Shown: positions 1-64,000 of the stretch, piece after piece
Layout: each line of letters starts with the position of its first letter
Numbering within the stretch: position 1 is the stretch's first letter
NCBI RefSeq assembly: GCF_029223285.1
Contig: NZ_JARHUJ010000009.1
Location: 248,001 to 312,000, forward strand
Origin: Paraflavitalea sp. CAU 1676
GTDB lineage: Bacteria; Bacteroidota; Bacteroidia; Chitinophagales; Chitinophagaceae
DNA length: 64,000 nt
Reading direction: 5' to 3'
Translations under genes and position numbers: made by a program
The notes under the pieces: generated by a model
The model's input: only the letters and a program-made list of their open reading frames with translations
The model's database searches: none
What the model was told of the DNA's origin: nothing

Positions 1-63
1 TTACTTATTTTCAACATGAAAACCGGCCTATGAAAATAGTTGTCGTGAAAACCATTATGAACT

Positions 64-558
64 TTGGAAACCCTCATTATTAAAGAGACGCTAAGATCCA
101 AACTCAGTGTGGGCGTTGAACCTGCGATCGACTACCTGTATAGCAACTATAGCTCCATGCTCTACGGCTATGTACTGCAATTTATTCCCGATCCGTCCGA
201 GGCAGAGAAAGTGTTAACTCAGATATTTACCAACCTGGCTGGTCGCCTCGATGAAGCCTGCGATGCCACGCTGAGTGTGTATTGCTGGATGCAGGTTGAA
301 GCCAGAAAGCTGATACTGGACTATAAGAAGAAGAACGGCCTGGAGGTGAACGGGCATGCAAACAACGGGCAACCGAAAAATGCCTATTACCTCACCTTGT
401 TACGCAACGCAACAGAAGAGCAACGCACCGTATTCCAGGAAATGTTCCTGAACGGCGGCGCAAAAGAAGAAGTAGCTATCAAGATGAATAAAACCGTGCA
501 GGAGATAAGCCGGCTTTTGAAAGAAAGCCTCATCATCCTGCAAAAAAACCTACAGTGA
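64..558 (+). CDS. Sigma-70 family (ECF-like) RNA polymerase sigma factor, small
   Basis: The 164-aa protein has the look of a short ECF-type sigma factor. A region-2-like helical part (residues about 15-85: DYLYSNYSSMLYGYVLQF, then a WMQVEARKLILDY helix) is followed by a region-4-like part (about 105-160: TLLRNATEEQRTVFQEMFLNGGAKEEVAIKMN, then a possible recognition helix KTVQEISRLLKESL). The start is TTG at 64. An in-frame TGA lies at 58-60 and the first in-frame ATG would remove about 30 residues, so TTG is the best start. The stop overlaps the GTG start of the anti-sigma gene by 4 bases (GTGA), the usual coupled arrangement. Similarity is to the family in general; target promoters cannot be read from the sequence. 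It lies upstream of a SusC operon, but no functional link is shown. Confidence 0.75.
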   Translation: METLIIKETLRSKLSVGVEPAIDYLYSNYSSMLYGYVLQFIPDPSEAEKVLTQIFTNLAGRLDEACDATLSVYCWMQVEARKLILDYKKKNGLEVNGHANNGQPKNAYYLTLLRNATEEQRTVFQEMFLNGGAKEEVAIKMNKTVQEISRLLKESLIILQKNLQ

Positions 559-1037
559 ACATAGATACGTACATACGTAGTGGTATTGTTGAGGCTTATG
601 TATTGGGCGTAGCCTCCGCTGACGAAAGAGCGGAGTTTGAGAAGCTATTGCTCCAGCATCCCCCATTACAGCAGGCGCTTGCCGAATTCGAAATACAGGT
701 AGAAACCTTCGCTACCAATCAGTCCGTGCCCCCGCCATCCAAAACCCGCAGGGAATACAACGACTTCATCAACCGGATGCCCATACCACGTACTAATGGC
801 AACGGTGGCTCTTCTCATACCTCCAATGGAAGTAGTAATTTCATACCCGCGTACGAAGTTTCCTCCACACACATCAGGGTGCATAAGAACTGGCGCATCG
901 TAGTGCTCATCCTTTTTATTGTCGCCAAGATCGCCCTGGCCTTCCTTATTTATTTTGCCATCAAGTTCTACGAAGCACGCAGTGAGGTAAAACAAATGCA
1001 ACACAAAGAAGAGCAAATACAATCTGGTCGCCGGTAA
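555..1037 (+). CDS. Anti-sigma factor, RskA-like N-terminus with one membrane helix
   Basis: This 160-aa protein starts with the pattern seen in RskA-type anti-sigma factors (residues 1-45: SGIVEAYVLGVASADERAEFEKLL). A Ser/Gly/Asn-rich linker follows at about 75-105, then one membrane helix (about 113-136) and a short charged tail. It should hold the upstream sigma factor inactive at the inner membrane. The start is GTG, overlapping the sigma stop. It is much shorter than full-length RskA proteins: the large periplasmic domain is absent and only about 22 residues follow the membrane helix. How a signal is received is therefore unclear. A cysteine/histidine zinc-binding motif is not present. 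Confidence 0.7.
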   Translation: MNIDTYIRSGIVEAYVLGVASADERAEFEKLLLQHPPLQQALAEFEIQVETFATNQSVPPPSKTRREYNDFINRMPIPRTNGNGGSSHTSNGSSNFIPAYEVSSTHIRVHKNWRIVVLILFIVAKIALAFLIYFAIKFYEARSEVKQMQHKEEQIQSGRR

Positions 1038-1047
1038 TGGGGGAGTA

Positions 1048-1097
1048 AAAATAATAACCTATAATTTTGGTGGACTAATAAAAAGGCTGTAACCTTG
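1048..1097 (+). promoter_or_regulatory. Predicted promoter of the first SusC leader transcript
   Basis: A Bacteroidota-type promoter can be read: TTTG at 1066-1069, 20 bases, then TAACCTTG at 1090-1097 (one mismatch to TAnnTTTG). Upstream lie AAAAT at 1048-1052 and TAATTTTGG at 1062-1070, separated by 9 bases. The same words at the same spacing occur at 11487-11536 ahead of the second SusC leader. Transcription would start near 1104, placing the poly-Cys ORF at 1173 inside the leader. Confidence 0.5.
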
Positions 1098-1172
1098 TAA
1101 CTCCGGAAGCTTACAGGAAACAATTCCTTTACCAATAAATAAGCTTCGCGTCGGCACCAAAACACTGGAATA

Positions 1173-1229
1173 ATGCACCTGGGTAAGAAACATACACATT
1201 CTTGTTGTAGCAGCACTTGTTGTTGCTGA
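1173..1229 (+). CDS. Poly-cysteine leader peptide (18 aa) ahead of SusC operon 1
   Basis: A short ORF reads MHLGKKHTHSCCSSTCCC then TGA: five cysteines in the last eight residues, three of them just before the stop. It starts with ATG about 70 bases after the predicted transcription start and ends 286 bases before the SusC start. Cysteine is normally one of the rarest residues, so such a run is the mark of an amino-acid-sensing leader peptide, as for trp or his leaders and the poly-Cys leader ORFs described in mycobacteria. A second, unrelated-sequence leader with the same property precedes the next SusC gene at 11586-11693, which makes chance unlikely. Inference: low charged tRNA-Cys stalls the ribosome here and raises expression of the downstream sulfur-scavenging operon. 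Confidence 0.75.
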   Translation: MHLGKKHTHSCCSSTCCC

Positions 1230-1515
1230 TCCTTCCCGCGATTCCCTTGCCTCCCCTTACCGTACTTCTCAAACTCAAAGTTTTCCACCTAAAACATTAA
1301 AATCATTGTATGATTCCTGATACATCTTAGTTCGTTACAGTCAACTCTGTAGCAAACGATGTTCCAGCGTCCTTGCTATAGGTACATAAAATAAAGTGGG
1401 CCGAAGACTGTTCCAGCAGCTCCGGCCCGTAAAACAAGGCTTCAGGTAATGAATCATAACAGCTATCAGATAGCTGAATGACTGCCTCATTTTTAAAATA
1501 ACCAAAACAAAGATA
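1230..1515 (+). promoter_or_regulatory. Untranslated leader with several hairpins (possible attenuator)
   Basis: No gene is seen between the leader peptide and SusC. Three hairpins can be read. 1332-1359 pairs TCGTT with AACGA and ACAG with CTGT around a 4-base bulge. 1398-1428 pairs GGGCCG with CGGCCC. 1460-1476 pairs CAGCTAT with ATAGCTG around CAG, extended by TCAT/ATGA at 1454-1481, and is followed by TTTTT at 1490-1494 just before the SusC start. The last could be an intrinsic terminator or could mask translation start. The Cys codons contain TGCTG (1224-1228), complementary to CAGCA at 1414-1418 in the loop of the second hairpin. Which structures form in the cell is not known. Confidence 0.45.
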
Positions 1516-4500
1516 ATGAAGAAGGCTTTCAATTGGATGGTCCTCCTTCCCGCTGCATTGTTTTTTAACAATGTAACTGCTCAGCAACGCAACGATACCA
1601 TACGCACAACCGGTGCAGAAAAAGGACCCGTGCGCAACATCACTTTCGGCGGGAAAGTGGTGGAAGATCGATCAGCAACACCCCTGGCAGGCGCTACAGT
1701 ACACATAGCAGGAACTACACACGAAGTAATAACTGGCCCCGATGGCAAATTTACCTTCCTCACCGGGCAGCGGCTACCCGTAACCTTACAGATATCTTAT
1801 GTAGGCTATACGGCCCGCGAGATCAATGTAACCAATGAATATACGGAGATATCCCTCCAGCCTGGCAACAGCAGGCTCGATGAAGTAGTGGTAACCGCCG
1901 TAGGCATCAAGCGGGCGGCCAAAGCCCTCAGCTACAGCGTATCGGAAGTAAAAGGAAAAGAACTCGTCCAATCGCGCGAAGCCAACATTGTCGCAGCCCT
2001 CAGCGGGCGCATCGCGGGTGTGCAGATCAGTAATTCCGGCGGCTCACCGGGTGGCTCTTCTACGGTAAAGATCAGGGGCAATAGCTCCCTGTTGGGCAGC
2101 AATGCACCGCTCTTTATATTGGATGGCATCCCGGTAGACAATTCCATACAGGATATCCGCACCAATATCACCAACGGCAACTCACTCGCCACACCCTCCA
2201 ACCGGGGCATCGATATCAATGCCAATGATATCGCCTCCATCACCGTGTTGAAAGGCCCTGCAGCGGCTGCCTTGTACGGCATCCGGGCATCCAACGGCGC
2301 GGTAGTGGTCAATACGAAAAGAGGCAGTGCACTCACCAGTAAAAAGTTCGCCGTCAATTACAGTGGCTCCTTTACGGTCGATCGCATCAACCGCCGCATG
2401 CAGCCACGTCAAACCAGCTTCTCCAATGGCATCGGAGGCTCTTATGTGGTACCGGGCACAGCTGGTTCCGATGAGAACTGGGGCGCCCTCATCGATACGC
2501 TCACCTACAGCAACCAGGCCAGCAACTTCGATAAGAACGGAGCTATCGTCGGTAAAAGCAACCCGCTCTCCAATGGCAAACCTGTTAACCGTTACAACAA
2601 CATCGATAACTTCTTTGTGAACGGCTATACCTCCGATCACAACATCAGTCTCTACGGCAACACCGGCAATGCAGGTTATTATTTCTCTTATGGCAACCTC
2701 AAGCAAACCGGCATCGTTCCCACAACCGATTTTTATCGCCACACCTTCCGGTTCAACGGAGACTACACCATCAATGAAGCCTTCAAGCTATCAGGCGGTA
2801 TCAACTATATCCAGGATGGCGCCCACAACCGCGCACTCATGGGTGGCTTCAACACCAATTCCATGCGGGCCCTTATCAACTCAGCCGTCAATTTCGATAT
2901 CACCAATGGGTACGATGAGCCCTGGAAACATCCTGAGTCCTACAAACTCCCCGCTACAGCGGCCAAGCCATGGGGCGACAGCCGCTCATTCGCGAATGGC
3001 ATCGGTTGGGATAATCCCTATTGGTCGCTTAATATGAATCCACAAAGCGACCAGAATAATCGCTTCATCACATTTGTAGAAGGCAACTACGACATCAACA
3101 GCTGGCTCAAAGCGACTGCCCGTTATGGCATCGATAATTATACCGATGTTCGGAAAGGTGCATTCAGCCGCGGCACCTCGGGCATAGCAACCGGTACCGT
3201 TAACGATGTAGTGTTCCAGCGCCGGGACAATAACCTCGACATCCTCCTCACCTCACGCCACGAGCTTACCAACGATCTCGACCTTAGTGTAGTGGCTGGT
3301 TACAATTATTACAGCTCATTCAAGAACCAGGTCAATACAAGGGGCGATGGGCTTACCATTCCCGGCAACTTCAATATTTCCAACGCAGCATCCGTACAGG
3401 CTGTGGACTACACCATTGAGCGGAAGCTCGTGGCCGGCTACGCCGACCTGAAACTGGATTATAAGAAATGGTTGTTCCTGGAGCTCACCGGACGCAACGA
3501 GTGGACCTCCACACTCGCTAAAGGAAAGAACTCCTTCTTCTATCCCTCTGCAGGCGCCAGCTTTATCTTTACCGATGCCTTCCGTATCGCCAGTCCCATA
3601 TTCAATTTCGGTAAGCTGCGTGTTACAGCTGCCCAGGTGGGTAATGATGCCGATCCCTATTCGCTGCTTACCTATTTCAATACAACCTCCACAGGTGGAT
3701 GGATCCAAAGCGCGCTTAGCTTTCCGTTCAACGGACAGCAGGGCCTTAGCTTCAGTTCCACCATCGGTAACCCCAACCTTAAGCCCGAGCGCATCAGTAC
3801 CTATGAGGTCGGCACCGAACTGCACTTCAACAAAAGCCGCACCATCCTCGATGCCGTGTATTATTACAACAGCAGTAAGGATCAGATCATTCCTGTTTCT
3901 CTACCATATGCCACCGGAGCGCAGTTTACACTCGCCAACGCGGGCAATATCATCAACCGGGGCATAGAAGCGTCCTTACAGCAGCAATTGATCCGCAAGA
4001 AGAACCTGAGCTGGAACGCGACAGCCATCTTCTCCAAAAACATCAGTAAGGTGAAGTACATCACAGACGATATTACCAACGTAAGTCTTGGTGGTATCTG
4101 GATGGAAGCACGCGGACAAGCCGGTGATCCCTATGGCGTGTTCTATGGCATTGATGTAAAACGCAATGCCGCCGGCAAGGTTATTATCGACGACAATGCA
4201 GGTAGCTCCAATTATGGGTATCCTGTCGTCAATACCGCCTTTACGCGCATAGGTGATCCTAATCCCGATTTCAGCGTCGGCCTTCGTAATGAGTTCAAGG
4301 CTGGTGCCTTCACATTCTCATTCCTCCTCGATGGCCGCTTCGGCTTCGATATATTCAATGCGCCCCGGCTTCAAATGGTGTTCAATGGGGTAGATGCCTC
4401 TACTGCCGCCCGCGGAACCAAAACCGTGTTTGAAGGGGTAACCGCCACAAAAGGAGAAACCAACACCATACCTGCTGAGTTGTCGCAGGCATGGTACCGT

Positions 4501-4785
4501 CAAACCTTCAGCATCCAGGGGCTGTATGTAGAACACGATCTCCATTGGATCAAGCTGAAAGATGTAAACCTTAGTTACGACCTGCCGGCAAACTGGCTCA
4601 AACCATTGAAGATATCTGCGGCCAGCGTTACGCTGACGGCGCGCAATTTCCTGCTCGCCACCAACTACACCGGTAGCGATCCCGATCTCGGCACCCGCAA
4701 TGGGCTCACCAACTATTCAGGCATCGACTTCTGGACCACCCCCAACACACACAGCCTGGGGGCAGCATTGAACATCACATTCTAA
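1516..4785 (+). CDS. SusC/RagA-type TonB-dependent outer membrane receptor (operon 1)
   Basis: This 1089-aa outer-membrane transporter has a signal peptide (1-22, ending NVTAQ), a carboxypeptidase-regulatory-like beta-sandwich (about 44-117, with GKVVEDRSATPLAGATVHI and SYVGYTAREI), the plug domain (about 122-240: LDEVVVTAVGIKR, GRIAGVQIS, LFILDGIPVDN, VLKGPAAAALYG) and a long beta-barrel ending in NITF. It should import a ligand captured by the SusD partner 17 bases downstream, using TonB energy. Length is normal for SusC. The nearby sulfatases indicate a sulfated ligand, but glycan, lipid or other cannot be decided. Expression is probably controlled through the leader with the poly-Cys ORF at 1173-1229. 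Confidence 0.93.
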   Translation: MKKAFNWMVLLPAALFFNNVTAQQRNDTIRTTGAEKGPVRNITFGGKVVEDRSATPLAGATVHIAGTTHEVITGPDGKFTFLTGQRLPVTLQISYVGYTAREINVTNEYTEISLQPGNSRLDEVVVTAVGIKRAAKALSYSVSEVKGKELVQSREANIVAALSGRIAGVQISNSGGSPGGSSTVKIRGNSSLLGSNAPLFILDGIPVDNSIQDIRTNITNGNSLATPSNRGIDINANDIASITVLKGPAAAALYGIRASNGAVVVNTKRGSALTSKKFAVNYSGSFTVDRINRRMQPRQTSFSNGIGGSYVVPGTAGSDENWGALIDTLTYSNQASNFDKNGAIVGKSNPLSNGKPVNRYNNIDNFFVNGYTSDHNISLYGNTGNAGYYFSYGNLKQTGIVPTTDFYRHTFRFNGDYTINEAFKLSGGINYIQDGAHNRALMGGFNTNSMRALINSAVNFDITNGYDEPWKHPESYKLPATAAKPWGDSRSFANGIGWDNPYWSLNMNPQSDQNNRFITFVEGNYDINSWLKATARYGIDNYTDVRKGAFSRGTSGIATGTVNDVVFQRRDNNLDILLTSRHELTNDLDLSVVAGYNYYSSFKNQVNTRGDGLTIPGNFNISNAASVQAVDYTIERKLVAGYADLKLDYKKWLFLELTGRNEWTSTLAKGKNSFFYPSAGASFIFTDAFRIASPIFNFGKLRVTAAQVGNDADPYSLLTYFNTTSTGGWIQSALSFPFNGQQGLSFSSTIGNPNLKPERISTYEVGTELHFNKSRTILDAVYYYNSSKDQIIPVSLPYATGAQFTLANAGNIINRGIEASLQQQLIRKKNLSWNATAIFSKNISKVKYITDDITNVSLGGIWMEARGQAGDPYGVFYGIDVKRNAAGKVIIDDNAGSSNYGYPVVNTAFTRIGDPNPDFSVGLRNEFKAGAFTFSFLLDGRFGFDIFNAPRLQMVFNGVDASTAARGTKTVFEGVTATKGETNTIPAELSQAWYRQTFSIQGLYVEHDLHWIKLKDVNLSYDLPANWLKPLKISAASVTLTARNFLLATNYTGSDPDLGTRNGLTNYSGIDFWTTPNTHSLGAALNITF

Positions 4786-4802
4786 AGGCAAACATTCCGA
4801 AC

Positions 4803-6296
4803 ATGAAAAAGAGTAGTATTACCAATATATTGAAACGTAGCGTTCTGGCAGCATCCGTGATCACGCTGGCAGGCTGCGATCTCACAGATACCAACAACAA
4901 CCCCAACGCATCCTCCGAAGTATCGGTCAGTGCGGTACTAACCGGAGCCGAAGTGGTGCTCGGATTTTCGCTGGGCGTAGATGCCGGCCTGGTAGCCAAC
5001 ATCTATATACAACAGGTGGCCGGCGCCAACGGCGATGCGGCGTCATTTGACAACTATACCACCTCGCCCGGATATTTCAACTCATCGTGGGCCAACTTCT
5101 ATACCAACGTGCTCGATGAATTGCAGATCGTACAGCGTACTGCCACGGCGCAGCAATTGCCCTACTATAGTGGCATTGCACGGGTGCTCACAGCGTACAG
5201 TTATGGCACGCTTACCGATTTGTTTGGAGACATACCTTACAAAGAAGCGCTCAATGGCAACAGCGTTACCAATCCCAAATACGATGGGCAGGCCGATATC
5301 TATAAAGACCTCCAGGCGCAGCTCGATACCGCCATCACCGAACTATCAAAGCCGGTGAGCGCCAACCTCGGCGCAACGCCTTTTACAGATGATGTTATCT
5401 TCAAAGGCAATATCGCCAACTGGCTCGCCACGGCCTACACGTTGAAAGCACGTTACGCCATCCACCTCAGCAAGGCCAATCCGCAGGAAGCCGCAAAGCA
5501 GGTATTGGCTGCTTTGTACAATGCAGGCGTGTATCGCGGCGTACCCAGCAATGCCGCCGATGCTCAGGTGGTATTCGGATCATCCGCCACCAACGCCAAC
5601 CCCTATTATCAGCAAAACACCTACCGTCCGGGCTGGATCGGGTTGGGCGCTTCCTTCGTCAACCTGCTCAACGGCAATAAGGTCACCGATGCACCCACCA
5701 CACCCGAAGGTCAAAACGTAGATCCGCGCAGGGCCTATTTTGCAACGCCCTCCAGCGGCACTACCTACCGGGGCAGTGCACCCGGTGTGCCCGGCGCCTT
5801 CTCGCGCATCGGAAGCTACTACGGAGCTGCCACGGCACCGGTTATCCTCATCAGCTATTCCGAAGCTAAGTTCCTCGAGGCAGAAGCAAGGAGCATCCTC
5901 AATCCCGCCGATCCATTGGCGCAAACAGCACTCGAGGCAGCGGTGAAAGCATCGTTCGCTAAAGTGATCAGCGGAACAGGCGATGCCTATGCAACACCGC
6001 AAAAACAAGCGGAGTACATAACGGCCAAGGCAACACTTACCGGCAATGCCACGAAAGACCTGGAAACCATCATCACGCAAAAGTACATCGCCCTCTTTCT
6101 GCAGCCCGAAGTATGGAGCGATTACCGGCGTACCGGATATCCCGCCATACCATTGGCGGCCAATGCCACACACAGCGCCAACCCGGCCGGCCAGATACCC
6201 CGCCGTATCCCGTACCCGCAAAGAGAGCAGTCGCTGAATAAGAACACGCCGGCCAACTCCACCTATCAGCAGCCTAAACTCTGGTGGGATCAATAG
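4803..6296 (+). CDS. SusD/RagB-family ligand-binding lipoprotein (SusD-like type 2)
   Basis: The 497-aa protein carries a lipoprotein signal (SVITLAGC, Cys24) and the helical SusD fold: early DTNNNPNASSEV, a TPR-like part around ARVLTAYSYGTLTDLFGDIPYKEAL (about 121-145), and the conserved C-terminal IPRRIPYPQREQSLNKNTPANS...KLWWDQ. The N-terminal pattern and the KLWW end fit the SusD-like_2 group. It caps the SusC barrel on the cell surface and binds the ligand. It follows SusC by 17 bases and precedes the sulfatase by 45. Confidence 0.92.
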   Translation: MKKSSITNILKRSVLAASVITLAGCDLTDTNNNPNASSEVSVSAVLTGAEVVLGFSLGVDAGLVANIYIQQVAGANGDAASFDNYTTSPGYFNSSWANFYTNVLDELQIVQRTATAQQLPYYSGIARVLTAYSYGTLTDLFGDIPYKEALNGNSVTNPKYDGQADIYKDLQAQLDTAITELSKPVSANLGATPFTDDVIFKGNIANWLATAYTLKARYAIHLSKANPQEAAKQVLAALYNAGVYRGVPSNAADAQVVFGSSATNANPYYQQNTYRPGWIGLGASFVNLLNGNKVTDAPTTPEGQNVDPRRAYFATPSSGTTYRGSAPGVPGAFSRIGSYYGAATAPVILISYSEAKFLEAEARSILNPADPLAQTALEAAVKASFAKVISGTGDAYATPQKQAEYITAKATLTGNATKDLETIITQKYIALFLQPEVWSDYRRTGYPAIPLAANATHSANPAGQIPRRIPYPQREQSLNKNTPANSTYQQPKLWWDQ

Positions 6297-6341
6297 CCGC
6301 AAAACTCTCAATCATCTCAAACACCATCAACGCAACAATTC

Positions 6342-8693
6342 ATGCAGCATATAATAAACAGCCAACACCTGCAGCGGCCCGCGAGGAAACTCGCGGTGCT
6401 GCTGTCGGTGGTAACTGCTACCGCACTACCAGCTATTTCGCAGCACAGTCCTGTGCCTCCTTTCAAAGGAAAAGTGGGCAAAACGATCGCCGAAACCAAA
6501 ATAGGTAATACCGTATTTAACCCCGTAGCACCAGCCGGGGCACCGAATATTGTATATGTATTGCTCGATGATGTAGGGTTCGGAGCCAGCAGCGCCTTCG
6601 GCGGATTGGTGGAAACACCCACCTTCGATAGTCTCGCCAACAACGGACTGCGCTACACCAATTTTCACACTACCGCCATCTGCTCGCCCACACGTGCCTC
6701 CCTGCTCACCGGCCGCAATCACCATTCGGTCAATGTGAATACGGTCATCGATGCGGCCGTTGATGTGCCCGGTCACAACGGATACATCCCCTTCGAGAAA
6801 GGAACAGCCGCAGAGATACTGCGCGAAAATGGGTACAACACATTTGCTGTGGGTAAATGGCATGTCACCCCTACACCCGACCTCACACCGGCAGGCCCCT
6901 TCAACAGGTGGCCCACCGGCCGTGGATTCGATCATTTCTATGGCTTCATGGCCGGCGAAACCGATCAGTACACACCCATGCTTTGGGAGAACACGCAGAA
7001 GATAGAGCCCGATCTTAAAGGCAAACACCTTACCACCGCGCTCGTTGATAAGGCGATTGAGTATATAGCCGGACAAAAATCTGCGGCCCCCAACAAACCT
7101 TTCTTTCTTTACCTCACGCCCGGCGCAACCCATGGTCCGCACCAGGTCGACAGGCAGTGGATCGACAAGTACAAAGGCCGTTTTGATGCAGGATGGGATA
7201 AATACCGCGAAGCGGTACTCGCCCGGCAAAAGGAATTAGGCATTGTGCCGAAGAACGTAACCCTGCCGGTACGCAACCCCGGTGTAAAGCCATGGGATTC
7301 GCTCTCTGCAATAGAGAAGAAAGTGTTCGCCCGATTCTTCGAAGCTTACGCAGGTTTTCTCACCCATACCGATTACGAAGTAGGTCGCCTGGTGAATTAC
7401 CTGAAAGAGATCAAACAACTCGACAATACACTCATCGTATTGATCATTGGTGACAACGGCGCCAGCAAAGAGGGCGGACTCACCGGCCATGCCATCGGCA
7501 TCAATGAATACATCGACGGCAGCGTGCACACGGAAAAGTATGAAGACCGCATCGCAGAGATCGCTAAGCGCTACGACGAAATAGGTAGTGCCAAGTCCGG
7601 ACCCAACTATCCGGCCGGATGGGCCCAGGCAGCCAACACGCCATTCCGCTACCTCAAGCAGGATGCCAACAGCGAAGGCGGCACCCGCAATCCGCTCATC
7701 ATCTTTTACCCCAAAGGCATCAAAGAGCGCGGCATCCGTACACAGTATTCGCATGTAAACAGTGTAACGCCTACGGTGCTGGATATCGCCGGGCTCACTG
7801 TGCCCAAAGTGATCAATGGCTATCAGCAGGATAGCCTCGAAGGCACTAGTCTGGCTTATACCATCGCCAACCCGGCAGCGCCCGGCAGGCACCATGTACA
7901 GTACTACGAAATATCCGGCGCCCGCGCCATTTACCAGGATGGATGGAAAGCACAGGTATACCACCAGTCGGGCAAATCATTCGCCCTCGACAAATGGGAG
8001 CTGTACAACCTCAACGAAGACTTCAATGAGCAGCGCGATCTGGCCGCATCACAGCCGGCCAAGCTGCAGCAACTGCAGGCGCTCTTCGAAGAAGAAGCCA
8101 TTAAATACAATCTCTATCCGCTGTTGGGCGATACCAGTGCCCGCAATTTCGCCACCTTAACCAAAGGGCCTTTCGATACCCGCATTCAGGCAATCCTGTA
8201 TCCCGGCGTTACACAACTTCCGTCAAGGGCCGCGCCATCCTTCTACCAGCATTCATTTACGCTAAAGGCAGAAGTGGAAATAACAAGCGCTTCAAACGAA
8301 GGCGTATTGCTGGCCGCGGGCGGTCGCTTTACGGGCCTCACGTTTTATGTACAGCAGGGTAAACTCAAAGTCGCGCACAACAACAATGGGAAGCTGGTGT
8401 ACCTCGAGTCAACCCAGCCACTGCCCACCGGCAAAGCCATCCTGCGCTACGATCTTGATTATGTGCCGGCAAAAGACCTCACCGATCCTGCGGGCACAGA
8501 AGCGCTGTATATCAATGATGTGAAGGTGGCAGAGCGCAAGATCACCAAGGCCGATGCTACCATACTTCCTTATGATGAAGGAGTGGATGTGGGGCGCGAC
8601 AACGCTTCACCGGTATCGCCACAATACCAATCACCATTCGTATTCACCGGCATCCTGCACCGCATCATAGTCGATCACAGAATTAAATTCTAA
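6342..8693 (+). CDS. Sulfatase (family S1, formylglycine type) with C-terminal extension
   Basis: This is a 783-aa exported sulfatase. After an N-terminal signal segment (about 16-33), the alkaline-phosphatase-like domain starts at APNIVYVLLDDVGFG (metal-binding Asp76/Asp77). The catalytic motif CSPTR with Cys114 lies in AICSPTRASLLTGR; Cys114 should be oxidised to formylglycine. Further conserved parts are GKWHVTP and IGDNGASKEGG (metal ligands Asp-Asn). The last about 170 residues (from about 615) form a beta-rich, laminin-G-like extension that is not part of the catalytic core and may bind ligand. It likely hydrolyses sulfate esters in the periplasm to release sulfate after SusCD uptake; the substrate is unknown. 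Confidence 0.9.
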   Translation: MQHIINSQHLQRPARKLAVLLSVVTATALPAISQHSPVPPFKGKVGKTIAETKIGNTVFNPVAPAGAPNIVYVLLDDVGFGASSAFGGLVETPTFDSLANNGLRYTNFHTTAICSPTRASLLTGRNHHSVNVNTVIDAAVDVPGHNGYIPFEKGTAAEILRENGYNTFAVGKWHVTPTPDLTPAGPFNRWPTGRGFDHFYGFMAGETDQYTPMLWENTQKIEPDLKGKHLTTALVDKAIEYIAGQKSAAPNKPFFLYLTPGATHGPHQVDRQWIDKYKGRFDAGWDKYREAVLARQKELGIVPKNVTLPVRNPGVKPWDSLSAIEKKVFARFFEAYAGFLTHTDYEVGRLVNYLKEIKQLDNTLIVLIIGDNGASKEGGLTGHAIGINEYIDGSVHTEKYEDRIAEIAKRYDEIGSAKSGPNYPAGWAQAANTPFRYLKQDANSEGGTRNPLIIFYPKGIKERGIRTQYSHVNSVTPTVLDIAGLTVPKVINGYQQDSLEGTSLAYTIANPAAPGRHHVQYYEISGARAIYQDGWKAQVYHQSGKSFALDKWELYNLNEDFNEQRDLAASQPAKLQQLQALFEEEAIKYNLYPLLGDTSARNFATLTKGPFDTRIQAILYPGVTQLPSRAAPSFYQHSFTLKAEVEITSASNEGVLLAAGGRFTGLTFYVQQGKLKVAHNNNGKLVYLESTQPLPTGKAILRYDLDYVPAKDLTDPAGTEALYINDVKVAERKITKADATILPYDEGVDVGRDNASPVSPQYQSPFVFTGILHRIIVDHRIKF

Positions 8694-8697
8694 CACC

Positions 8698-8823
8698 TTG
8701 ACACTGTCAGATGTATATCTCCTCATCCGCAAAATAACCGTAGGCGTCATCCTCGTGCTGATACCGCTGGCCCTCATCGCCGGTGGTATCTGGCTCGCCT
8801 GGCAAATCGTCAACAGATTGTAA
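8698..8823 (+). CDS. 41-aa membrane protein between sulfatase and hydroxylase
   Basis: A short ORF starts with TTG at 8698, only 4 bases after the sulfatase stop, and ends 19 bases before the hydroxylase gene. The product has a short polar start, a long hydrophobic helix (about residues 13-38, ITVGVILVLIPLALIAGGIW then LAW) and a polar NRL end, so one membrane span is predicted. It fills the gap between two operon genes exactly, which supports it being real. No family is recognised. The non-ATG start and short length are the weak points. Confidence 0.55.
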   Translation: MTLSDVYLLIRKITVGVILVLIPLALIAGGIWLAWQIVNRL

Positions 8824-8842
8824 ATCGTTAAACACATAAGTT

Positions 8843-9910
8843 ATGAGCAACGAAAAAAACACAGCTGCAAACATCAGGCGCGATGGCATCATTAGCCTGT
8901 TCATTTACATCACCCCTGTGGTGCTTATGTTCGCCTGGCTGGCAATAACCGATAGCAAACCCTGGCAGGGGGTAGCCACAGGCGAACTGCCATTTCGTAT
9001 GCCCGCTATCCTTGAAAAGGTATTTAAGAACCTGAACACCTGGGGCCTCCCCACCATAATGGTGGTAGTAGGGTTGGCGGAGTTTTTTATCGGCCTGTAC
9101 GAGAACAAGTGGACGAAGAACGAACGCATACTCGATATCGTTTGCTTCATCGTGCCCAAGATCGTCGTGCGGCCTGTCATCGCTTACTTTGGCTTAAAGT
9201 TCCTGCCGGTATTGCTGCCCGGCGCAAAGGGAGTCTTTGAGTGGATACCCTTCTGGTGGGGATTTCTCATCATCGCCGTGGCCGACGATCTCACGCAATA
9301 CTGGTACCATCGTCTGCACCACCAGGTATCCTGGCTCTGGCGATTCCATCGCACACACCACTCGGCGCCTTATATGGGCATGGCCATGGCCAGCCGGCAA
9401 AACATCATCTACACCATCTTCTTTTCTCAGATATACCTCACCACAACCTTAACCTATCTGGGGCTCGGCTATCCGGCATTATTTGTAACCGCCATCAAAT
9501 CGCTCATCACCACCGGAGCACACTCCAGCATAAAATGGGATAAGCCATTTTATACCGTCAAATGGCTTAAGCCCATCGGCTGGGTCATGGAACGCCTCAT
9601 CTCCACACCGGCAACGCATCATGCGCACCATGCGGATACATCGGGCGATGGGGTAGGGCACTACAAAGGCAACTTCGGCAATATGTTCTTCCTGTGGGAT
9701 ATCTTCTTTGGCACCGGCATCATCACGCGCAAGTATCCGGCGTCGTACGGGATCAAGCATTATCAGCACGAAGAATGGTATGCCCAGTTCCTGTGGCCGG
9801 TATTCAAATCGAAGAAAGAAGGAAGCGAACTCGCAGCCAATGGCCCCGAAGTGGGCGACCTGCCCGAAGCAACCACCCACGATATTATACCACAAACAAC
9901 CACCGCATAA
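8843..9910 (+). CDS. Sterol desaturase / fatty acid hydroxylase superfamily membrane protein
   Basis: This 355-aa integral membrane di-iron oxygenase has several hydrophobic helices (about 15-35, 65-85, 100-125, 140-160, 195-220) and the histidine clusters of the superfamily: HRLHH in QYWYHRLHHQ, HRTHH in FHRTHHSAPY, and HHAHH in ATHHAHHADT, with a further His near GHYKGNFGN. The family hydroxylates or desaturates lipid or sterol chains with molecular oxygen. Being inside a sulfatase/SusCD operon, it may act on a sulfated lipid or sterol, or on sulfonolipid synthesis typical of this phylum; both are inference. The C-terminal tail after about 325 is variable and charged. Confidence 0.88.
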   Translation: MSNEKNTAANIRRDGIISLFIYITPVVLMFAWLAITDSKPWQGVATGELPFRMPAILEKVFKNLNTWGLPTIMVVVGLAEFFIGLYENKWTKNERILDIVCFIVPKIVVRPVIAYFGLKFLPVLLPGAKGVFEWIPFWWGFLIIAVADDLTQYWYHRLHHQVSWLWRFHRTHHSAPYMGMAMASRQNIIYTIFFSQIYLTTTLTYLGLGYPALFVTAIKSLITTGAHSSIKWDKPFYTVKWLKPIGWVMERLISTPATHHAHHADTSGDGVGHYKGNFGNMFFLWDIFFGTGIITRKYPASYGIKHYQHEEWYAQFLWPVFKSKKEGSELAANGPEVGDLPEATTHDIIPQTTTA

Positions 9911-9914
9911 AACT

Positions 9915-11462
9915 ATGAGCAAGTACTCTTTTCATAAGCTGTCCATGTCGCTGCTTTGCATCGTGCCGGCCCTTATGGGGCAGGCACAGCAAACGCAGCC
10001 CGCAAAAGCGACCAAAACACGCCCCAACGTTATCATCATCTATGCCGATGACCTTGGGTGGAACCAGTTATCAACCTATGGCAACAAAAAAGTGCAAACC
10101 CCCAATATCGATGCGATCGGTAATGGAGGAGTAAAGTTCACACAGGCCTATGCCACGGCGCCTATCTGCTCGCCCTCCAGGGTGGGCTTGCTCACTGGCC
10201 GTTACCAGCAGCGATTCGGAGCCGAATTCCTGGTGCCCGAATTACAGTCGGTCGCAGTAACCGATCCCGAACTGATAGAGAAGATTAGGGTCGATGCCGT
10301 AGCCCGCAAAGCGGTGGCAGAAAAGGTAGATACTGCTGGCTACAAAGCGCTGCGCAAAGGCATCCCCGAATCGGAGCTGCTCATTGGCCAGTTGTTCAAG
10401 CAGGCAGGTTATGCAACCGGCGCCATCGGTAAATGGCATGTAGGCGAAGCCGATGGGCTGCAGCCCTGGAAGCGTGGATTCGATTATTACTACGGCACCC
10501 TCACCTGGGGTACTATCTATGCCAGCGTGCAGGATCCCAATATCCTCACAAAGTCATATCACTTTCACACAGCGCAGTCAAAGCTCACCCGCCGCGAAGG
10601 TTCCATTCAAATTACCCGCAATGGGCAGATCGTGGAAGAAACAGCCTACATCACCGATCGGATAGGGGAGGAAGCCGTCGGCTTTATCGATCAGCACAAG
10701 CAGGACCCCTTCTTCCTGTATGTGCCCTTCAATGCGCCGCACGATCCATTCCAGGCAAAGAAGGCCGACTTCGATAAGATCACTAGCACCACCGATACTA
10801 CCGAACGCATCTACCTAGCCATGATCGCATCACTCGATGAAGCAGTAGGACGTATTGTTAATAAGCTGAAGCAGGAAGGTCTCGAAGAAAATACGATCAT
10901 CTTCTTTGGTAGCGACAACGGTGGCGCCTCTTACACCAATCAAATGAGCAATGCACCGCTCAAAGGCGGAAAGCTCAGTCATTTCGAAGGAGGCATAAGA
11001 GTGCCGCTGTTGGCAAAGTATCCGGCAAAGATCAAAGCGGGCGCAACCTACGATTACCCGGTCAGCAACCTCGATATATTCGCTACGGCAGTACAGGCAG
11101 CGGGAGTGTCTTTGCCTGCCGATCGCATCTATGATGGCGTTGACCTCGTGCCCTATGTCAATAAGGCCAACACAGCACGTCCGCACGAAACGCTGTATTG
11201 GCGCAATGGTTATTCGAAAGCGGTACGCAAAGGCGATTGGAAGCTCTACATCAATGAGCGCAACAACAAAGTATTGTTGTACGATCTCGCTAGTGATCCG
11301 GGCGAACAACACGATCAGTCAGCCGCTAACCCCGCTAAAATAAAGGAATTGCAAACAGCCCTAAAACAATGGGAAAAGCAGCTCGCAAAGCCGCGCTGGC
11401 CATCATTGCGCAGTGAAGTAATAGGCGAACTCGCCGATGCCGGATATTATTTTCCTATCTAA
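9915..11462 (+). CDS. Sulfatase (family S1, formylglycine type)
   Basis: This is a 515-aa exported sulfatase. The ATG at 9915 is chosen because it gives a proper signal peptide (MSKYSFHKLSMSLLCIVPAL, cleavage near GQAQQ); the reading frame is open further upstream but that part overlaps the hydroxylase gene. The catalytic motif is CSPSR with Cys85 (TAPICSPSRVGLLTGRYQ). The core begins RPNVIIIYADDLGWNQLS, with GKWHVG and FFGSDNGGAS supplying other active-site residues. It is closer to N-acetylhexosamine-sulfatase-like members than to the first sulfatase, though substrate cannot be fixed. It ends the first operon. Confidence 0.9.
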   Translation: MSKYSFHKLSMSLLCIVPALMGQAQQTQPAKATKTRPNVIIIYADDLGWNQLSTYGNKKVQTPNIDAIGNGGVKFTQAYATAPICSPSRVGLLTGRYQQRFGAEFLVPELQSVAVTDPELIEKIRVDAVARKAVAEKVDTAGYKALRKGIPESELLIGQLFKQAGYATGAIGKWHVGEADGLQPWKRGFDYYYGTLTWGTIYASVQDPNILTKSYHFHTAQSKLTRREGSIQITRNGQIVEETAYITDRIGEEAVGFIDQHKQDPFFLYVPFNAPHDPFQAKKADFDKITSTTDTTERIYLAMIASLDEAVGRIVNKLKQEGLEENTIIFFGSDNGGASYTNQMSNAPLKGGKLSHFEGGIRVPLLAKYPAKIKAGATYDYPVSNLDIFATAVQAAGVSLPADRIYDGVDLVPYVNKANTARPHETLYWRNGYSKAVRKGDWKLYINERNNKVLLYDLASDPGEQHDQSAANPAKIKELQTALKQWEKQLAKPRWPSLRSEVIGELADAGYYFPI

Positions 11463-11486
11463 CCGGTTGACTTTTACAACCCTACT

Positions 11487-11536
11487 AAAATGGTAGGAAT
11501 TAATTTTGGGCGTAATATTTTACGCCCATATCTTTG
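11487..11536 (+). promoter_or_regulatory. Promoter of the second SusC leader with internal inverted repeat
   Basis: TTTG at 11505-11508, 20 bases, then TATCTTTG at 11529-11536 is an exact TAnnTTTG promoter. AAAAT at 11487-11491 and TAATTTTGG at 11501-11509 match the first leader promoter at identical spacing. An inverted repeat GGGCGTAA / TTACGCCC with a 4-base centre (11508-11527) fills the space between the two promoter elements, the classical place for a repressor operator. A second small dyad CCTAC/GTAGG spans 11481-11497 just upstream. Transcription would start near 11543. Confidence 0.65.
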
Positions 11537-11585
11537 TGTGCATATCACGATCTGCTTACCAGCCAAAGGTTAAAAAGTGTATACC

Positions 11586-11693
11586 ATGAGACAGATGCCT
11601 GCGTTGATGACTTTACTGACTGCACGACTGAAACACTCCTTTCATTCGAACATCCCGTCTTACAGTATTGCTCGTTGTTGTTGCTGTTGCTAA
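11586..11693 (+). CDS. Poly-cysteine leader peptide (35 aa) ahead of SusC operon 2
   Basis: This short ORF begins ATG about 43 bases after the predicted transcription start. The 35-aa product starts MRQMPALMTLLTARLKH and ends SIARCCCCC, followed directly by TAA. The last five sense codons are TGT TGT TGC TGT TGC. ATG codons at 11595 and 11607 are alternative starts and keep the Cys run. It ends 143 bases before SusC. Together with the unrelated-sequence 18-aa leader at 1173-1229, this supports cysteine-responsive control of both SusCD operons: only the terminal Cys run is shared, as expected when the codons rather than the peptide matter. Confidence 0.8.
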   Translation: MRQMPALMTLLTARLKHSFHSNIPSYSIARCCCCC

Positions 11694-11836
11694 TCAGCTG
11701 ACATACGAAAAGGTAAAGTGCTGCTAAGAACAGCACAGTACCCACATGGCCATAAAGGCGCCCCGCTGCGAAAACAAAGCCGGTCAGGCCTCCTTTTGCC
11801 AACATCTTACACATTTACACTCAATCATACAATACA
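11694..11836 (+). promoter_or_regulatory. Leader region with hairpin competing for the Cys-codon RNA
   Basis: No gene is seen. A hairpin GTGCTG (11718-11723) / CAGCAC (11731-11736) with a 7-base loop lies 25 bases after the leader stop. Its 3-prime arm CAGCA is also complementary to TGCTG at 11682-11686 inside the Cys codons, so the two pairings exclude each other, and a ribosome stalled at the Cys run would favour the 11718-11736 hairpin. GC-rich stretches near 11756-11771 and 11785-11800 could form further structures. No classical U-tract terminator is obvious, so control of translation or Rho-dependent termination is also possible. Confidence 0.4.
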
Positions 11837-14800
11837 ATGAAGAGGATCATTGCCCTCTGGGCTATCATTATTGCATTGCCTGTTGCCCTCACAGCGCAAA
11901 CGCGCATCATCCGGGGCACGGTACTCGATAAAAGTGGCAACCAGCCGCTCAACGGGGTCACCGTACAGGCATCGGGAGTTGCTGCCAGCACCGACGCTGG
12001 TGGAAACTTCTCCATCGCAGTATCAACCAATACACTGCTCACCTTTTCTTACATCGGTTATGCCACACAACAGGCCAAAGCCGATACCTTGCGCGAAAGC
12101 ATTACCGTATGGCTGTCAGCCACGGACAATTCGCTCGATGCAGTCGTGGTAACGGCACTCGGTATATCCAAGCAAAAGAAATCATTGGGTTACGCAACCC
12201 AGGAGTTGAAAGCAAAAGATATCTCCGAAGCTAAAGAAGCCAACGTGGTCAACGCACTGGCCGGTAAAATAGCCGGTGTCCGCGTCACCAATACACAGGG
12301 CGATATGGGATCATCCCGTATAGTGATCCGTGGAGAAACTTCTATTGCCAACAACAACCAGCCACTCTTTATCGTAGATGGCGTTCCGGTCGATAACTCG
12401 CAACTGGGAGCCGGTGGCTCACGCGATTACCGCAATGCCATCGCCGACCTCAACTCCGAAGATATTGAGAACATAAGTGTGCTGAAAGGCCCCAACGCAG
12501 CAGCCCTCTATGGCTCACGCGCTGCCCATGGCGTTATCCTCATCAAAACAAAGACCGGTAAAAGCCGCAATGGAATTGGGGTAACGCTCAACTCCAATAC
12601 TACTTTCTCCAGCGTCAACATCCTGCCCGGGTATCAGAATGTATTTGGTCAGGGTGCCGAAGGCAAGTTCAGCTATGTGGATGGTAAAGGCGGTGGTATC
12701 AACGATGGGGTCGATGAAAGCTGGGGTCCAAAACTCGATGGCCGCCTCATACCGCAATTCTATTCCAACGGCGTGCCTGTTCCCTTTGTAGCGCACCCTG
12801 ATAATGTGAAGGATTACTTCAAGACTGGTGTGTTGCTCAGCAACAGCATCTCCCTCGATGGCGCCGGCGATAAATACAATTACCGCGTATCATTCAACAA
12901 TGAAAAGCAATGGGGCATAGTACCCAATAGCGAAGCGGGTAAAAACAATGTATCCTTCAACGGAACATTCGAAGTAGCGCCCAAACTGAAACTCGGCGTC
13001 GGTGCCAATTACATCGTAACCGATGCGCCCAACCTGCCAGGCGCAGGCGGCCGTCGTGCAACCAGCACCATGCTGCAGTTTACCTGGTTCGGTCGCCAGG
13101 TCGATATCAACCAGCTGCGCAATTACAAAGATGCCAACGGCAACACCTTCAACTGGAACAATAGTTACTACAGCAACCCATACTGGGTGGCATATGAAAA
13201 TACCGTAAGCCAGCGCCGCAATCGCTTCATCGGTAATCTTAACCTTACCTATGACATCACCGACGGACTCTCCTTTAACTTCCGCACCGGTAGCGATTAC
13301 TACAATGATAAGCGTAAATCGAAGATCGCCTACGGCACCAATGGAACACCCTTCGGTTCTTACCAGGAAACCAACTACATCGTAAACGAGAACAATACCG
13401 AAGCAACCCTGCGTTATAACAGGGAGATCGGCAGCGACTTCACGCTCGATGTACTGGCCGGTGGCAACGTACGCACCAAAACATATGAAGAGAACGATCA
13501 GCAGGCGCCCCGTCTGGCAGTAGCGGGCGTATACACGCTCACCAATTCTCGCGATCCGCTCATCTCCTCCAATTATTATTCGAAGCTGCGGGTATACAGT
13601 GCCTATGCATCAGCACAGCTGGGTTACCGCAACTGGGCCTTCCTTAACCTCACAGCCCGTAATGACCGGTCATCTACCTTGCCCAGTCAAAACCTGTCTT
13701 ATTTCTACCCATCTGTCAACGCCAGTGTGGTGTTAACAGATGCCCTTGATATCAAGAGCAATGTCCTCAGCTTCCTGAAGGTGCGCGGTGGTTGGTCCGA
13801 AGTAGGTGCCGATGCCGATCCCTATCAGCTCATCAATACCTACAATTTCAACGCACCTTACAATGGCAATCCGCAGTTAACGACCAGCGGCGTTGACCTC
13901 AATCCCAACCTCAAATCCGAAAGCACCAATTCAACTGAAATTGGCATAGAGGCGGCTTTGTTCAATAACCGCGTTCGCATCGATGCGAGTTTGTACAATA
14001 CCAACAGCGTCGATCAGATCCTCCGCGTAGATGTAAGCTCTACCACCGGTTATACCCAAAAACTGCTCAATGCCGGTAAGATCAATAACAAGGGGATTGA
14101 ACTGCAATTAGGCATCACCCCGGTTAAGTTGAAAGACTTCCGCTGGGATATCGACCTCAACTATGCAGCCAACCGCAGCAAGCTCGAGTACCTCGATGAA
14201 GCGCAAACCCTGAAGAACTATGTGCTCGGAACTTACCGCAACCTGCAGGTGCTGGCTACCGTGGGTAAGGCCTACGGCACCCTGTTTGGTAATGCTTACC
14301 TGCGCGATGCAAATGGTAATATTGTTGTAAACAACAGCGGCATCCCACTGGCCAGCCCTACCAAGAAAGTGTTGGGTAAATACACCCCCGATTGGATCGG
14401 AGGCATTACCAACAGCTTTACCTATAAGCAGTTCAATCTTTCCTTCCTCATCGATGCCAGCATTGGCGGATCGCTCTTTGCAGGCACCAACTCAACAGGT
14501 AGCTATACCGGCGTGCTCGCGCTCACCCTGCCCGGCCGCGATGCCGATCATGGAGGCTTGAACTACTACTATCCCAATAATGATAAGTCCAAAGGAACAG
14601 TGGCCCTGCCCAAAGGTGGCGCCGCACCCAACGGAGAAGCAGTGTATGAAGATGGTATGATCTATAAAGGAGTTACCCAGGCCGGTGCTGCCAACACAAC
14701 CATCATTCCAGCCTCACAGTATTACAAAGCATCCCGCAACATCGAAGAGGAATATGTGTACAGCGCATCGTATGTGAAGTTCCGCGAGCTGAAGTTCGGT

Positions 14801-15007
14801 TACAATATCCCCCGCAACTGGATCAAAAAGATCGGACTCACCGGCGCCACCATCAGCCTCGTAGGCCGCAACCTTTGGATCATCCATAAGGATGTGCCCA
14901 ATATCGATCCGGAAACGGCCTTCACCAGCGGCAATGCACAAGGTTTGGAAGACCTTACCCTGCCCACCACGCGCAGCTATGGCTTCAACATCAACGTAAA
15001 ATTCTAA
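11837..15007 (+). CDS. SusC/RagA-type TonB-dependent outer membrane receptor (operon 2)
   Basis: This is a 1056-aa transporter with signal peptide (1-21, LPVALTAQT), carboxypeptidase-regulatory-like domain (about 25-98: IIRGTVLDKSGNQPLNGVTV, FSYIGYATQ), plug domain (about 103-220: LDAVVVTALGISKQKK, GKIAGVRVTNTQG, LFIVDGVPVDN, VLKGPNAAALYG) and a barrel ending in INVKF. It is a paralog of the operon 1 SusC but clearly divergent, so it probably takes up a different ligand. Its SusD partner starts 11 bases downstream. A poly-Cys leader ORF lies in the 5-prime untranslated region. Confidence 0.93.
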   Translation: MKRIIALWAIIIALPVALTAQTRIIRGTVLDKSGNQPLNGVTVQASGVAASTDAGGNFSIAVSTNTLLTFSYIGYATQQAKADTLRESITVWLSATDNSLDAVVVTALGISKQKKSLGYATQELKAKDISEAKEANVVNALAGKIAGVRVTNTQGDMGSSRIVIRGETSIANNNQPLFIVDGVPVDNSQLGAGGSRDYRNAIADLNSEDIENISVLKGPNAAALYGSRAAHGVILIKTKTGKSRNGIGVTLNSNTTFSSVNILPGYQNVFGQGAEGKFSYVDGKGGGINDGVDESWGPKLDGRLIPQFYSNGVPVPFVAHPDNVKDYFKTGVLLSNSISLDGAGDKYNYRVSFNNEKQWGIVPNSEAGKNNVSFNGTFEVAPKLKLGVGANYIVTDAPNLPGAGGRRATSTMLQFTWFGRQVDINQLRNYKDANGNTFNWNNSYYSNPYWVAYENTVSQRRNRFIGNLNLTYDITDGLSFNFRTGSDYYNDKRKSKIAYGTNGTPFGSYQETNYIVNENNTEATLRYNREIGSDFTLDVLAGGNVRTKTYEENDQQAPRLAVAGVYTLTNSRDPLISSNYYSKLRVYSAYASAQLGYRNWAFLNLTARNDRSSTLPSQNLSYFYPSVNASVVLTDALDIKSNVLSFLKVRGGWSEVGADADPYQLINTYNFNAPYNGNPQLTTSGVDLNPNLKSESTNSTEIGIEAALFNNRVRIDASLYNTNSVDQILRVDVSSTTGYTQKLLNAGKINNKGIELQLGITPVKLKDFRWDIDLNYAANRSKLEYLDEAQTLKNYVLGTYRNLQVLATVGKAYGTLFGNAYLRDANGNIVVNNSGIPLASPTKKVLGKYTPDWIGGITNSFTYKQFNLSFLIDASIGGSLFAGTNSTGSYTGVLALTLPGRDADHGGLNYYYPNNDKSKGTVALPKGGAAPNGEAVYEDGMIYKGVTQAGAANTTIIPASQYYKASRNIEEEYVYSASYVKFRELKFGYNIPRNWIKKIGLTGATISLVGRNLWIIHKDVPNIDPETAFTSGNAQGLEDLTLPTTRSYGFNINVKF

Positions 15008-15018
15008 ACAGAACGATC

Positions 15019-16461
15019 ATGACAAAGCATATATACAGGCTCCTGCTCGCAGCATTCACCCTCAGCGTGGCTGCCTCCTGCAAAAAGGACCTTACGGAGA
15101 TCAATAAGAATCCCAATGCGGCCGAGAATCCGCAGCCGGATTACCTGCTCACCGCCGCACAGAAATTAACGGCTGATGTATATTGGGGAGCCGATAACAA
15201 TTTCAACAGCACCCTGCTCATCATACAGCACTGGGCCAAAATACAGTATACCGAGCCCGACAGGTATATCTTCACTAATAGCAGCTTTACGTCGCTGTGG
15301 AATACAGGGTATGCTACCAGCATCACCAACCTCAATGCCATCATAAAGCTGCCCGATGGAAAAGCCAACGCCAATTACAAGGCCGTGGCCACCATCCTGC
15401 GGTCCTGGGTATTTAGCCTGCTCGCCGATGCGTATGGTAACATTCCTTACCAGCAGGCAGGTAACCTCAGCACCTATTTTACGCCGGAATACAATACCCA
15501 GAAAGATGTCTATTTTGGCTTACTCGATGAGTTGAAGGCTGCCGGCAACAACCTGAATGCCACTGCCGGAACCATAGCCGGTGATATCATATACGGTGGT
15601 AAAATTGACCGTTGGAAGAAGTTTGCCAACGCCTTGCGCCTCCGGATTGCCCTGCGCATCGCCGACCGCGAATCCGAAAAAGCCAAAGAGGTTATCAATG
15701 AAGTGTTAAATAATGCGGGTGGACTCATCGCTACTGTAGACGAAGCTGCCCGCTTTGCGTACACGACACCGCCTCAGCAAAACCCCGTTGGCGCGTGGTT
15801 CGATACAAGAGATGATTTTAGAATAGGTAAAACCCTGGTCGACAAACTCTATGCGCTCAATGATCCCCGTCTTCCCATCTTCGCCAACAAACCAACCGAT
15901 CAAACTGTTACTAACTACGTCGGCGTACCCAGCGGCCTCACCAACAGCGATGCCAATAACCTGGGGTTCGCCAAAACGTCTAAGCCCGGATCTTACTTTT
16001 ATGCGGCCACAGCACCAGCGGTGATCCAGAGTTATGCAGAAGTATTGTTTTCCCGGGCCGAAGCGGCGGCGAGGCAGTTCACAACAGAGAACGCCGAAGA
16101 TCTTTACAAGCAGGCCATCAAAGCGTCTTTCAACCAGTATGGCATTACCGATGCCACGGTGATCGGCAACTATACGGCACAGGCAACAGTCGCGTTCGAT
16201 GCCGGCAACTTTAAGAAGTCGATCGGTGAGCAAAAGTGGATCGCGCTCTTCGGTCAGGGTCTTGAAGCGTTTGCTGAGTGGAGAAGGCTCGACTATCCCC
16301 AGCTCACAGCAGGGGCGGCCGGTACGCTCGATGGAAAGATACCAGTACGGTTCATTTATCCTGGTTCCGAGCAGGCGCTCAATGGTGACAATTACAAAAA
16401 AGCCATCGATAACCAGGGAACAGATAATCTGGTAACCAAATTGTGGTACGATAGGTATTAG
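15019..16461 (+). CDS. SusD/RagB-family ligand-binding lipoprotein (operon 2)
   Basis: The 480-aa lipoprotein has the lipobox SVAASC (Cys21), the conserved start TEINKNPNAAENPQPDYLLTAAQKL, a TPR-like region with LLADAYGNIPYQQA (about 134-147), the WALFGQG-like helix EQKWIALFGQGLEAFAEWRRLDYP, and the C-terminal IPVRFIYPGSEQALN ... KLWYDRY that marks the SusD-like_2 group. It binds ligand on the cell surface for the SusC encoded 11 bases upstream. Confidence 0.92.
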   Translation: MTKHIYRLLLAAFTLSVAASCKKDLTEINKNPNAAENPQPDYLLTAAQKLTADVYWGADNNFNSTLLIIQHWAKIQYTEPDRYIFTNSSFTSLWNTGYATSITNLNAIIKLPDGKANANYKAVATILRSWVFSLLADAYGNIPYQQAGNLSTYFTPEYNTQKDVYFGLLDELKAAGNNLNATAGTIAGDIIYGGKIDRWKKFANALRLRIALRIADRESEKAKEVINEVLNNAGGLIATVDEAARFAYTTPPQQNPVGAWFDTRDDFRIGKTLVDKLYALNDPRLPIFANKPTDQTVTNYVGVPSGLTNSDANNLGFAKTSKPGSYFYAATAPAVIQSYAEVLFSRAEAAARQFTTENAEDLYKQAIKASFNQYGITDATVIGNYTAQATVAFDAGNFKKSIGEQKWIALFGQGLEAFAEWRRLDYPQLTAGAAGTLDGKIPVRFIYPGSEQALNGDNYKKAIDNQGTDNLVTKLWYDRY

Positions 16462-16509
16462 ACTAGCGCCGCACAGGAAAAAAGAATAAATTCGAAGATT
16501 CGATAATGC

Positions 16510-16532
16510 TAAGACGCCTTAATGGCGTCTTA
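16510..16532 (+). other. Intercistronic hairpin between susD and tlpA-like gene
   Basis: A perfect 9-bp stem TAAGACGCC / GGCGTCTTA with a 5-base loop sits 49 bases after the susD stop and 32 bases before the thioredoxin gene start. No T-run follows, so it is more likely a processing or stability element, or a weak terminator setting the level of the last gene, than a full terminator. Confidence 0.5.
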
Positions 16533-16563
16533 TGCAATAGATAAACGACTTACCAAAAGAAGT

Positions 16564-17808
16564 ATGAAGAAGTTATTACTGATAGCAAGCCTCATCGCAT
16601 TCGCAGGTGCTACACAAGCGGCTCCGGTAAAGAATGCAGAACTGAAGCCCGGCACCTGGAAAGGGGTCATACAGCGGCCCGATGGGGAGCAGATCGTGTT
16701 CAATTTCGAAGTAAAGCCTGTTAACGGCAAGAAAGTACTGTATGTGCTGAATGCCTCCGAGCGCTTGCTGGTCGATGATATTCGCCAGCAGGGCGATTCC
16801 CTGTGGATCAGCATGCCGTTCTTCGATGCGCATTTTGCAACGGTCATCAAGAGCAATGGCAGCCTCGAAGGCAAGTACATCAAGATAAGCGGAGAACGTC
16901 GTTTTGAGATACCCTTCTTTGCCCTGCCCGGCAACAAGGAGCGCTATCCCATATCGCCCAAAACCAAATACAAGGTAGCCGGCCGTTGGGATGTAACCTT
17001 CGGCGAAGGCAAAGACGCCTCCAAGGCAGTGGGTGAGTTTCAGCAGGGCGTCAATGGAAAAGTGACCGGCACCTTCCTCACGCCAACCGGCGACTATCGT
17101 TATCTGGAAGGGGGCATTGAGAAAGATACCCTGCGCCTGTCGGCATTCGATGGCAGCCACGTGTACCTGTTCAAGGCAAAGCTCGATAACGACAGCACCA
17201 TAACGCAGGCAACCTTCTATGCAGGCGGAGCCGGCAAAGAAGCCTGGGTGGCCAACAAAGATGCCAATGCAAAACTGCCTGATGGGTTCTCTGCAGTAAA
17301 GTTGCGCGCCGGCGAAAACAAGCTCAATTTCCGCTTCCCTGCCACCACGGGCGAGCAAATAGGCATAGCCGATGATCGGTTTAAGAACAAAGTGGTCGTG
17401 ATCCAGATACTGGGTTCCTGGTGCCCCAATTGTATGGACGAAACAAAATTCCTGGTCGACTATTACAAGAAGAACAAGCAAAGAGGCGTAGAAGTGGTCG
17501 GACTGGCATACGAACGTTCCACCGATTTCGAGAAGTCTAAAACAGCACTGGCTACCTTCCAAAAGCGACTGGGCGTAAACTATCCCTTCCTGGTTACTAC
17601 AGCAGCGGTATCCGATCCAAAGCGTACGGAGAAAACACTGCCGCAGATAGAGCCCCTGCAGGGATTCCCTACTACCATTTTTATTGATAAGAAAGGTAAC
17701 GTAAGGAAAATACATACCGGTTATGATGGGCCGGCAACCGGGCAACACCATGAAGAGTTCAAGAAGGAGTTTGAAGGGCTCATCAATGAATTGCTCACAG
17801 AAGAGTAA
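16564..17808 (+). CDS. TlpA-type thioredoxin-fold protein, secreted
   Basis: This 414-aa exported protein has a signal peptide MKKLLLIASLIAFAGATQAA. Residues about 25-250 form a beta-rich domain seen in Bacteroidota thioredoxin-like proteins, and the thioredoxin fold follows (about 265-410) with the redox motif WCPNC (Cys287, Cys290) and a cis-Pro loop in GFPTTIFIDKKGN. The ATG at 16564 is preferred over one 42 bases upstream because the upstream part overlaps the hairpin and delays the signal peptide. It should act in periplasmic thiol-disulfide exchange. As last gene of the operon under a poly-Cys leader, it may protect or reduce thiols or assist maturation of the uptake system; that is inference. 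Confidence 0.87.
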   Translation: MKKLLLIASLIAFAGATQAAPVKNAELKPGTWKGVIQRPDGEQIVFNFEVKPVNGKKVLYVLNASERLLVDDIRQQGDSLWISMPFFDAHFATVIKSNGSLEGKYIKISGERRFEIPFFALPGNKERYPISPKTKYKVAGRWDVTFGEGKDASKAVGEFQQGVNGKVTGTFLTPTGDYRYLEGGIEKDTLRLSAFDGSHVYLFKAKLDNDSTITQATFYAGGAGKEAWVANKDANAKLPDGFSAVKLRAGENKLNFRFPATTGEQIGIADDRFKNKVVVIQILGSWCPNCMDETKFLVDYYKKNKQRGVEVVGLAYERSTDFEKSKTALATFQKRLGVNYPFLVTTAAVSDPKRTEKTLPQIEPLQGFPTTIFIDKKGNVRKIHTGYDGPATGQHHEEFKKEFEGLINELLTEE

Positions 17809-17828
17809 CGCACTCAATCCATCTATAC

Positions 17829-17876
17829 AACCCTTTTGTCATCCGCTCACGGGCATTGACAAAAGGGTTTTTCTTT
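17829..17876 (+). terminator. Intrinsic terminator of operon 2
   Basis: A perfect 12-bp stem AACCCTTTTGTC / GACAAAAGGGTT (17829-17840 and 17858-17869) is followed by TTTTTCTTT. It closes the SusCD-thioredoxin unit. Confidence 0.9.
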
Positions 17877-17903
17877 GCCATTTTCTTCTTATTTTGGTAC
17901 TCT

Positions 17904-18896
17904 ATGAGTACTTATCAACCAGCCGTTAATCGTTACGAACAAATGCAATACCGCCGCTGCGGAAAAAGCGGCATTCAATTGCCTGCCATATCACTCGGGC
18001 TCTGGCACAATTTCGGGCACGTGGATGTGCTCGAAAATTCAAGGGCCATCCTGCGCCTCGCATTCGATAATGGGATCACCCATTTCGACCTGGCCAACAA
18101 CTACGGACCACCTCCCGGATCAGCCGAAGAGAACTTTGGTAAGATCCTCAAAGAAGACTTCGCCGGCTACCGAGATGAACTGATCATTTCATCCAAAGCC
18201 GGGTATACCATGTGGGCCGGTCCTTATGGAGACTGGGGCTCCAAAAAATACCTGGTGGCCAGTCTCGATCAAAGTCTTAAGCGCATGGGGCTCGATTATG
18301 TAGATATCTTTTACCATCACCGGCCCGATCCCAATACACCGCTCGAAGAAACCATGGGCGCACTCGATCTTATCGTGCGGCAGGGCAAAGCCCTGTATGT
18401 GGGCATCTCTAATTACCCGGCCGACGAGGCGCGTAAAGCAATTACTCTGTTGCGCGAAATGGGAACGCCTTGTCTGATACACCAGCCTAAGTATTCCATG
18501 TTTGTTCGTTGGGTAGAGGAGGGGTTGCTCGATGTGCTGGGAGAAGAAGGAGTGGGTTGTATACCCTTCTCGCCATTGGCACAGGGGCTGCTCACCAATA
18601 AATACCTCAAGGGCATACCAGCCGATTCTCGCGCAGCCAAGGCGCATGGCTTCCTCAAGGAAGAAGAAGTAACGCCGCAGCGCGTTGGTCAGATACAGCA
18701 GCTGAATGAAATAGCGGTGCAGCGCAATCAGTCACTGGCGCAAATGGCGCTGGCCTGGTTGTTGAAAGATGATCGGGTAACATCTGTGTTGATCGGGGCC
18801 AGCAGCCCGGCACAGTTGGCCGATTCATTGCAGTGCATCAAAAGCAAGCCATTTACCAGCGATGAGCTGGAGCGAATAGAGAAGATATTGAAGTAG
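17904..18896 (+). CDS. Aldo/keto reductase, glyceraldehyde-3-phosphate reductase (YghZ)-like
   Basis: This 330-aa NADPH-dependent oxidoreductase of the AKR superfamily shows the full catalytic set: Asp and Tyr in HFDLANNYGPPPGSAEENFG, Lys in IISSKAGY, and His in DIFYHHRPDP. The NADPH site near the C-terminus reads VLIGASSPAQLADSL. The sequence is close to the L-glyceraldehyde 3-phosphate reductase/YghZ group. ATG at 17904 (MSTYQPAVNRYEQ) is chosen; the frame is open to 17856 but that part lies in the upstream terminator. Confidence 0.9.
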   Translation: MSTYQPAVNRYEQMQYRRCGKSGIQLPAISLGLWHNFGHVDVLENSRAILRLAFDNGITHFDLANNYGPPPGSAEENFGKILKEDFAGYRDELIISSKAGYTMWAGPYGDWGSKKYLVASLDQSLKRMGLDYVDIFYHHRPDPNTPLEETMGALDLIVRQGKALYVGISNYPADEARKAITLLREMGTPCLIHQPKYSMFVRWVEEGLLDVLGEEGVGCIPFSPLAQGLLTNKYLKGIPADSRAAKAHGFLKEEEVTPQRVGQIQQLNEIAVQRNQSLAQMALAWLLKDDRVTSVLIGASSPAQLADSLQCIKSKPFTSDELERIEKILK

Positions 18897-18912
18897 GTCC
18901 GTGTATATAATT

Positions 18913-18961
18913 TAAAAGCGGTGATCGCCGTCTGTAACAGACAATGCGGTCACCGCTTTTA
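18913..18961. terminator. Bidirectional terminator between convergent genes
   Basis: A 12-bp stem TAAAAGCGGTGA / TCACCGCTTTTA (18913-18924, 18950-18961) gives a U-rich 3-prime arm on both strands. It lies between the plus-strand aldo/keto reductase and the minus-strand gene ending at 18998. Confidence 0.8.
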
Positions 18962-18997
18962 TATTAATAGTATTGAAGGATGCTTGCTTCGGGCTAC

Positions 18998-19501
18998 TCA
19001 ACTCTCCCACACGATATTCAACACCTCACCCTGTTCATCAGTTTCAATCGCCAGCACCTGTTGGCTGGGCCGGCCGTTGATGGCCAGCGAGTAGTCGAAA
19101 ATGGCCAAAAAGCCGCCTTCGGCATCGGGGTATATGCCAATCCTTACCGGTTGCAGTTTGCCCAGCAATTGGATAGGGGCCGATAGGTTGTCGAATTGGT
19201 CGCCGAGCATCCTGCGCAAGTCACGCGGACCCAGTTCGTCCAGAAAGAAGCGGATATAGTCCAGGGCTTCGCCATCGGCATCATAGTCATCGCGCAAAAC
19301 GGCTCTATGCGCTTCATGAAACGCAGCGATCTTTTCCAGGAACTGATTGATGGTAGTGTCGAGGCCGGCTGCTAATTGTCTTTCATCAAAATGGAGGTCT
19401 AGTGAAACGGGGTAGCCGTCGATGTTCGTACTGGCATCATACCGGTCGTTGGTATTAAGGGCATTGACAGTGCCAAAATAAAGGATTTGGTATTCGCTCA
19501 T
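18998..19501 (-). CDS. DUF2004-like cytoplasmic protein
   Basis: The 167-aa soluble acidic protein has no signal peptide or membrane segment. Residues about 10-115 (IDGYPVSLDLHFDERQLAAGLDTTINQFLEKI, DDYDADGEALDYIRFFLDEL) resemble DUF2004 proteins, which are small soluble proteins of unknown role. The C-terminal half is a beta-rich domain (VRIGIYPDAEGGFLAIFDYSL). No function can be assigned. It stands alone, between a bidirectional terminator and another minus-strand gene. Confidence 0.7.
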   Translation of the reverse strand: MSEYQILYFGTVNALNTNDRYDASTNIDGYPVSLDLHFDERQLAAGLDTTINQFLEKIAAFHEAHRAVLRDDYDADGEALDYIRFFLDELGPRDLRRMLGDQFDNLSAPIQLLGKLQPVRIGIYPDAEGGFLAIFDYSLAINGRPSQQVLAIETDEQGEVLNIVWES

Positions 19502-19552
19502 AGTTGAGAGTGTTTAAACGTGCCCCAAGATACAACTATGATAAAAAAAAGC

Positions 19553-20377
19553 CTATTTCTTCCTATACCCCTCGATCTTACCCAAAATCTTCTGCGCATG
19601 TTCCGTTATGGGCGCGCCTTTGTTCATGAGCCAGCGGGCCAGGTCTTCTGCGGCCTCCCAGTCTTTCGTACCGGGGTCTACCAACGCAGCGCGCACCGTG
19701 CCCCAGCCTACATTATCTACAAAGTGAACGTCTGCGCCTCTGCTCACCAGTAACTCAACAATAGCCCGGTGTTTCTTATGGGAAGCCTTCATCAGCGGAG
19801 TCCAAAACCGCGGACCGTCCCACAAATTCGTATCCACCTTCGATTCAATGTCTGCACCGGCATCCAACAACCACTCAACGATCTCCAGGTGTCCCATTTC
19901 TGCAGCAATCATGAGCGGGCTGCAATTTGAGTTTCGCGCGTTTTGCCCTTGTTCTTTATCTGCCCCTTTTTCAATCAGGGTCTTTACCTGCTGTAAGTCG
20001 CCAGCTACGGCAGCTTTATATAAAGAAGTGCAATATGGTTTCAGGGGCTCGGCGCCCATATAGGCAATTTCATCCTGCAGGCTTTTTAGAAAGTCGGCGA
20101 TTTCCTTTCTTTTCGTAACATCTTTCTCAAGGCTGAGCGCTTTATCGATATCCGATTCTGCTGCGCTATGCAGGTTCAGTTGAATAAGGGCCTGGGCTCT
20201 CCACGAATAAAGTTGCGGATCAGTAGGGTGCTTTTCGATCAGTTTATTGAATAAGGAATGGGCTTCTTCAAATTGATGCGATAACAAAGCCTGCTGAGCA
20301 CGCTCCAGGGTCAAATTTTTTGCCATAGTTGTGGTTTGGTAATAGGATGAATAACGGTCATCTTCGGTTGATGCCAT
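19553..20377 (-). CDS. TPR plus ankyrin repeat protein
   Basis: The protein combines an N-terminal TPR-like pair (about residues 18-95: ERAQQALLSHQFEEAHSLFNKLIEKHPTDPQLYSWRAQALI) with three to four ankyrin repeats (about 118-230: LYKAAVAGDLQQVKTLIEKGAD, CSPLMIAAEMGHLEIVEWLLDAGAD, TPLMKASHKKHRAIVELLVSRGAD). It has no signal peptide or membrane segment, so it is probably a cytoplasmic protein-binding scaffold. The first 17 residues are low-complexity; Met18 (start at 20326, MAKNLTLERAQQ) may be the true start. Partner and role are unknown. Confidence 0.78.
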   Translation of the reverse strand: MASTEDDRYSSYYQTTTMAKNLTLERAQQALLSHQFEEAHSLFNKLIEKHPTDPQLYSWRAQALIQLNLHSAAESDIDKALSLEKDVTKRKEIADFLKSLQDEIAYMGAEPLKPYCTSLYKAAVAGDLQQVKTLIEKGADKEQGQNARNSNCSPLMIAAEMGHLEIVEWLLDAGADIESKVDTNLWDGPRFWTPLMKASHKKHRAIVELLVSRGADVHFVDNVGWGTVRAALVDPGTKDWEAAEDLARWLMNKGAPITEHAQKILGKIEGYRKK

Positions 20378-20576
20378 TACAAACGGTCCACCACGATAAA
20401 TATTTTAAAGCAAAAAGGAGCTGAAATGTAGTCGGGGATTGAATTTGGGGCCGCCCGGGAAGTGTGCGCCCAGCTCAGGCAGAACCCGCGTGTCTTGATC
20501 CGTAAAATCGTATGGTTAACACCTGCAGTATAGGTAATACTACCTGCAATGAAAAAAGATAGGTAATTATTGAAAA

Positions 20577-21011
20577 TTAATAGACAGATGCATACTCACT
20601 GTCCAGTAGTTGAAGCAGAACGGGTTGCGGATGCCGTTTTTTTACATAAGGCATCAGGGGCGCTAGAAACGAAAAAACGATGCTGTTAATAGTGACATCG
20701 CCCTTTTCTTCGTCATACGAGGCTTTGCTACCCGAAGTCCAGAATTCGGGTTCATCCTGTTCGTATTCCAATTGCCACGCAGCCAGGTCGAGAACAGCAT
20801 ATTCCACGAATTCAAAATCCGGACAGTTATTGCCCGTCTCTTCGGGAGACTTATGTAGGTTAAAGTTGATGGTGAGCCACCCGGCCCAGGGGCAACAGTA
20901 AATTCCGATAGATGAAGGCTGTGCATGTTCACTGGTAAACCTTTCCGTGGAGGAGTGAATGAAATCGAGAATAGTATCGGTATAAATGTCAAGGTTCACC
21001 ATAGCAGGCAA
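20577..21011 (-). CDS. Unknown cytoplasmic protein, 144 aa
   Basis: No family is recognised. The protein is soluble, acidic, without signal peptide, with a CCPWAGWLTINFNLH beta segment (about 39-53) and a C-terminal helix-rich part ending LLQLLDSEYASVY. An alternative start is Met4 at 21002 (MVNLDIYTDTIL). The pattern (aromatic-rich, cytosolic, lone gene beside an ankyrin protein) resembles immunity-type proteins, but nothing in the sequence proves this. Confidence 0.6.
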   Translation of the reverse strand: MPAMVNLDIYTDTILDFIHSSTERFTSEHAQPSSIGIYCCPWAGWLTINFNLHKSPEETGNNCPDFEFVEYAVLDLAAWQLEYEQDEPEFWTSGSKASYDEEKGDVTINSIVFSFLAPLMPYVKKRHPQPVLLQLLDSEYASVY

Positions 21012-21084
21012 TATAGCATATTTTGAGGAATGCCATATTGCTTGTCAAAAGTCAGTGCACCCAAAATCGGTCGTCAGTCTACTA

Positions 21085-22164
21085 TTACTGAGCGATCTTT
21101 TCGTTTTTGTCGGGCCCCATCTTATAGCCCATCAGTTTAGCCAGCGTCGGCTCCAGGCTGCCGTCATCCATACCCACCCCAATGATCTTCATATTGCCAT
21201 CCAGTAAAACCGAAAAGGGAATGGCATTGAGTTGAATGTGCTTGGCGATATCGCTTTCAAAACCTTTCAGGTCTACGGCTTGCGGCCACGGCAGGTCCTG
21301 ATCTTTTAAAGCCTTCAGCCATTCGTGTTTCTTGGTATCAACCGAAATGCTCACGATCTCAAAGCGTGGGTCATTGAATTTACCCTTCATGACTTTGTTT
21401 TCCTTGTGGGCAACGCGGCAGGGCCCGCAGTGACTATCCCAAAAGTCCACGAGAATATAAGAGGCCTTGATGGAGGAAATTTTAAACGGCTTGCCGTCAA
21501 CGTCGGACAATTCGAAGTCGGGAAAGGTGGAGCCAACTTTCAAAGCCGTACGCTGGGCCAGGTAGTTCCGGATTAAAGCCCCGGCATCGGTCATTTGCTC
21601 ACTTTCTGGAAGCCTGTTGTATAGTTTACCGGTATTTACTTCGCCTAGCTGCTTGCTGAAGAAACGGATATGGTGAACCAGCACTTTTGAGTTCGGTTTG
21701 GCCGTCATCAGGCTATCGAGGTAAGCGTAATACTTTTTTTGAGCAAGAGTGGCATACTCCTCCTGCGAAGTCGGGATGATCGGGTCTCGCGTAATGAGCG
21801 TTTTGGTGAAGTAAAGGTAACTGTCGTCATTCCCGGAAACATGGGTCGTGCGAAGGAGGCAGCGTCCGTTCATTTTCCATTCGGCAAAATTCATGACTAA
21901 GTTTCCTTCGTCCAGCCAGATGAAAATGATAGTCGACGTTTCGGTGGAGATATGAGCTTCTCCGGCTTTGTCCAGCGTGCCCGAAAAAGAGAAACTGCCG
22001 TCGTCTGCAATCTTTGTGGTTTTATCCTCCCCGCGAACCGATAAAGTGATTTTCTTCGAGCCGGTAACCCGCTCAACGGTCCCCGTAATTTGATAATTGA
22101 TCTTTTGCGCAGTAGCCCCAAAAGAACTGACCGTAAAAACGAAGGCAAGTAAAAGTTGCTGCAT
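21085..22164 (-). CDS. Secreted thioredoxin-fold protein with DUF4369 N-terminal domain
   Basis: This is a 359-aa exported protein. ATG at 22164 gives a good signal peptide (MQQLLLAFVFTVSSFGATAQ); the frame is open to 22239 but the added part is not signal-like. Residues about 22-110 form a DUF4369-type beta domain (YQITGTVERVTGSKKITLSV, DGSFSFSGTL); about 205-350 is a TlpA/AhpC-type thioredoxin fold with the redox motif CGPC in VDFWDSHCGPCR and a cis-Pro at AIPFSVLLDG. It should exchange thiols and disulfides in the periplasm. The architecture is common in Bacteroidota. Confidence 0.88.
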   Translation of the reverse strand: MQQLLLAFVFTVSSFGATAQKINYQITGTVERVTGSKKITLSVRGEDKTTKIADDGSFSFSGTLDKAGEAHISTETSTIIFIWLDEGNLVMNFAEWKMNGRCLLRTTHVSGNDDSYLYFTKTLITRDPIIPTSQEEYATLAQKKYYAYLDSLMTAKPNSKVLVHHIRFFSKQLGEVNTGKLYNRLPESEQMTDAGALIRNYLAQRTALKVGSTFPDFELSDVDGKPFKISSIKASYILVDFWDSHCGPCRVAHKENKVMKGKFNDPRFEIVSISVDTKKHEWLKALKDQDLPWPQAVDLKGFESDIAKHIQLNAIPFSVLLDGNMKIIGVGMDDGSLEPTLAKLMGYKMGPDKNEKIAQ

Positions 22165-22294
22165 ACAATATGGTAAGGGTTGAAAGTGAAAGCTAAACAC
22201 TAACGGGGTAGGATGTCTTACTAAGATAAGGCTGCTCATCGGTTTGTCCGAAAATTACATCCGACACAAGGGTGTTTTAACGAAATCTTAGGTC

Positions 22295-22368
22295 GGGGCC
22301 AGTTCAATGCATCCGGACTGGTGCCAGTTCAGGCATCTTGAAATGGGGTTGGTGCCTGTTCCTTGCAT
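22295..22368. repeat. Three degenerate direct repeats upstream of the BACON-NHL gene
   Basis: Three related units follow one another: GGGGCCAGTTCAATGCAT at 22295, GGTGCCAGTTCAGGCAT at 22320 and GGTGCCTGTTCCTTGCAT at 22351. The shared core is GGnGCCnGTTC followed by GCAT. They end 40 bases before the ATG at 22409 and could be regulator sites or a repeat remnant. Confidence 0.45.
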
Positions 22369-22408
22369 GAATAGCCCTTCGGCCGCGTTCAAGCACCAAA
22401 ATACCAAT

Positions 22409-23890
22409 ATGCGCATACCCCGGGTCCAATTGTTTATAGTCCTGATGATGGCCGTTATGGCCGGCTTCGTGGCTTGTAAAAAGGAAGCAAAGCCATACGT
22501 CGATGCCAGCAAAAAGGAAGTCGTTATAGCGACGGCTGGCGGTTCCGAAACCATCACGCTCAAAGCCAATGTCGCCTGGAAAATAACCGTTCCTGCCGAA
22601 GTGGAGTGGCTTACAATAGATCGTACGGTTGGCGAAGCAGGAGAAACTGCCCTCAAAATTACCGTGCAGGAAAACCCCACAAGCACCAATCGTACGGCAA
22701 ACCTCACATTAAATGCTGTCGACGCTCAGGCTCCGGCCGTTACGATCGCTGTAAAACAACAGGAAACAACCCTGGCGATTACAGCAGTACCAACCCAGGT
22801 AGCGGGTGCACAAATCATTACCATAGAGGGGAAAGGTTTCTCTACTGTACTTGCCGAAAATACAGTGACCGTAAATGGTAAAGCGGCCCTTGTAAAGGAG
22901 GCGCAGCACAATAAACTAAAAGTGGAAGTTCCGCTCAAGGCAGGCGAAGGTAAGATCGTGGTAAAGGTAGCCGCGCAAACTGCGGAGAGCCCGGTAGTGA
23001 AATACAATTGGGTGTGGATGACAACATCCTTGTATGGTGCTTATGGCGCGTATGGAATTACCGTATCAGATAATGGAACCGTATATACCGGTAATTTTGG
23101 TTTACATACCATTTCAAAATTTAGTCCAGGGACAAGTGCTGTGTTGGCAGGAAGTATCTCACATGTGGCCGGATTTAATGACAACACAGATGGCTCAAAA
23201 GCATTGTTCTATTATCCGGGAGGTTTAGCCATGTCAGAGTTAGGAGATGTGCTCGTGGCTGATATTAACAACGGAGTGATACGTCAGGTTACACCAACGG
23301 GTAGTGTGTCAACGTTTAAAACATTTTCAAAGGCAATTTATCCGGCTGTAATTACGGCTTCTGCCGATAAAAAGCTATTCTACGTAACAGATTGGTCTGG
23401 CAGAAACCTGGTGAGGTTTGATAATACTGGTGCAGAAACACATAGAAGCTTTGCTTCTGACGACGGTGGCATGGGTGATATCAAAATAAATGGGCTTTCG
23501 CTGGCGCCCAATAACGATCTGTATCTCACCGATAATGCACAGCACAGGGTGCTTAAACTCAGCAATGGCGTATTAAGTGTCGTAGCCGGCGGCATGCAGG
23601 GTGATGGCGACGGCGCAGGTACTGCAGCAAAATTGTATTCGCCTTTTGGCATAGCGCATGGCAATGGCGATACCTTGTTTATTGCCGATCAAAACAATCA
23701 TAAGATCAAAATGATCACGGGTGGTAATGTCGTGACTACCATCGCCGGTAGCAGCGCAGGGGTCGAAGATGGTATTGGAACCGCTGCAAAATACAAGGCA
23801 CCAACACATCTTCACTACGATAAACTTAATGGAGACCTGTATATCGCCGATAATGGCAACGACGCCGTTCGTAAACTCACAAGACAATAA
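22409..23890 (+). CDS. Surface lipoprotein with BACON, IPT/TIG and NHL-repeat domains
   Basis: This is a 493-aa lipoprotein. ATG at 22409 (MRIPRVQLFIVLMMAVMAGFVAC, lipobox Cys23) is chosen over 22307, whose extension runs through a DNA repeat. After the signal come a BACON domain (about 30-115: VVIATAGGSETITLKANVAWKI, AEVEWLTID), an IPT/TIG immunoglobulin-like domain (about 120-195: GAQIITIEGKGFST), and four to five NHL-type beta-propeller blades (about 215-493: GITVSDNGTVYTGNFG, LAMSELGDVLVADINNGVIRQV, LYIADNGNDAVRKL). NHL propellers bind ligands or proteins and BACON often binds carbohydrate or mucin; no enzyme motif is seen. It stands alone. Confidence 0.88.
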   Translation: MRIPRVQLFIVLMMAVMAGFVACKKEAKPYVDASKKEVVIATAGGSETITLKANVAWKITVPAEVEWLTIDRTVGEAGETALKITVQENPTSTNRTANLTLNAVDAQAPAVTIAVKQQETTLAITAVPTQVAGAQIITIEGKGFSTVLAENTVTVNGKAALVKEAQHNKLKVEVPLKAGEGKIVVKVAAQTAESPVVKYNWVWMTTSLYGAYGAYGITVSDNGTVYTGNFGLHTISKFSPGTSAVLAGSISHVAGFNDNTDGSKALFYYPGGLAMSELGDVLVADINNGVIRQVTPTGSVSTFKTFSKAIYPAVITASADKKLFYVTDWSGRNLVRFDNTGAETHRSFASDDGGMGDIKINGLSLAPNNDLYLTDNAQHRVLKLSNGVLSVVAGGMQGDGDGAGTAAKLYSPFGIAHGNGDTLFIADQNNHKIKMITGGNVVTTIAGSSAGVEDGIGTAAKYKAPTHLHYDKLNGDLYIADNGNDAVRKLTRQ

Positions 23891-23899
23891 CCCAAACTT

Positions 23900-23977
23900 C
23901 TTGCCGGGAGCACGTAGGCCCGGCAATTCTTAACACGGGGCCCCGCTTTCTGCCTGCAGAAGGCGGGGTTATTTTTT
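23900..23977 (+). terminator. Two tandem terminator hairpins
   Basis: The first stem is TTGCCGGG / CCCGGCAA (23900-23925) followed by TTCTT. The second is CCCCGCTTTC / GAAGGCGGGG with one G-U pair (23941-23968), followed by TTATTTTTT. Together they end the lipoprotein transcript. Confidence 0.85.
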
Positions 23978-24042
23978 ACGATGCCTCAATACCACATAGA
24001 TATGCGGTACAATGCTAACCTTCAAAACCCGACCTTCACCAT

Positions 24043-25455
24043 ATGAAATGGCTCACCACCCTGCTGCTATTGGTCTCGATGACCGCGATCCAGGCGCAAC
24101 CCAAAATATTGTATTACAAGCAGTCTTCGTCCGCATTCGCACAGAAGAAGATCCGCAAGGCCGATCTGGCACAGGACATCAAATACTGGATGCAGGTCAT
24201 GGAAGAAAGCCATGTCAACCTCTACCACGCAACGACAAAAAAAGCATTGCAAAGCCTGGCCACCCGCTTGTTGGCTCAATTGCCCGATTCCTTCGAGCAC
24301 CGTAAGGCCACATTGCTCATCAGTACACTGGCTGCCTCGCTCAATGAAGGCCACCTCGGCTTAGCGGCCGACCCCGTCACGGATAGTCTCTATGTGTGGC
24401 AGTCAAAACGATTCCCCTATTTTATGCGTGGCATCAATAGCGAGGGTTTTGTAGTCGAAGTCGATCTAAGTAAAAGAACACCCAAGTTGGAACCGGGTAG
24501 TACAATACTTTCCATCAACGGTCACAAGTCAATTGATCTCATCAAAAAGTACTCGCGCTACTACGGTGGACTTGAAGCCTGGAAAAAAGTATCCGTAAAA
24601 GACGCCATCCGGAAGCTGCTGTTTATGGATGATATCAAGAGCCCTTTTGAGATCGTAGCCTTGCAAGGCAGCGATACGCTGCGCTATTCGGTTGATGGAT
24701 TCTCCCGGAGCGAGGCAGATAGCATTACCAAAGTGCTTTCTCGGTCTATCCTGCGTCCCGAGCCCTTTTTGCTGAAGTTCGAGCCCGGCAACATCGCGGT
24801 GATAGAGTTCAACGACATGGACCGATCCCATAAAGAGAAGTTTGCGGCGTTCCTGGATAGTAGTTTTAAGATCATACAGGAGCGTAAGGCAGCAGGCTTG
24901 GTAGTGGATATCAGGAAGAATGGTGGAGGCGATTTTGCACTGGGTGAGCTGCTCATTAGCTATTTCACCGGTAAACCATATAGAAACGTCAGTGCAGTAA
25001 AGTACAAGATCAGCAGCCATGCCAGGGCAATGGCAACACTGCGCAATGAAAATTTCCCTTTCCAGAACGAGAAAAATGGTAGCGTCTATAGTTTTAAGGT
25101 CGATGCACTTACTACACCCGATAGTCAGCAATACCGCTTTACCGGCAAAACTGCCCTGTTGATTGGCCCTTCAACATTCTCCAGTGCCAACATGCTGGCC
25201 AATACCATTAAAGATTATCAACTGGCTACCGTATTTGGTCAGCCTACAGCCGAGCCCGGAAACGATTTTGGCGAAATATTCCCTTTCATGCTTCCTCGCA
25301 CACACGTCATCGCAACAGCGCCAGTAAAAATGTTCGTACGGGCCAATGGCAATGAAAAGGATTTTACAGGAATACAGCCCGATGTGTTTGTGAACGAAAA
25401 GCCAGGTGGAGAAGACGAGACGCTGCAGGCCGCCGTTAATTGGTTACACTCTTAA
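24043..25455 (+). CDS. S41-family serine peptidase, exported
   Basis: The 470-aa protein has a signal peptide (MKWLTTLLLLVSMTAIQAQ), a helical N-terminal part (about 38-105), a PDZ-like segment (about 125-185: EGFVVEVDLSKRTPKLEPGSTILSINGH) and the S41 catalytic core (about 245-440: IAVIEFNDMDRS, LVVDIRKNGGGD, TALLIGPSTFSSANMLANTI). Ser381 in TFSSAN is the likely nucleophile. It belongs to the tricorn-core/C-terminal-processing peptidase type and probably acts in the periplasm or outside the cell. It is flanked by strong terminators on both sides, so it is a single-gene unit. Confidence 0.87.
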   Translation: MKWLTTLLLLVSMTAIQAQPKILYYKQSSSAFAQKKIRKADLAQDIKYWMQVMEESHVNLYHATTKKALQSLATRLLAQLPDSFEHRKATLLISTLAASLNEGHLGLAADPVTDSLYVWQSKRFPYFMRGINSEGFVVEVDLSKRTPKLEPGSTILSINGHKSIDLIKKYSRYYGGLEAWKKVSVKDAIRKLLFMDDIKSPFEIVALQGSDTLRYSVDGFSRSEADSITKVLSRSILRPEPFLLKFEPGNIAVIEFNDMDRSHKEKFAAFLDSSFKIIQERKAAGLVVDIRKNGGGDFALGELLISYFTGKPYRNVSAVKYKISSHARAMATLRNENFPFQNEKNGSVYSFKVDALTTPDSQQYRFTGKTALLIGPSTFSSANMLANTIKDYQLATVFGQPTAEPGNDFGEIFPFMLPRTHVIATAPVKMFVRANGNEKDFTGIQPDVFVNEKPGGEDETLQAAVNWLHS

Positions 25456-25475
25456 ATAAATAATACCAAATTTTC

Positions 25476-25505
25476 AGCCCGCTGCACCAGGCAGCGGGCT
25501 TTTTT
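25476..25505 (+). terminator. Intrinsic terminator after S41 peptidase
   Basis: A perfect 10-bp stem AGCCCGCTGC / GCAGCGGGCT with a 5-base loop, followed by TTTTT. Confidence 0.93.
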
Positions 25506-25630
25506 GTTGCACCAAACAGGCTTCAGGTAAATTGATCGATCCCCCGGGTTGGCGGATTAGCACATCCAACGGTGTCTTGAGGGGTAACGTTGAGGATAGT
25601 CTCATATCGTACTAACGTAACTGTATAAAA

Positions 25631-27151
25631 ATGAAGAAGTCTCGTTTGTTGCTCGTGCCGCTTTTGGCGGCATGCACCACCGCATTTGCCCAAAAGAAGC
25701 CTAACATCTTGATCATCATGGGCGACGATATAGGCTGGTTCAATCCCAGCTGTTACAACCAGGGCATGATGGGTTTTAAAACGCCCAATATTGACCGCAT
25801 AGCCCAGGAGGGAGGTAAGTTCAATACCTGGTATGGACAGCAAAGCTGTACAGCCGGTAGGGCCGCGTTTCTAACGGGGCAGTCGCCCATTCGTACGGGA
25901 CTCACCAAGGTGGGCATGCCCGGGGCCGATATAGGCCTGCGCGATCAGGATCCCACGATAGCCGAATACCTGAAGGTGTTGGGTTATGCAACGGGTCAGT
26001 TCGGGAAGAACCACCTGGGCGATAAGGATGAGTTCCTGCCCACCAAACACGGGTTCGATGAATTTTTTGGTAACCTGTATCACCTCAATGCGGAGGAAGA
26101 ACCGGAGAATCCTGATTATCCCAAATCCCCAGACTTCAAGAAAAAGTTTGGCCCCCGTGGCGTGATCAGGTCATCGGCCGACGGAAAAATTGAAGACACT
26201 GGTCCGTTAACCAAGAAAAGGATGGAAACCGTCGATGAAGAGTTTACAGTCGCTGCCATTAATTTCATGGACCGGCAAACGAAAGCCAATAAGCCATTCC
26301 TCTGTTATTACAATTCCACACGCATGCACGTATTTACGCATTTGAGTGCGCAGTACGAAGGCAAAACAGGATTGGGGCTGCAGGCGGATGGGATGACGGA
26401 GCACGACGATAATGTGGGAAAGCTGTTGAAGAAAGTAGATGAATTGGGCATAGCAGAGAATACGATCATTATTTATACAACCGACAATGGTGCCGAGTTG
26501 ATGTCCTGGCCCGATGGTGGAAGTACACCCTTCCGCGGCGAAAAGGCCACCAATTGGGAAGGTGGTTATCGGGTGCCTACCTTGATCAAATGGCCTGGGG
26601 TAATTAAAGCGGGCACTATTTACAACGAGATATTTTCGCACGAAGATGTGTTGCCGACATTGTGTGCGGCGGCTGGCGATGCCAATGTAGTGGCCAAAAC
26701 ATTAACAGGTTATAAGCTGCAAACCAAAACCGTGAAGGTGCACCTCGATGGTTACAATATGCTGCCTTTCTTCAAGGGAGAAGTGAAAGAGTCACCCCGT
26801 AGGGAGTTTTTATATTGGAGCGATGATGGCGATATATTCGGCATCCGGTACGATCGTTGGAAGTTGGTGTTCATAGAGCAAAACCATGAAGGGATAGAAG
26901 TATGGTCGAAGGGGTTTGACAAGCTCCGTTTTCCGAAGACGTTCGATCTGTTGGCCGACCCGTTCGAGCGGGGCGATAAGTCGATTCTGTACAATATGTG
27001 GATGGTGGAGCGTGCGCCGATGATGTATGGGGCGCAGGCCCTGGTGGCCAAGTGGCTCAGCACGTTTAGGGAATTTCCGCCGCGGCAAAAGCCAGCCTCA
27101 TTCAATTTGGATGAGATCATGCAGAAGATGAGTGAGCCCAGGCGTAACTAA
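25631..27151 (+). CDS. Arylsulfatase-type sulfatase with CTAGR active-site motif
   Basis: This is a 506-aa exported sulfatase with signal peptide MKKSRLLLVPLLAACTTAFAQ. The core opens with KPNILIIMGDDIGWFNPSCY. The catalytic motif is CTAGR (Cys73 in QQSCTAGRAAFLTGQ) instead of CxPxR, so Ala replaces the Pro. Other conserved parts are FGKNHLGD and YTTDNGAELMSWPDGG. It is otherwise full length. It lies far from the SusCD operons, alone between terminators. The formylglycine-generating enzyme of aerobes prefers CxPxR, while the radical-SAM anSME enzymes accept CxAxR; which one modifies this protein cannot be seen here. Confidence 0.9.
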   Translation: MKKSRLLLVPLLAACTTAFAQKKPNILIIMGDDIGWFNPSCYNQGMMGFKTPNIDRIAQEGGKFNTWYGQQSCTAGRAAFLTGQSPIRTGLTKVGMPGADIGLRDQDPTIAEYLKVLGYATGQFGKNHLGDKDEFLPTKHGFDEFFGNLYHLNAEEEPENPDYPKSPDFKKKFGPRGVIRSSADGKIEDTGPLTKKRMETVDEEFTVAAINFMDRQTKANKPFLCYYNSTRMHVFTHLSAQYEGKTGLGLQADGMTEHDDNVGKLLKKVDELGIAENTIIIYTTDNGAELMSWPDGGSTPFRGEKATNWEGGYRVPTLIKWPGVIKAGTIYNEIFSHEDVLPTLCAAAGDANVVAKTLTGYKLQTKTVKVHLDGYNMLPFFKGEVKESPRREFLYWSDDGDIFGIRYDRWKLVFIEQNHEGIEVWSKGFDKLRFPKTFDLLADPFERGDKSILYNMWMVERAPMMYGAQALVAKWLSTFREFPPRQKPASFNLDEIMQKMSEPRRN

Positions 27152-27173
27152 AATTTCGAATAGTTGAGTACAT

Positions 27174-27211
27174 TGGAGCACAGAGGCGGCTTCGGCTAGC
27201 GCTGTGCTCCA
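27174..27211 (+). terminator. Hairpin after the sulfatase gene
   Basis: A 10-bp stem TGGAGCACAG / CTGTGCTCCA with a GC-rich inner hairpin; the following T-run (TGTTATTT) is weak. Confidence 0.6.
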
Positions 27212-27273
27212 TGTTATTTGGGGTGATCGTTCAATGCCGATATTGAACTACCTTTCGGGTAAGTCGCCTATAC

Positions 27274-27894
27274 ATGAAACGAGAAACCTACCTGGAGTCA
27301 ATTGAACCACTGCTCGGTTATTTCAATGGCCTCATCCCTTTGGTTAAAAAGGAGAAGGAACTGGTGGCCGAAAAGTTTCATCCCCGGCTATTCAGGAAGC
27401 GCCAATATGTATTGCAGGAAGGGGATGTCTGCACGCAATTTTATTTTGTAGTGCGCGGCTGTTTGAGAATGTATAAGATCGATGAAAAGGGGAACACCCA
27501 TATACTTCAATTCGCCACAGATAATTATTGGATACTTGATTTAGGCAGTTTCCATGGCCTCAAACCTTCCACCTTGAATATCGATGCACTGGAAGATACG
27601 GTCGTGTTGCAGATCAATCGCGAAGACCTTATCCAATTATATACGGCAGCGCCAAAGTTTGATCGCATATTCAGGGTGCTGATCGAAAACAGTTTTGTGC
27701 GCTTACAGGAGCGTCTCCTGCAAAACATCAGCTCCACGGCTGAGGAGCGCTACCAGTCATTTCTCGATGTATACCCGCATTTGGTAAACAGACTTTCTCA
27801 GGTTCAAATAGCTTCTTATTTGGGCATCACGCCCGAATTCCTGAGCCGGCTGCGCAACCGGAAAAAGAACGCCAAAAAGCCCTCAAAATCTTAA
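27274..27894 (+). CDS. Crp/Fnr-family transcription regulator
   Basis: The 206-aa protein has a cyclic-nucleotide-binding-like beta-barrel (about 25-130: RKRQYVLQEGDVCTQFYFVVRGCLRMYKIDEKGNTHILQF), a dimer helix (about 130-150) and a C-terminal winged helix with the motif LSQVQIASYLGITPEFLSRLRNRKK. It lacks the N-terminal cysteine cluster of true Fnr. In Bacteroidota such proteins usually control a neighbouring gene; here the next gene is the NAD(P)-binding reductase at 27995, 100 bases downstream on the same strand, which is the likely target. Confidence 0.9.
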   Translation: MKRETYLESIEPLLGYFNGLIPLVKKEKELVAEKFHPRLFRKRQYVLQEGDVCTQFYFVVRGCLRMYKIDEKGNTHILQFATDNYWILDLGSFHGLKPSTLNIDALEDTVVLQINREDLIQLYTAAPKFDRIFRVLIENSFVRLQERLLQNISSTAEERYQSFLDVYPHLVNRLSQVQIASYLGITPEFLSRLRNRKKNAKKPSKS

Positions 27895-27994
27895 ACTGGA
27901 TCAAGGCTATTTCTTAAACCAGGTCATTGGACCGCACCTGCTTTTCGTCGGAAGTTTGCATTACAAATAATTCTTAACAACAAAAGAAAAAGTG

Positions 27995-28648
27995 ATGTCA
28001 ACTACAAAAACAAAAGTCGCAGTCATTGGTCTTGGCAATATAGGAAAGGTAGTAGCAGCCAATCTGGTGAAAGGTGGCCGCCCGGTTATTATTGCAGATC
28101 GCAAAGAGGAAAAGTCAAGGCAGCTGGCGCAGCAATTGGGCACACTTACCACGCCTTTGTCAATACCTGCCGCCATTAAGGAGGCAGAGATCGTGATCTT
28201 CGCGGTATGGTTTCCGGTCATCGCAGAATTGCTGAAGCAATACGAGGCTGAACTCGAAGGGAAGGTCATCATTGATCCCTCCAATCCTATTGCGCCCGAT
28301 GAAAACGGTGGGTTTAAAAAGATAATTGAGGCCAGTCAGTCTGCGGGGCAGGTCAACAAGGCGGTATTGCCCAAAGGGGCAAAGCTGGTGAAGGCGTTTG
28401 GAACATTGGCTGCAGCATCGCTGGAGCATGTAGCGTTTCAGCAGCCGGATAAAGCGGTGTTGTTTTACACAACCGATCAATCGGGCGTTAACTCCATCGT
28501 AGAGGAATTGATAAAAGACAGTGGGTTTGAGCCATTGCGGGTGGGTGCCATCGATCAGTCTATTCGGATAGAGGTATTTGGCGACCTGCATGAGTTTGGA
28601 GCATTGGGCAAAACCGTTACCCTGGCTGAGGCCGAGGTAAAGATTTAG
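27995..28648 (+). CDS. NAD(P)-binding Rossmann oxidoreductase (F420-reductase-like family)
   Basis: The 217-aa cytoplasmic protein begins with a dinucleotide-binding motif VAVIGLGNIGKVVAANLVKGG and ADRKEEKSRQLAQQLG (second strand ending without acidic residue, so NADPH is favoured). Middle parts VIFAVWFPVIAELLKQY, VIIDPSNPIAPDENG and VKAFGTLAA are typical of the NADP oxidoreductase coenzyme-F420-dependent-like family used in ordinary bacteria as NADPH reductases. ATG at 27995 directly follows an in-frame GTG; ATG is preferred. It probably responds to the Crp/Fnr protein encoded upstream. Confidence 0.85.
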   Translation: MSTTKTKVAVIGLGNIGKVVAANLVKGGRPVIIADRKEEKSRQLAQQLGTLTTPLSIPAAIKEAEIVIFAVWFPVIAELLKQYEAELEGKVIIDPSNPIAPDENGGFKKIIEASQSAGQVNKAVLPKGAKLVKAFGTLAAASLEHVAFQQPDKAVLFYTTDQSGVNSIVEELIKDSGFEPLRVGAIDQSIRIEVFGDLHEFGALGKTVTLAEAEVKI

Positions 28649-28726
28649 TTCAAAGTGACTCCATAAAGTAAAGAAGAATTTCTTCGGATTACCGAAACGG
28701 AATCAACCTTCAAATCTGTATAGCAG

Positions 28727-28761
28727 GCAACAGCCCCGTCCCAAAATGGCGGGGTTGTTGC
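28727..28761. terminator. Hairpin between convergent genes
   Basis: A 12-bp stem GCAACAGCCCCG / CGGGGTTGTTGC (one G-U pair) spans the space between the plus-strand reductase and the stop codon of the minus-strand gene. No clear T-run follows on either strand. Confidence 0.55.
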
Positions 28762-29078
28762 TAAGGCAGGTGCACGGTTGATTTGAAGTAATCATAGAAC
28801 GCTTTCGAAAAGCGCTCATTTTTCTCTTCACTTTTCTTGATCTTCATAAGGTAGTCAGGGAGGGCGTCATTTTGGAGGGCGTCGGTAACCTCATTGGCGG
28901 GGAGCAGACTGAATTCGGTGGTGGTAACGGTAATAATGGGGTAGAAGCCTTCGCTGGCGGGAAACTTTTGGACCAGCAGGTCAAACACGCGGGTAATGTC
29001 TGCTGGTTTGCGAAGGGGAGTCATGTCGATGTCGAAGATGTTTTTGCCGTTTTGTACTACAGCAATCTGGAATTTCAT
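28761..29078 (-). CDS. Unknown 105-aa protein
   Basis: A small soluble protein starting MKFQIAVVQNGKNIFDIDMTPL. No family is recognised. The frame is open further upstream, but that part is low-complexity and overlaps the next gene in another frame, so ATG at 29078 is used. A central VFDLLVQKFPASEGFYPIITVTTTEF segment and a charged C-terminal helix (KIKKSEEKNERFSKAFYDYF) are visible. Confidence 0.65.
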   Translation of the reverse strand: MKFQIAVVQNGKNIFDIDMTPLRKPADITRVFDLLVQKFPASEGFYPIITVTTTEFSLLPANEVTDALQNDALPDYLMKIKKSEEKNERFSKAFYDYFKSTVHLP

Positions 29079-29151
29079 GGCAGTAGCTTGAGGTGGTGGA
29101 TTAAAAGACGAAACAGGCAGGGCATACAAACAATAGGGCGGGGGCGATGGA

Positions 29152-29454
29152 TCATTGCCCCGGCTTTTTCTTTTTGTGCTGTTCTTGTTGGTGGAGGATG
29201 TAGGCGGCTTCTGCGAGCTTCTGTAGGTTTTCGTAAAGGAAGAGCAGGTTGCCGCGTTCGAAACCTGTTTCGTGCCAGGAGTTCTGGTTACCGAGGGCGC
29301 TGCATAGCCAGTTCCACATTTCTTTGCGAACTTCTTTGAGGTGAAAGCCGTCGAAGAAGGCATCGATAACGATTTGGGGATTTTGTTTTTCTTCTTTGGA
29401 TAGTACCTGGAGGCGATTGGCTTTTTTGTAGCGTTGAAGCATTTTCTTACTCAT
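29152..29454 (-). CDS. Unknown helical 100-aa protein
   Basis: A small soluble, mostly helical protein (MSKKMLQRYKKANRLQVLSKEE ... AFFDGFHLKEVRKEMWNWLCSAL ... LFLYENLQKLAEAAYIL) with a Lys-rich end. Family not recognised. It lies 73 bases upstream of the other unknown minus-strand gene and may share its transcript. Confidence 0.65.
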   Translation of the reverse strand: MSKKMLQRYKKANRLQVLSKEEKQNPQIVIDAFFDGFHLKEVRKEMWNWLCSALGNQNSWHETGFERGNLLFLYENLQKLAEAAYILHQQEQHKKKKPGQ

Positions 29455-29801
29455 GAGTAAAGGATTAATTGTGAAAAAAGCTCAGCGCTGTGGTTGGGTG
29501 ATCTGGTTCTCGCGAGGTCGGTGCATGCGTAAAAAAGCTTGAGTCACACCTTGCGAACTGTTAGCGGAAAAATCGTTTCGATCGACTTCTACAAAGCTGC
29601 AGAAAATATTTCGAATATCCCTTGTGCGATCGCCCAGTGGAAGTATGGAAAGTTTTTCGTATGGAGTGCCGGGAATCTTGCGGTTAGTTAAATGCTAGGC
29701 GAAGTAAATAGCCTTCCAGGTTTATTTATAGGTGACGTCCTGATCGCAAGTAGCCAACAAGAAGAGTTTAGAATGAGTTTGTCGTCACTGTCATAGTTTA
29801 C
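29455..29801. other. Gene-free stretch
   Basis: I see no convincing gene, RNA or repeat here. A few short unlinked reading frames suggest decayed coding sequence but nothing can be identified. Confidence 0.5.
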
Positions 29802-30677
29802 TTAAGTTTGGCTGGTCTTGTTAATATTAAGTACTTCAAAGTCTTTTAGCGTTGTTCCGTTTGATAATTTCCATTCCTCCAATCCATTTGCATTGCGTCC
29901 CATTACCATCACGGCCGCGGTTGAAGGACTTGAAAAAACATAGTCTTCAGAAAATTCGTAAGATTCGCCGTTTTCTATAAGCACTTCCTCTTCAATTAAT
30001 CTTTGCCGTAATCTTAAGAAAGATGGAGTAATAGATGGGACGGTTGTCATCGCGGCCTTTGATCCCTTGAAAACGACAAAACCATCCGATGTTGATTTTC
30101 CTTGCGCATCAGCGCCCCGGGCCGCTTTTATAAAAAATATGTCTTTTTGAATTATTTGCTTTGGTTGCGCCTCACGTTTTTCTTCAAAAACCTTATGTCC
30201 AAGTGTATTTACAAGGAGCTTGATGTTTTCTAGATATTCTTCCATTTCGGCCTGATCAGACTCTGATATTGATGACCTTGTGGGTACAGCGCTATTTAGA
30301 ATTTTATATCTGTTTGCAGTAATTGCGGTATCGTAAAGTCGATTTTCTAAATACTTAATATGTGCTTTGTTCAAATTTTCGTCTTTGCTAACAAACACAA
30401 TTGTTTCATGCCAGAAGTCTTTTTGTGGTAGGTGCTGAATAATCCTTTTTAAAACTTCCTCACCTTCTCCAATATATACAAGGTCATTGAAATCTTCGTC
30501 TTTACCAAAAAGTAAGTAAACACCTGTGCTTGCTAGGTCTTCTCGGTCTATGGAATCTTTCACTTTATTTCTTGGAATTCTGTAGGCTTTACCTGTCCAG
30601 TTTGATAGTTCGCAGGTAATTCTTCCATTAGAATCACCATCAAGCAAGAATAGTTTTATTGTCTTTCCGAATTTCAT
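29802..30677 (-). CDS. GIY-YIG nuclease-domain protein with DUF4357
   Basis: This 291-aa cytoplasmic protein has a GIY-YIG-like domain (about 48-125: TGVYLLFGKDEDFNDLVYIGEGEEVLKRIIQH, then HIKYLENRLYDTA with the expected Glu) and a C-terminal DUF4357 domain (about 240-285: SSPSTAAVMVMGRNANGLEEWKLSNGTTL). Such proteins are common stand-alone genes in bacteria, often in variable regions; their role is not established. The gene and its surroundings are clearly richer in A/T than the neighbours, which suggests recent transfer. Confidence 0.85.
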   Translation of the reverse strand: MKFGKTIKLFLLDGDSNGRITCELSNWTGKAYRIPRNKVKDSIDREDLASTGVYLLFGKDEDFNDLVYIGEGEEVLKRIIQHLPQKDFWHETIVFVSKDENLNKAHIKYLENRLYDTAITANRYKILNSAVPTRSSISESDQAEMEEYLENIKLLVNTLGHKVFEEKREAQPKQIIQKDIFFIKAARGADAQGKSTSDGFVVFKGSKAAMTTVPSITPSFLRLRQRLIEEEVLIENGESYEFSEDYVFSSPSTAAVMVMGRNANGLEEWKLSNGTTLKDFEVLNINKTSQT

Positions 30678-31030
30678 GAATTTGTGTTTACAGTGCCTGC
30701 AACCATTCCAATCATTGGAGATGGCACGGGAATAAGATTACAAACGTTTACCTTGTTTTAGTAACGATTAGTGAAATCTGCATGCAAAATTATCGCTGCA
30801 ACTACTAAATATAGGCAAGTTGCATCTAGATTCAAATGTGTTTGAAGTTCCTTTTTTTATTATTCTACATTTATGATGGTCCCCCACGATGTATGACATT
30901 GGCTAAAAATAATTATTTACGGTCGGCGAGTTAATTGATTTTTGTCAAATGCGCAATGGCTCATCGAGTCTTCTATATGTTAATCAGATATTCAACTGAA
31001 ATAATTGGTCGAAAATTGTTCGCGCTCCCA
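30678..31030. other. A/T-rich gene-free stretch
   Basis: No gene, RNA or repeat is apparent. Base composition matches the adjacent GIY-YIG gene, so this may be the rest of the same transferred segment. Confidence 0.5.
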
Positions 31031-31060
31031 CCAAAAAACCCCGCCCTCACGGACGGGGTT
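31031..31060 (-). terminator. Intrinsic terminator, minus strand
   Basis: On the minus strand a stem AACCCCG / CGGGGTT with an inner CC/GG pair is followed by TTTTTTGG. It serves the small gene starting at 31306. Confidence 0.85.
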
Positions 31061-31093
31061 GCCCCATTAACCATTTAGAACCTATATTGAATC

Positions 31094-31306
31094 CTAGTGC
31101 TTCTGGTTGTCTACAACCGCCTGGCTCACGGTGCTGGCTACTGTTCCGGCCACTGCCAGGTAGCCTGCTACCTTCACCACAATCGCCGGCAATACTACCG
31201 GTGTGGTAAGGATCGCAGCACTGGCCGCCGCCAGTATCAGCCCCCAGTTCCGCAACTTCGAAAAGAAGGGCGGTGTAGGCGATTGAAGTCTTTCTTGAAT
31301 ACCCAT
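31094..31306 (-). CDS. Small membrane protein, 70 aa
   Basis: The protein has one or two hydrophobic helices (about 23-43 WGLILAAASAAILTTPVVL and 44-64 IVVKVAGYLAVAGTVASTVSQAV) in a short polar frame. It resembles small holin-like membrane proteins in composition, but no family is recognised. A clear terminator follows it. Next to the unknown-family genes starting at 31655 it may belong to the same accessory group. Confidence 0.7.
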   Translation of the reverse strand: MGIQERLQSPTPPFFSKLRNWGLILAAASAAILTTPVVLPAIVVKVAGYLAVAGTVASTVSQAVVDNQKH

Positions 31307-31654
31307 AGTTACATACGTTTAAAGTTGAACAATAGATTTATAGAAAAATCACTACAGGCTACGCCGATTGCCGGTGGGTAGGGAATCATCCCCGTTGGTG
31401 GCCGCCCAGGGCAGGTCATTACAAACCAGCTGGCATGGTCGTCCAGCCCGTTGTACACCGGGTGGTTGCTCTGCGCCAGGCAGGGCGCACCGATTTTTAG
31501 TATTTTGGCAAAAGGAGTAAACCCGTAGTGAAGAGGAGAGGGGCCACTAGTCAAAGCCCCGGCAACGTTGCCGATCACAACCCTGGCAGTCCGGCCGGTC
31601 CCACACAGGTTGCAATTATGTAAGGAGAAAGATAGTCGAAGTCGTCAGGGCATA
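31307..31654. other. Gene-free stretch with doubtful reading frame
   Basis: The only frame of note is an 89-codon minus-strand ORF (31309-31578) with a Pro/Gly-rich, uneven composition and no family likeness; I do not call it. Otherwise nothing is seen. Confidence 0.45.
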
Positions 31655-32329
31655 TCATGAAGGTTCCGCTTCACCCCTGGCCGTTTTCAGGCATTGCAGC
31701 ATCATCCCCCCGTTCGATAAACTCAGGTGATAACGCCCATTAACGCACTGGTAAAAACCCAGCCCAAAGAACAATAGGAGAGGTTTTCCATCCAGCACCT
31801 TCACCATCACCGGCAGGTTAATTTCCGGGTGCTCCTCATCGAGCGACAGGTAGTTGGAGTAAACGACATTCCGCTCAAAGGTCTTCCGCGCAAAGTCAAA
31901 GCTGGCCGCACAGGCTACAAATCGCACATGCGTAGCCGCCCGCTCCGTATGCAGGTCTATCAAAGGGCGCAGCGCAGGCACTTTCACCCAGCAAATGCCG
32001 GTACTGCCATTGATATCCCCTTCAAACTTCATATAGCTCACCTGGTGTACAGACTTCCGTCCGCCCAGTTCATGCCCTTCCAGCAACGTGAGGTCGCCAT
32101 TTTCCACCGTTCGCTCTCCATAGTTATTATGCATATCCGTTTTCTGTATCCGGGCCAGCTGCTTCACCAACGCTCCCCGGTTCAAGGCCTTCGTGTCTTC
32201 ATAGATCACCGGCCTTAAGCAGGTATGTATTAAGCCGGTCGCTTCACAGAGTCGGCCAAATTCTTCCCGACCTGCTTCTTGCAATGTTACCTCTTGCTTT
32301 TCTTTTAAGTTGATGACAATTGCTTTCAT
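31655..32329 (-). CDS. Unknown-family protein, copy A of three paralogs
   Basis: This is a 224-aa soluble protein. Order-conserved segments link it to the plus-strand genes at 32829 and 33678: a GxLxLLEGHEL turn (about 78-90), a VKVPALRPL strand (about 118-126), HVRFVACAASFDF (about 135-147) and a C-terminal LFFGLGFYQCVNGRYHL (about 185-201). Copy A lacks the N-terminal segment shared by copies B and C (GLxxDxxKNDP-like). It is transcribed away from copies B and C. Function unknown; the shared strands suggest a beta-sandwich. Confidence 0.7.
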   Translation of the reverse strand: MKAIVINLKEKQEVTLQEAGREEFGRLCEATGLIHTCLRPVIYEDTKALNRGALVKQLARIQKTDMHNNYGERTVENGDLTLLEGHELGGRKSVHQVSYMKFEGDINGSTGICWVKVPALRPLIDLHTERAATHVRFVACAASFDFARKTFERNVVYSNYLSLDEEHPEINLPVMVKVLDGKPLLLFFGLGFYQCVNGRYHLSLSNGGMMLQCLKTARGEAEPS

Positions 32330-32438
32330 AAAATGTCATTAAATAGAGTGATGAATATTGTTTGTTGTTCGTCTTGCACATAACAAACCTACAACATCGC
32401 ATACCCCATTTCCTAATTTTCGTGCACCTGATTTTGCC

Positions 32439-32482
32439 CATGTCAGGTTATGTCATGACATGTCATGACATAACCTGACATG
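32439..32482. promoter_or_regulatory. Perfect 44-bp palindrome with 10-bp-spaced half-sites
   Basis: The sequence is a perfect palindrome centred between 32460 and 32461. It contains two copies of the palindromic decamer TGTCATGACA (32451 and 32461), flanked by TGTCAGGTTA and TAACCTGACA. TGTCA occurs at 32441, 32451 and 32461, and TGACA at 32456, 32466 and 32476, one helical turn apart. It lies between divergent copies A (minus) and B (plus) of the unknown family, 110 bases ahead of copy A. An operator for several dimers side by side is the natural reading; a hairpin element is the alternative. Confidence 0.65.
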
Positions 32483-32641
32483 CTCCAAAATACCATCTCA
32501 AAAATTTGCAAACACCCTTTCAATTATCCTACGTTTGCAGTACAAGGTTATAGCAACAGTAAAAGATCAGCAGTCAGGAAATAGTCAGGTGGCATAAGAT
32601 CCTCCGTCAAACAGTTTGAAGGCACCGGTTCCCACTCGCTC

Positions 32642-32680
32642 CCGTACCCGATCCGTACCGCACCCGTACCGGTCCCGTAT
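32642..32680 (+). repeat. Four direct repeats of CCGTACC with 11-bp period
   Basis: CCGTACC occurs at 32642, 32653 and 32664 with 4-base spacers, followed by CCGTATA at 32675. Heptamers with 11-bp period are the layout of OmpR/PhoB-type response-regulator sites. It lies 150 bases ahead of copy B. A shorter version (TCGTACC...TCGTATA, 10-bp period, followed by AAA as here) occurs at 34822. Confidence 0.55.
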
Positions 32681-32828
32681 AAATAGCACAACTTTTTAAA
32701 ATGATACTCTTTCTCTAAAAGCGGTAGGGCAGCTGGCGCCCCCTCCGCACAGGGAAAGTCTGTTCATACCGGTTGCTTCGCGGGCAACCACCCTTTCTAT
32801 TATTCATTAACAAGTAAAAATTAAAGTT

Positions 32829-33599
32829 ATGCCTAAGCAAATAGGATTGATAAAGCTTAAAGGGTCTGTCGATGACCTCGTTTTCTCCAAAACACAGGAT
32901 GGCTACATGGCCCAAAAGAAGGCGCTCTTCAATGCCGATAAATTGAAGAATGATCCCAACTACGAGCAGGTGCGCCTTAATAACCTCGAGTTCGCCACCG
33001 GTGGCAATGCCAGTCGTATACTCCGCGAAGCCTTCTCCAACGAGATCTTCAAAGCGTCCGACAATCGCATGATCAGTCGCCTCACCCAAACCATGATCGC
33101 CGCCCTCCAGGCCGATGCGGTCAATGACTATGGTTACCGCCAGGTGCAGTCCGGCAATATGGGCCTGCTCGATGGGTTCGATTTCAACCTCGGCGTACCC
33201 CTCTCATCTACAGTAAGGGTACCCTTCACAGCAACGGCCAATCGTGCAACCGGTCAGGTCAATGTAACCGTCCCCGCGCTCATCCCGCAGGAGCGGGTAG
33301 CGGCCCCGGCAGGAGGTGTCACGCACTACCGCCTGTTCGCCGCCGCAGCTGCGTTGGATTTCTCCACTGGCGCCAGCTTCAGCTTCCGGCTGTCAACGCC
33401 CAATTTGCCGCACGATAACAACGAGGGTGCAGTAACCACGCTGGCACTTACCCTGCCGGCAGCGTCCACGCAGCCCATCGTCGTCATTCTCGGGGTCGAG
33501 TTCATGAAGATGGTCAACAACAAGGTATATCCCAATACCAAAAAGCAGAATGCCCTGCAGATCCTCGCGATCGATACACCACCCGCATCCGGTGGGTAA
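32829..33599 (+). CDS. Unknown-family protein, copy B of three paralogs
   Basis: This is a 256-aa soluble protein. It opens MPKQIGLIKLKGSVDDLVFSK, followed by a helical part with LKNDPNYEQVRLNNLEFATGGNASRILREAF (about 39-70) and a beta part with GNMGLLDGFDFNLGVPL, VNVTVPALIPQE, THYRLFAAAAALDFS and LGVEFMKMVNNKVYP. The same parts recur in copies A and C. No signal peptide, no enzyme motif. The long 5-prime region with a palindrome and direct repeats implies tight control. Family function is unknown to me. Confidence 0.75.
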   Translation: MPKQIGLIKLKGSVDDLVFSKTQDGYMAQKKALFNADKLKNDPNYEQVRLNNLEFATGGNASRILREAFSNEIFKASDNRMISRLTQTMIAALQADAVNDYGYRQVQSGNMGLLDGFDFNLGVPLSSTVRVPFTATANRATGQVNVTVPALIPQERVAAPAGGVTHYRLFAAAAALDFSTGASFSFRLSTPNLPHDNNEGAVTTLALTLPAASTQPIVVILGVEFMKMVNNKVYPNTKKQNALQILAIDTPPASGG

Positions 33600-33626
33600 A
33601 GGCAGCCCGCAAGGGAACACCACAAA

Positions 33627-33650
33627 AGGGGCCGGTTCGTCCGGCCCCCT
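33627..33650 (+). terminator. Hairpin between copies B and C
   Basis: An 8-bp stem GGGGCCGG / CCGGCCCC with a 5-base loop lies 28 bases after the stop of copy B and 28 bases before copy C. The T-run is poor, so read-through is likely. Confidence 0.6.
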
Positions 33651-33677
33651 GTTTAAAACAGCTCAAAATGAAAAGTC

Positions 33678-34439
33678 ATGAAAAAGAAGAATAACGAGCC
33701 AAAGGCAGATCGTGAGCCTAAACGCTTGCCGCGAAAATACCTGCCCGGCTATGCCTTTATACCCAAAGAGGGTCATTATGACGTACGCAAAGTCGGCCTA
33801 ACCCGCGATCAGGTAAAGAACGATCCCAGGTTCTATAATTCCCGGCTCCTCGCTGCACAATTTGGTAGAGCAGTGAAGTTTGCGCAAGCCTTACTGACTG
33901 CCTGCAGCAAACCCCTCGGCATAAAATGCAAGTCGGGACAGCTCACTGGCATCATAAACCGCGCATTGATGGCCGATGAATCCAATATTTTTGGCAGTGG
34001 GATACTAATGACAGAAAACCTGGCCGAGCTTATCGGTTTTGAGTTCAACGAAACAGCTCGTTTCGAAGAAGTTTGCACCCTGCCATTTTCAATTAACCCC
34101 AATACGCATAAGGGTAGCCTTTCAATAGAAGTACCTGCCTTTGTGCCCGCATACTATTTGAAGCCTCCGGCCAACGTCAGCCATGCAAGAATATGGCTGA
34201 TGAGTGCCATCTTGGATCCAATTGTATTTACGGGCACGCTCACGGCCGCTAAAACAACCTGCTTTCCCATAAAGCGCTTACAGGTATCAGCTTGCTCTCT
34301 ATCCATCCCTCCAAAAACGGAAGGCCATTTGGTGCAGGTTATCGCCCTCGGAATCCAGTGGTATGGTTATGTAAACGGTCAAAGTAGACTCAAAGAGTCG
34401 GTTGCTCCCGGCTCGCTCACGGTCATAGACGTCCACTAG
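33678..34439 (+). CDS. Unknown-family protein, copy C of three paralogs
   Basis: The 253-aa soluble protein starts with a Lys/Arg-rich stretch (MKKKNNEPKADREPKRLPRK). The family pattern follows: VGLTRDQVKNDPRFYNSRLLAAQFGRAVKFAQALL (about 39-75), NLAELIGFEFN, LSIEVPAFVPA, HARIWLMSAILDP and LGIQWYGYVNGQSRL. It follows copy B by 78 bases on the same strand and probably shares its transcript. Similarity to B is low, so the duplication is old. Function unknown. Confidence 0.73.
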   Translation: MKKKNNEPKADREPKRLPRKYLPGYAFIPKEGHYDVRKVGLTRDQVKNDPRFYNSRLLAAQFGRAVKFAQALLTACSKPLGIKCKSGQLTGIINRALMADESNIFGSGILMTENLAELIGFEFNETARFEEVCTLPFSINPNTHKGSLSIEVPAFVPAYYLKPPANVSHARIWLMSAILDPIVFTGTLTAAKTTCFPIKRLQVSACSLSIPPKTEGHLVQVIALGIQWYGYVNGQSRLKESVAPGSLTVIDVH

Positions 34440-34608
34440 CCCCGGCCCGGAAAAAAAAGTTGAAAATATTTTATGGAATCGTGTGAAGATGGAATCTTAT
34501 AGATAGCTACGCGTACATCCCAACCAAACATACTCCATCGGATCAATCTTTCCCGCCTTTCCTTTTTGAGTCACAAACCATTTTTATTAACCACAAAAAT
34601 GTAGGAGT

Positions 34609-34818
34609 ATGTGTCCAGAACAGTTTAAATACCGCAAACTCAACACTGAAGACTTTAAGACATTTTATGGCGTCGGCGACCGGCAGGCTTTACGTAATAG
34701 AAGAGCAGTAAGAATAGCATATGGACTGCAGCAAAGAAAGCCCATTCCCTTTCCCCATTTCTTTGAATTTGTAAACCTGCCCATCGAAGAGGTGGCCTTT
34801 CGCCTCGGTTGGGTCTGA
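34609..34818 (+). CDS. Unknown 69-aa protein
   Basis: A small soluble protein (MCPEQFKYRKLNTEDFKTFYGVGDRQALRNRRAVR ... IEEVAFRLGWV) with charged helices. A GGAG stretch lies just before the ATG, unusual for this genome. No family is recognised; an HTH-like fold is possible but unproven. Confidence 0.5.
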   Translation: MCPEQFKYRKLNTEDFKTFYGVGDRQALRNRRAVRIAYGLQQRKPIPFPHFFEFVNLPIEEVAFRLGWV

Positions 34819-34821
34819 TCT

Positions 34822-34848
34822 TCGTACCGGTTCGTATAAACCGAAATC
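34822..34848 (+). promoter_or_regulatory. TCGTACC-type repeat with small dyad
   Basis: TCGTACCGG followed by TTCGTATAAA resembles the last two units of the 32642-32680 repeat, and CGGTT / AACCG flanks the second unit. It lies about 85-110 bases before the next gene and may bind the same regulator. Confidence 0.35.
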
Positions 34849-34931
34849 GCTAACTGTATTTAATCTTTGTTTATGAAAAAGATCAACGATTGCAGGGTAT
34901 ATTTATACCAGCGGCTAACCCGCGCACCCCC

Positions 34932-35582
34932 ATGCCCCACAATTACCCCAAAACGCTTTTCCTGTTTGCTATAATATGGCTGGCTTCCTCGTCCGGCGCT
35001 TTTGCCCAACAATATGGCTATGATCGCCTCAGGCGGGAGATTTCACGCCAGGATATTGACTCCGCTATTATTTTTAGATTGAGCTGGGTCGGTTATGAAT
35101 CAGCGTATAAAAATGGCACCTGGTACCTCTTTTCGAAGAAGAACGGTATCTACCAGATACAGCGTTTCGATGAGAGAATGACCTATGTACCTAAAGTATT
35201 GTTCGCAGACAATCCCGTAAGTTACTTTTTCTCCCAAAAGGAGGTAATAGAGAAAGATCGCCTGATAACAGGCACCATTAATGTATTCAAAAAAGGGAGC
35301 AGCCGTCCGCAATTGCAGGAAATAGACTGGCCGCTGGTCGACCATTATTCGTACTACGAATTGGCCTGGCCCTCCGCTGATACAATCGCAAACCACCGGA
35401 TACCCACCTATTCAATCGAAAAATTGAAATGGGATGGGAAGAAGAACGAGTATTATAAAAGGAATATTAGCACAAAGCGCTATATGCTTTTGAAGAGGGT
35501 CATTGATCTCGTGGCAAAACATGAGTTCGAATGGGTTCCCTTTGTGTCCGCCGTACCAGAGATAACGTATGACTGGTTTTAG
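34932..35582 (+). CDS. Unknown secreted protein, tandem paralog 1
   Basis: The 216-aa protein has signal peptide MPHNYPKTLFLFAIIWLASSSGAFAQ; ATG at 34932 is used since the upstream extension starts with TTG and delays the signal. The mature part (YDRLRREISRQDIDSAIIFRLSWVGYES, WYLFSKKNGIYQIQRFD, VDHYSYYELAWPS, YSIEKLKWDGKKNEYYKRNISTKRYMLLKRVIDLV) aligns with the next gene product. No family is recognised; the mature protein is probably periplasmic. Confidence 0.7.
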   Translation: MPHNYPKTLFLFAIIWLASSSGAFAQQYGYDRLRREISRQDIDSAIIFRLSWVGYESAYKNGTWYLFSKKNGIYQIQRFDERMTYVPKVLFADNPVSYFFSQKEVIEKDRLITGTINVFKKGSSRPQLQEIDWPLVDHYSYYELAWPSADTIANHRIPTYSIEKLKWDGKKNEYYKRNISTKRYMLLKRVIDLVAKHEFEWVPFVSAVPEITYDWF

Positions 35583-35622
35583 CAACCTGAAGTCAACAGC
35601 TTTAAATTAACCAAAGTCCTTT

Positions 35623-36237
35623 ATGTCCCCATTTTATTATAGATCCATAATCCTGCTGGCGATTATGAGCTCGATGCTGAGCGGCAGCGCCATTGCCCAG
35701 GATCGTGTATTCACAAATGTGCAGGAAGAAATAAAACGCAAGGGTATCGACACGGCAGTCATCTACACAGCCGGCTACGTCGGTTTTTTTATCCTAAGTA
35801 AGGATACCTGTAAAAAGGAGGCAACTCGGTATCTCTTCTTTCAAAAGCAGGGTCGGCACTTTGTTCAGCGGTTTGACTTTTGTGGAACCGCGCAACCAAC
35901 CGAATTGCCTGCCGGCAACCTCGTCGGTTATTTTCTAGCTAATGCAGATTCGTTGAAAGTCGAAGAAATACAACTTCCCACCTTTAGCAAAAAGACCATT
36001 ATGCGCGGCGATAAACTCGTGGAGGAAACGGAGATACAAATTATCTCTCACCACGGTTACTACGAATTGATCCTCAAAACTGACAGGGGAGAGGTGAAAA
36101 AGCACATACCCAATTACTATCTTACTATCAAAGACGACGGCAATGGCAAAAAGAACATTTATTACGAATCCAACCTGCAAACAAAGCTATATGCACTCAT
36201 TCAGAAAATAGAGGCCTATATCAACCAAAACCGCTAA
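35623..36237 (+). CDS. Unknown secreted protein, tandem paralog 2
   Basis: The 204-aa protein has a signal peptide (1-26, ending GSAIAQD). It matches the preceding gene in order: VQEEIKRKGIDTAVIYTAGYVGF, RYLFFQKQGRHFVQRFD, ISHHGYYELILK, YYLTIKDDGNGKKNIYYESNLQTKLYALIQKIEAYI. Identity is low, so the duplication is old. It starts 40 bases after paralog 1 and is probably co-transcribed. Function unknown. Confidence 0.7.
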   Translation: MSPFYYRSIILLAIMSSMLSGSAIAQDRVFTNVQEEIKRKGIDTAVIYTAGYVGFFILSKDTCKKEATRYLFFQKQGRHFVQRFDFCGTAQPTELPAGNLVGYFLANADSLKVEEIQLPTFSKKTIMRGDKLVEETEIQIISHHGYYELILKTDRGEVKKHIPNYYLTIKDDGNGKKNIYYESNLQTKLYALIQKIEAYINQNR

Positions 36238-36316
36238 AATCGCACCCCTTCCCCTTTAACAGAAACCCAACATATTTTTGACTATTTTCGCGCCTGCGGC
36301 AACGCGTACAAACGGC

Positions 36317-36697
36317 ATGAAGGCAACAGTCAAAAATAGAGCTAAACAATTGATACTCCGTACTTCCTTGTGGGTGCTGAGCGCCCTGTTGATGCTCTCC
36401 GCGTCCTCCGCCTCCGCTGCCGATTCCCTGTTCCAGCAGGCAATATTGGTCCATTGGGCTGGGCACCAGCCCGCTACCCCGGCCGAAGCCCAGGAATCCG
36501 CAGGAGCCAATAACGAACTCCACCATGCGGAGCGCAAAGCGCCCCGGATCAGGGTCGTCAACCGTTATTCCCCCTTTGTTCCAAAGACAACATACACCAT
36601 CGAAGCACTCGCTTCCCCACACGTAGGTACCCACGGTCCAGGCGCCCTCATGCGTCCTGCCTACTACAGGTTCCTCTTCCGCTACAAACCATTTTGA
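36317..36697 (+). CDS. Unknown secreted protein, 126 aa
   Basis: A small protein with a basic n-region, a hydrophobic stretch and a cleavage site (LWVLSALLMLSASSASAAD, about residues 17-35); ATG at 36317 is chosen since it directly starts the signal peptide. The mature part is Ala/His/Pro-rich (HWAGHQPATPAEAQ, HVGTHGPGALMRPAYYRFLFRYKPF) and has no recognised domain. A TATTTTTG promoter-like word lies at 36273-36280, 37 bases upstream. Confidence 0.6.
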   Translation: MKATVKNRAKQLILRTSLWVLSALLMLSASSASAADSLFQQAILVHWAGHQPATPAEAQESAGANNELHHAERKAPRIRVVNRYSPFVPKTTYTIEALASPHVGTHGPGALMRPAYYRFLFRYKPF

Positions 36698-36826
36698 TTC
36701 AGTAAGCCCATAGGCATTCCCCCGCAGCTACCTCCATCCGGAGGCACGCAGCCTTATTGTTGCAACTGTCAACACCCAAGGCACAACACACAATGCACGC
36801 TAACTACCACGCAAATTCACTGAATC

Positions 36827-37147
36827 ATGAAATGTCCCCATTGCAACGAAACCTTGCTCATGACCGAAAGGCACAACATAGAAATAGATTATTGCCCGCA
36901 GTGCCGCGGCGTCTGGCTCGATAAAGGCGAGCTCGACAAAATGCTCGACTATGTAGAAGAAAGATCCAAAGGCGCACAGCCCAACCAGCAAAGTCAGCAA
37001 CAAAGTCAGCAACAAAACGAACAGAATTATCACCACAAGCGTTACGATGACGACCATAAGTACCGCGACGATCACTATAAACAGCAGCAGCCCTATAACC
37101 AGCGTAAAAAGAAAGGTTTCCTGGGCGATCTGTTCGATTTCGACTAA
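36827..37147 (+). CDS. TFIIB-type zinc-ribbon (zf-TFIIB) protein
   Basis: The 106-aa protein begins with a zinc ribbon MKCPHCNETLLMTERHNIEIDYCPQCRGVWLDKGELDKML, four cysteines in two CPxC pairs (residues 3/6 and 23/26), the zf-TFIIB pattern of bacterial unknown proteins. A Gln/His/Asp-rich low-complexity middle (about 50-90) and a GFLGDLFDFD end follow. Nucleic-acid binding is possible but not shown. It precedes dedA by 44 bases and may share its transcript. Confidence 0.8.
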   Translation: MKCPHCNETLLMTERHNIEIDYCPQCRGVWLDKGELDKMLDYVEERSKGAQPNQQSQQQSQQQNEQNYHHKRYDDDHKYRDDHYKQQQPYNQRKKKGFLGDLFDFD

Positions 37148-37191
37148 CAACGAAATGTCACCAATAGCAAAAACTTAAAACAAAGAGAAAT

Positions 37192-37851
37192 ATGTCCACC
37201 TGGCTGGAATTGTTCCATAACCTCACCAACCCTGCATGGATCATGGCCCACGGAGGCCTCTACATAGTGGTGTTCATCATATTTGCCGAAACAGGGCTCT
37301 TCGCCGGCTTCTTCCTGCCGGGCGATACCCTGCTTTTCATTGCCGGTATGATCATCGCACAAACTGTCGGCGCCGACGCGGCCCCCATATTGCACCTGCT
37401 GTATTGGGTACTGCTCATCGCTGCGGCGGCCATAGTAGGCAATTATGTCGGTTATTGGTTCGGGAAACGATCCGGCGAGTACCTCATGAAACGGCGCGAC
37501 ACCTGGATCTTTAAAAAGAAGTACCTGGTGCAGGCACAGGATTTTTACACCAAGAGGGGAGGGGCCGCCATCATCATCGCGCGCTTCCTGCCCATCGTCC
37601 GTACCTTTGCACCCATCGTGGCCGGCATGGTCAAGATGAACCCGGGTAAGTTCTCCCTGTTCAATATCATCGGAGCACTGGCCTGGTCAGGGTCCATCGT
37701 TACCGCCGGCTTCCTGCTTGGCGAAAACGCCTGGGTACAAGACAACCTCGATAAGGTCATTATCGGTATTGTGGTCCTCACCACAGCGCCGGTAGCCATC
37801 AAAATGATCGCCGCCCGTAGAAAGAAACAGCCCGTGCCGGTGGAACGATAA
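37192..37851 (+). CDS. DedA-family inner membrane protein
   Basis: The 219-aa membrane protein has the SNARE-associated/DedA core: GLFAGFFLPGDTLLFIAGM (about 41-59), NYVGYWFGKRSGE, ARFLPIVRTFAPIVAGMVKMN (about 131-151) and four to five hydrophobic helices. DedA proteins act as proton-driven lipid-carrier transporters, for example undecaprenyl-phosphate flipping or polymyxin resistance. The Arg and Pro of RFLPIVRTF are the conserved functional residues. TerC follows by 11 bases. Confidence 0.9.
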   Translation: MSTWLELFHNLTNPAWIMAHGGLYIVVFIIFAETGLFAGFFLPGDTLLFIAGMIIAQTVGADAAPILHLLYWVLLIAAAAIVGNYVGYWFGKRSGEYLMKRRDTWIFKKKYLVQAQDFYTKRGGAAIIIARFLPIVRTFAPIVAGMVKMNPGKFSLFNIIGALAWSGSIVTAGFLLGENAWVQDNLDKVIIGIVVLTTAPVAIKMIAARRKKQPVPVER

Positions 37852-37862
37852 ACCAACCAATT

Positions 37863-38666
37863 ATGCCCGATTTTATAATTCCCAATTTCGCCGATCCCGC
37901 CGTCTGGATAAGCCTCGTTACGCTTTGCTTTCTGGAGATCGTATTGGGTATCGATAACATCATATTCATTTCAATCGTGGCAGGTAAACTGCCGCTGGAG
38001 AAACAACGCAAAGCGCGCAACACCGGGCTGCTCCTGGCCATGGTGTTTCGCGTATTGCTGCTATTATCCATCAACTGGATCATCGGACTCAAAGAGCCAG
38101 TCCTCACCCTGCCTCACGTAAGGGGCCTCAGCGACGGACCGCTCGACCTTAGTTGGAAAGACCTTATACTCATTGCCGGGGGTATCTTCCTCATCGTAAA
38201 AAGTACCCTCGAAATACATCACAAGCTGGTAAAGAGGGAGGGAGATGAACATCAGAAACAGATCAAGGGAGGCAATTCCGTATCCTCCATACTCTTGCAG
38301 ATTATATTGGTCGATGCCGTGTTCTCGTTCGATTCCATCCTTACAGCGGTGGGCCTGGTAGAGAATGTACTCATCATGATCATCGCGGTGATCGTTTCTA
38401 TTGGGGTGATGATGCTCTTCGCCGGACCGGTAACCCGCGTCATCAACAAGCAGCCTACTTTGCAAATGCTGGCCCTGTCGTTCCTCGTAGTGATTGGGGT
38501 AGTGCTGGTAGCGGGCGGCTTCCACCAGGAAGTAGCCAAGAGCATCATTTACTCCTGTTTGGCCTTCTCATTGGGGGTGGAAATGCTCAACATCAGGTTG
38601 CGCGGCAAGCAGCAGAATATCCAGCTCAATACGCCCGGCGACACCCCCGGACAGGATAATAAGTAA
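37863..38666 (+). CDS. TerC-family membrane protein
   Basis: The 267-aa protein has seven or more hydrophobic helices and the TerC motifs LEIVLGIDNIIFISIVAGKLP (about 20-40, with the conserved acidic pair) and ILVDAVFSFDSILTAVG (about 148-164). TerC/Alx proteins export Mn2+ or other metals. The segment between (about 118-140) is cytoplasmic and charged. It forms a small unit with dedA and is closed by a terminator. Confidence 0.9.
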   Translation: MPDFIIPNFADPAVWISLVTLCFLEIVLGIDNIIFISIVAGKLPLEKQRKARNTGLLLAMVFRVLLLLSINWIIGLKEPVLTLPHVRGLSDGPLDLSWKDLILIAGGIFLIVKSTLEIHHKLVKREGDEHQKQIKGGNSVSSILLQIILVDAVFSFDSILTAVGLVENVLIMIIAVIVSIGVMMLFAGPVTRVINKQPTLQMLALSFLVVIGVVLVAGGFHQEVAKSIIYSCLAFSLGVEMLNIRLRGKQQNIQLNTPGDTPGQDNK

Positions 38667-38692
38667 TTATTAAGTCTTAACTCCGTAAATAG

Positions 38693-38725
38693 CGGCAAGT
38701 CTACCCAGACTTGCCGTTTTCGTTT
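38693..38725 (+). terminator. Intrinsic terminator after terC
   Basis: A perfect 10-bp stem CGGCAAGTCT / AGACTTGCCG with a 4-base loop, followed by TTTTCGTTT. Confidence 0.93.
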
Positions 38726-38772
38726 AGGCATACTATCTTGCCGGCAAATCCCCATTTCCCCGCTTCGCAGAT

Positions 38773-39315
38773 ATGACCCTAAAACTAACCCACACAACAG
38801 GCGTAAAAATAGACGGTAAAAAGTGCACCGTATACCAACTATTTGAAGAAGGTGTGCTCGTAGGCGAGTACTGCTCGTCTGGTAAGCGCACTTTTATTAA
38901 GTATAACGATACAACGATCGAGATAAGGGATGTCGCACCTTGGTATAGTGCGACGGATATAGTATTTGTGGATCCAGGAACAGAAACGACAGTAGGCAAT
39001 TATTACAAGCCAGGGTACCGGTACGAGGAAAGTCCTTTCGTATTCTTGCTAAACGAAGAGGAGTGGATAGTACGGGAAATGACACCCAGAGAATTGGAAG
39101 CCCGGTCTGCGTCGTATTGGGGCGGTTATACAATGAGTTCGGGCCACGACAAATGGATGGACTGTACATTCAGCCACCCGCCACCTCAGGATAGTATTTG
39201 GGGGCCTTACATCGAAAGAGTTGGTACCATTGAAGCCAATGGCCGCTATCTGGCGCCTATACTCCTGAGTATTTTTGTTTTTACGAAGATTGAAGACCGG
39301 AAAAATAGTGATTGA
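38773..39315 (+). CDS. Unknown cytoplasmic protein, 180 aa
   Basis: A soluble beta-rich protein without signal peptide (MTLKLTHTTGVKIDGKKCTVYQLFEEGVLVGEY). Two-thirds along it has EEWIVREMTPRELEARSASYWGGY. No family is recognised. The stop is 3 bases from the stop of the convergent gene at 39319. Confidence 0.6.
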   Translation: MTLKLTHTTGVKIDGKKCTVYQLFEEGVLVGEYCSSGKRTFIKYNDTTIEIRDVAPWYSATDIVFVDPGTETTVGNYYKPGYRYEESPFVFLLNEEEWIVREMTPRELEARSASYWGGYTMSSGHDKWMDCTFSHPPPQDSIWGPYIERVGTIEANGRYLAPILLSIFVFTKIEDRKNSD

Positions 39316-39318
39316 GTT

Positions 39319-39723
39319 TTATGCCTTCGCCGCCTTCTTTCCCAAGGAGCCTGAAGCTTTCCCCTTCTCCGCATTCTTCTTCAGCTGATATTTCACCATC
39401 TTTTTCACCAGCTCCAGCGGCATAGGCTTATCCAGTGGAAACTGCACAGATCCCCGCCCTGTCTTATAACCCGCCAGGTCTTTTTCAAAAGCCTTCACGC
39501 CCGTAGGGGCCGGGTAAAAGCCAATATGGTTTTTGAAAGCGGCAAACAGTGCCAGGTGCCCGTTGAGGATAAACGCCGGCATGGCATAGCGGATCGCTTC
39601 TTCCGCACCCGGCGCAATCTCACGCACCGTGCGTCGCAACGATTGCAACGCCGCTTGCACCTCCTTCGGAAACGAAGCGATATAAGTATCGATGTCCGGG
39701 GCAACTTTACTCATGGTAGCCAT
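39319..39723 (-). CDS. DUF1801 / YdhG-like protein (iron-chaperone-type)
   Basis: The 134-aa protein shows the DUF1801 pattern: IDTYIASFPKEVQAALQSLRRTVREIAPGAEEAIRYAMPAFILNGHLALFAAFKNHIGFYP (about 11-70), VKAFEKDLAGYKTGRGSVQFPLDKPMPLELVKKMVKYQL. The C-terminal tail is Lys/Ala-rich. Related proteins include frataxin-like iron chaperones in Bacillus, but biochemical role in this phylum is unproven. Met4 (39714) is an alternative start. Confidence 0.87.
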   Translation of the reverse strand: MATMSKVAPDIDTYIASFPKEVQAALQSLRRTVREIAPGAEEAIRYAMPAFILNGHLALFAAFKNHIGFYPAPTGVKAFEKDLAGYKTGRGSVQFPLDKPMPLELVKKMVKYQLKKNAEKGKASGSLGKKAAKA

Positions 39724-39980
39724 AGCAAATATGTTTACGGTGAAGAATCCCTATAAAGCTACGATAGTCAAGCAAGGGACGGCCGGCCGGGTGCGACTAA
39801 TTCGAGGTCCTTTGCGACAATTTTAAAACCCCTGCCATCCACCGGCAATCAGGTATAATCCAGACAATGACCAACCGCCTCATCAGGCATTTCAGTCCCG
39901 CATTTGAGCATTTCATACAAACTAACCCCGCCTCCCCACCACCGCACGGATAGTTTTAGGTCAAATAATGCTAACCTTAC

Positions 39981-41351
39981 ATGCGAAAAATGCTAAGCAC
40001 CTTGCTTTTCGGAGCTATACTCATTGTTTCCTGCAGCAAGAACAACAAAGCAGACGATAAGGATGACATAGCAACCCAGCCAATGATCACGCCGCACGGA
40101 GCCGCCACAGGCCCGCTCGTGTCGGCCAGCATCGGCGCGCAGGGCGGTCAGCTCGCTACGGCCGATGGGCGCATGAAGATCATCGTACCAGCCGGAGCAG
40201 TCACAACGGCGCAAAACTTCGGCATACAACCGGTGGAGAGTACCTTTCGCCCCGGCAAACCAACCAACCGCTCCTTCCGGCTCTATCCCGAAGGCACCAC
40301 CCTCAGTAAGCCCGTAACCGTCGTCATCCAATACGATCCTGCCGAGATCACTAAAGGAGTAGAGGATATTCTGCAGGTAGCCACCCAGGATGCAACCGGC
40401 ACCTGGAAACCCCTGCCCACGGCACTTGACAAAGCCGCACACACACTTACAGTACAAACTACCCATTTCAGCGACTTCGACTTCTATGATCAGTTCGAAT
40501 TATTTTCCAATGAAGTAGCAGCATTGGCAGGTGAAAAAGTGATGTTTAAGATCGGCTATCAGAATGCCACGGATGACGGCATGCTTGCGCCGCTTGTCCC
40601 ATATATAGATCCCGAATTTGACAATGGCAAAGGGAATGCCTATTTGCCTATTACAAGATCACAGGTAACGGCAGTGTCATGGAGAGTTGTTGATGGGGGA
40701 GGCACAATCGTAGCGAAAAACAACGGCTACGGTATTGATGGAGATGCCCAATACCAGGCGCCCGCAAAGATCGAAAGCCCAAAGGAAGTCATTATCGAAG
40801 CAACGCTCGATGGAAACGTGCCTATCCCCGATCCTTCAGTACCAGGTGGAATGCGGAAGCTCGGCAGGCTCATCATACAAAAAACGATCACACTCGTACC
40901 CGAAAGTTCAGTCTTCCTTACTTTCGACGGAAAAGAGTACTGGCTCAATGATGGCGCGTATGGTGCCGCCGAAAATGGGCAAACGTCGGTCGGTAGCTCA
41001 AACGGAAATGTAAATATGAGCTTCTCCCTCAATGTGGGCGCCATAAGTACAGGAGGGTATTCTTGCGGTAAAACTGGACCAGGCAGTGGTAAAGCATTTA
41101 TTGCCGTTAGTTATGATGTCTCCGGAGGTAACACGGTCGTAGCTGCAACGAATTATTGTGTAATGGAAGGAAGTGGATCTGTCCCTAAATATTCAGGCGG
41201 AACCCTCAACATCACCCGTTTGGGGCCAGTCGGCGGAATGATCGAAGGAACCTGGTCCGGCCCCGTGTACGTTCAAAAACCCAATGCTGGCGAATGTCAG
41301 TACGAAGCTAAAAACCTCACCGCACGTTTTTACGTCAAGCGGCTGCAATAA
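39981..41351 (+). CDS. ZU5-like lipoprotein, paralog 1
   Basis: The 456-aa lipoprotein (MRKMLSTLLFGAILIVSC, lipobox Cys18) has a ZU5-like beta domain (about 50-115: SIGAQGGQLATADGRMKIIVPAGAVTTAQNFGIQPV, YPEGTTLSKPVTVVIQYDPAEI), a second domain with TLTVQTTHFSDFDFYDQFELFSN, an Ig-like region with VSWRVVDGGGTIVAKNNGYGIDGDAQYQAP, and a C-terminal beta domain ending SGGTLNITRLGPVGGMIEGTWSGPVY. Two paralogs follow at 42337 and 43928. A CGGATAGTTTTA word about 35 bases upstream resembles that before the other copies. Probably surface exposed; role unknown. Confidence 0.8.
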   Translation: MRKMLSTLLFGAILIVSCSKNNKADDKDDIATQPMITPHGAATGPLVSASIGAQGGQLATADGRMKIIVPAGAVTTAQNFGIQPVESTFRPGKPTNRSFRLYPEGTTLSKPVTVVIQYDPAEITKGVEDILQVATQDATGTWKPLPTALDKAAHTLTVQTTHFSDFDFYDQFELFSNEVAALAGEKVMFKIGYQNATDDGMLAPLVPYIDPEFDNGKGNAYLPITRSQVTAVSWRVVDGGGTIVAKNNGYGIDGDAQYQAPAKIESPKEVIIEATLDGNVPIPDPSVPGGMRKLGRLIIQKTITLVPESSVFLTFDGKEYWLNDGAYGAAENGQTSVGSSNGNVNMSFSLNVGAISTGGYSCGKTGPGSGKAFIAVSYDVSGGNTVVAATNYCVMEGSGSVPKYSGGTLNITRLGPVGGMIEGTWSGPVYVQKPNAGECQYEAKNLTARFYVKRLQ

Positions 41352-41379
41352 ATAGATTAGGCTGAACCGTCACGAACGC

Positions 41380-42156
41380 CTACTTTTTTAATCCCAGCTT
41401 TCGCAGCACGCCGCCGAGCCAGCCCTTGCCATTGGAGACCGGCGGCGTGTTCTGTTTTGGAACAGGAGGAGCAGGCACTGGCGGAATCGCAGTATCCCCT
41501 GTCAGGTCATTGAGTGCTGCAGCCTCCTTCGGTTTTCTGTATTTCCGGAACTCCGTATGTACATACAGGTCTTCTGCCACATCCATATGCAGCGTTACAC
41601 CCAAATGCCGCCTTGCCACGCCAAACGTAAAATCTTCCATCAGGCATTCCTCTGTATATTCATAATCGCCCTGCTTGTTCTTGAACAGCAATTCACCATT
41701 TACCATCGATGAAGAAGCATAGATGGCTTCTTCCTCTGGCAGCCTGACTCCGTATTCAACCCTGTCATAGCCACTCGCAATACACTTATACCGCAACCTT
41801 TGGCCTTCTTTTACCAGGCTGTAATAGTTGGCATTGGCAGCACTGGCGCAGGCCGTCGTCAGGATTTCCGAATGTGGAAACAACCTGGTCAGGCCGGCCT
41901 CGTAGGGTAGCAGGCTCTCAAAGTCCTGGTAATAGTCCAGCTTCCCGGTAAGTGTACAATCATCCGCCAGCACCAGGTGATGATTATAATAGCCTATCCA
42001 GATGGTCTGCCAGCCCGGGCATAAGTTCAGTCCATGTGCAACGCCGTCAGCTTCATAATCTCCAAGCCCGATATGTTCCAGGATAACGCGGTCGCTTACA
42101 GGCTCCGCAGGCAGGTTGTTGATGGTGATCAGTGAGCTGTTGTAGCCCATATGCAA
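41380..42156 (-). CDS. Unknown 258-aa protein between ZU5 paralogs
   Basis: A soluble protein without signal peptide that has no recognised family: N-terminal LNLCPGWQTIWIGYYNHHLVLADDC (about 44-68), a central SEILTTACASAANANYYSLVKEGQRLRYKC part, and a Pro-rich C-terminal segment (IPPVPAPPVPKQNTPPV) ahead of a basic GWLGGVLRKLGLKK end. It is transcribed against the flanking lipoprotein genes and may be a later insertion between the duplicates. Confidence 0.65.
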   Translation of the reverse strand: MHMGYNSSLITINNLPAEPVSDRVILEHIGLGDYEADGVAHGLNLCPGWQTIWIGYYNHHLVLADDCTLTGKLDYYQDFESLLPYEAGLTRLFPHSEILTTACASAANANYYSLVKEGQRLRYKCIASGYDRVEYGVRLPEEEAIYASSSMVNGELLFKNKQGDYEYTEECLMEDFTFGVARRHLGVTLHMDVAEDLYVHTEFRKYRKPKEAAALNDLTGDTAIPPVPAPPVPKQNTPPVSNGKGWLGGVLRKLGLKK

Positions 42157-42336
42157 GGAGGTTAGGGTGAAGCATTAAAGTAGTCATTTTTTTACATCGC
42201 TGCAAGTCAAAGCCCGCGCCACATAAATACCTGTCAACGGTAGCCGAGATCATTTCAGCATTCCGTTCCATCATCTTGATCATCTCCCGGTCATATATCC
42301 CCCGGCTGCCGATAGCTTTACTCCCAAAACGACCGT

Positions 42337-43710
42337 ATGCATAAAATGCTAAGCTTTGTGCTAATGGCGGGTGTCTTCTTGTCGGCCTGCCACAAAAAGG
42401 ACAACAAGGCCCAAATAGAAGAAGTGCCCTCAAAGCCACTGGTTACTGCGCTGAAACCTCCCATAGGTCCGGCCGTCACTGCCACAATTGGCGCGCAGGG
42501 AGGACAGCTTGCTACCGCCGATGGAAAGTTGAAGATCATCGTGCCCGCTGGAGCTGTCTCCACCAACCAAACTTTTAGCATACAGCCTGTAGAAGCAACT
42601 GTAAACAATAGTATCAAAGCAACGAATTCCTATAAACTCCTGCCTGAAGGTGCCACCTTTAGCAAGCCTGTTACGGTGGTCATGCAGTACGATCCCACTG
42701 ATATTACAACTGGGGCCGAGCATCTCTTGAGGGTAGCTACCCAGGATGCGACAGGAGTTTGGAAAACTATTCCTGCTGCACTTAATAAAACAAACCATAC
42801 CCTCACGGTCGAAACAACGCACTTTAGCTGTTTCGAATTCTATGACTTGTTTAAATTATTCTCCAATAAGGATACAGTCCTTGTTGGAGAAAAGGTGAAG
42901 TTTAAACTTGGCCACCAGCTCAGTGAAAACGATAATGTAATGTCGCCACTTGTGCCTTATGTTACTACTGAATTTGATCGGGGCGGGGAAAATCACTATT
43001 TCTCTATTACTTCACATTATGTGGATGTTGTGAAAGGATGGAGGGTATATGAAGGACCGGGCTCCGTCGTTGGCAAGAGTAGTGTAAATGGGCTCAATAG
43101 CGAAGCAGAATACACCGCGCCCGATCAGGTCAATGGGCCAAAAAATGTCACAATCGAAGTTACCCTCGAGGGTGATAAGGACATACCAGATCCATGGGCG
43201 CCAGGCGGTTTCAGTAAGCTTGGCAAACTTATTATACATAAAACGATCACGGTAATACCCAAAGATATTGCGTTAGTTACGATAAATGGAGTAGAGCATT
43301 GGTTAAAAGCTGGCGTCAGTGCCACTTCTGCAAATGGGCAAACATACGTAGCGGCATCCAATGACAATGGAAAAATTAGTTTTATTGTCAATGTTGGCGC
43401 CACAGTCCCAGGGGGGTATTCTTGTGGAGAGATGCAGGCAAATAATGGAAATGCATGGGTTAACCTCTCTTATACCAGTGGTACCGATAATGCGGTATTA
43501 CTTACATCCGGTTATTGTGAATCTCAAAATAATCAAACCAATCCCCTATACTCATCCGGAACCCTCAACATTACGCGGTTGGGGGCAATAGGCCAACCGT
43601 TAGAAGGTACCTGGTCAGGAGCCCTATACCAACAAATTCCCAATACAAACGGATGCCAGTTTTACGGCGCTGATGTTGGTATAAAATTCTACATGATTCG
43701 GAAGCAATAG
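42337..43710 (+). CDS. ZU5-like lipoprotein, paralog 2
   Basis: The 457-aa lipoprotein (MHKMLSFVLMAGVFLSAC) has the same layout as the 39981 product: TIGAQGGQLATADGKLKIIVPAGAVSTNQTFSIQPVEA, LLPEGATFSKPVTVVMQYDPTDITTGAEHLLRVATQDATGVW, THFSCFEFYDLFKLFSN, and C-terminal LYSSGTLNITRLGAIGQPLEGTWSGALYQ. A CGATAGCTTTA word lies just upstream as in paralog 3. The middle region is the most divergent, as expected if it makes the specific contacts. Confidence 0.8.
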   Translation: MHKMLSFVLMAGVFLSACHKKDNKAQIEEVPSKPLVTALKPPIGPAVTATIGAQGGQLATADGKLKIIVPAGAVSTNQTFSIQPVEATVNNSIKATNSYKLLPEGATFSKPVTVVMQYDPTDITTGAEHLLRVATQDATGVWKTIPAALNKTNHTLTVETTHFSCFEFYDLFKLFSNKDTVLVGEKVKFKLGHQLSENDNVMSPLVPYVTTEFDRGGENHYFSITSHYVDVVKGWRVYEGPGSVVGKSSVNGLNSEAEYTAPDQVNGPKNVTIEVTLEGDKDIPDPWAPGGFSKLGKLIIHKTITVIPKDIALVTINGVEHWLKAGVSATSANGQTYVAASNDNGKISFIVNVGATVPGGYSCGEMQANNGNAWVNLSYTSGTDNAVLLTSGYCESQNNQTNPLYSSGTLNITRLGAIGQPLEGTWSGALYQQIPNTNGCQFYGADVGIKFYMIRKQ

Positions 43711-43731
43711 TGCTCCATACAATAGGTATAA

Positions 43732-43757
43732 AGAGGCCCGGCATAAACCGGGCCTCT
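43732..43757 (+). terminator. Intrinsic terminator after ZU5 paralog 2
   Basis: A perfect 10-bp stem AGAGGCCCGG / CCGGGCCTCT with a 6-base loop, followed by a C/T-rich tail. Confidence 0.85.
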
Positions 43758-43927
43758 CTCTATATATAAGCTGAGCGCCCATTGTTCGGAGCGATCCATA
43801 TCAGGGCGCCTGCACGGAAAATGCCAACTATAACAAAGAGCAGCTCAGCGTCCCTTTCCCTCAGTTAGATCCTGTTCCGTTTATTATTAACCGGCCACCC
43901 GATAGCTTTATGCCAAAAAACGATCGT

Positions 43928-45307
43928 ATGTCTAAAATGCTCAGCCTCGTGCTGTTGGGTAGTCTGCTGGTCACAGCATGCCGCAAACCCGGTAACGAGC
44001 CCCAAAAGGACGAAATTCCCAGTGATATAGTAGTCACAGGCCAGGGCGACCCCACCGGCCCGCTCGTATCTGCCAGCATAGGCGTGCAAGGGGGAGAGCT
44101 TACTACCGCTGACGGAAAGTTGAAGATCATAGTTCCCGCAGGTGCTGTCACAGCCAACCAAACTTTTAGCATACAACCTGTTGAGAATACCTTCCGTCAG
44201 GGCAAGAACTTCAGGAACGCTTTCAGGCTGCTTCCCGCAGTAACGACCTTTTCCAGACCAGTGATCGTTGTCATGCAATATGATCCTGCCGAAATCACCA
44301 GTGGAGCCGAAGATATTCTCCAGGTTGCCTATCAGGATGAAACGGGAGGGTGGAAAGCAGTTCCTTCCGCACTCGATAAAAGGGCCCATACCCTCACCGT
44401 CCAGGCAACCCACTTCAGTGATTACGTATACTACGAGCAGTTCGAGTTGTTTTCCAATAAAGACGTAGTCTTCGCAGGCGAAAAGGTAAAGTTTAAACTG
44501 GGCCTTCAGGTAGCACTTTCCAGCAGCCACAACGACATGTTGGAGCCGATGGAAACTTATATAACCTCCGAATTCGATCGGGGCAAAGAAAATACGTACA
44601 GCCCAGTACTGGGTGGCTACGTCACCACGGTAAAAGATTGGAAGGTCGTGACAGGCGGTGGAACGGTGCTAGGGATGAAAAATGGCAACAAGTTCGATAG
44701 CGAAGCCGAATACACGGCCCCCACAGAGGTCACAGCAGCAAGAGAGGTTGTAATTGAGGTAACCCTCGAAGGTGCCGAACCAATAGCTGATCCTTCTGCG
44801 CCCGGTGGTAAACGCAAACCAGGTCCGCTCGTCCTGCGCAAAACAATGAAGCTGGTGCCCGAAACCTATGCCGTTCTCACGTTCAAAGGGCAGGACTACC
44901 TGTTCACCGATGGGCTCACGGTGGCAACACACTTTGGTCAAACCACCATCTTTGCAGCCAGCTCAGAGCTGCACATGGATATTGATTTTACGGTAGGTGC
45001 GCAGGCAGCAGGAGTGTATCCCTGTGGACAGGCTGAATCCGGAAATGGGAAAGCAACGGTCTTGTTCAGTTATGTTTCCGGTGGCACCTATATCGAAGCA
45101 AACAGTACTTACTGCGAGTTACAGAGCGGCGTAGCTGTAGCGAAGTATTCGTCCAGCAGCGTCCACATTACCCGCTTTGCTGCACCGGGTGAAATAGTGG
45201 AAGGTAAATGGGCCGGTACGCTTTACCAGGAAAAACCCAACACCACCGGTTGTAAATTCGACCCCATAACGGTCGGTGTGCAATTTCGCATCAGGCGCCA
45301 GTCATAA
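43928..45307 (+). CDS. ZU5-like lipoprotein, paralog 3
   Basis: This is a 459-aa lipoprotein. ATG at 43928 (MSKMLSLVLLGSLLVTAC) is chosen because it aligns with MRKMLS and MHKMLS of the other copies. The ZU5-like part reads SIGVQGGELTTADGKLKIIVPAGAVTANQTFSIQPVEN; then YDPAEITSGAEDILQVAYQDETGGW, ATHFSDYVYYEQFELFSN and the C-terminal SSSVHITRFAAPGEIVEGKWAGTLYQ. The upstream CGATAGCTTTA word is shared with paralog 2. It ends 45 bases before an 11-bp hairpin. Confidence 0.8.
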   Translation: MSKMLSLVLLGSLLVTACRKPGNEPQKDEIPSDIVVTGQGDPTGPLVSASIGVQGGELTTADGKLKIIVPAGAVTANQTFSIQPVENTFRQGKNFRNAFRLLPAVTTFSRPVIVVMQYDPAEITSGAEDILQVAYQDETGGWKAVPSALDKRAHTLTVQATHFSDYVYYEQFELFSNKDVVFAGEKVKFKLGLQVALSSSHNDMLEPMETYITSEFDRGKENTYSPVLGGYVTTVKDWKVVTGGGTVLGMKNGNKFDSEAEYTAPTEVTAAREVVIEVTLEGAEPIADPSAPGGKRKPGPLVLRKTMKLVPETYAVLTFKGQDYLFTDGLTVATHFGQTTIFAASSELHMDIDFTVGAQAAGVYPCGQAESGNGKATVLFSYVSGGTYIEANSTYCELQSGVAVAKYSSSSVHITRFAAPGEIVEGKWAGTLYQEKPNTTGCKFDPITVGVQFRIRRQS

Positions 45308-45352
45308 CACAACCAGACAAAGCAGGACAGTCATTCATCGTCCACACAATAC

Positions 45353-45389
45353 ATTTGAAAGGCTCCGCACAACCCGGGGCCTTTCAAAT
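45353..45389 (+). terminator. Intrinsic terminator-like hairpin before the PcRGLX gene
   Basis: An 11-bp stem ATTTGAAAGGC / GCCTTTCAAAT lies 45 bases after the lipoprotein stop; it ends 9 bases before the next ATG, so it may also mask translation start. Confidence 0.7.
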
Positions 45390-45398
45390 TACCTAACG

Positions 45399-48254
45399 AT
45401 GAAGAAGAAGCCTGCCAGCACCCGCCGCCATTTTGTAAAGAAAACCATCACGCTCGCAGCCGGATGGCCCCTGCTCAATAACTTGTCGGCCTTTGCCAAT
45501 AGCAACACAGCAACCGCCAGCAATACAGCCACCAACGGCAACGCCACTACTGACAACACAACAGCAAACACCGTCGCTAAATCCCTCGTACCGCACCCCG
45601 TTCCCCTCCAGTGGCTCGATGTAGCCGCGCCCGCACAGGCCGGTGCCACCACCTGGGGAACCCCCTGGCCACAAGGCGCCGTCGATCCCAACACCAACTT
45701 CTCCCTGCAGCAAGTCAACGGAGAAGCCCTGCCGCTCCAATCCTGGCCCCTCGCATACTGGCCCGATGGAACCCTCAAATGGACCGGTCACGCTACAGCC
45801 TGGCAGCAACCGCCACAAGGCGCCCTGCAACTAACAACCAGCGGCAATGCACCCGAAGCAAAGCCGCTCGCCACTGAAACAGCCAGTAGCATTACCGTCA
45901 ATACCGGCCTCATCACCGCCGTCATCAATAAAAAGGGCACAACACTCATCAGCACCCTCTCGCTTGGTAAACAGACAATTGCTGAAGAAGGTAAGCTCAT
46001 ACTACTTAATAGCACCGATCCCGACAACCAAACCGGTACAACCATAACCCAGGAATTTTCGGGCACTATAGATGCAGTTACGCTCGAACAAAACGGCCCC
46101 ATCCGCACCGTGGTAAAGATCACCGGCCGCCATACACCCACCCCCTGGAAGCATACGGCAGAACAACATTACAACATGCCGCCGCGCCGGACTGGCGAAC
46201 CACACCGCCCTTGGCTACCTTTCGTCATTCGCTTCTATTTCTTCCAGGGTAGCGATAGCATCCGTATCCTGCACACCATCACCTTCGATGGCAACGAACA
46301 ACAGGATTTCATCAGCGGCCTCGGCATTCGATTCACCGTTCCGCTTAAAGATGAGTTGCACGATCGCCACATCCGATTCGTCGGTCATGATAAAGGCGTC
46401 TTTGCAGAAGCAGTCCGCGGTCTCACCGGCCTTCGCCGCGATCCCGGCAAGCCCTTCACAGATGCCCAGACAAAAGGCCTCGCCACACCACCCAATAGTG
46501 AAATGCCCGCTGCCGTAGCACAACGCCTGCAATACATTCCTGCCTTCGGCGATTATACCTTGTTTCAATCCTCACCCAATTCTTTCAATATACAGAAACG
46601 TACACGACAGGGATATGGATGGATACAATCTGCCCAGGGTACCCGTTCCGATGGCATGGCCTTCCTCGGCACACCCACCGGCGGCATCGCCATCGGCATC
46701 CGCAATTGCTGGCAGTCGTATCCGGCACAATTGGATATACGGAACGCGCACACGCAATATGCCACCCTCACCGCCTGGCTCTGGGCGCCCAAAGCATCAC
46801 CCATGGACCTCCGCTTCTACCACGACGGCATGAAGCAGGATACCTATAAAGAGCAACTCGAGGGACTTGAAATAACCTATGAAGATTACGAGCCCGGCTT
46901 CGGCACACCCGTAGGCGTGGCCCGCACCAGCGAACTGCAATTGCATGTGCTCGCCGCCACACCCTCCAACGAGCAGCTGGCCAACCTGGCCGCAAGCCTG
47001 CAGCAACCACCACAACTCACCTGCGCGCCCACACGCTACGCTGAAGCTGGTGTATTCGCACTCAACTGGAATCAACCCGCCAATAATGAGCCCCGCATAC
47101 AGGCAATCAAACAGCAGCTTGAAGATTACTTCAGCCAATACCAGCTCGAAGTAGATCAACGGGCCTGGTACGGCTATTGGAACTATGGCGATGTCATGCA
47201 CTCCTACGATCGGGATCGCCATGTCTGGAAATACGATGTCGGTGGATTCGCCTGGGATAACTCCGAGCTCTCCACCGATCTATGGTTATGGTATTACTTC
47301 CTGTATACCGGCAAGGCCGACGTGTTTCGATTTGCCGAAGCCATGACGCGCCACACCGGCGAAGTAGATGTACACCACCTCGGCCGCTTCGCACCACTCG
47401 GCTCGCGCCACAACGTATTGCACTGGGGCTGCAGCGCCAAGCAGCTGCGCATATCCACCGTGGCCAACCGCCGCATCTATTATTATCTTACCGCCGATGA
47501 ACGTGTGGGCGATCTCATGCGCGAACAGGTAGAAGCCGTGCGCACCCTCAGCAACATCGTGCCCGGTCGCAAAGTAGGGCAGGTAGCAGCTACCAATGCT
47601 GCGCAGGCCAGCGTATCCTTTGGCACCGATTGGGGCGCCATCGCCGCTGCCTGGCTCACCGAGTGGGAGCGTACCAACAATCCCAAAGTCCGCGATCGCC
47701 TCTTCAATTCCATGCGCACCATCGCTGCCCAGCCGCACGGATTCTTTACCGGCACCGCCAACATGACCCTCGATACCGGCACTTTTGATATCGTCACCAA
47801 CAGCCGCCCCCACGCCTCCCACCTCTCCGCCGTGTTCGGATTGGCAGAGATTTGCGCAGAATTGGTCGCACTAACTGACAATCCGGCTTTTTCCCAGGCA
47901 TGGCTCCAATATTGCGTACTCTACAATGCCACACCCGAAGAACAACGTAACGCATTGGGAACTGCTCTCAGTAAGTTAAATTTGCAACAGGGTCATGCCC
48001 GGTTAACTGCCTTCGCAGCCCGGCACGGTCACAACGACAGGCTCGCCGCAAGGGCTTGGAAGGAGTTTTTCGATGGAGGAGCAGGCATCCGGCGGCCCGA
48101 TTTGGTAACGCAGTCACTCAAAGGTCCGCAGGTGCTCAATCCGGTAAAGGAAGCCGAAAACGTTTCCACCAATGCAGTCGCTCAATGGGGCCTCACCGCA
48201 TTGTTCCTCCTCGGGTACATCGCACCATCCTTGCCGGTAACAACAAACAAATAG
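45399..48254 (+). CDS. PcRGLX/YetA-like protein (exo-rhamnogalacturonan lyase family), Tat-exported
   Basis: This is a 951-aa exported protein. ATG at 45399 is chosen because it opens a twin-arginine signal (STRRHFVKKTITLAAG); the upstream frame overlaps the previous gene. An Asn/Thr-rich linker follows (about 38-62), then the typical start of the family: VPLQWLDVAAPAQAG, WGTPWPQGAVDPNTNFSLQQVNGEALPLQSWPLAYWPDGTLKW. The long middle contains beta-sandwich parts and the C-terminal half (from about 580) an alpha/alpha-barrel-like region (WYGYWNYGDVMHSYDRDRHVWKYDVGGFAWDNSE). Family members are rhamnogalacturonan exo-lyases (PcRGLX, PL26), but only a few have been tested. Substrate not confirmed. 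Confidence 0.83.
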   Translation: MKKKPASTRRHFVKKTITLAAGWPLLNNLSAFANSNTATASNTATNGNATTDNTTANTVAKSLVPHPVPLQWLDVAAPAQAGATTWGTPWPQGAVDPNTNFSLQQVNGEALPLQSWPLAYWPDGTLKWTGHATAWQQPPQGALQLTTSGNAPEAKPLATETASSITVNTGLITAVINKKGTTLISTLSLGKQTIAEEGKLILLNSTDPDNQTGTTITQEFSGTIDAVTLEQNGPIRTVVKITGRHTPTPWKHTAEQHYNMPPRRTGEPHRPWLPFVIRFYFFQGSDSIRILHTITFDGNEQQDFISGLGIRFTVPLKDELHDRHIRFVGHDKGVFAEAVRGLTGLRRDPGKPFTDAQTKGLATPPNSEMPAAVAQRLQYIPAFGDYTLFQSSPNSFNIQKRTRQGYGWIQSAQGTRSDGMAFLGTPTGGIAIGIRNCWQSYPAQLDIRNAHTQYATLTAWLWAPKASPMDLRFYHDGMKQDTYKEQLEGLEITYEDYEPGFGTPVGVARTSELQLHVLAATPSNEQLANLAASLQQPPQLTCAPTRYAEAGVFALNWNQPANNEPRIQAIKQQLEDYFSQYQLEVDQRAWYGYWNYGDVMHSYDRDRHVWKYDVGGFAWDNSELSTDLWLWYYFLYTGKADVFRFAEAMTRHTGEVDVHHLGRFAPLGSRHNVLHWGCSAKQLRISTVANRRIYYYLTADERVGDLMREQVEAVRTLSNIVPGRKVGQVAATNAAQASVSFGTDWGAIAAAWLTEWERTNNPKVRDRLFNSMRTIAAQPHGFFTGTANMTLDTGTFDIVTNSRPHASHLSAVFGLAEICAELVALTDNPAFSQAWLQYCVLYNATPEEQRNALGTALSKLNLQQGHARLTAFAARHGHNDRLAARAWKEFFDGGAGIRRPDLVTQSLKGPQVLNPVKEAENVSTNAVAQWGLTALFLLGYIAPSLPVTTNK

Positions 48255-48319
48255 CGATAACGAAGCCTGCCGTATGTGTTGAACGCATATACCATGCGTC
48301 AATCCATTAAACACAACGT

Positions 48320-50353
48320 ATGCAGGATACATTCATATTCCAGGCCATGCTCTACCTGGCAGCGGCCGTCATCATGGTTCCCATCGCCAAAAGGCTGGGC
48401 CTCGGTTCCGTATTGGGATACCTCATCGCAGGTATCATCATGGGCCCCGCCGTCCTCAAGCTCATCGGCAAAGAAGGACAGGATCTCATGCACTTCGCCG
48501 AATTCGGAGTCGTGATGATGCTCTTCGTCATTGGCCTCGAGCTCGAACCATCCCGCCTCTGGCACCTGCGTCGTTCCATCATCGGCATGGGCGGTATGCA
48601 GGTAGTGCTCACCACCGTCATCGTTGCGGGCATCGCCATGTTGTTCAATATCGGCTGGCGCGAATCACTCGCAGTAGGCATGATCGTATCACTTTCCTCT
48701 ACAGCGATCGTGTTACAGTCGCTACAGGAAAAAGGAATAATGCAAACCGCGGCCGGACAATCATCTTTCTCCGTACTCCTCTTCCAGGATATCGCCGTCA
48801 TCCCCATGCTGGCGCTCTTTCCGTTGCTCTCTGCCAACCTATCCGAAGCAGAAGCTGCGGCACATCATCAGGCGGGCCTGGCAGGTACACTTCCTTCCTG
48901 GGCGCAAACACTCCTGGTATTGGGCTCTGTTTTACTCATCATCGTAACAGGCCGCTACCTCACACGCCCGCTCTTTCGCCTCATCGCCAAAACGGGCATG
49001 CGCGAAATGTTTACCGCCACCGCCTTGTTATTGGTGGTCGGCATCGCCGTACTCATGACATCCGTAGGCCTCAGCCCCGCACTGGGTACCTTCCTCGCCG
49101 GAGTCGTACTGGCCAATAGCGAATACCGCCACGAACTCGAAAGTGATATCGATCCCTTCAAAGGATTACTGCTTGGGTTATTCTTTATCGCCGTAGGCGC
49201 CTCCATCAATTTTGGGCTGATCATACCGCACCCCTGGATGATAGCTGGCCTGGTACTCGGCGTCATCCTGCTTAAACTCGTTGTGTTATTTGTAGTGGGA
49301 AAAGCCTTTGGGATGAGCACAGCGCAGAATACCATCTTTAGTTTCGGCCTTGCGCAGATCGGAGAGTTCGCCTTCGTACTCATCAGTTTCTCCCTGCAGG
49401 GAAATATTCTCAGCAAAGAAACCGGCGAGATCATGATGGCCGTCGTCGCCATCAGTATGGCGCTTACGCCCCTCGTTACCCTGGCCAATGAAAAGCTCAT
49501 CGTGCCGCGACTCTGTGCCGTCACTACCTCCATGCTCACTACCACCATCCGGGAAAGTGATATCGTAGAAGAGAACAACCCTGTCATCATCGCAGGCTAT
49601 GGTCACTTTGGCAATACCGTAGGCCGCTTCCTGCGCGCCAACAACGTAGGCGCCACCATCCTCGATACCGATAGCGATAATGTCGATTGGCTGCGGCGTA
49701 TAGGTTATAAGGTCTATTATGGCGATGCCAGCCGCCACAACCTGCTTGAGATAGCGGGCGCACACAAAGCGAAGGTTATCGTCATCGCCATTGGCGATCC
49801 CAAGAAGCGGCTCGAAGTGATAGAGACCATCAAGAAGCACTTCCCCAATCTCCAGATGCTAGTACGCTCCACGAACCGCTACGATGCCTATGATCTCATG
49901 AACGCCGGGATGCTGCACATCTACCGCGAAACACTTGATACCAGTCTTCGCCTCGGGGTCGATGCCATGAAGCTGCTGGGGTATACGTCTTCCATTGCCG
50001 ACAGGGCCGCCAAAACCTTCTTCACCCACGACGAAAAAGCGCTGAAGTACCTCTCCACCATCCGAAATGATGAAGAGTACATTACCGCAGCCCGCCGCAA
50101 TATGGAAGAGCTCACCCAGCTCGTGCAGGCCGATAGGATCGTCCAGGAGCCCCGCCACGAACTAACCGAAGCGGCCGCCCTGGAAGGCCACGACGGCGGT
50201 CCCGGCAATCTTTCTGCACACGACCTGTCCGCCGAAATGCTCGCTGTACGGGCCGAAGCCGGCGCCGACGGCATCTGGGATCCGGGCATCCCCCCCGAAC
50301 ATGAGCACCATTCGCCCGGCAAACAGGACGAAAACCCGCCGGGCACGGCTTAA
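48320..50353 (+). CDS. Kef-type monovalent cation/proton antiporter (CPA2) with TrkA-N domain
   Basis: The 677-aa inner-membrane protein has 12-13 hydrophobic helices (about 5-385) with CPA2 motifs (GSVLGYLIAGIIMGPAVL, SSTAIVLQSLQEKG, LLFQDIAVIPML, GTFLAGVVLANSEYRHELESDI). A cytoplasmic TrkA-N/RCK domain follows (about 420-540: PVIIAGYGHFGNTVGRFLRANNVGATILDTD, YYGDASRHNLLEIAGA), then a Glu/His/Pro-rich tail. It probably exchanges K+ for H+ under NAD(H) control, like KefB/KefC. The tail after about 630 is low-complexity. Confidence 0.92.
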   Translation: MQDTFIFQAMLYLAAAVIMVPIAKRLGLGSVLGYLIAGIIMGPAVLKLIGKEGQDLMHFAEFGVVMMLFVIGLELEPSRLWHLRRSIIGMGGMQVVLTTVIVAGIAMLFNIGWRESLAVGMIVSLSSTAIVLQSLQEKGIMQTAAGQSSFSVLLFQDIAVIPMLALFPLLSANLSEAEAAAHHQAGLAGTLPSWAQTLLVLGSVLLIIVTGRYLTRPLFRLIAKTGMREMFTATALLLVVGIAVLMTSVGLSPALGTFLAGVVLANSEYRHELESDIDPFKGLLLGLFFIAVGASINFGLIIPHPWMIAGLVLGVILLKLVVLFVVGKAFGMSTAQNTIFSFGLAQIGEFAFVLISFSLQGNILSKETGEIMMAVVAISMALTPLVTLANEKLIVPRLCAVTTSMLTTTIRESDIVEENNPVIIAGYGHFGNTVGRFLRANNVGATILDTDSDNVDWLRRIGYKVYYGDASRHNLLEIAGAHKAKVIVIAIGDPKKRLEVIETIKKHFPNLQMLVRSTNRYDAYDLMNAGMLHIYRETLDTSLRLGVDAMKLLGYTSSIADRAAKTFFTHDEKALKYLSTIRNDEEYITAARRNMEELTQLVQADRIVQEPRHELTEAAALEGHDGGPGNLSAHDLSAEMLAVRAEAGADGIWDPGIPPEHEHHSPGKQDENPPGTA

Positions 50354-50506
50354 GGTAGCTCCCGCTGGCCCATTCCGGACGTTAACGCATCTGCTCAAAG
50401 GGCACGAACCGGGCCTGCCACAGCAAGCAGGCTCACAGCCTACTAAATTGATAGAAATGTATTATCTTCCGCCCCATAACGTATCCGTCTTAACCGATTA
50501 AACAAC

Positions 50507-51394
50507 ATGAAAAAGATTTATTTAAGTGACGCCGGACCCAAGGTATCGCCCGCTATCTATGGATTTTACCGTTGGCAGGATGTAGACAATAAGGCCAAAG
50601 CGATGGAAAATACCATCCATCTCTGTCTTGAACTTGGTATCAACACATTCGATCATGCCGATATATATGGAGGATATGCCTGTGAAGAGCTGTTTGGAAA
50701 TGTTATCGCAAACGGATCAGTGAAAAGGGAAGACCTCGTCATCTTCACCAAATGTGGCGTGCTCGAGCCCCATGCCTCACGCCCCGATGTACGCATCCGC
50801 TATTGCGACACCTCCAAAGAACATATCCTGAAGAGTGTCGATAGCTCCCTCAAGAAATTACGCACCGATTATATCGATATCTTCCTGCTCAACAACCTCG
50901 ATCCCATCTCCAACCTCGAGGAAACCGCCCTCACCCTGCAAAGGTTGAAGGAGTCGGGCAAGGTAAAGAACATCGGTGTGGTGAACTTCTCGGTATTCCA
51001 GCACCAGCTGCTGGCTTCTTACCTGAAAACGCCCATCGTAACCAACCATGTGGAGCTCAACCTGCTCAACACAACTGCCCTCGACAACGGACAAGTAGAT
51101 TACTCCAAGCAGCGTTACATGCGACCGCTGGCATCGTCACCGCTTGCCGCAGGTCAAATCGCCAACGGAACCTCCGAAAAGGCAGCCCGCGTACGCGCAA
51201 AGCTCGAAGAGATTGGAAAGAAGTACAACGCCGATCTGGAATCGATCGCCGTGGCCTGGCTCGTGAAGCTGGGTGCATTGCCACTCATCGGCACCACCAG
51301 CGAACAAAGGATCCGTAACATCGCCAACTCCTTTACCATCGACCTCGATAACCAGGATTGGTACGAGCTGTACAATGCATCCCGCGGCGTTTAA
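50507..51394 (+). CDS. Aldo/keto reductase, YdhF-like, with altered catalytic residue
   Basis: The 295-aa cytoplasmic AKR has Asp/Tyr in FDHADIYGGYACEELFG and Lys in IFTKCGV. The catalytic His position, usually in a DIFLLHRPDP pattern, reads DIFLLNNLDP, so Asn replaces His. The NADPH site reads LIGTTSEQRIRNI. The rest is full length and well kept, so this may be a changed activity and not a dead gene. It follows the Kef gene by 153 bases and is closed by a terminator. Confidence 0.88.
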   Translation: MKKIYLSDAGPKVSPAIYGFYRWQDVDNKAKAMENTIHLCLELGINTFDHADIYGGYACEELFGNVIANGSVKREDLVIFTKCGVLEPHASRPDVRIRYCDTSKEHILKSVDSSLKKLRTDYIDIFLLNNLDPISNLEETALTLQRLKESGKVKNIGVVNFSVFQHQLLASYLKTPIVTNHVELNLLNTTALDNGQVDYSKQRYMRPLASSPLAAGQIANGTSEKAARVRAKLEEIGKKYNADLESIAVAWLVKLGALPLIGTTSEQRIRNIANSFTIDLDNQDWYELYNASRGV

Positions 51395-51412
51395 CGCCGT
51401 CCAACATAATAG

Positions 51413-51450
51413 AAGGGGTTGCCGGCATCCGCCAGCAACCCCTTTGTAAT
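51413..51450 (+). terminator. Intrinsic terminator after aldo/keto reductase
   Basis: A 10-bp stem AAGGGGTTGC / GCAACCCCTT with an inner GGC/GCC stem, followed by TGTAATTTTT. Confidence 0.88.
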
Positions 51451-51476
51451 TTTTATCCCTACAATCCCGCGTTCAC

Positions 51477-52349
51477 CTACAAGCCGCTATGATGCTCGGC
51501 CCGCTTGCCCGCCGGCTCGTAATGCACCGTCTTCTCCGGCAATACCAGCACCGGCACCGGACTCTTGAAGATCATTGCTTTCGTCGTGCTCTTGAAAAAC
51601 CATTTCTCCAGCAACGTATGTTTGTGCGGCACCATCGCCAGCAGGTTGATGCGCTCCGCCTGTACAAAAAAGCTCAGCGCATCGGCCACATCCTTATTCT
51701 GTGCGTACGTAAATTGGGTTTCCAGCTTGCGCGACAACCTGTTTAGTTTCTCAGTCTTATGTAGCAGTTCATAAACTTCTTCAAATCGGTTACTGATCAC
51801 CCTTATCACAAACACCTTCGACTGAAAACGCTCGCCGATCTCCGCCAATGCATCCAGTGTATGCACATCCGTCTCCGGCTCGATATCACTGGCCAATGCA
51901 ATCTTGGAGGGCGGTTGGTAGTGCGCCTCTTCCGGCACTACGATCAGCGGCGTATGGGTATGTTTGGCCAGGTCGGTCACCGTACTGCCGAAGATCTGAC
52001 GAAAAGTTTTACTATGGCTCTTCATACCACTGATGATCAGGTCGGCTTTCCGTTCTTCAGCCGCCTGTACGATCGCCCGCGATGCCTGGCCTTCAACAGC
52101 CAATAGCTCCACGTCTATACCCGCATCGCCAACGGCACGCAGGTGCTGCGACAAACGATCCATCACCGCTGCCCGGGTAGCTTCTTCAGGAACAACTACC
52201 GTCGCCATATCCGGAACAGCCATCGCTTGCAGCTGGTAAGCATGAAACAGGATGATGCGCGCTTTGAAAGCCCGGGCCATCCCCAGGCCATACAACAGCG
52301 CATTGTGCGAAGCATTGGTAAAATCGGTGGTGACAAGAATGGTTTGCAT
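51477..52349 (-). CDS. Universal stress protein with two Usp domains
   Basis: The 290-aa cytoplasmic protein has two UspA-type domains in tandem. Domain 1 (about 1-145): MQTILVTTDFTNASHNALLYGLGMARAF ... LIISGMKSHSKTFRQIFGSTVTDLAKHTHTPLIVVPE, with the GxxxSHS-GS-x9-S/T ATP pattern. Domain 2 (about 150-275): KIALASDIEPETDVHTLDALAEIGERF ... LLAMVPHKHTLLEKWFFKSTTKAMIFKSPVPVLVLPE. ATG at 52349 is chosen because the core fold starts there. Usp proteins help cells survive starvation or low-oxygen stress. It is divergent to the PPOX-like gene and shares an intergenic dyad. Confidence 0.9.
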   Translation of the reverse strand: MQTILVTTDFTNASHNALLYGLGMARAFKARIILFHAYQLQAMAVPDMATVVVPEEATRAAVMDRLSQHLRAVGDAGIDVELLAVEGQASRAIVQAAEERKADLIISGMKSHSKTFRQIFGSTVTDLAKHTHTPLIVVPEEAHYQPPSKIALASDIEPETDVHTLDALAEIGERFQSKVFVIRVISNRFEEVYELLHKTEKLNRLSRKLETQFTYAQNKDVADALSFFVQAERINLLAMVPHKHTLLEKWFFKSTTKAMIFKSPVPVLVLPEKTVHYEPAGKRAEHHSGL

Positions 52350-52392
52350 ATAAGGCTGGGTTTTACATAAAGTTAATACCACAACAGGGTGA

Positions 52393-52406
52393 GTGTATTG
52401 ATACAC
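52393..52406. promoter_or_regulatory. Dyad GTGTAT-TG-ATACAC in the usp/PPOX divergent region
   Basis: A perfect 6+2+6 inverted repeat sits between the divergent universal-stress and PPOX-like genes, 44 bases from the first and 75 from the second. TGAG/CTCA extends it with one bulged base. A shared operator is likely; the regulator is unknown. Confidence 0.45.
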
Positions 52407-52480
52407 CTCATCCGGGCGCCTGATCCTTGTTATAGAACAGGACAAATGATTGCCTCACCTTTGTAGTAAATACAAAAATT

Positions 52481-52984
52481 ATGCTCGGCAAATTACAGCA
52501 ACAAGAGATTGAGGAACTGCTCGGTAGTCAGCTGATCGGGCGTATTGGTTGCCACGCAAACAACACTACCTATGTAGTACCAATTAGTTATGCTTATGAT
52601 GGAAACAGTATTTATTGCCACGCGGAAGATGGCATGAAACTCGCCATCATGCGCAAAAATCCCCAGGTATGTTTCGAGGTAGATCAGTTCAGGGATATGG
52701 CCAATTGGCAAAGCGTCATCGCCTGGGGTACCTATGAAGAAATAACCGATAAGCAATTGCGCAGGGAGGCACTGAAGAAATTGGTCGATCGAAAGTTGCC
52801 CGTCATCAGCAGTCAACTCACACACCTGTCACCACAATGGCCCTTCCTGCCCAATGATATCAATGAGATCGACGGCGTGGTCTTTCGCATTCATCTCCGG
52901 GAAAAGACCGGCCGCTTTGAAAATAACAATGGAACTAAAAGCCCCGGGGAAGCATCATTTAGGCTTTCAGAAAAAGCTTTATAG
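52481..52984 (+). CDS. Pyridoxamine 5'-phosphate oxidase-like flavin-binding protein
   Basis: The 167-aa cytoplasmic split-barrel protein has the motifs LLGSQLIGRIGCHANNTTYVVPISYAYDGNSIYCHAEDGMKLAIMRKNPQVCFEVDQ (about 14-70) and SVIAWGTYEEI. Such proteins (PPOX/FlxR-like) bind FMN, and many are general reductases or haem/nitro-binding proteins; some bacteria use them in oxidative stress. It overlaps the convergent gene 3-prime end by 26 bases. Confidence 0.86.
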   Translation: MLGKLQQQEIEELLGSQLIGRIGCHANNTTYVVPISYAYDGNSIYCHAEDGMKLAIMRKNPQVCFEVDQFRDMANWQSVIAWGTYEEITDKQLRREALKKLVDRKLPVISSQLTHLSPQWPFLPNDINEIDGVVFRIHLREKTGRFENNNGTKSPGEASFRLSEKAL

Positions 52985-53495
52985 CGAGAAGTTTCTTGAT
53001 GTCCTTGATCGGTTGCTCATCCCTTACCTCGATGTAGCAACTTCGACCTTCACTGTGCGGAGTAGCCAATTGAAGCATTTCTTTCATGTCATCGGAGATG
53101 CTGCTCTCCATCGCTTCAGCGATCGCCTTCTCACCCAGCACCAGTAAGATCACAAAGAAGCCATCATAAGGAATGCAATACACGATCACCCGCTTATGAT
53201 ACCGAAGCCTTATATGCCAACCCACTTTGCTGTAGTAGTGATACAGCTCTTCCACCCCCGGCCGGTTATGGAAGACATATTGCCTGATGTCCAACCATTG
53301 ATCGTACGTAGTGTCCAGTGCTTCGCGGAATAGCTTTTGAACTGGCTTCTTGGCTTGATCCTGGAAAATACTGCTGTACAAGACGATGGGTTTTGCGATA
53401 ATTCTAACGGATGAACATTCATTATAGTGTGGCGAAAACGCTACAATTAGTGTTATACCCAAATAAGGCAGCATCCCTATCACGAACGGAAGCAA
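52959..53495 (-). CDS. DUF3788-like protein
   Basis: The protein matches DUF3788 in its C-terminal two-thirds: WHIRLRYHKRVIVYCIPYDGFFVILLVLGEKAIAEAMESSISDDMKEML, then GRSCYIEVRDEQPIKDIKKLLAIKL. It is a soluble single-domain protein of unknown role, often found next to transcription regulators. The first about 35 residues are hydrophobic and not family-like, so the true start may lie further in. The 26-base tail overlap with the PPOX-like gene is unusual for this compact region. Confidence 0.7.
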   Translation of the reverse strand: MLPFVIGMLPYLGITLIVAFSPHYNECSSVRIIAKPIVLYSSIFQDQAKKPVQKLFREALDTTYDQWLDIRQYVFHNRPGVEELYHYYSKVGWHIRLRYHKRVIVYCIPYDGFFVILLVLGEKAIAEAMESSISDDMKEMLQLATPHSEGRSCYIEVRDEQPIKDIKKLLAIKLFLKA

Positions 53496-53512
53496 ACAGC
53501 GAACATGTTAAG

Positions 53513-53580
53513 CCTGATCATGATCAGGTCCCCACTTGATGAATGTCATAAAACTCCCTTGCCGCACCCGGCTATTTTTG
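53513..53580 (+). promoter_or_regulatory. Fnr-type box and promoter module (copy 1)
   Basis: A perfect palindrome CCTGATCATGATCAGG (53513-53528) holds the Fnr/Crp core TGAT-N4-ATCA. Then follow ATGTCAT (53543-53549), 7 bases, CCTTGCCG (53557-53564), 8 bases, and an exact TAnnTTTG promoter word TATTTTTG (53573-53580). The same parts at matched spacing precede ccoS/ccoNO on the minus strand (61841-61907). It drives 53633-55263 and also lies beside the divergent DUF3788 gene. Confidence 0.72.
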
Positions 53581-53632
53581 TTTGGCAGGCCGCAACTTGG
53601 CCAGTGAGATTCATAATAACTAAATACGTTGC

Positions 53633-53908
53633 ATGAACCCAGAATTGGCCAGCAAGAAAAACTACCAACTGCTACAACAATTGAATGACGCCAGTATCAC
53701 CGGAAAACTATCAAAGGGCCTGAAAGAAGTATATAATGCAGCAACCCATCGCCGGGCGGCACTTTTATTGATCGAAGAAGACTACGCAACCAGCCTCGAG
53801 GTGCTGGACGATGTCATGGAAAAAGTGCTCAAAGCCGGTGGCGACGTGGAGTTTGTCGCAGGCGGAATGCTGGCAGCATACGATCATATCATACTCATTG
53901 AAAAATAG
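53633..53908 (+). CDS. Stand-alone C-terminal domain of baeRF-type release-factor-like protein
   Basis: The 91-aa protein resembles the C-terminal domain of bacterial archaeo-eukaryotic release factor (baeRF)-type proteins: GKLSKGLKEVYNAATHRRAALLLIEEDYA (about 24-52), then LDDVMEKVLKAGGDVEFVAGGMLAAYDHIILIEK. Full baeRF proteins are about four times longer and contain the ribosome-acting first domains, which are absent here; only 137 bases separate this gene from the one upstream. It is preceded by an Fnr-type promoter module and followed after 38 bases by the histidine kinase. Confidence 0.65.
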   Translation: MNPELASKKNYQLLQQLNDASITGKLSKGLKEVYNAATHRRAALLLIEEDYATSLEVLDDVMEKVLKAGGDVEFVAGGMLAAYDHIILIEK

Positions 53909-53946
53909 CTGCCTGTTTTGTCTTAATTTCCGGCAAAAATAGGCGC

Positions 53947-55263
53947 TTGATAATAGGCATACTCATCAGCATCATAGTCATTATCATAACGGTCGGACTA
54001 TTGTATGTAAAAAAACTATATCGGTCCATGGAGTCCGACGAACGGCAGGTAAACGCACTTTTCGAATACGCTACCGAAGGCATCGTGCTCACCAATAGCA
54101 GGGGAGAGATCGTGCTCGTCAACCCCGCCGCGTCAAAACTATTCGAGTATGAAAAGGATGAACTGCTTGGCCAGCCCATCGAAACACTCATACCCGGCCG
54201 CTTTCACGGACAGCATGAGAACTACCGGAAGGGATTCTACAAGCATCCTTCCAACCGCACCATGGGCCATGGCCGCGACCTCTTTGCAAAAACACGGAAT
54301 GGCCGCGAGTTCCCGGTAGAAGTGAGCCTTAGCCATTATAAGCAGAAGGACGAACAGTTTGTTATAGCATTTATCGTTGATATCACTTCCCGCAAAAAAG
54401 CCGAGCAGGAACTCCTCGATCAGAAATCCCAGCTCGAACAGATCACGGCAGATATGCGCAAGCTCAACGCCGAGCTGGAAACCAAGGTCGAAGATCGTAC
54501 CCTCATCCTGCGCGAAGCCTTGCAGGAACTCGAACGTTCTCAAACTGAACTCAGCGAAGCCCTCAACAAAGAGAAGGAACTGAACGAGATCAAGTCACGC
54601 TTTGTCTCCATGGCCTCCCACGAATTCCGCACGCCGTTAAGCACGGTACTATCATCCGCCTCGCTCATTGGCAAATACACCCAATCGGAAGACCAGGAAA
54701 AGCGCGACAAACACATCCGCCGCATCCGCGATTCCGTCAAGCACCTCAATGTATTGTTGGAAGACTTCCTCTCGCTCGGCAAACTCGAAGAAGGACGCAT
54801 CAAAGCCGAAGCCGTGACCTTCAATGTACGCGAGTTCCTGGCAGAAGTGGTCGATGAAATGAACCTCATTCTAAAGCCACAGCAAACCATCCAAACCTCA
54901 TGCGAAGGAACGTCCAACTTCCACACCGATAGCCGCCTGCTGCGCAACATAATAATCAACCTCCTCAGCAATGCCATTAAGTTCTCGCCCGAAGGCGCTA
55001 CTATCTGGTTACAGCTGCAGAACGCCAACGGTGAGCTCCGGCTGTCCGTGAAAGATCAGGGCATGGGCATATCCGAAGAAGATCAGCAACACCTCTTCAG
55101 TAGCTTCTTTCGCGCAAAGAATGTGGTGAACATTGAAGGAACCGGCCTTGGCTTGCATATCGTAAAAAGGTATGTAGAACTGCTCAACGGCGCCATCAGC
55201 CTGCAGAGCGAACTCAATGCGGGAACTACCGTCACCATCGTATTGAAATCACTGGAAGATTAA
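53947..55263 (+). CDS. PAS-domain sensor histidine kinase
   Basis: This is a 438-aa membrane-anchored kinase. The start is TTG at 53947, giving a single membrane helix (IIGILISIIVIIITVGLLYV, residues 2-21). A PAS domain follows (about 32-155: LFEYATEGIVLTNSRGEIVLVNPAASKLFEYEKDELLGQPIETLIP), a coiled coil (about 158-215), HisKA with phospho-acceptor His225 in FVSMASHEFRTPLS, and HATPase_c (about 325-435: NIIINLLSNAIKFSPEG, DQGMGISEEDQQHLF, GTGLGLHIVKRYV). No response-regulator gene is adjacent, so it is an orphan. The shared promoter module with cbb3 oxidase suggests it senses oxygen or redox state; the PAS domain shows no obvious haem-binding motif. Confidence 0.9.
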   Translation: MIIGILISIIVIIITVGLLYVKKLYRSMESDERQVNALFEYATEGIVLTNSRGEIVLVNPAASKLFEYEKDELLGQPIETLIPGRFHGQHENYRKGFYKHPSNRTMGHGRDLFAKTRNGREFPVEVSLSHYKQKDEQFVIAFIVDITSRKKAEQELLDQKSQLEQITADMRKLNAELETKVEDRTLILREALQELERSQTELSEALNKEKELNEIKSRFVSMASHEFRTPLSTVLSSASLIGKYTQSEDQEKRDKHIRRIRDSVKHLNVLLEDFLSLGKLEEGRIKAEAVTFNVREFLAEVVDEMNLILKPQQTIQTSCEGTSNFHTDSRLLRNIIINLLSNAIKFSPEGATIWLQLQNANGELRLSVKDQGMGISEEDQQHLFSSFFRAKNVVNIEGTGLGLHIVKRYVELLNGAISLQSELNAGTTVTIVLKSLED

Positions 55264-55967
55264 TGACACGAAGCGCCACCGCCGGGAACTGCCGGCAACA
55301 GCGGACTGATAAAGGGAATATTAAGATCAAGACCACGAAGGATCAACACAATACCCATCGCCATCATTACAAAAGGAACCGCCTTTCTGAACTGGTTACG
55401 TAAGGAAAGCTTTACGCGTAGTCCGCCATAACCTACACCAAGCAGGGCAGGAGCTGTGCCCAGCCCAAAGCACAACATAAATAAGGAACTAAGTCCAGCA
55501 TCACCGGTGGTTAGTGCCGCCGCTACTGCCAGGTAAACCATACCGCAGGGCAACAGGCCATTGGCCATGCCTAGCAATAAGAAGCCATGCTGGTGAGGCG
55601 CGCGCCACAGGAAAATATTTAATTGAGAGATCTTTTGCTGAATAGCCCGGATAGGAGCGAACGAGGAAAGGAATGCTTTATGAAATAGGGAGAACGAAAA
55701 CAAAAGAAGCAGCAGGATGCCAAGGGAAATCGAGAAACCCTGTTGCCATCCGGCAAGTTGAAACCGGCGGCCGGCTAAGCCAAAGAGCAATCCAAGGGTC
55801 GAGTAGGTCAGCAGCCGGCCGCTATGAAACAATACGATCGATCGCAAACGCTTTGCCGGCGAAAGTCCCGCAAGCGGAAGTGCCATTACCAGCGGACCGC
55901 ACATGCCAATGCAGTGCAGGCTGCCAAACAAGCCCATAATAAAACCACTGGTAATGAGCGTCCACAT
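55260..55967 (-). CDS. SafE/DsbD_2-family membrane protein of the cbb3 cluster
   Basis: The 235-aa membrane protein has six hydrophobic helices and the N-terminal motif GLFGSLHCIGMCGPLVMALPL with a Cys pair (CIGMC), the DsbD_2/TauE-SafE type. It follows ccoH by a TAATG overlap (stop and start share one base), so it is translationally coupled to the cbb3 assembly genes. In Bacteroidota this gene regularly closes the cluster and is probably for copper or haem handling of the oxidase. Its stop overlaps the histidine-kinase stop by 4 bases. Confidence 0.85.
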   Translation of the reverse strand: MWTLITSGFIMGLFGSLHCIGMCGPLVMALPLAGLSPAKRLRSIVLFHSGRLLTYSTLGLLFGLAGRRFQLAGWQQGFSISLGILLLLLFSFSLFHKAFLSSFAPIRAIQQKISQLNIFLWRAPHQHGFLLLGMANGLLPCGMVYLAVAAALTTGDAGLSSLFMLCFGLGTAPALLGVGYGGLRVKLSLRNQFRKAVPFVMMAMGIVLILRGLDLNIPFISPLLPAVPGGGASCH

Positions 55968-56404
55968 TATTGAAAAGCAAAAGGTTCTTCAGCGTAGAAT
56001 TGTTCTGTACCTGCCTTCCAGGAAACTTTTACAACATAGCGCCCCGGCAGCAGCGAGTCGCGGCTCAGCACCTGCAAGGCGTCATTGTTCACCGCCAGGT
56101 CGAAGCGACGGTCCCTGCGCGAATCGGCCGCACAATAAAAAACAACCGAACCCTGCACAGTCTGCTGCTGCATGGCCGCCGGCAATTGAATAAGGATGGA
56201 GTCGCTCGATTGCTGCACCCGCACATGTCCTCCCAGCGCATTGGCCGCTGTCCGTCCATTGATCACCTGTTGATAGGCCAGCTCATCGCGGTAATATTCT
56301 TTGGCCACCAGGTTCACCGGCGCCTGCATACAGCGGTACACCATAAACGACATGAACCCGCCAAAAGCTACAAACACCAGGATCAGTTTATTGCCCCAAT
56401 TCAT
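55967..56404 (-). CDS. ccoH: FixH/CcoH cbb3 oxidase assembly protein
   Basis: The 145-aa protein has one N-terminal membrane helix (MNWGNKLILVFVAFGGFMSFMVYRCM) and a periplasmic beta domain with YYRDELAYQQVINGRTAANALG and the C-terminal GRYVVKVSWKAGTEQFYAEEPF. This matches FixH/CcoH, a small assembly factor for cbb3 oxidase. It lies downstream of ccoG (70 bases) and overlaps the safE start. Confidence 0.88.
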   Translation of the reverse strand: MNWGNKLILVFVAFGGFMSFMVYRCMQAPVNLVAKEYYRDELAYQQVINGRTAANALGGHVRVQQSSDSILIQLPAAMQQQTVQGSVVFYCAADSRRDRRFDLAVNNDALQVLSRDSLLPGRYVVKVSWKAGTEQFYAEEPFAFQ

Positions 56405-56473
56405 AATAGAAAGTTTTCATTGATTAATAAGATCCATTCCGCTGGGTCTTCCGCTAACGAACGGGCACACGCC

Positions 56474-57895
56474 TCACTCCACCGGTCCCAGGAAGTTCGT
56501 CTTGATCACATCGATACGACGCTCACCATCATACAGTCCTATCCTTATGGCCGACTTGCGCTCCTTCACCACCTGCTTTGGCAAAACCACGAAGAAGGTG
56601 CCCGAACCCTCATCTTCTTTTTTCACTGAAATGCTGCCGCCACCGACCACTTCAATTCGCCCCGGCACACCTTCCAGTTGCAGCCGCAACGGAAAGGCCT
56701 CCGCGGTCTTATTGGCCACTTTAATATTGTACAGGTTCGAAACGCTATCAGTGCCTCGCTCCTGGTACAGCATCCCCGGCGTACGCATGATCGTCGTATC
56801 TATATCTTTCCGCGTCATTAACAAAGCGGCCAGCACGATCACCAGCAGGGCAAGCAGGCCGGTGTAGAGTTTCATCCGGGTAGTGTAACGCAGAGGCTCC
56901 TTATTGGCAATGCCATTTTCAGAAGCATAGCGGATCAGCCCCTGGGGCTTGCCGATCGCGTCCATCATGGCGTTGCAGGCATCGATACAGGCAGTACAGC
57001 CTACGCATTCCATCTGCGTACCATGGCGGATGTCGATCGCTGTAGGGCAAACCTTCACACACTGCATACAGTCAATGCAATCGCCCGTCTCGATCGTAGC
57101 ATTCTTTTTGAACTTGCCCCTTGGCTCGCCACGCTTGTAATCATACGCAACGATCACCGAATTCTTATCCAGCAACACGCCCTGCAGTCTTCCGTAAGGA
57201 CAAACCACGGTACAAGCCTGCTCACGGAAGAACGCGTACACTGCATAGAATACGCCTGAGAACAGGGCGAGTGATAATAAACTACCAATATGTTCACTCA
57301 CCGGCTCGGTGATGATCTTATACAATTCTTTTACACCGATAAAATAGGCCAGGAAGAAGTTGGCAATAATGAACGACAGCACATAAAACACAATGTGTTT
57401 GCAGGCCCGCCGCACAATGCGCTCCGTAGTCCAGGGCTTGCCTTTTTGCAGCTTCTGGAATGAAGCACTTCCTTCGATCGCATACTCGATCCGCCGAAAC
57501 AACATTTCCATGAACACCGTTTGCGGACACACCCAGCCACAAAACAACCGGCCAAAGGCAGCGGTGAACAACACCACGAAGATCACAAAGGTCACCATCG
57601 TCAGCCCGAAGATGAAAAAGTCCTGCGGCCAAAATACCTTGCCAAAGAGAATGAACCGCGCATCGGGAATGTTGAAAAGAAACAAAGGTCTTCCGTCAAT
57701 ATGAATGAACGGAAGACCAACAAATAACACAAAGAAGAACAAACTCACCAGGGTACGGAGATTATATAACTTGCCTTTTGGTTGTTGGGCATACACCCAT
57801 TGCCGCTTACCCCTGGCATCCATCGTCGACAACCGGTCGCGGAACGAATCCTGCGATCGATCTTCTTTAGATGAAATATTTCCCACACTCGACAT
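56474..57895 (-). CDS. ccoG: CcoG/FixG polyferredoxin-type cbb3 assembly protein
   Basis: The 473-aa membrane protein has several helices (about 35-55, 80-105, 150-185, 195-215, 340-360) and Fe-S motifs: CGWVCPQTVFMEMLFRRIEYA, REQACTVVCPYGRLQG, and the ferredoxin cluster pair CIDCMQCVKVCPTAID and CVGCTACIDACNAMM. The C-terminal part (from about 375) is a periplasmic Ig-like domain. CcoG reduces Cu(II) for insertion in cbb3 oxidase. Start at 57895 (MSSVGNISSKED) is preferred over 57925. Confidence 0.94.
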   Translation of the reverse strand: MSSVGNISSKEDRSQDSFRDRLSTMDARGKRQWVYAQQPKGKLYNLRTLVSLFFFVLFVGLPFIHIDGRPLFLFNIPDARFILFGKVFWPQDFFIFGLTMVTFVIFVVLFTAAFGRLFCGWVCPQTVFMEMLFRRIEYAIEGSASFQKLQKGKPWTTERIVRRACKHIVFYVLSFIIANFFLAYFIGVKELYKIITEPVSEHIGSLLSLALFSGVFYAVYAFFREQACTVVCPYGRLQGVLLDKNSVIVAYDYKRGEPRGKFKKNATIETGDCIDCMQCVKVCPTAIDIRHGTQMECVGCTACIDACNAMMDAIGKPQGLIRYASENGIANKEPLRYTTRMKLYTGLLALLVIVLAALLMTRKDIDTTIMRTPGMLYQERGTDSVSNLYNIKVANKTAEAFPLRLQLEGVPGRIEVVGGGSISVKKEDEGSGTFFVVLPKQVVKERKSAIRIGLYDGERRIDVIKTNFLGPVE

Positions 57896-57959
57896 GATAA
57901 ATAACTTGAATGAAATAAAACGCACCAGTCACCATCCACACTACGATCAACATTGGCCC

Positions 57960-59165
57960 CTATTTGCCGCTGCTATCAACAGCTACCTTAGCAGCCTCCT
58001 GCGCACCGGCATCGTCACCTGCTTCACCAGCCTCTGACTCACCCTGTGCTGCCTTGCCGTTGGGCGGATTGCTGCCCTTCAGCGAATGGATATAACTCGC
58101 AAGCTGAGCGATCTGAGCAGGCGAATAGTCATCCTTCCAGCTCTTCATCCCCTTTTCGGGTACACCATACTTGATGGTCTTGAAAATATCCTGCACACTG
58201 CCGCCATGCAGCCAGAACTTGTCGGTGAGGTTGGGCCCCACACCACCCTCACCCAGCTTGCCATGGCACGCAAAACAGGCCGTCTCGAAGATCTTCTGGC
58301 CATTGGCCAGATCACTGGCATCGGTCATCAGTTTCACCGAATGCTCGTCTACATTATTGGCAGCCTTCACCAGGTAAGCCGCTTTCTTTTCTTCGGCCTC
58401 CTTCACAGCCAGTTGATATTCCTCCTCACTCGATGGACCCGAATGAGAAACATGGAACCGCCACAGGTACACCACCGAAAAAATAATGCAGGCATAGAAA
58501 CCATACAGCCACCAGGGCGGTAAACGATTGTCCAGCTCGCGGATACCGTCATACTCATGGCCCATATCCATCGCAGCTTCCTGCTCAACAGGTTTGAACT
58601 TATTGATCTTGTCCCACCAATGCTCCTTGGGTTTGGCGGTAGCGCCATTGGTGGCAAATACTTTTTTCTTTTTGATGTCCAACAGCACACGCAGGTTGTA
58701 TAACAACGCTGCGATCACCAGCAGTTCAACGAAGATCACCCCCGTCATAAGATAAAAAGCCGTGTCCGAAAGCTTATAACCAACAACGGCATCGGGGTCA
58801 ATGCTGTTCACCTGCGCCAGGCCAGGCAGGCCCACTAGAAGCAGCACCACAACGGCAGTCACTACAGGCGCCACACCCTGGCTTTTTTTTTCAGGTTCAA
58901 GGGGCAAAAGAGCAGCTTCCTGCTTTTCTTTGTCCCGGTACAACTCGGCACTGCCGAGTACAACATAGGCCAGCAGCCCGATGATCAACGCCAGCAGGGC
59001 CATGATCACCACCAGGGTTACTACAAAAGGATCGCCCATGGCATCAGGCGCGGGCCGTTGCGCCCAAAGAAGAGAACTGGAAAAAAGGCATCCTGCCAGC
59101 ATGGTTACTTTACGCATGTTTCGGTTGATGCGCGAACGTCTGAGAAGATTAGATAGAGCATTCAT
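57960..59165 (-). CDS. ccoP: cbb3 oxidase subunit III (CcoP), mono-haem
   Basis: The 401-aa protein has membrane helices near the N-terminus (about 45-70, 100-120, 135-158, 220-238) and a C-terminal cytochrome c domain with one CFACHGK haem motif and Met ligand region (KGMKSWKDDYSPAQIAQLASYI). Classical CcoP has two haem motifs; here only one is present, which is common in this phylum. The N-terminal part (about 35-130) is an extra membrane section not in proteobacterial CcoP. Met17 (59117, MRKVTMLAGC) may be the true start because it begins a signal-like stretch. Confidence 0.9.
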   Translation of the reverse strand: MNALSNLLRRSRINRNMRKVTMLAGCLFSSSLLWAQRPAPDAMGDPFVVTLVVIMALLALIIGLLAYVVLGSAELYRDKEKQEAALLPLEPEKKSQGVAPVVTAVVVLLLVGLPGLAQVNSIDPDAVVGYKLSDTAFYLMTGVIFVELLVIAALLYNLRVLLDIKKKKVFATNGATAKPKEHWWDKINKFKPVEQEAAMDMGHEYDGIRELDNRLPPWWLYGFYACIIFSVVYLWRFHVSHSGPSSEEEYQLAVKEAEEKKAAYLVKAANNVDEHSVKLMTDASDLANGQKIFETACFACHGKLGEGGVGPNLTDKFWLHGGSVQDIFKTIKYGVPEKGMKSWKDDYSPAQIAQLASYIHSLKGSNPPNGKAAQGESEAGEAGDDAGAQEAAKVAVDSSGK

Positions 59166-59174
59166 GGTCGTTGG

Positions 59175-59342
59175 TTATAAAGATTGGTCCAATGGAATAC
59201 GGCTGATCTCGTCGATCATATTTTTGTCGGCCTTCAGCGCCCACGTCAGCATGAGTAAGAAGAAGATGCCGAAAATGAGGAACGAGCTCAAGCCGTAAAT
59301 GCTCACACCGCTGATCTTCTCCAGGTAATGAATGAATTTCAT
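59175..59342 (-). CDS. ccoQ: cbb3 oxidase small subunit CcoQ
   Basis: A 55-aa protein with one membrane helix: MKFIHYLEKISGVSIYGLSS, then FLIFGIFFLLMLTWALKADK and a short acidic tail. Size, helix and position between ccoNO and ccoP fit CcoQ/FixQ. It ends 9 bases before the ccoP start. Confidence 0.8.
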   Translation of the reverse strand: MKFIHYLEKISGVSIYGLSSFLIFGIFFLLMLTWALKADKNMIDEISRIPLDQSL

Positions 59343-59482
59343 GATCCTATGAATTAATTGTTAGAGTATTGGTTTAGTTCCTGGCTGCGACTCAATCTGT
59401 CGCCACCCACTCGCTCGGCTACCGTGGCTTCGCCTACAGTCACACCTCTTCATGTTAGGGTCACTGCATCGGCGCACAAGCC

Positions 59483-61669
59483 TTACTTGATCGCCGTTTC
59501 CTCTTTGGGTACAGATTTAATGTCTTTACCCATTCTTTGCAGGTATGCGATCAGCGCCACGATCTCCTGTTGGTGATTCGTCTTGATCTTTTCGGCCTGC
59601 AAACTCTTTTTGATGCTTTCGGCTTGTGCCGTCAGGTCCTTATTCGCCTCCTGGTCATATCCAGCAGGGTAGGGCACACCCAGCGTTTGCATCGCACGGA
59701 TCATCGCAGGCGTTTTGCTCGTGTCGATCTTATTGTCCAGCAACCAGCCATAAGAAGGCATGATCGATCCCGGCGACATACTCTGTGGATCCAGCATATG
59801 GTTATAGTGCCAGCTGTCGGGGTACTTGCCGCCCAGTCGCGCCAGGTCAGGACCCGTACGCTTCGAACCCCATTGGAAAGGATGGTCATAAACAAACTCA
59901 CCGGCTTTGGAATATTCACCATATCGAGCCACCTCATCGCGGAATGGACGCACCATTTGCGAGTGGCAGGTATAGCAACCCTCACGCACATAGATGTCAC
60001 GGCCATGCAATTCCAGTGGCGTATAAGGCTTCACGCTGCTCAGCGTAGGCACATTCGATTTCACCAGGAACGTAGGCACCATTTCCAGGATACCGCCAAT
60101 TGCCACCGCGATCAGGCTGAACACCAGCATTTGCATGGGCCGCTTCTCGATCCAGCGATGCCAGTGTTGCTTGCCGTGCGTAGCTACCTCTTTGGGAAGA
60201 GGGGCCGCCTCAGCTGCTTCATTGGCAACAAATGAACCTTGTTTAATAGTCTTGCGTAAGTTGTAGACCATGATCACCGCACCAACGATATACAGCGCGC
60301 CGCCAATACTGCGGGTAACATACATGGGGATCACATGGGTAACAGTTTCGAGGAACTGGAACTTCAGCTGACCTTCTTCAGTGAAAGTCTTCCACATCAT
60401 GCTCTGCGCAAAACCCGCCCAGTACAGGGGGATTGCATAGAGGATAATGCCGATCGTGCCGATCCAGAAGTGCGTACCCGCCAGTTTCTTCGAATACAGG
60501 GGAGTGTTCCACATCTTCGGAATGATCCAGTACAGCACGCCGAAGGTTAAGAAACCATTCCAGCCCAGCGCGCCGATATGCACGTGTGCAATGGTCCAGT
60601 CGGTAAAGTGAGAGATCGCATTCACGTTCTTCAAACTCAGCATGGGGCCTTCAAAAGTGGCCATGCCATAACAGGTAATGGCAACCACCAGGAACTTCAG
60701 TACAGGATCTTCCCGCACCTTATCCCACGCGCCTCGCAGGGTGAAGAGTCCATTAAGCATACCACCCCAGCTCGGCGCAATCAGCATCACCGAAAACACC
60801 ACCCCCAGCGATTGAGCCCAGTCGGGCAATGTGGTGTACAACAGGTGGTGAGGCCCCGCCCAGATATAAATAAAGATCAACGCCCAGAAGTGAATAATGG
60901 AAAGCCGGTACGAGTACACAGGCCTGTTTGCTGCCTTAGGCAGAAAGTAGTACATCAAACCCAGGTAAGGCGTAGTGAGGAAGAAGGCTACCGCATTGTG
61001 GCCATACCACCATTGCACCAGCGCATCCTGCACACCCGCATACCAGCTATAGCTTTTAAATAGAGAGATGGGCAGTTCAAAAGAGTTGACGATATGCAGC
61101 ATCGCCACGGTAACCCAGGTAGCAATGTAAAACCAGATCGCAACGTACAGGTGGCTCTCTCTTCTCTTGATGATCGTGCCGAAGATATTGATGCCGAAGA
61201 TCACCCACACCAGCGTGATCGCAATGTCGATGGGCCATTCCAGTTCGGCATATTCCTTACCCGTCGTAAACCCGGCAAACAAAGTGATCGCACCGGCCAC
61301 AATGATACCCTGCCATCCCCAGAAGTGAATTTTACTCAACGCATCGCTGAACATCCGGGCCTTGCACAACCGCTGCAACGAATAATACACCCCCATGAAG
61401 ATGCCATTGCCCACAAAGGCAAAGATCACCGCATTGGTGTGCACCGGACGCATACGGCCAAAGGTGGTAGCAGGAAGTCCCAAATTAATGCCTGGGTAAA
61501 AAAGAGAAATAGAGGCCCATAAACCAGCCAGCATGCCCACCAGGCTCCAGAAAAGGACCGCATAGGCAAACCATTTAACGATCTTGTTGTCGTACGAGAA
61601 CTTTTCTACCGGCAGGGAAGGAGAGGTCAAATGCTGTGCCGGTGCAGCGGTGCTTTCACTAACGATCAT
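59483..61669 (-). CDS. ccoNO: Fused cbb3 oxidase subunits I and II (CcoN-CcoO)
   Basis: The 728-aa protein joins the haem-copper oxidase subunit I (about 25-485, 12 membrane helices; WYGHNAVAFFLTTPYLGLMYY with the CuB His region, HFWALIFIYIWAGPHHLLYTTLPDW, VHIGALGWNGFLTFGVLYW) to the mono-haem cytochrome c subunit II (about 530-728; EGCYTCHSQMVRPFRDE). The fusion of ccoN and ccoO is common in Bacteroidota. It is the high-affinity terminal oxidase that reduces oxygen to water in low-oxygen conditions. It starts 3 bases after ccoS. Confidence 0.96.
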   Translation of the reverse strand: MIVSESTAAPAQHLTSPSLPVEKFSYDNKIVKWFAYAVLFWSLVGMLAGLWASISLFYPGINLGLPATTFGRMRPVHTNAVIFAFVGNGIFMGVYYSLQRLCKARMFSDALSKIHFWGWQGIIVAGAITLFAGFTTGKEYAELEWPIDIAITLVWVIFGINIFGTIIKRRESHLYVAIWFYIATWVTVAMLHIVNSFELPISLFKSYSWYAGVQDALVQWWYGHNAVAFFLTTPYLGLMYYFLPKAANRPVYSYRLSIIHFWALIFIYIWAGPHHLLYTTLPDWAQSLGVVFSVMLIAPSWGGMLNGLFTLRGAWDKVREDPVLKFLVVAITCYGMATFEGPMLSLKNVNAISHFTDWTIAHVHIGALGWNGFLTFGVLYWIIPKMWNTPLYSKKLAGTHFWIGTIGIILYAIPLYWAGFAQSMMWKTFTEEGQLKFQFLETVTHVIPMYVTRSIGGALYIVGAVIMVYNLRKTIKQGSFVANEAAEAAPLPKEVATHGKQHWHRWIEKRPMQMLVFSLIAVAIGGILEMVPTFLVKSNVPTLSSVKPYTPLELHGRDIYVREGCYTCHSQMVRPFRDEVARYGEYSKAGEFVYDHPFQWGSKRTGPDLARLGGKYPDSWHYNHMLDPQSMSPGSIMPSYGWLLDNKIDTSKTPAMIRAMQTLGVPYPAGYDQEANKDLTAQAESIKKSLQAEKIKTNHQQEIVALIAYLQRMGKDIKSVPKEETAIK

Positions 61670-61672
61670 GAT

Positions 61673-61822
61673 TTATGCTTTGGGTTTATCATCAAATAAG
61701 ATCCTCACAGGAGGAGAAAACTCGTCGTCGTATTGCTTGTGCCTTACACACCAGATAAAACCCGCCAGGAAGATGGCGGAGACGGAAATGCTGGCGGCCA
61801 GGAGTAAAATGATCACGGTCAT
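61673..61822 (-). CDS. ccoS: cbb3 oxidase maturation protein CcoS
   Basis: A 49-aa protein with one membrane helix: MTVIILLLAASISVSAIFLA, then GFIWCVRHKQYDDEFSPPVRILFDD and a KPKA tail. The pattern of a short helix followed by a polar tail with QYDDEFSPPVRILFDD is typical of CcoS, needed for haem insertion. First gene of the oxidase unit, downstream of the Fnr-type module. Confidence 0.9.
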   Translation of the reverse strand: MTVIILLLAASISVSAIFLAGFIWCVRHKQYDDEFSPPVRILFDDKPKA

Positions 61823-61840
61823 AAAGAAAAGTTAACGGCC

Positions 61841-61907
61841 CAAAAGTATCCAGCACGGCAAGGAATAGAGATGACATACATTATCGCATCAACTGATATT
61901 GATCAGG
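61841..61907 (-). promoter_or_regulatory. Fnr-type box and promoter module (copy 2) of the cbb3 operon
   Basis: Read on the minus strand: CCTGATCAATATCAG (61907-61893; Fnr core TGAT-N4-ATCA), 15 bases, ATGTCAT (61877-61871), 7 bases, CCTTGCCG (61863-61856), 7 bases, TACTTTTG (61848-61841, exact TAnnTTTG). The box centre lies about 52 bases upstream of the promoter word and about 65 upstream of the predicted start, as for class I Crp/Fnr activation. Parts and spacing match the module at 53513-53580. Confidence 0.75.
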
Positions 61908-61929
61908 TGCACCTTCGCAAAGCCACGAA

Positions 61930-64000
61930 TCACAACTTCAGCCGCCACGCAGCGAGCTGGCTGCTACCATAAGTGATCAAAAGAATACTGAGGCTGCTGG
62001 AGGGCATCAGGATGGCCGCGATCATCGGAGACAATAAACCCTGCACCGCGAAATAGATACCAATGAGGTTATAAAGGATAGATAAGCAAAAGCTGGCAAT
62101 GATGATCCGACGGTTGGCCTTGCACAACTGAATGAACCGGTCGAGCAGGGGAAGTTGCTTCGCTTCGAGGATAGCATCGCTCGCCGGTGTAAAATTGTTG
62201 GTGTCTTCCGCCAGCGCAATGCCAACATGGCTTTGCTGCAGCGCACCCGCATCGTTCAGGCCGTCTCCGATCATCATCACCGACCGGCCCTGCTCTTGTA
62301 ATGATTGTATATGATGTAGTTTGTCAGCCGGTTGTTGCTGGAATAACAGTTCAGCCTTGTTGCCCAGCAAAGCACGTACACGATGTGCTTCCGAATTGTT
62401 GTCGCCGCTCACCAGCGATAGCGGATACTTCTTTTGCAAGCGGGTAGCCAAATCCGCAACACCATCCCGGTAACGATTGACAAAAGTGTAATAGCCAACA
62501 GGCCTGCGATCATAAGCTACATATACCCGTGTAGCGATGCCCTGGCCCGGTGCCACTCCGCTCACAAAACGCAGCGATCCCAACTGCACCAGCACGCCAT
62601 TTACAAATCCTTCAATGCCCAGTCCGGTGTGTTCCCGGTAGCCAGCAACCCGTAGGTCCGATTTCCTGGGCAGTCGGCTTGCCATGATCCTCGTTAACGG
62701 ATGGTTGCTTTGTGCAGCCAGTTCCGCTATGCGTTGCTCCTGCTTCAACGTAAGGATGGCGCCTTCAAACTGTACGTCGGTATCCTGCACTGCAGTAAGG
62801 GTGCCTGTCTTGTCAAACACAATATGATCAATCTGAGCAATGTCCTCTATCGCCTGCGCATCCCGCAGGTAAAAGCGGTTCCTGCCCAATATGCGAAGGA
62901 TATTGCCGTTGGTGAACGTGCCCGATAGCAACAAGGCGCAGGGGCAGGCAACGATCAAAATAGCCGTTACTGCATTCCAGATCACCGAAGCATCGACAAA
63001 GGACCAGTACAAAGCAGTGACACCCGCGATCGAAAAAACGATCCACGTAAAAAACTGGCTCAGCAGGTGAACAAAAGAGTCTTTGTCCTTATCGCTCTTC
63101 TTGCGTTGGGCATCCTGGTTCCACAATTGGGTAAGATAGCTCTGCGCCACCTCCCGCGTAACCAGCACCTCTATATTGGCGCCCTGCTGCCGCCCGCCGG
63201 CATACACCAGTTCACCCATCTCTTTCTCCACCGGTGCCGATTCGCCGGTAACGAAACTATAATCGATCAATCCCGCGCCACGGGTAAGGATGCCATCCGC
63301 AGGGATCAGTTCGCCATGATGTATCAGCATCGTATCACCAGGCTGCACAGCGGGCAATGCCACGGGAACCTCCTGCTCATCTTTCAAAACACTCACCGCC
63401 ACCGGAAACCAGGACGTATAATCCCTGTCAAAAGCCAGCTGCCGGTATGTTTTATCCTGTGCTACCTTGCCCGCCAGCATAAAGAAGACAATACCCGTCA
63501 TTGAATCGAAATACCCCGATCCTGTCCCGGTCACAACCTCATACACACTACGGCCAAAAGTAATGGCAACTGCCAGCGCGATCGGCGCATCGATATTGAG
63601 GAACCGGTGGCGCAGACCCTTCCAGGCAGAAGCATAAAAAGGATAGGCACTGTACAGGAACACCGGCAACGACAACATGAAATTCAGCCACCGGAACATG
63701 CCCTGCAACGACCGGTCGGCACTTTCCAGTCCCAGATATTCCGGAAAGCTCATCAGCATAATGTTCGCAAAACAAAAGCCAGCTACCCCCAGCCGGTAGA
63801 TCAGTGACCGGTCTACCCCGGGCTTAGCGCCTTTCATTGCGGCCAAGCTGATATAAGGCTCATACCCCGTCTCCGTTAATAGCTCAGCAATCCGCCGTAG
63901 CGAAACTATTCTGTGGTCAAAGGCGATCGTAACTTCCTTGCGGGCAAAATCAACCCGTGAAGACAGCACACCCTCCTGCAGCTTTCGAAGATTCTCCAGT
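61930..64000 (-). CDS. ccoI: Cu(I)-type P-ATPase CcoI/FixI (5-prime end outside window)
   Basis: The frame is open to the window edge and the visible part has 690 residues. It starts inside an N-terminal heavy-metal-associated domain (VDFARKEVTIAFDHRIVSLRRIAELLTETGYEP), followed by eight predicted membrane helices, TGESAPVEKE (dephosphorylation loop), the metal channel motif CPCALLLSG, the phosphorylation motif DKTGTLT, SNHPLTR and the GDGLNDAGAL hinge. CcoI imports or supplies copper for cbb3 oxidase. The GTG at 63969 is not the real start because the frame continues upstream. It is separated from ccoS by the Fnr-type module. Confidence 0.93.
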   Translation of the reverse strand, partial: LENLRKLQEGVLSSRVDFARKEVTIAFDHRIVSLRRIAELLTETGYEPYISLAAMKGAKPGVDRSLIYRLGVAGFCFANIMLMSFPEYLGLESADRSLQGMFRWLNFMLSLPVFLYSAYPFYASAWKGLRHRFLNIDAPIALAVAITFGRSVYEVVTGTGSGYFDSMTGIVFFMLAGKVAQDKTYRQLAFDRDYTSWFPVAVSVLKDEQEVPVALPAVQPGDTMLIHHGELIPADGILTRGAGLIDYSFVTGESAPVEKEMGELVYAGGRQQGANIEVLVTREVAQSYLTQLWNQDAQRKKSDKDKDSFVHLLSQFFTWIVFSIAGVTALYWSFVDASVIWNAVTAILIVACPCALLLSGTFTNGNILRILGRNRFYLRDAQAIEDIAQIDHIVFDKTGTLTAVQDTDVQFEGAILTLKQEQRIAELAAQSNHPLTRIMASRLPRKSDLRVAGYREHTGLGIEGFVNGVLVQLGSLRFVSGVAPGQGIATRVYVAYDRRPVGYYTFVNRYRDGVADLATRLQKKYPLSLVSGDNNSEAHRVRALLGNKAELLFQQQPADKLHHIQSLQEQGRSVMMIGDGLNDAGALQQSHVGIALAEDTNNFTPASDAILEAKQLPLLDRFIQLCKANRRIIIASFCLSILYNLIGIYFAVQGLLSPMIAAILMPSSSLSILLITYGSSQLAAWRLKL

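Follow-up and report, generated by a model that had tools for sequence, protein, structure and literature searches.

Gene content of the two susCD operons and their leader ORFs

The window, that is, the whole 64-kb stretch of Paraflavitalea sp. CAU 1676 DNA that was analysed, contains two operons that each begin with a susC and a susD-like gene (Table 1). Ahead of the second susC lies leader ORF 2, a short reading frame whose last five sense codons (TGT TGT TGC TGT TGC, 11676-11690) all encode cysteine and are followed by TAA; the ATG of susC 2 (11837) stands 143 nt 3' of it. Direct reading of the DNA confirmed the frame, the five Cys codons at its end, and its place ahead of the second susC, all of which had been described in a first-pass annotation made from the sequence. 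The count of only two susC genes in the window was likewise correct: two plug-domain matches fell in it among the 150 of 191 candidates scored, and the scan of the other window ORFs of at least 600 amino acids returned no receptor. Leader ORF 1 is separated from susC 1 by 286 nt. According to the domain scan, operon 1 encodes two sulfatases and operon 2 none.

Table 1. Features of the two window operons and SAM riboswitch-leader tandems in related loci.
Feature	Position	Strand	Remarks
Palindromic operator candidate, operon 1	1054-1078		PWM score 21.4, outside training set; overlaps putative -33 element
Leader ORF 1	1173-1229	+	MHLGKKHTHSCCSSTCCC, stop; leaders at like place in L226 and L227
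susC, operon 1	1516-4785	+	Domain scan
susD-like, operon 1	4803-6296	+	Domain scan
Sulfatase, operon 1	6342-8693	+	PF00884
Fatty-acid-hydroxylase-family protein, operon 1	8843-9910	+	PF04116
Second sulfatase, operon 1	9915-11462	+	PF00884; start inferred, ORF open from 9708
Palindromic operator candidate, operon 2	11477-11501		Core CCTAC-N7-GTAGG (11481-11497); PWM score 20.8, site in training set
Promoter candidate, operon 2	11505-11536	+	TTTG 11505-11508, TATCTTTG 11529-11536; from sequence and TAnnTTTG scan
Leader ORF 2	11586-11693	+	35 codons, MRQMPALMTLLTARLKHSFHSNIPSYSIARCCCCC, stop; five terminal Cys codons, read directly
RNA from leader ORF 2 stop to susC 2 start	11694-11836	+	Hairpin GTGCTG..CAGCAC 11718-11736
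susC (TonB-dependent receptor), operon 2	11837-15007	+	Pfam Plug, CarbopepD_reg_2
susD-like, operon 2	15019-16461	+	SusD-like_2
Redoxin/AhpC-TSA-domain protein, operon 2	16522-17808	+	Domain scan
Aldo/keto reductase, operon 2	17856-18896	+	Domain scan; start codon uncertain
SAM riboswitch and Cys-rich leader	L003 7523-7620
SAM riboswitch and Cys-rich leader, cysH loci	L172 2509-2652; L185 2523-2638	-

Bacteroidetes promoters have the consensus TTTG, a spacer of about 20 nt, and TAnnTTTG. A candidate of this form lies ahead of leader ORF 2, and the TAnnTTTG scan found no match between the stop of the leader and susC 2. Given this candidate and the end of the upstream gene at 11462, leader ORF 2 would be cotranscribed with susC 2, and with the -7 element ending at 11536 and the leader ATG at 11586, the transcript is predicted not to be leaderless. 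In operon 2, an inverted repeat (TGGGCGTAATATTTTACGCCCA, 11507-11528) lies in the spacer that separates the -33 element from the -7 element; it was not recognized by eye in two related loci, L008 and L010. Codon-position bias between leader ORF 2 and its counterpart in L008 is weak: they differ at 5 first, 8 second, and 10 third codon positions.

Of the named relatives found, Paraflavitalea pollutisoli is the closest, with 87% in the best segment of SusC 2. At the third and fourth places of operon 2, L008 and L010 carry ORFs that are similar in size and start. In the Paraflavitalea locus L008 (6715-8001), the second susC directly follows ORFs resembling those at 64-1037 of the window. In the window, operon 1 separates such ORFs from the second susC (within 64-11462), so that this operon, Cys leader included, looks inserted.

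Recurrence of Cys-codon leaders at receptor and sulfate-assimilation genes

Of 191 candidate plug domains in the genome, 150 were scored, all of which matched, and the upstream DNA of these 150 receptor genes was analysed. An ATG ORF ending in at least three Cys codons and a stop within 400 nt upstream was present at 3 of the 150; shuffling each region 30 times with dinucleotide frequencies preserved gave an expectation of 0.00. The same three genes were recovered when the run of at least three Cys codons was allowed to end up to two codons short of the stop in an ATG ORF within 700 nt. They are the two window susC genes and a receptor gene (C3:264563) that adjoins the sulfate-assimilation operon. 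A relaxed rule, three Cys in the last eight codons, gave 4 of 150 against 1.05 expected, and the additional receptor (C4:197659) may well be a chance match. The comparison with shuffled sequences that the first-pass annotation had proposed therefore places terminal Cys runs far above the shuffle rate and bears out its view that the runs before both susC genes are very unlikely to be chance; leader ORF 2 is real. Such runs, present at 3 of the 150 receptors analysed, are not general to susC leaders.

A scan of 1.94 of the 8.84 Mb of the genome, a nonrandom sample chosen around receptor genes, operator matches, and four-Cys matches, found ten ORFs that end in at least three Cys codons, five of them flagged as lying outside long ORFs. 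One of these five falls within a receptor gene truncated at the end of an analysed stretch; the remaining four are both window leaders, the leader of cysH, and that of the receptor next to the cys operon. Across the whole genome, four TGY codons followed by TRA occur at 12 places, versus 3 for the pattern read backwards, and three TGY codons followed by TRA at at least 125 places versus at least 41 for the backwards control, among the matches listed.

The cysH leader of this genome (MLHTIAMQYNTISYCYNYCCCC and a stop) lies on C3, 67 nt ahead of a cysH-cysD-cysN-cobA-cysJ-cysI-cysG cluster. NCBIfam assigned the members as cysH, cysD, cysN, uroporphyrinogen-III methyltransferase, cysJ (a match below the cut-off), cysI, and a protein with the siroheme-synthase N-terminal domain. 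The receptor with the third leader (MMQYQYTHIQPYYYLAPISTLSRCCC and a stop) is downstream of the cluster. This arrangement is a link between the leaders and cysteine supply that does not depend on the argument from susC. Upstream of the cluster, on the same strand, is a gene with an FGE-sulfatase domain (Pfam); its NCBIfam matches were all below the cut-off, with GldK the best, and it may or may not act in sulfatase activation.

CysH was found in 95 of 147 genomes of the family, and leaders were counted at the best 50 of 98 places, in sets of 30 and 20; the filter required three or more of the last eight codons to be Cys. A Cys leader was detected at 21 of the first 30 cysH loci, with 0.46 expected from shuffles; the same filter applied to other residues at these loci returned 6 for Leu and 0 to 2 for the rest. 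The next 20 loci gave 12, so that 33 of these best 50 of 98 carry a Cys-rich leader and 17 carry none by the filter. Outside the family, 3 of 20 hand-picked cysH loci have a leader. One of the three is weak (MMMCCRCW); another, at L201 in a different family of the same order, ends in seven Cys (NPCCCCCCC and a stop) and lies 156 nt before cysH.

The first-pass annotation held that the Cys codons, not the peptide, are conserved. This is the case across the cysH loci, where the non-Cys part of the peptide varies between genera; the leaders use both TGT (95) and TGC (50), which indicates that the amino acid and not the nucleotide letters is conserved. It needs qualifying for true orthologues, whose leaders retain some peptide similarity (L188, L189, and L008). 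At susC 1 homologues, the leader is present in three of three loci, our own included, and at close susC 2 homologues (at least 59% identity, own locus included) in 6 of 11. Among 15 relatives of susC 2, a run of at least three Cys near the leader stop occurs in L003, L005 (497 nt away from susC), L008, and L010, and two Cys occur in L004 and L009; no Cys run was found in the remaining nine, L013 and L014 of these offering less than 350 nt of upstream DNA. By eye, Cys is sparse at two of the five close susC 2 loci that are negative by the filter (L196 and L197), and a single Cys is present at a third (L195). L003 and L191 have an identical leader and are probably one genome.

It is very improbable that the Cys runs are a product of chance, a nucleotide motif, or part of a working Cys-rich microprotein with a metal or redox function. 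The runs are interrupted in some leaders (CCSSTCCC, CCCCNTCCNC), as might be seen in a metal-binding peptide. However, no fixed spacing or flanking residues could be recognized by eye between loci, the expectation from shuffles is near zero, both Cys codons are in use, and the leaders stand directly ahead of the operon.

Palindromic operator candidate and SAM riboswitch

A 25-bp palindrome, about TTAGTCTAC-N7-GTAGACTAA, is found at the promoter of both window operons. It was scored with a first PWM of 11 sites, four of them from our own genome, for which the maximum in a reversed 1.94-Mb control was 18.8, and with a relatives-only PWM of seven sites, for which the control maximum was 18.0. The relatives-only PWM scored the operon 1 site at 22.4 and the operon 2 site at 17.8, just under its control maximum. 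Seven of the 150 receptor genes reach at least 20 with the first PWM, and six exceed 18.0 with the relatives-only PWM, by which the next receptor after operon 2 scores 14.3. By the relatives-only PWM, leader and operator are moderately associated in the receptors of this genome: the six of 150 that score higher than the control include two of the three leader genes (p 0.004).

The palindrome extends to related loci. Operator candidates scoring at least 18 were present at all 11 close susC 2 orthologues, three of them at 18.0 to 18.5 and so below the 18.8 control maximum; at five of the 11 the operator is kept and the filter finds no leader. Two more distant susC 2 homologues, at 41 to 42% identity, have neither leader nor operator. 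A match of at least 16 accompanies 24 of 30 cysH loci in the first set and 15 of 20 in the second, and 20 of the first 30 exceed 18.0 with the relatives-only PWM. Other matches lie at a metN-like gene and at an operon with an SfnG/alkanesulfonate-monooxygenase-like gene (both names being the best NCBIfam assignments, below the cut-off), at the FGE-domain gene (18.0, weak), and at further receptor genes; some are beside genes with no evident sulfur role, such as a zinc carboxypeptidase.

The presence of the operator candidate at both window operons and at most cysH loci points to a DNA-binding regulator. The overall reading of the first-pass annotation is therefore supported in part: conservation of the Cys codons holds up and a single signal for the two operons is likely, but its statement that they lack a dedicated regulator protein is not supported. 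Rrf2 was considered as the regulator and rejected; three genes were over the cut-off and one below it, and no operator score above 6.4 was obtained within about 1.5 kb to either side of them.

In three loci, L003, L172, and L185, a SAM riboswitch (RF00162) is located upstream of the Cys leader and in the same direction. Riboswitch and operator are both present in L003. In L172 and L185, which belong to one genus, no operator score above 5.2 was obtained in 1.45 kb upstream, as if the operator had been replaced by the riboswitch. The cysH loci L180, L183, and L187 have a nearby SAM riboswitch on the opposite strand, with cysH on the minus strand and the riboswitch on the plus strand in L183 and L187. 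The 64-kb window itself gave no match to known RNA families at gathering scores.

Gene content links operon 1 (sulfatases) and the third receptor (beside the cys operon) to sulfur; operon 2 is linked through its leader and operator only, and a role for it in sulfur supply is presumed on that basis. Because the same leaders precede sulfate-assimilation genes across the family, it is likely that both window operons respond to one cysteine signal, as the first-pass annotation had proposed.

RNA downstream of the leaders and possible modes of attenuation

Judging from the sequence comparisons, leader ORF 2 is very probably a cis-acting, Cys-responsive attenuator of susCD. Short ORFs with Cys codons stand ahead of supply genes, with operon 2 counted as such by its presumed role, and the codons rather than the peptide are kept; the structured RNA downstream of leader ORF 2 slightly lowers our confidence. 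In the proposed scheme, transcription from the promoter candidate would begin about 40 nt ahead of the leader ATG. When cysteinyl-tRNA is abundant, the leader would be completed, the ribosome would be released at the stop, and susCD would be kept low. When cysteinyl-tRNA is scarce, the ribosome would stall on the Cys codons at the stop and cover the downstream RNA, and susCD would be turned on. A second input would come at the promoter from the palindromic operator, the presumed binding site of a sulfur regulator. Leaders and operator together would mark a sulfur regulon comprising sulfate assimilation and several outer-membrane uptake operons.

The RNA that follows the leaders has an unusual composition. 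Over the 50 nt that follow the stop codon, C is more frequent than G in 31 of 31 leaders versus 57% of 116 control ORF ends, and the G fraction is 0.114 versus 0.197 (p ~1e-8), the controls coming from one genome and the leaders from many; in a replication set, C exceeds G after 9 of 10 leaders. The minimum free energy per nucleotide is -0.051 after 21 cysH leaders versus -0.128 for the 150 receptor upstream regions. Leader ORF 1 follows the same trend in base composition (C 22, G 4 in 50 nt), and a rho gene is present in the genome. Between leader and susC, no intrinsic terminator was found on the plus strand in either window operon. Pairing of the Cys codons with downstream RNA looked good by eye in leader ORF 2 and the first-susC leaders but was rejected as a general feature, only 2 of 34 leaders reaching p < 0.05 against shuffles, with a p of 0.98 for leader ORF 2 (for L165 the test used a different ORF from that in the leader count). 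Unstructured RNA with C over G, the lack of general pairing, the lack of a terminator, and the rho gene together favor Rho for the cysH leaders and leader ORF 1. Loading of Rho on the RNA after the stop, in the manner of tnaC, may be the likeliest step at the cysH leaders, at about even odds.

This argument is weak for leader ORF 2, after which the RNA is structured and C is about equal to G (12 and 11 in the first 50 nt); only the final 60 nt of the gap are rich in C (C 19, G 6). The gap RNA folds at -30.7 kcal/mol (z -1.68). The six susC 2 leaders as a group have a mean G fraction of 0.16 after the stop and a mean folding z of -1.36, versus +0.41 for the 21 cysH leaders. A Rho-dependent step at leader ORF 2 is accordingly put at appreciably less than even, and at this leader there is little to choose between Rho and translational attenuation.

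In translational attenuation, the stalled ribosome would expose the susC or cysH start region or permit reinitiation, and no transcription termination would be involved; we regard this as a serious, if less than even, possibility. The structured RNA after leader ORF 2 leaves room for it. The 21 cysH leaders of the first set all end 36 to 74 nt before the cysH start (8 to 117 nt in the second set), and the fold predicted for L176 has its leader paired with the RNA immediately ahead of cysH (pairing p 0.11). The mycobacterial polycysteine ORFs discussed in passages of PMC9031893 and PMC13236596 offer a precedent. Against it stand the lack of general pairing between the Cys-codon region and downstream RNA, at leader ORF 2 in particular, and the long gaps at the window operons.

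Classical trp-type attenuation with an intrinsic terminator appears unlikely. Hairpins follow several susC 2 leaders, as the folding scores above and the window hairpin at 11718-11736 attest, and a hairpin at 1398-1428 (GGGCCG..CGGCCC), between leader ORF 1 and susC 1, is kept by eye in L226 and L227. Mutually exclusive antiterminator and terminator structures were not found, however: the plus strand of the window operons lacks a terminator-like site between leader and susC, complementarity to the Cys codons is not general, and the cysH gap is short and unstructured.

In Escherichia coli tnaC, a ribosome stalled at the end of the leader shields the Rho site. The Rho-dependent scheme set out here resembles it in that a stalled ribosome at the leader end is proposed to shield a Rho site, but the arrest at tnaC is a response of the nascent peptide to free Trp, whereas here a shortage of charged tRNA-Cys would be the likely cause. 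Leader peptides with Cys codons have been described for cys operons of Mycobacterium and Propionibacterium and for cbs of Bifidobacterium (PMC1262725); no conserved terminator hairpin is reported for them, and the authors suggest Rho, as in tna. These actinobacterial leaders are alike in being short ORFs with a Cys-codon run near the stop ahead of cys genes; the present ones differ in belonging to another phylum, in also preceding SusCD operons, and in being accompanied by the operator candidate or a SAM riboswitch. Leaderless polycysteine small ORFs of Mycobacterium smegmatis, in which contiguous Cys codons are likewise found, mediate experimentally demonstrated cysteine-responsive attenuation of the genes downstream (Canestrari 2020, as cited in PMC13236596, PMC9031893, and PMC9094748), whereas leader ORF 2 has a predicted transcription start about 40 nt before its ATG. 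The uORFC-8-2 motif ahead of cysS in Rhodobacterales also has tandem Cys codons in an upstream ORF; as described in PMC8632094, it differs from leader ORF 2 in having two Cys, usually at positions 14 and 15, two stems with a terminator-like U run, and a different gene. For Flavobacterium psychrophilum and Bacteroides thetaiotaomicron, the literature contains general mentions of leader-peptide attenuation. No report of Cys-codon leaders on SusCD operons was found in the open-licence literature, outside of which most subscription journals lie; the occurrence in Bacteroidota, the location on SusCD operons, and the combination with a SAM riboswitch or an operator candidate appear to be new.

We tentatively suggest, at somewhat less than even confidence, that the Chitinophagaceae have a sulfur regulon in which a Cys-codon leader serves as a movable second checkpoint, working with an operator or SAM riboswitch and placed separately on sulfate assimilation and SusCD operons, so that TonB-dependent uptake would be set by the charge of tRNA-Cys, through Rho in at least some cases.

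SusCD operons are mostly regarded as carbohydrate systems under sensor proteins. A ribosome-based cysteine signal before a few of them would mark receptors for sulfur supply, and Cys leaders would be a cheap way to pick sulfur receptors from a genome in which the receptor genes number at least 150. They would also offer a system for testing Rho-dependent attenuation in Bacteroidota.

Three minor observations may be added. A third sulfatase gene of the window, at 25631-27151, has no operator match of at least 16 nearby. An operator-like palindrome at 50435-50459, with a score equal to the control maximum (18.8), is followed after 72 nt by a gene for an aldo/keto reductase (50507) and marks either a further regulon member or a chance match. 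The top operator score in the scanned genome DNA (G000 C12:1012788, locus L027) lies ahead of a leader-like ORF ending in SCCR and a stop and of a PhyH dioxygenase gene, possibly a sulfur-scavenging operon.
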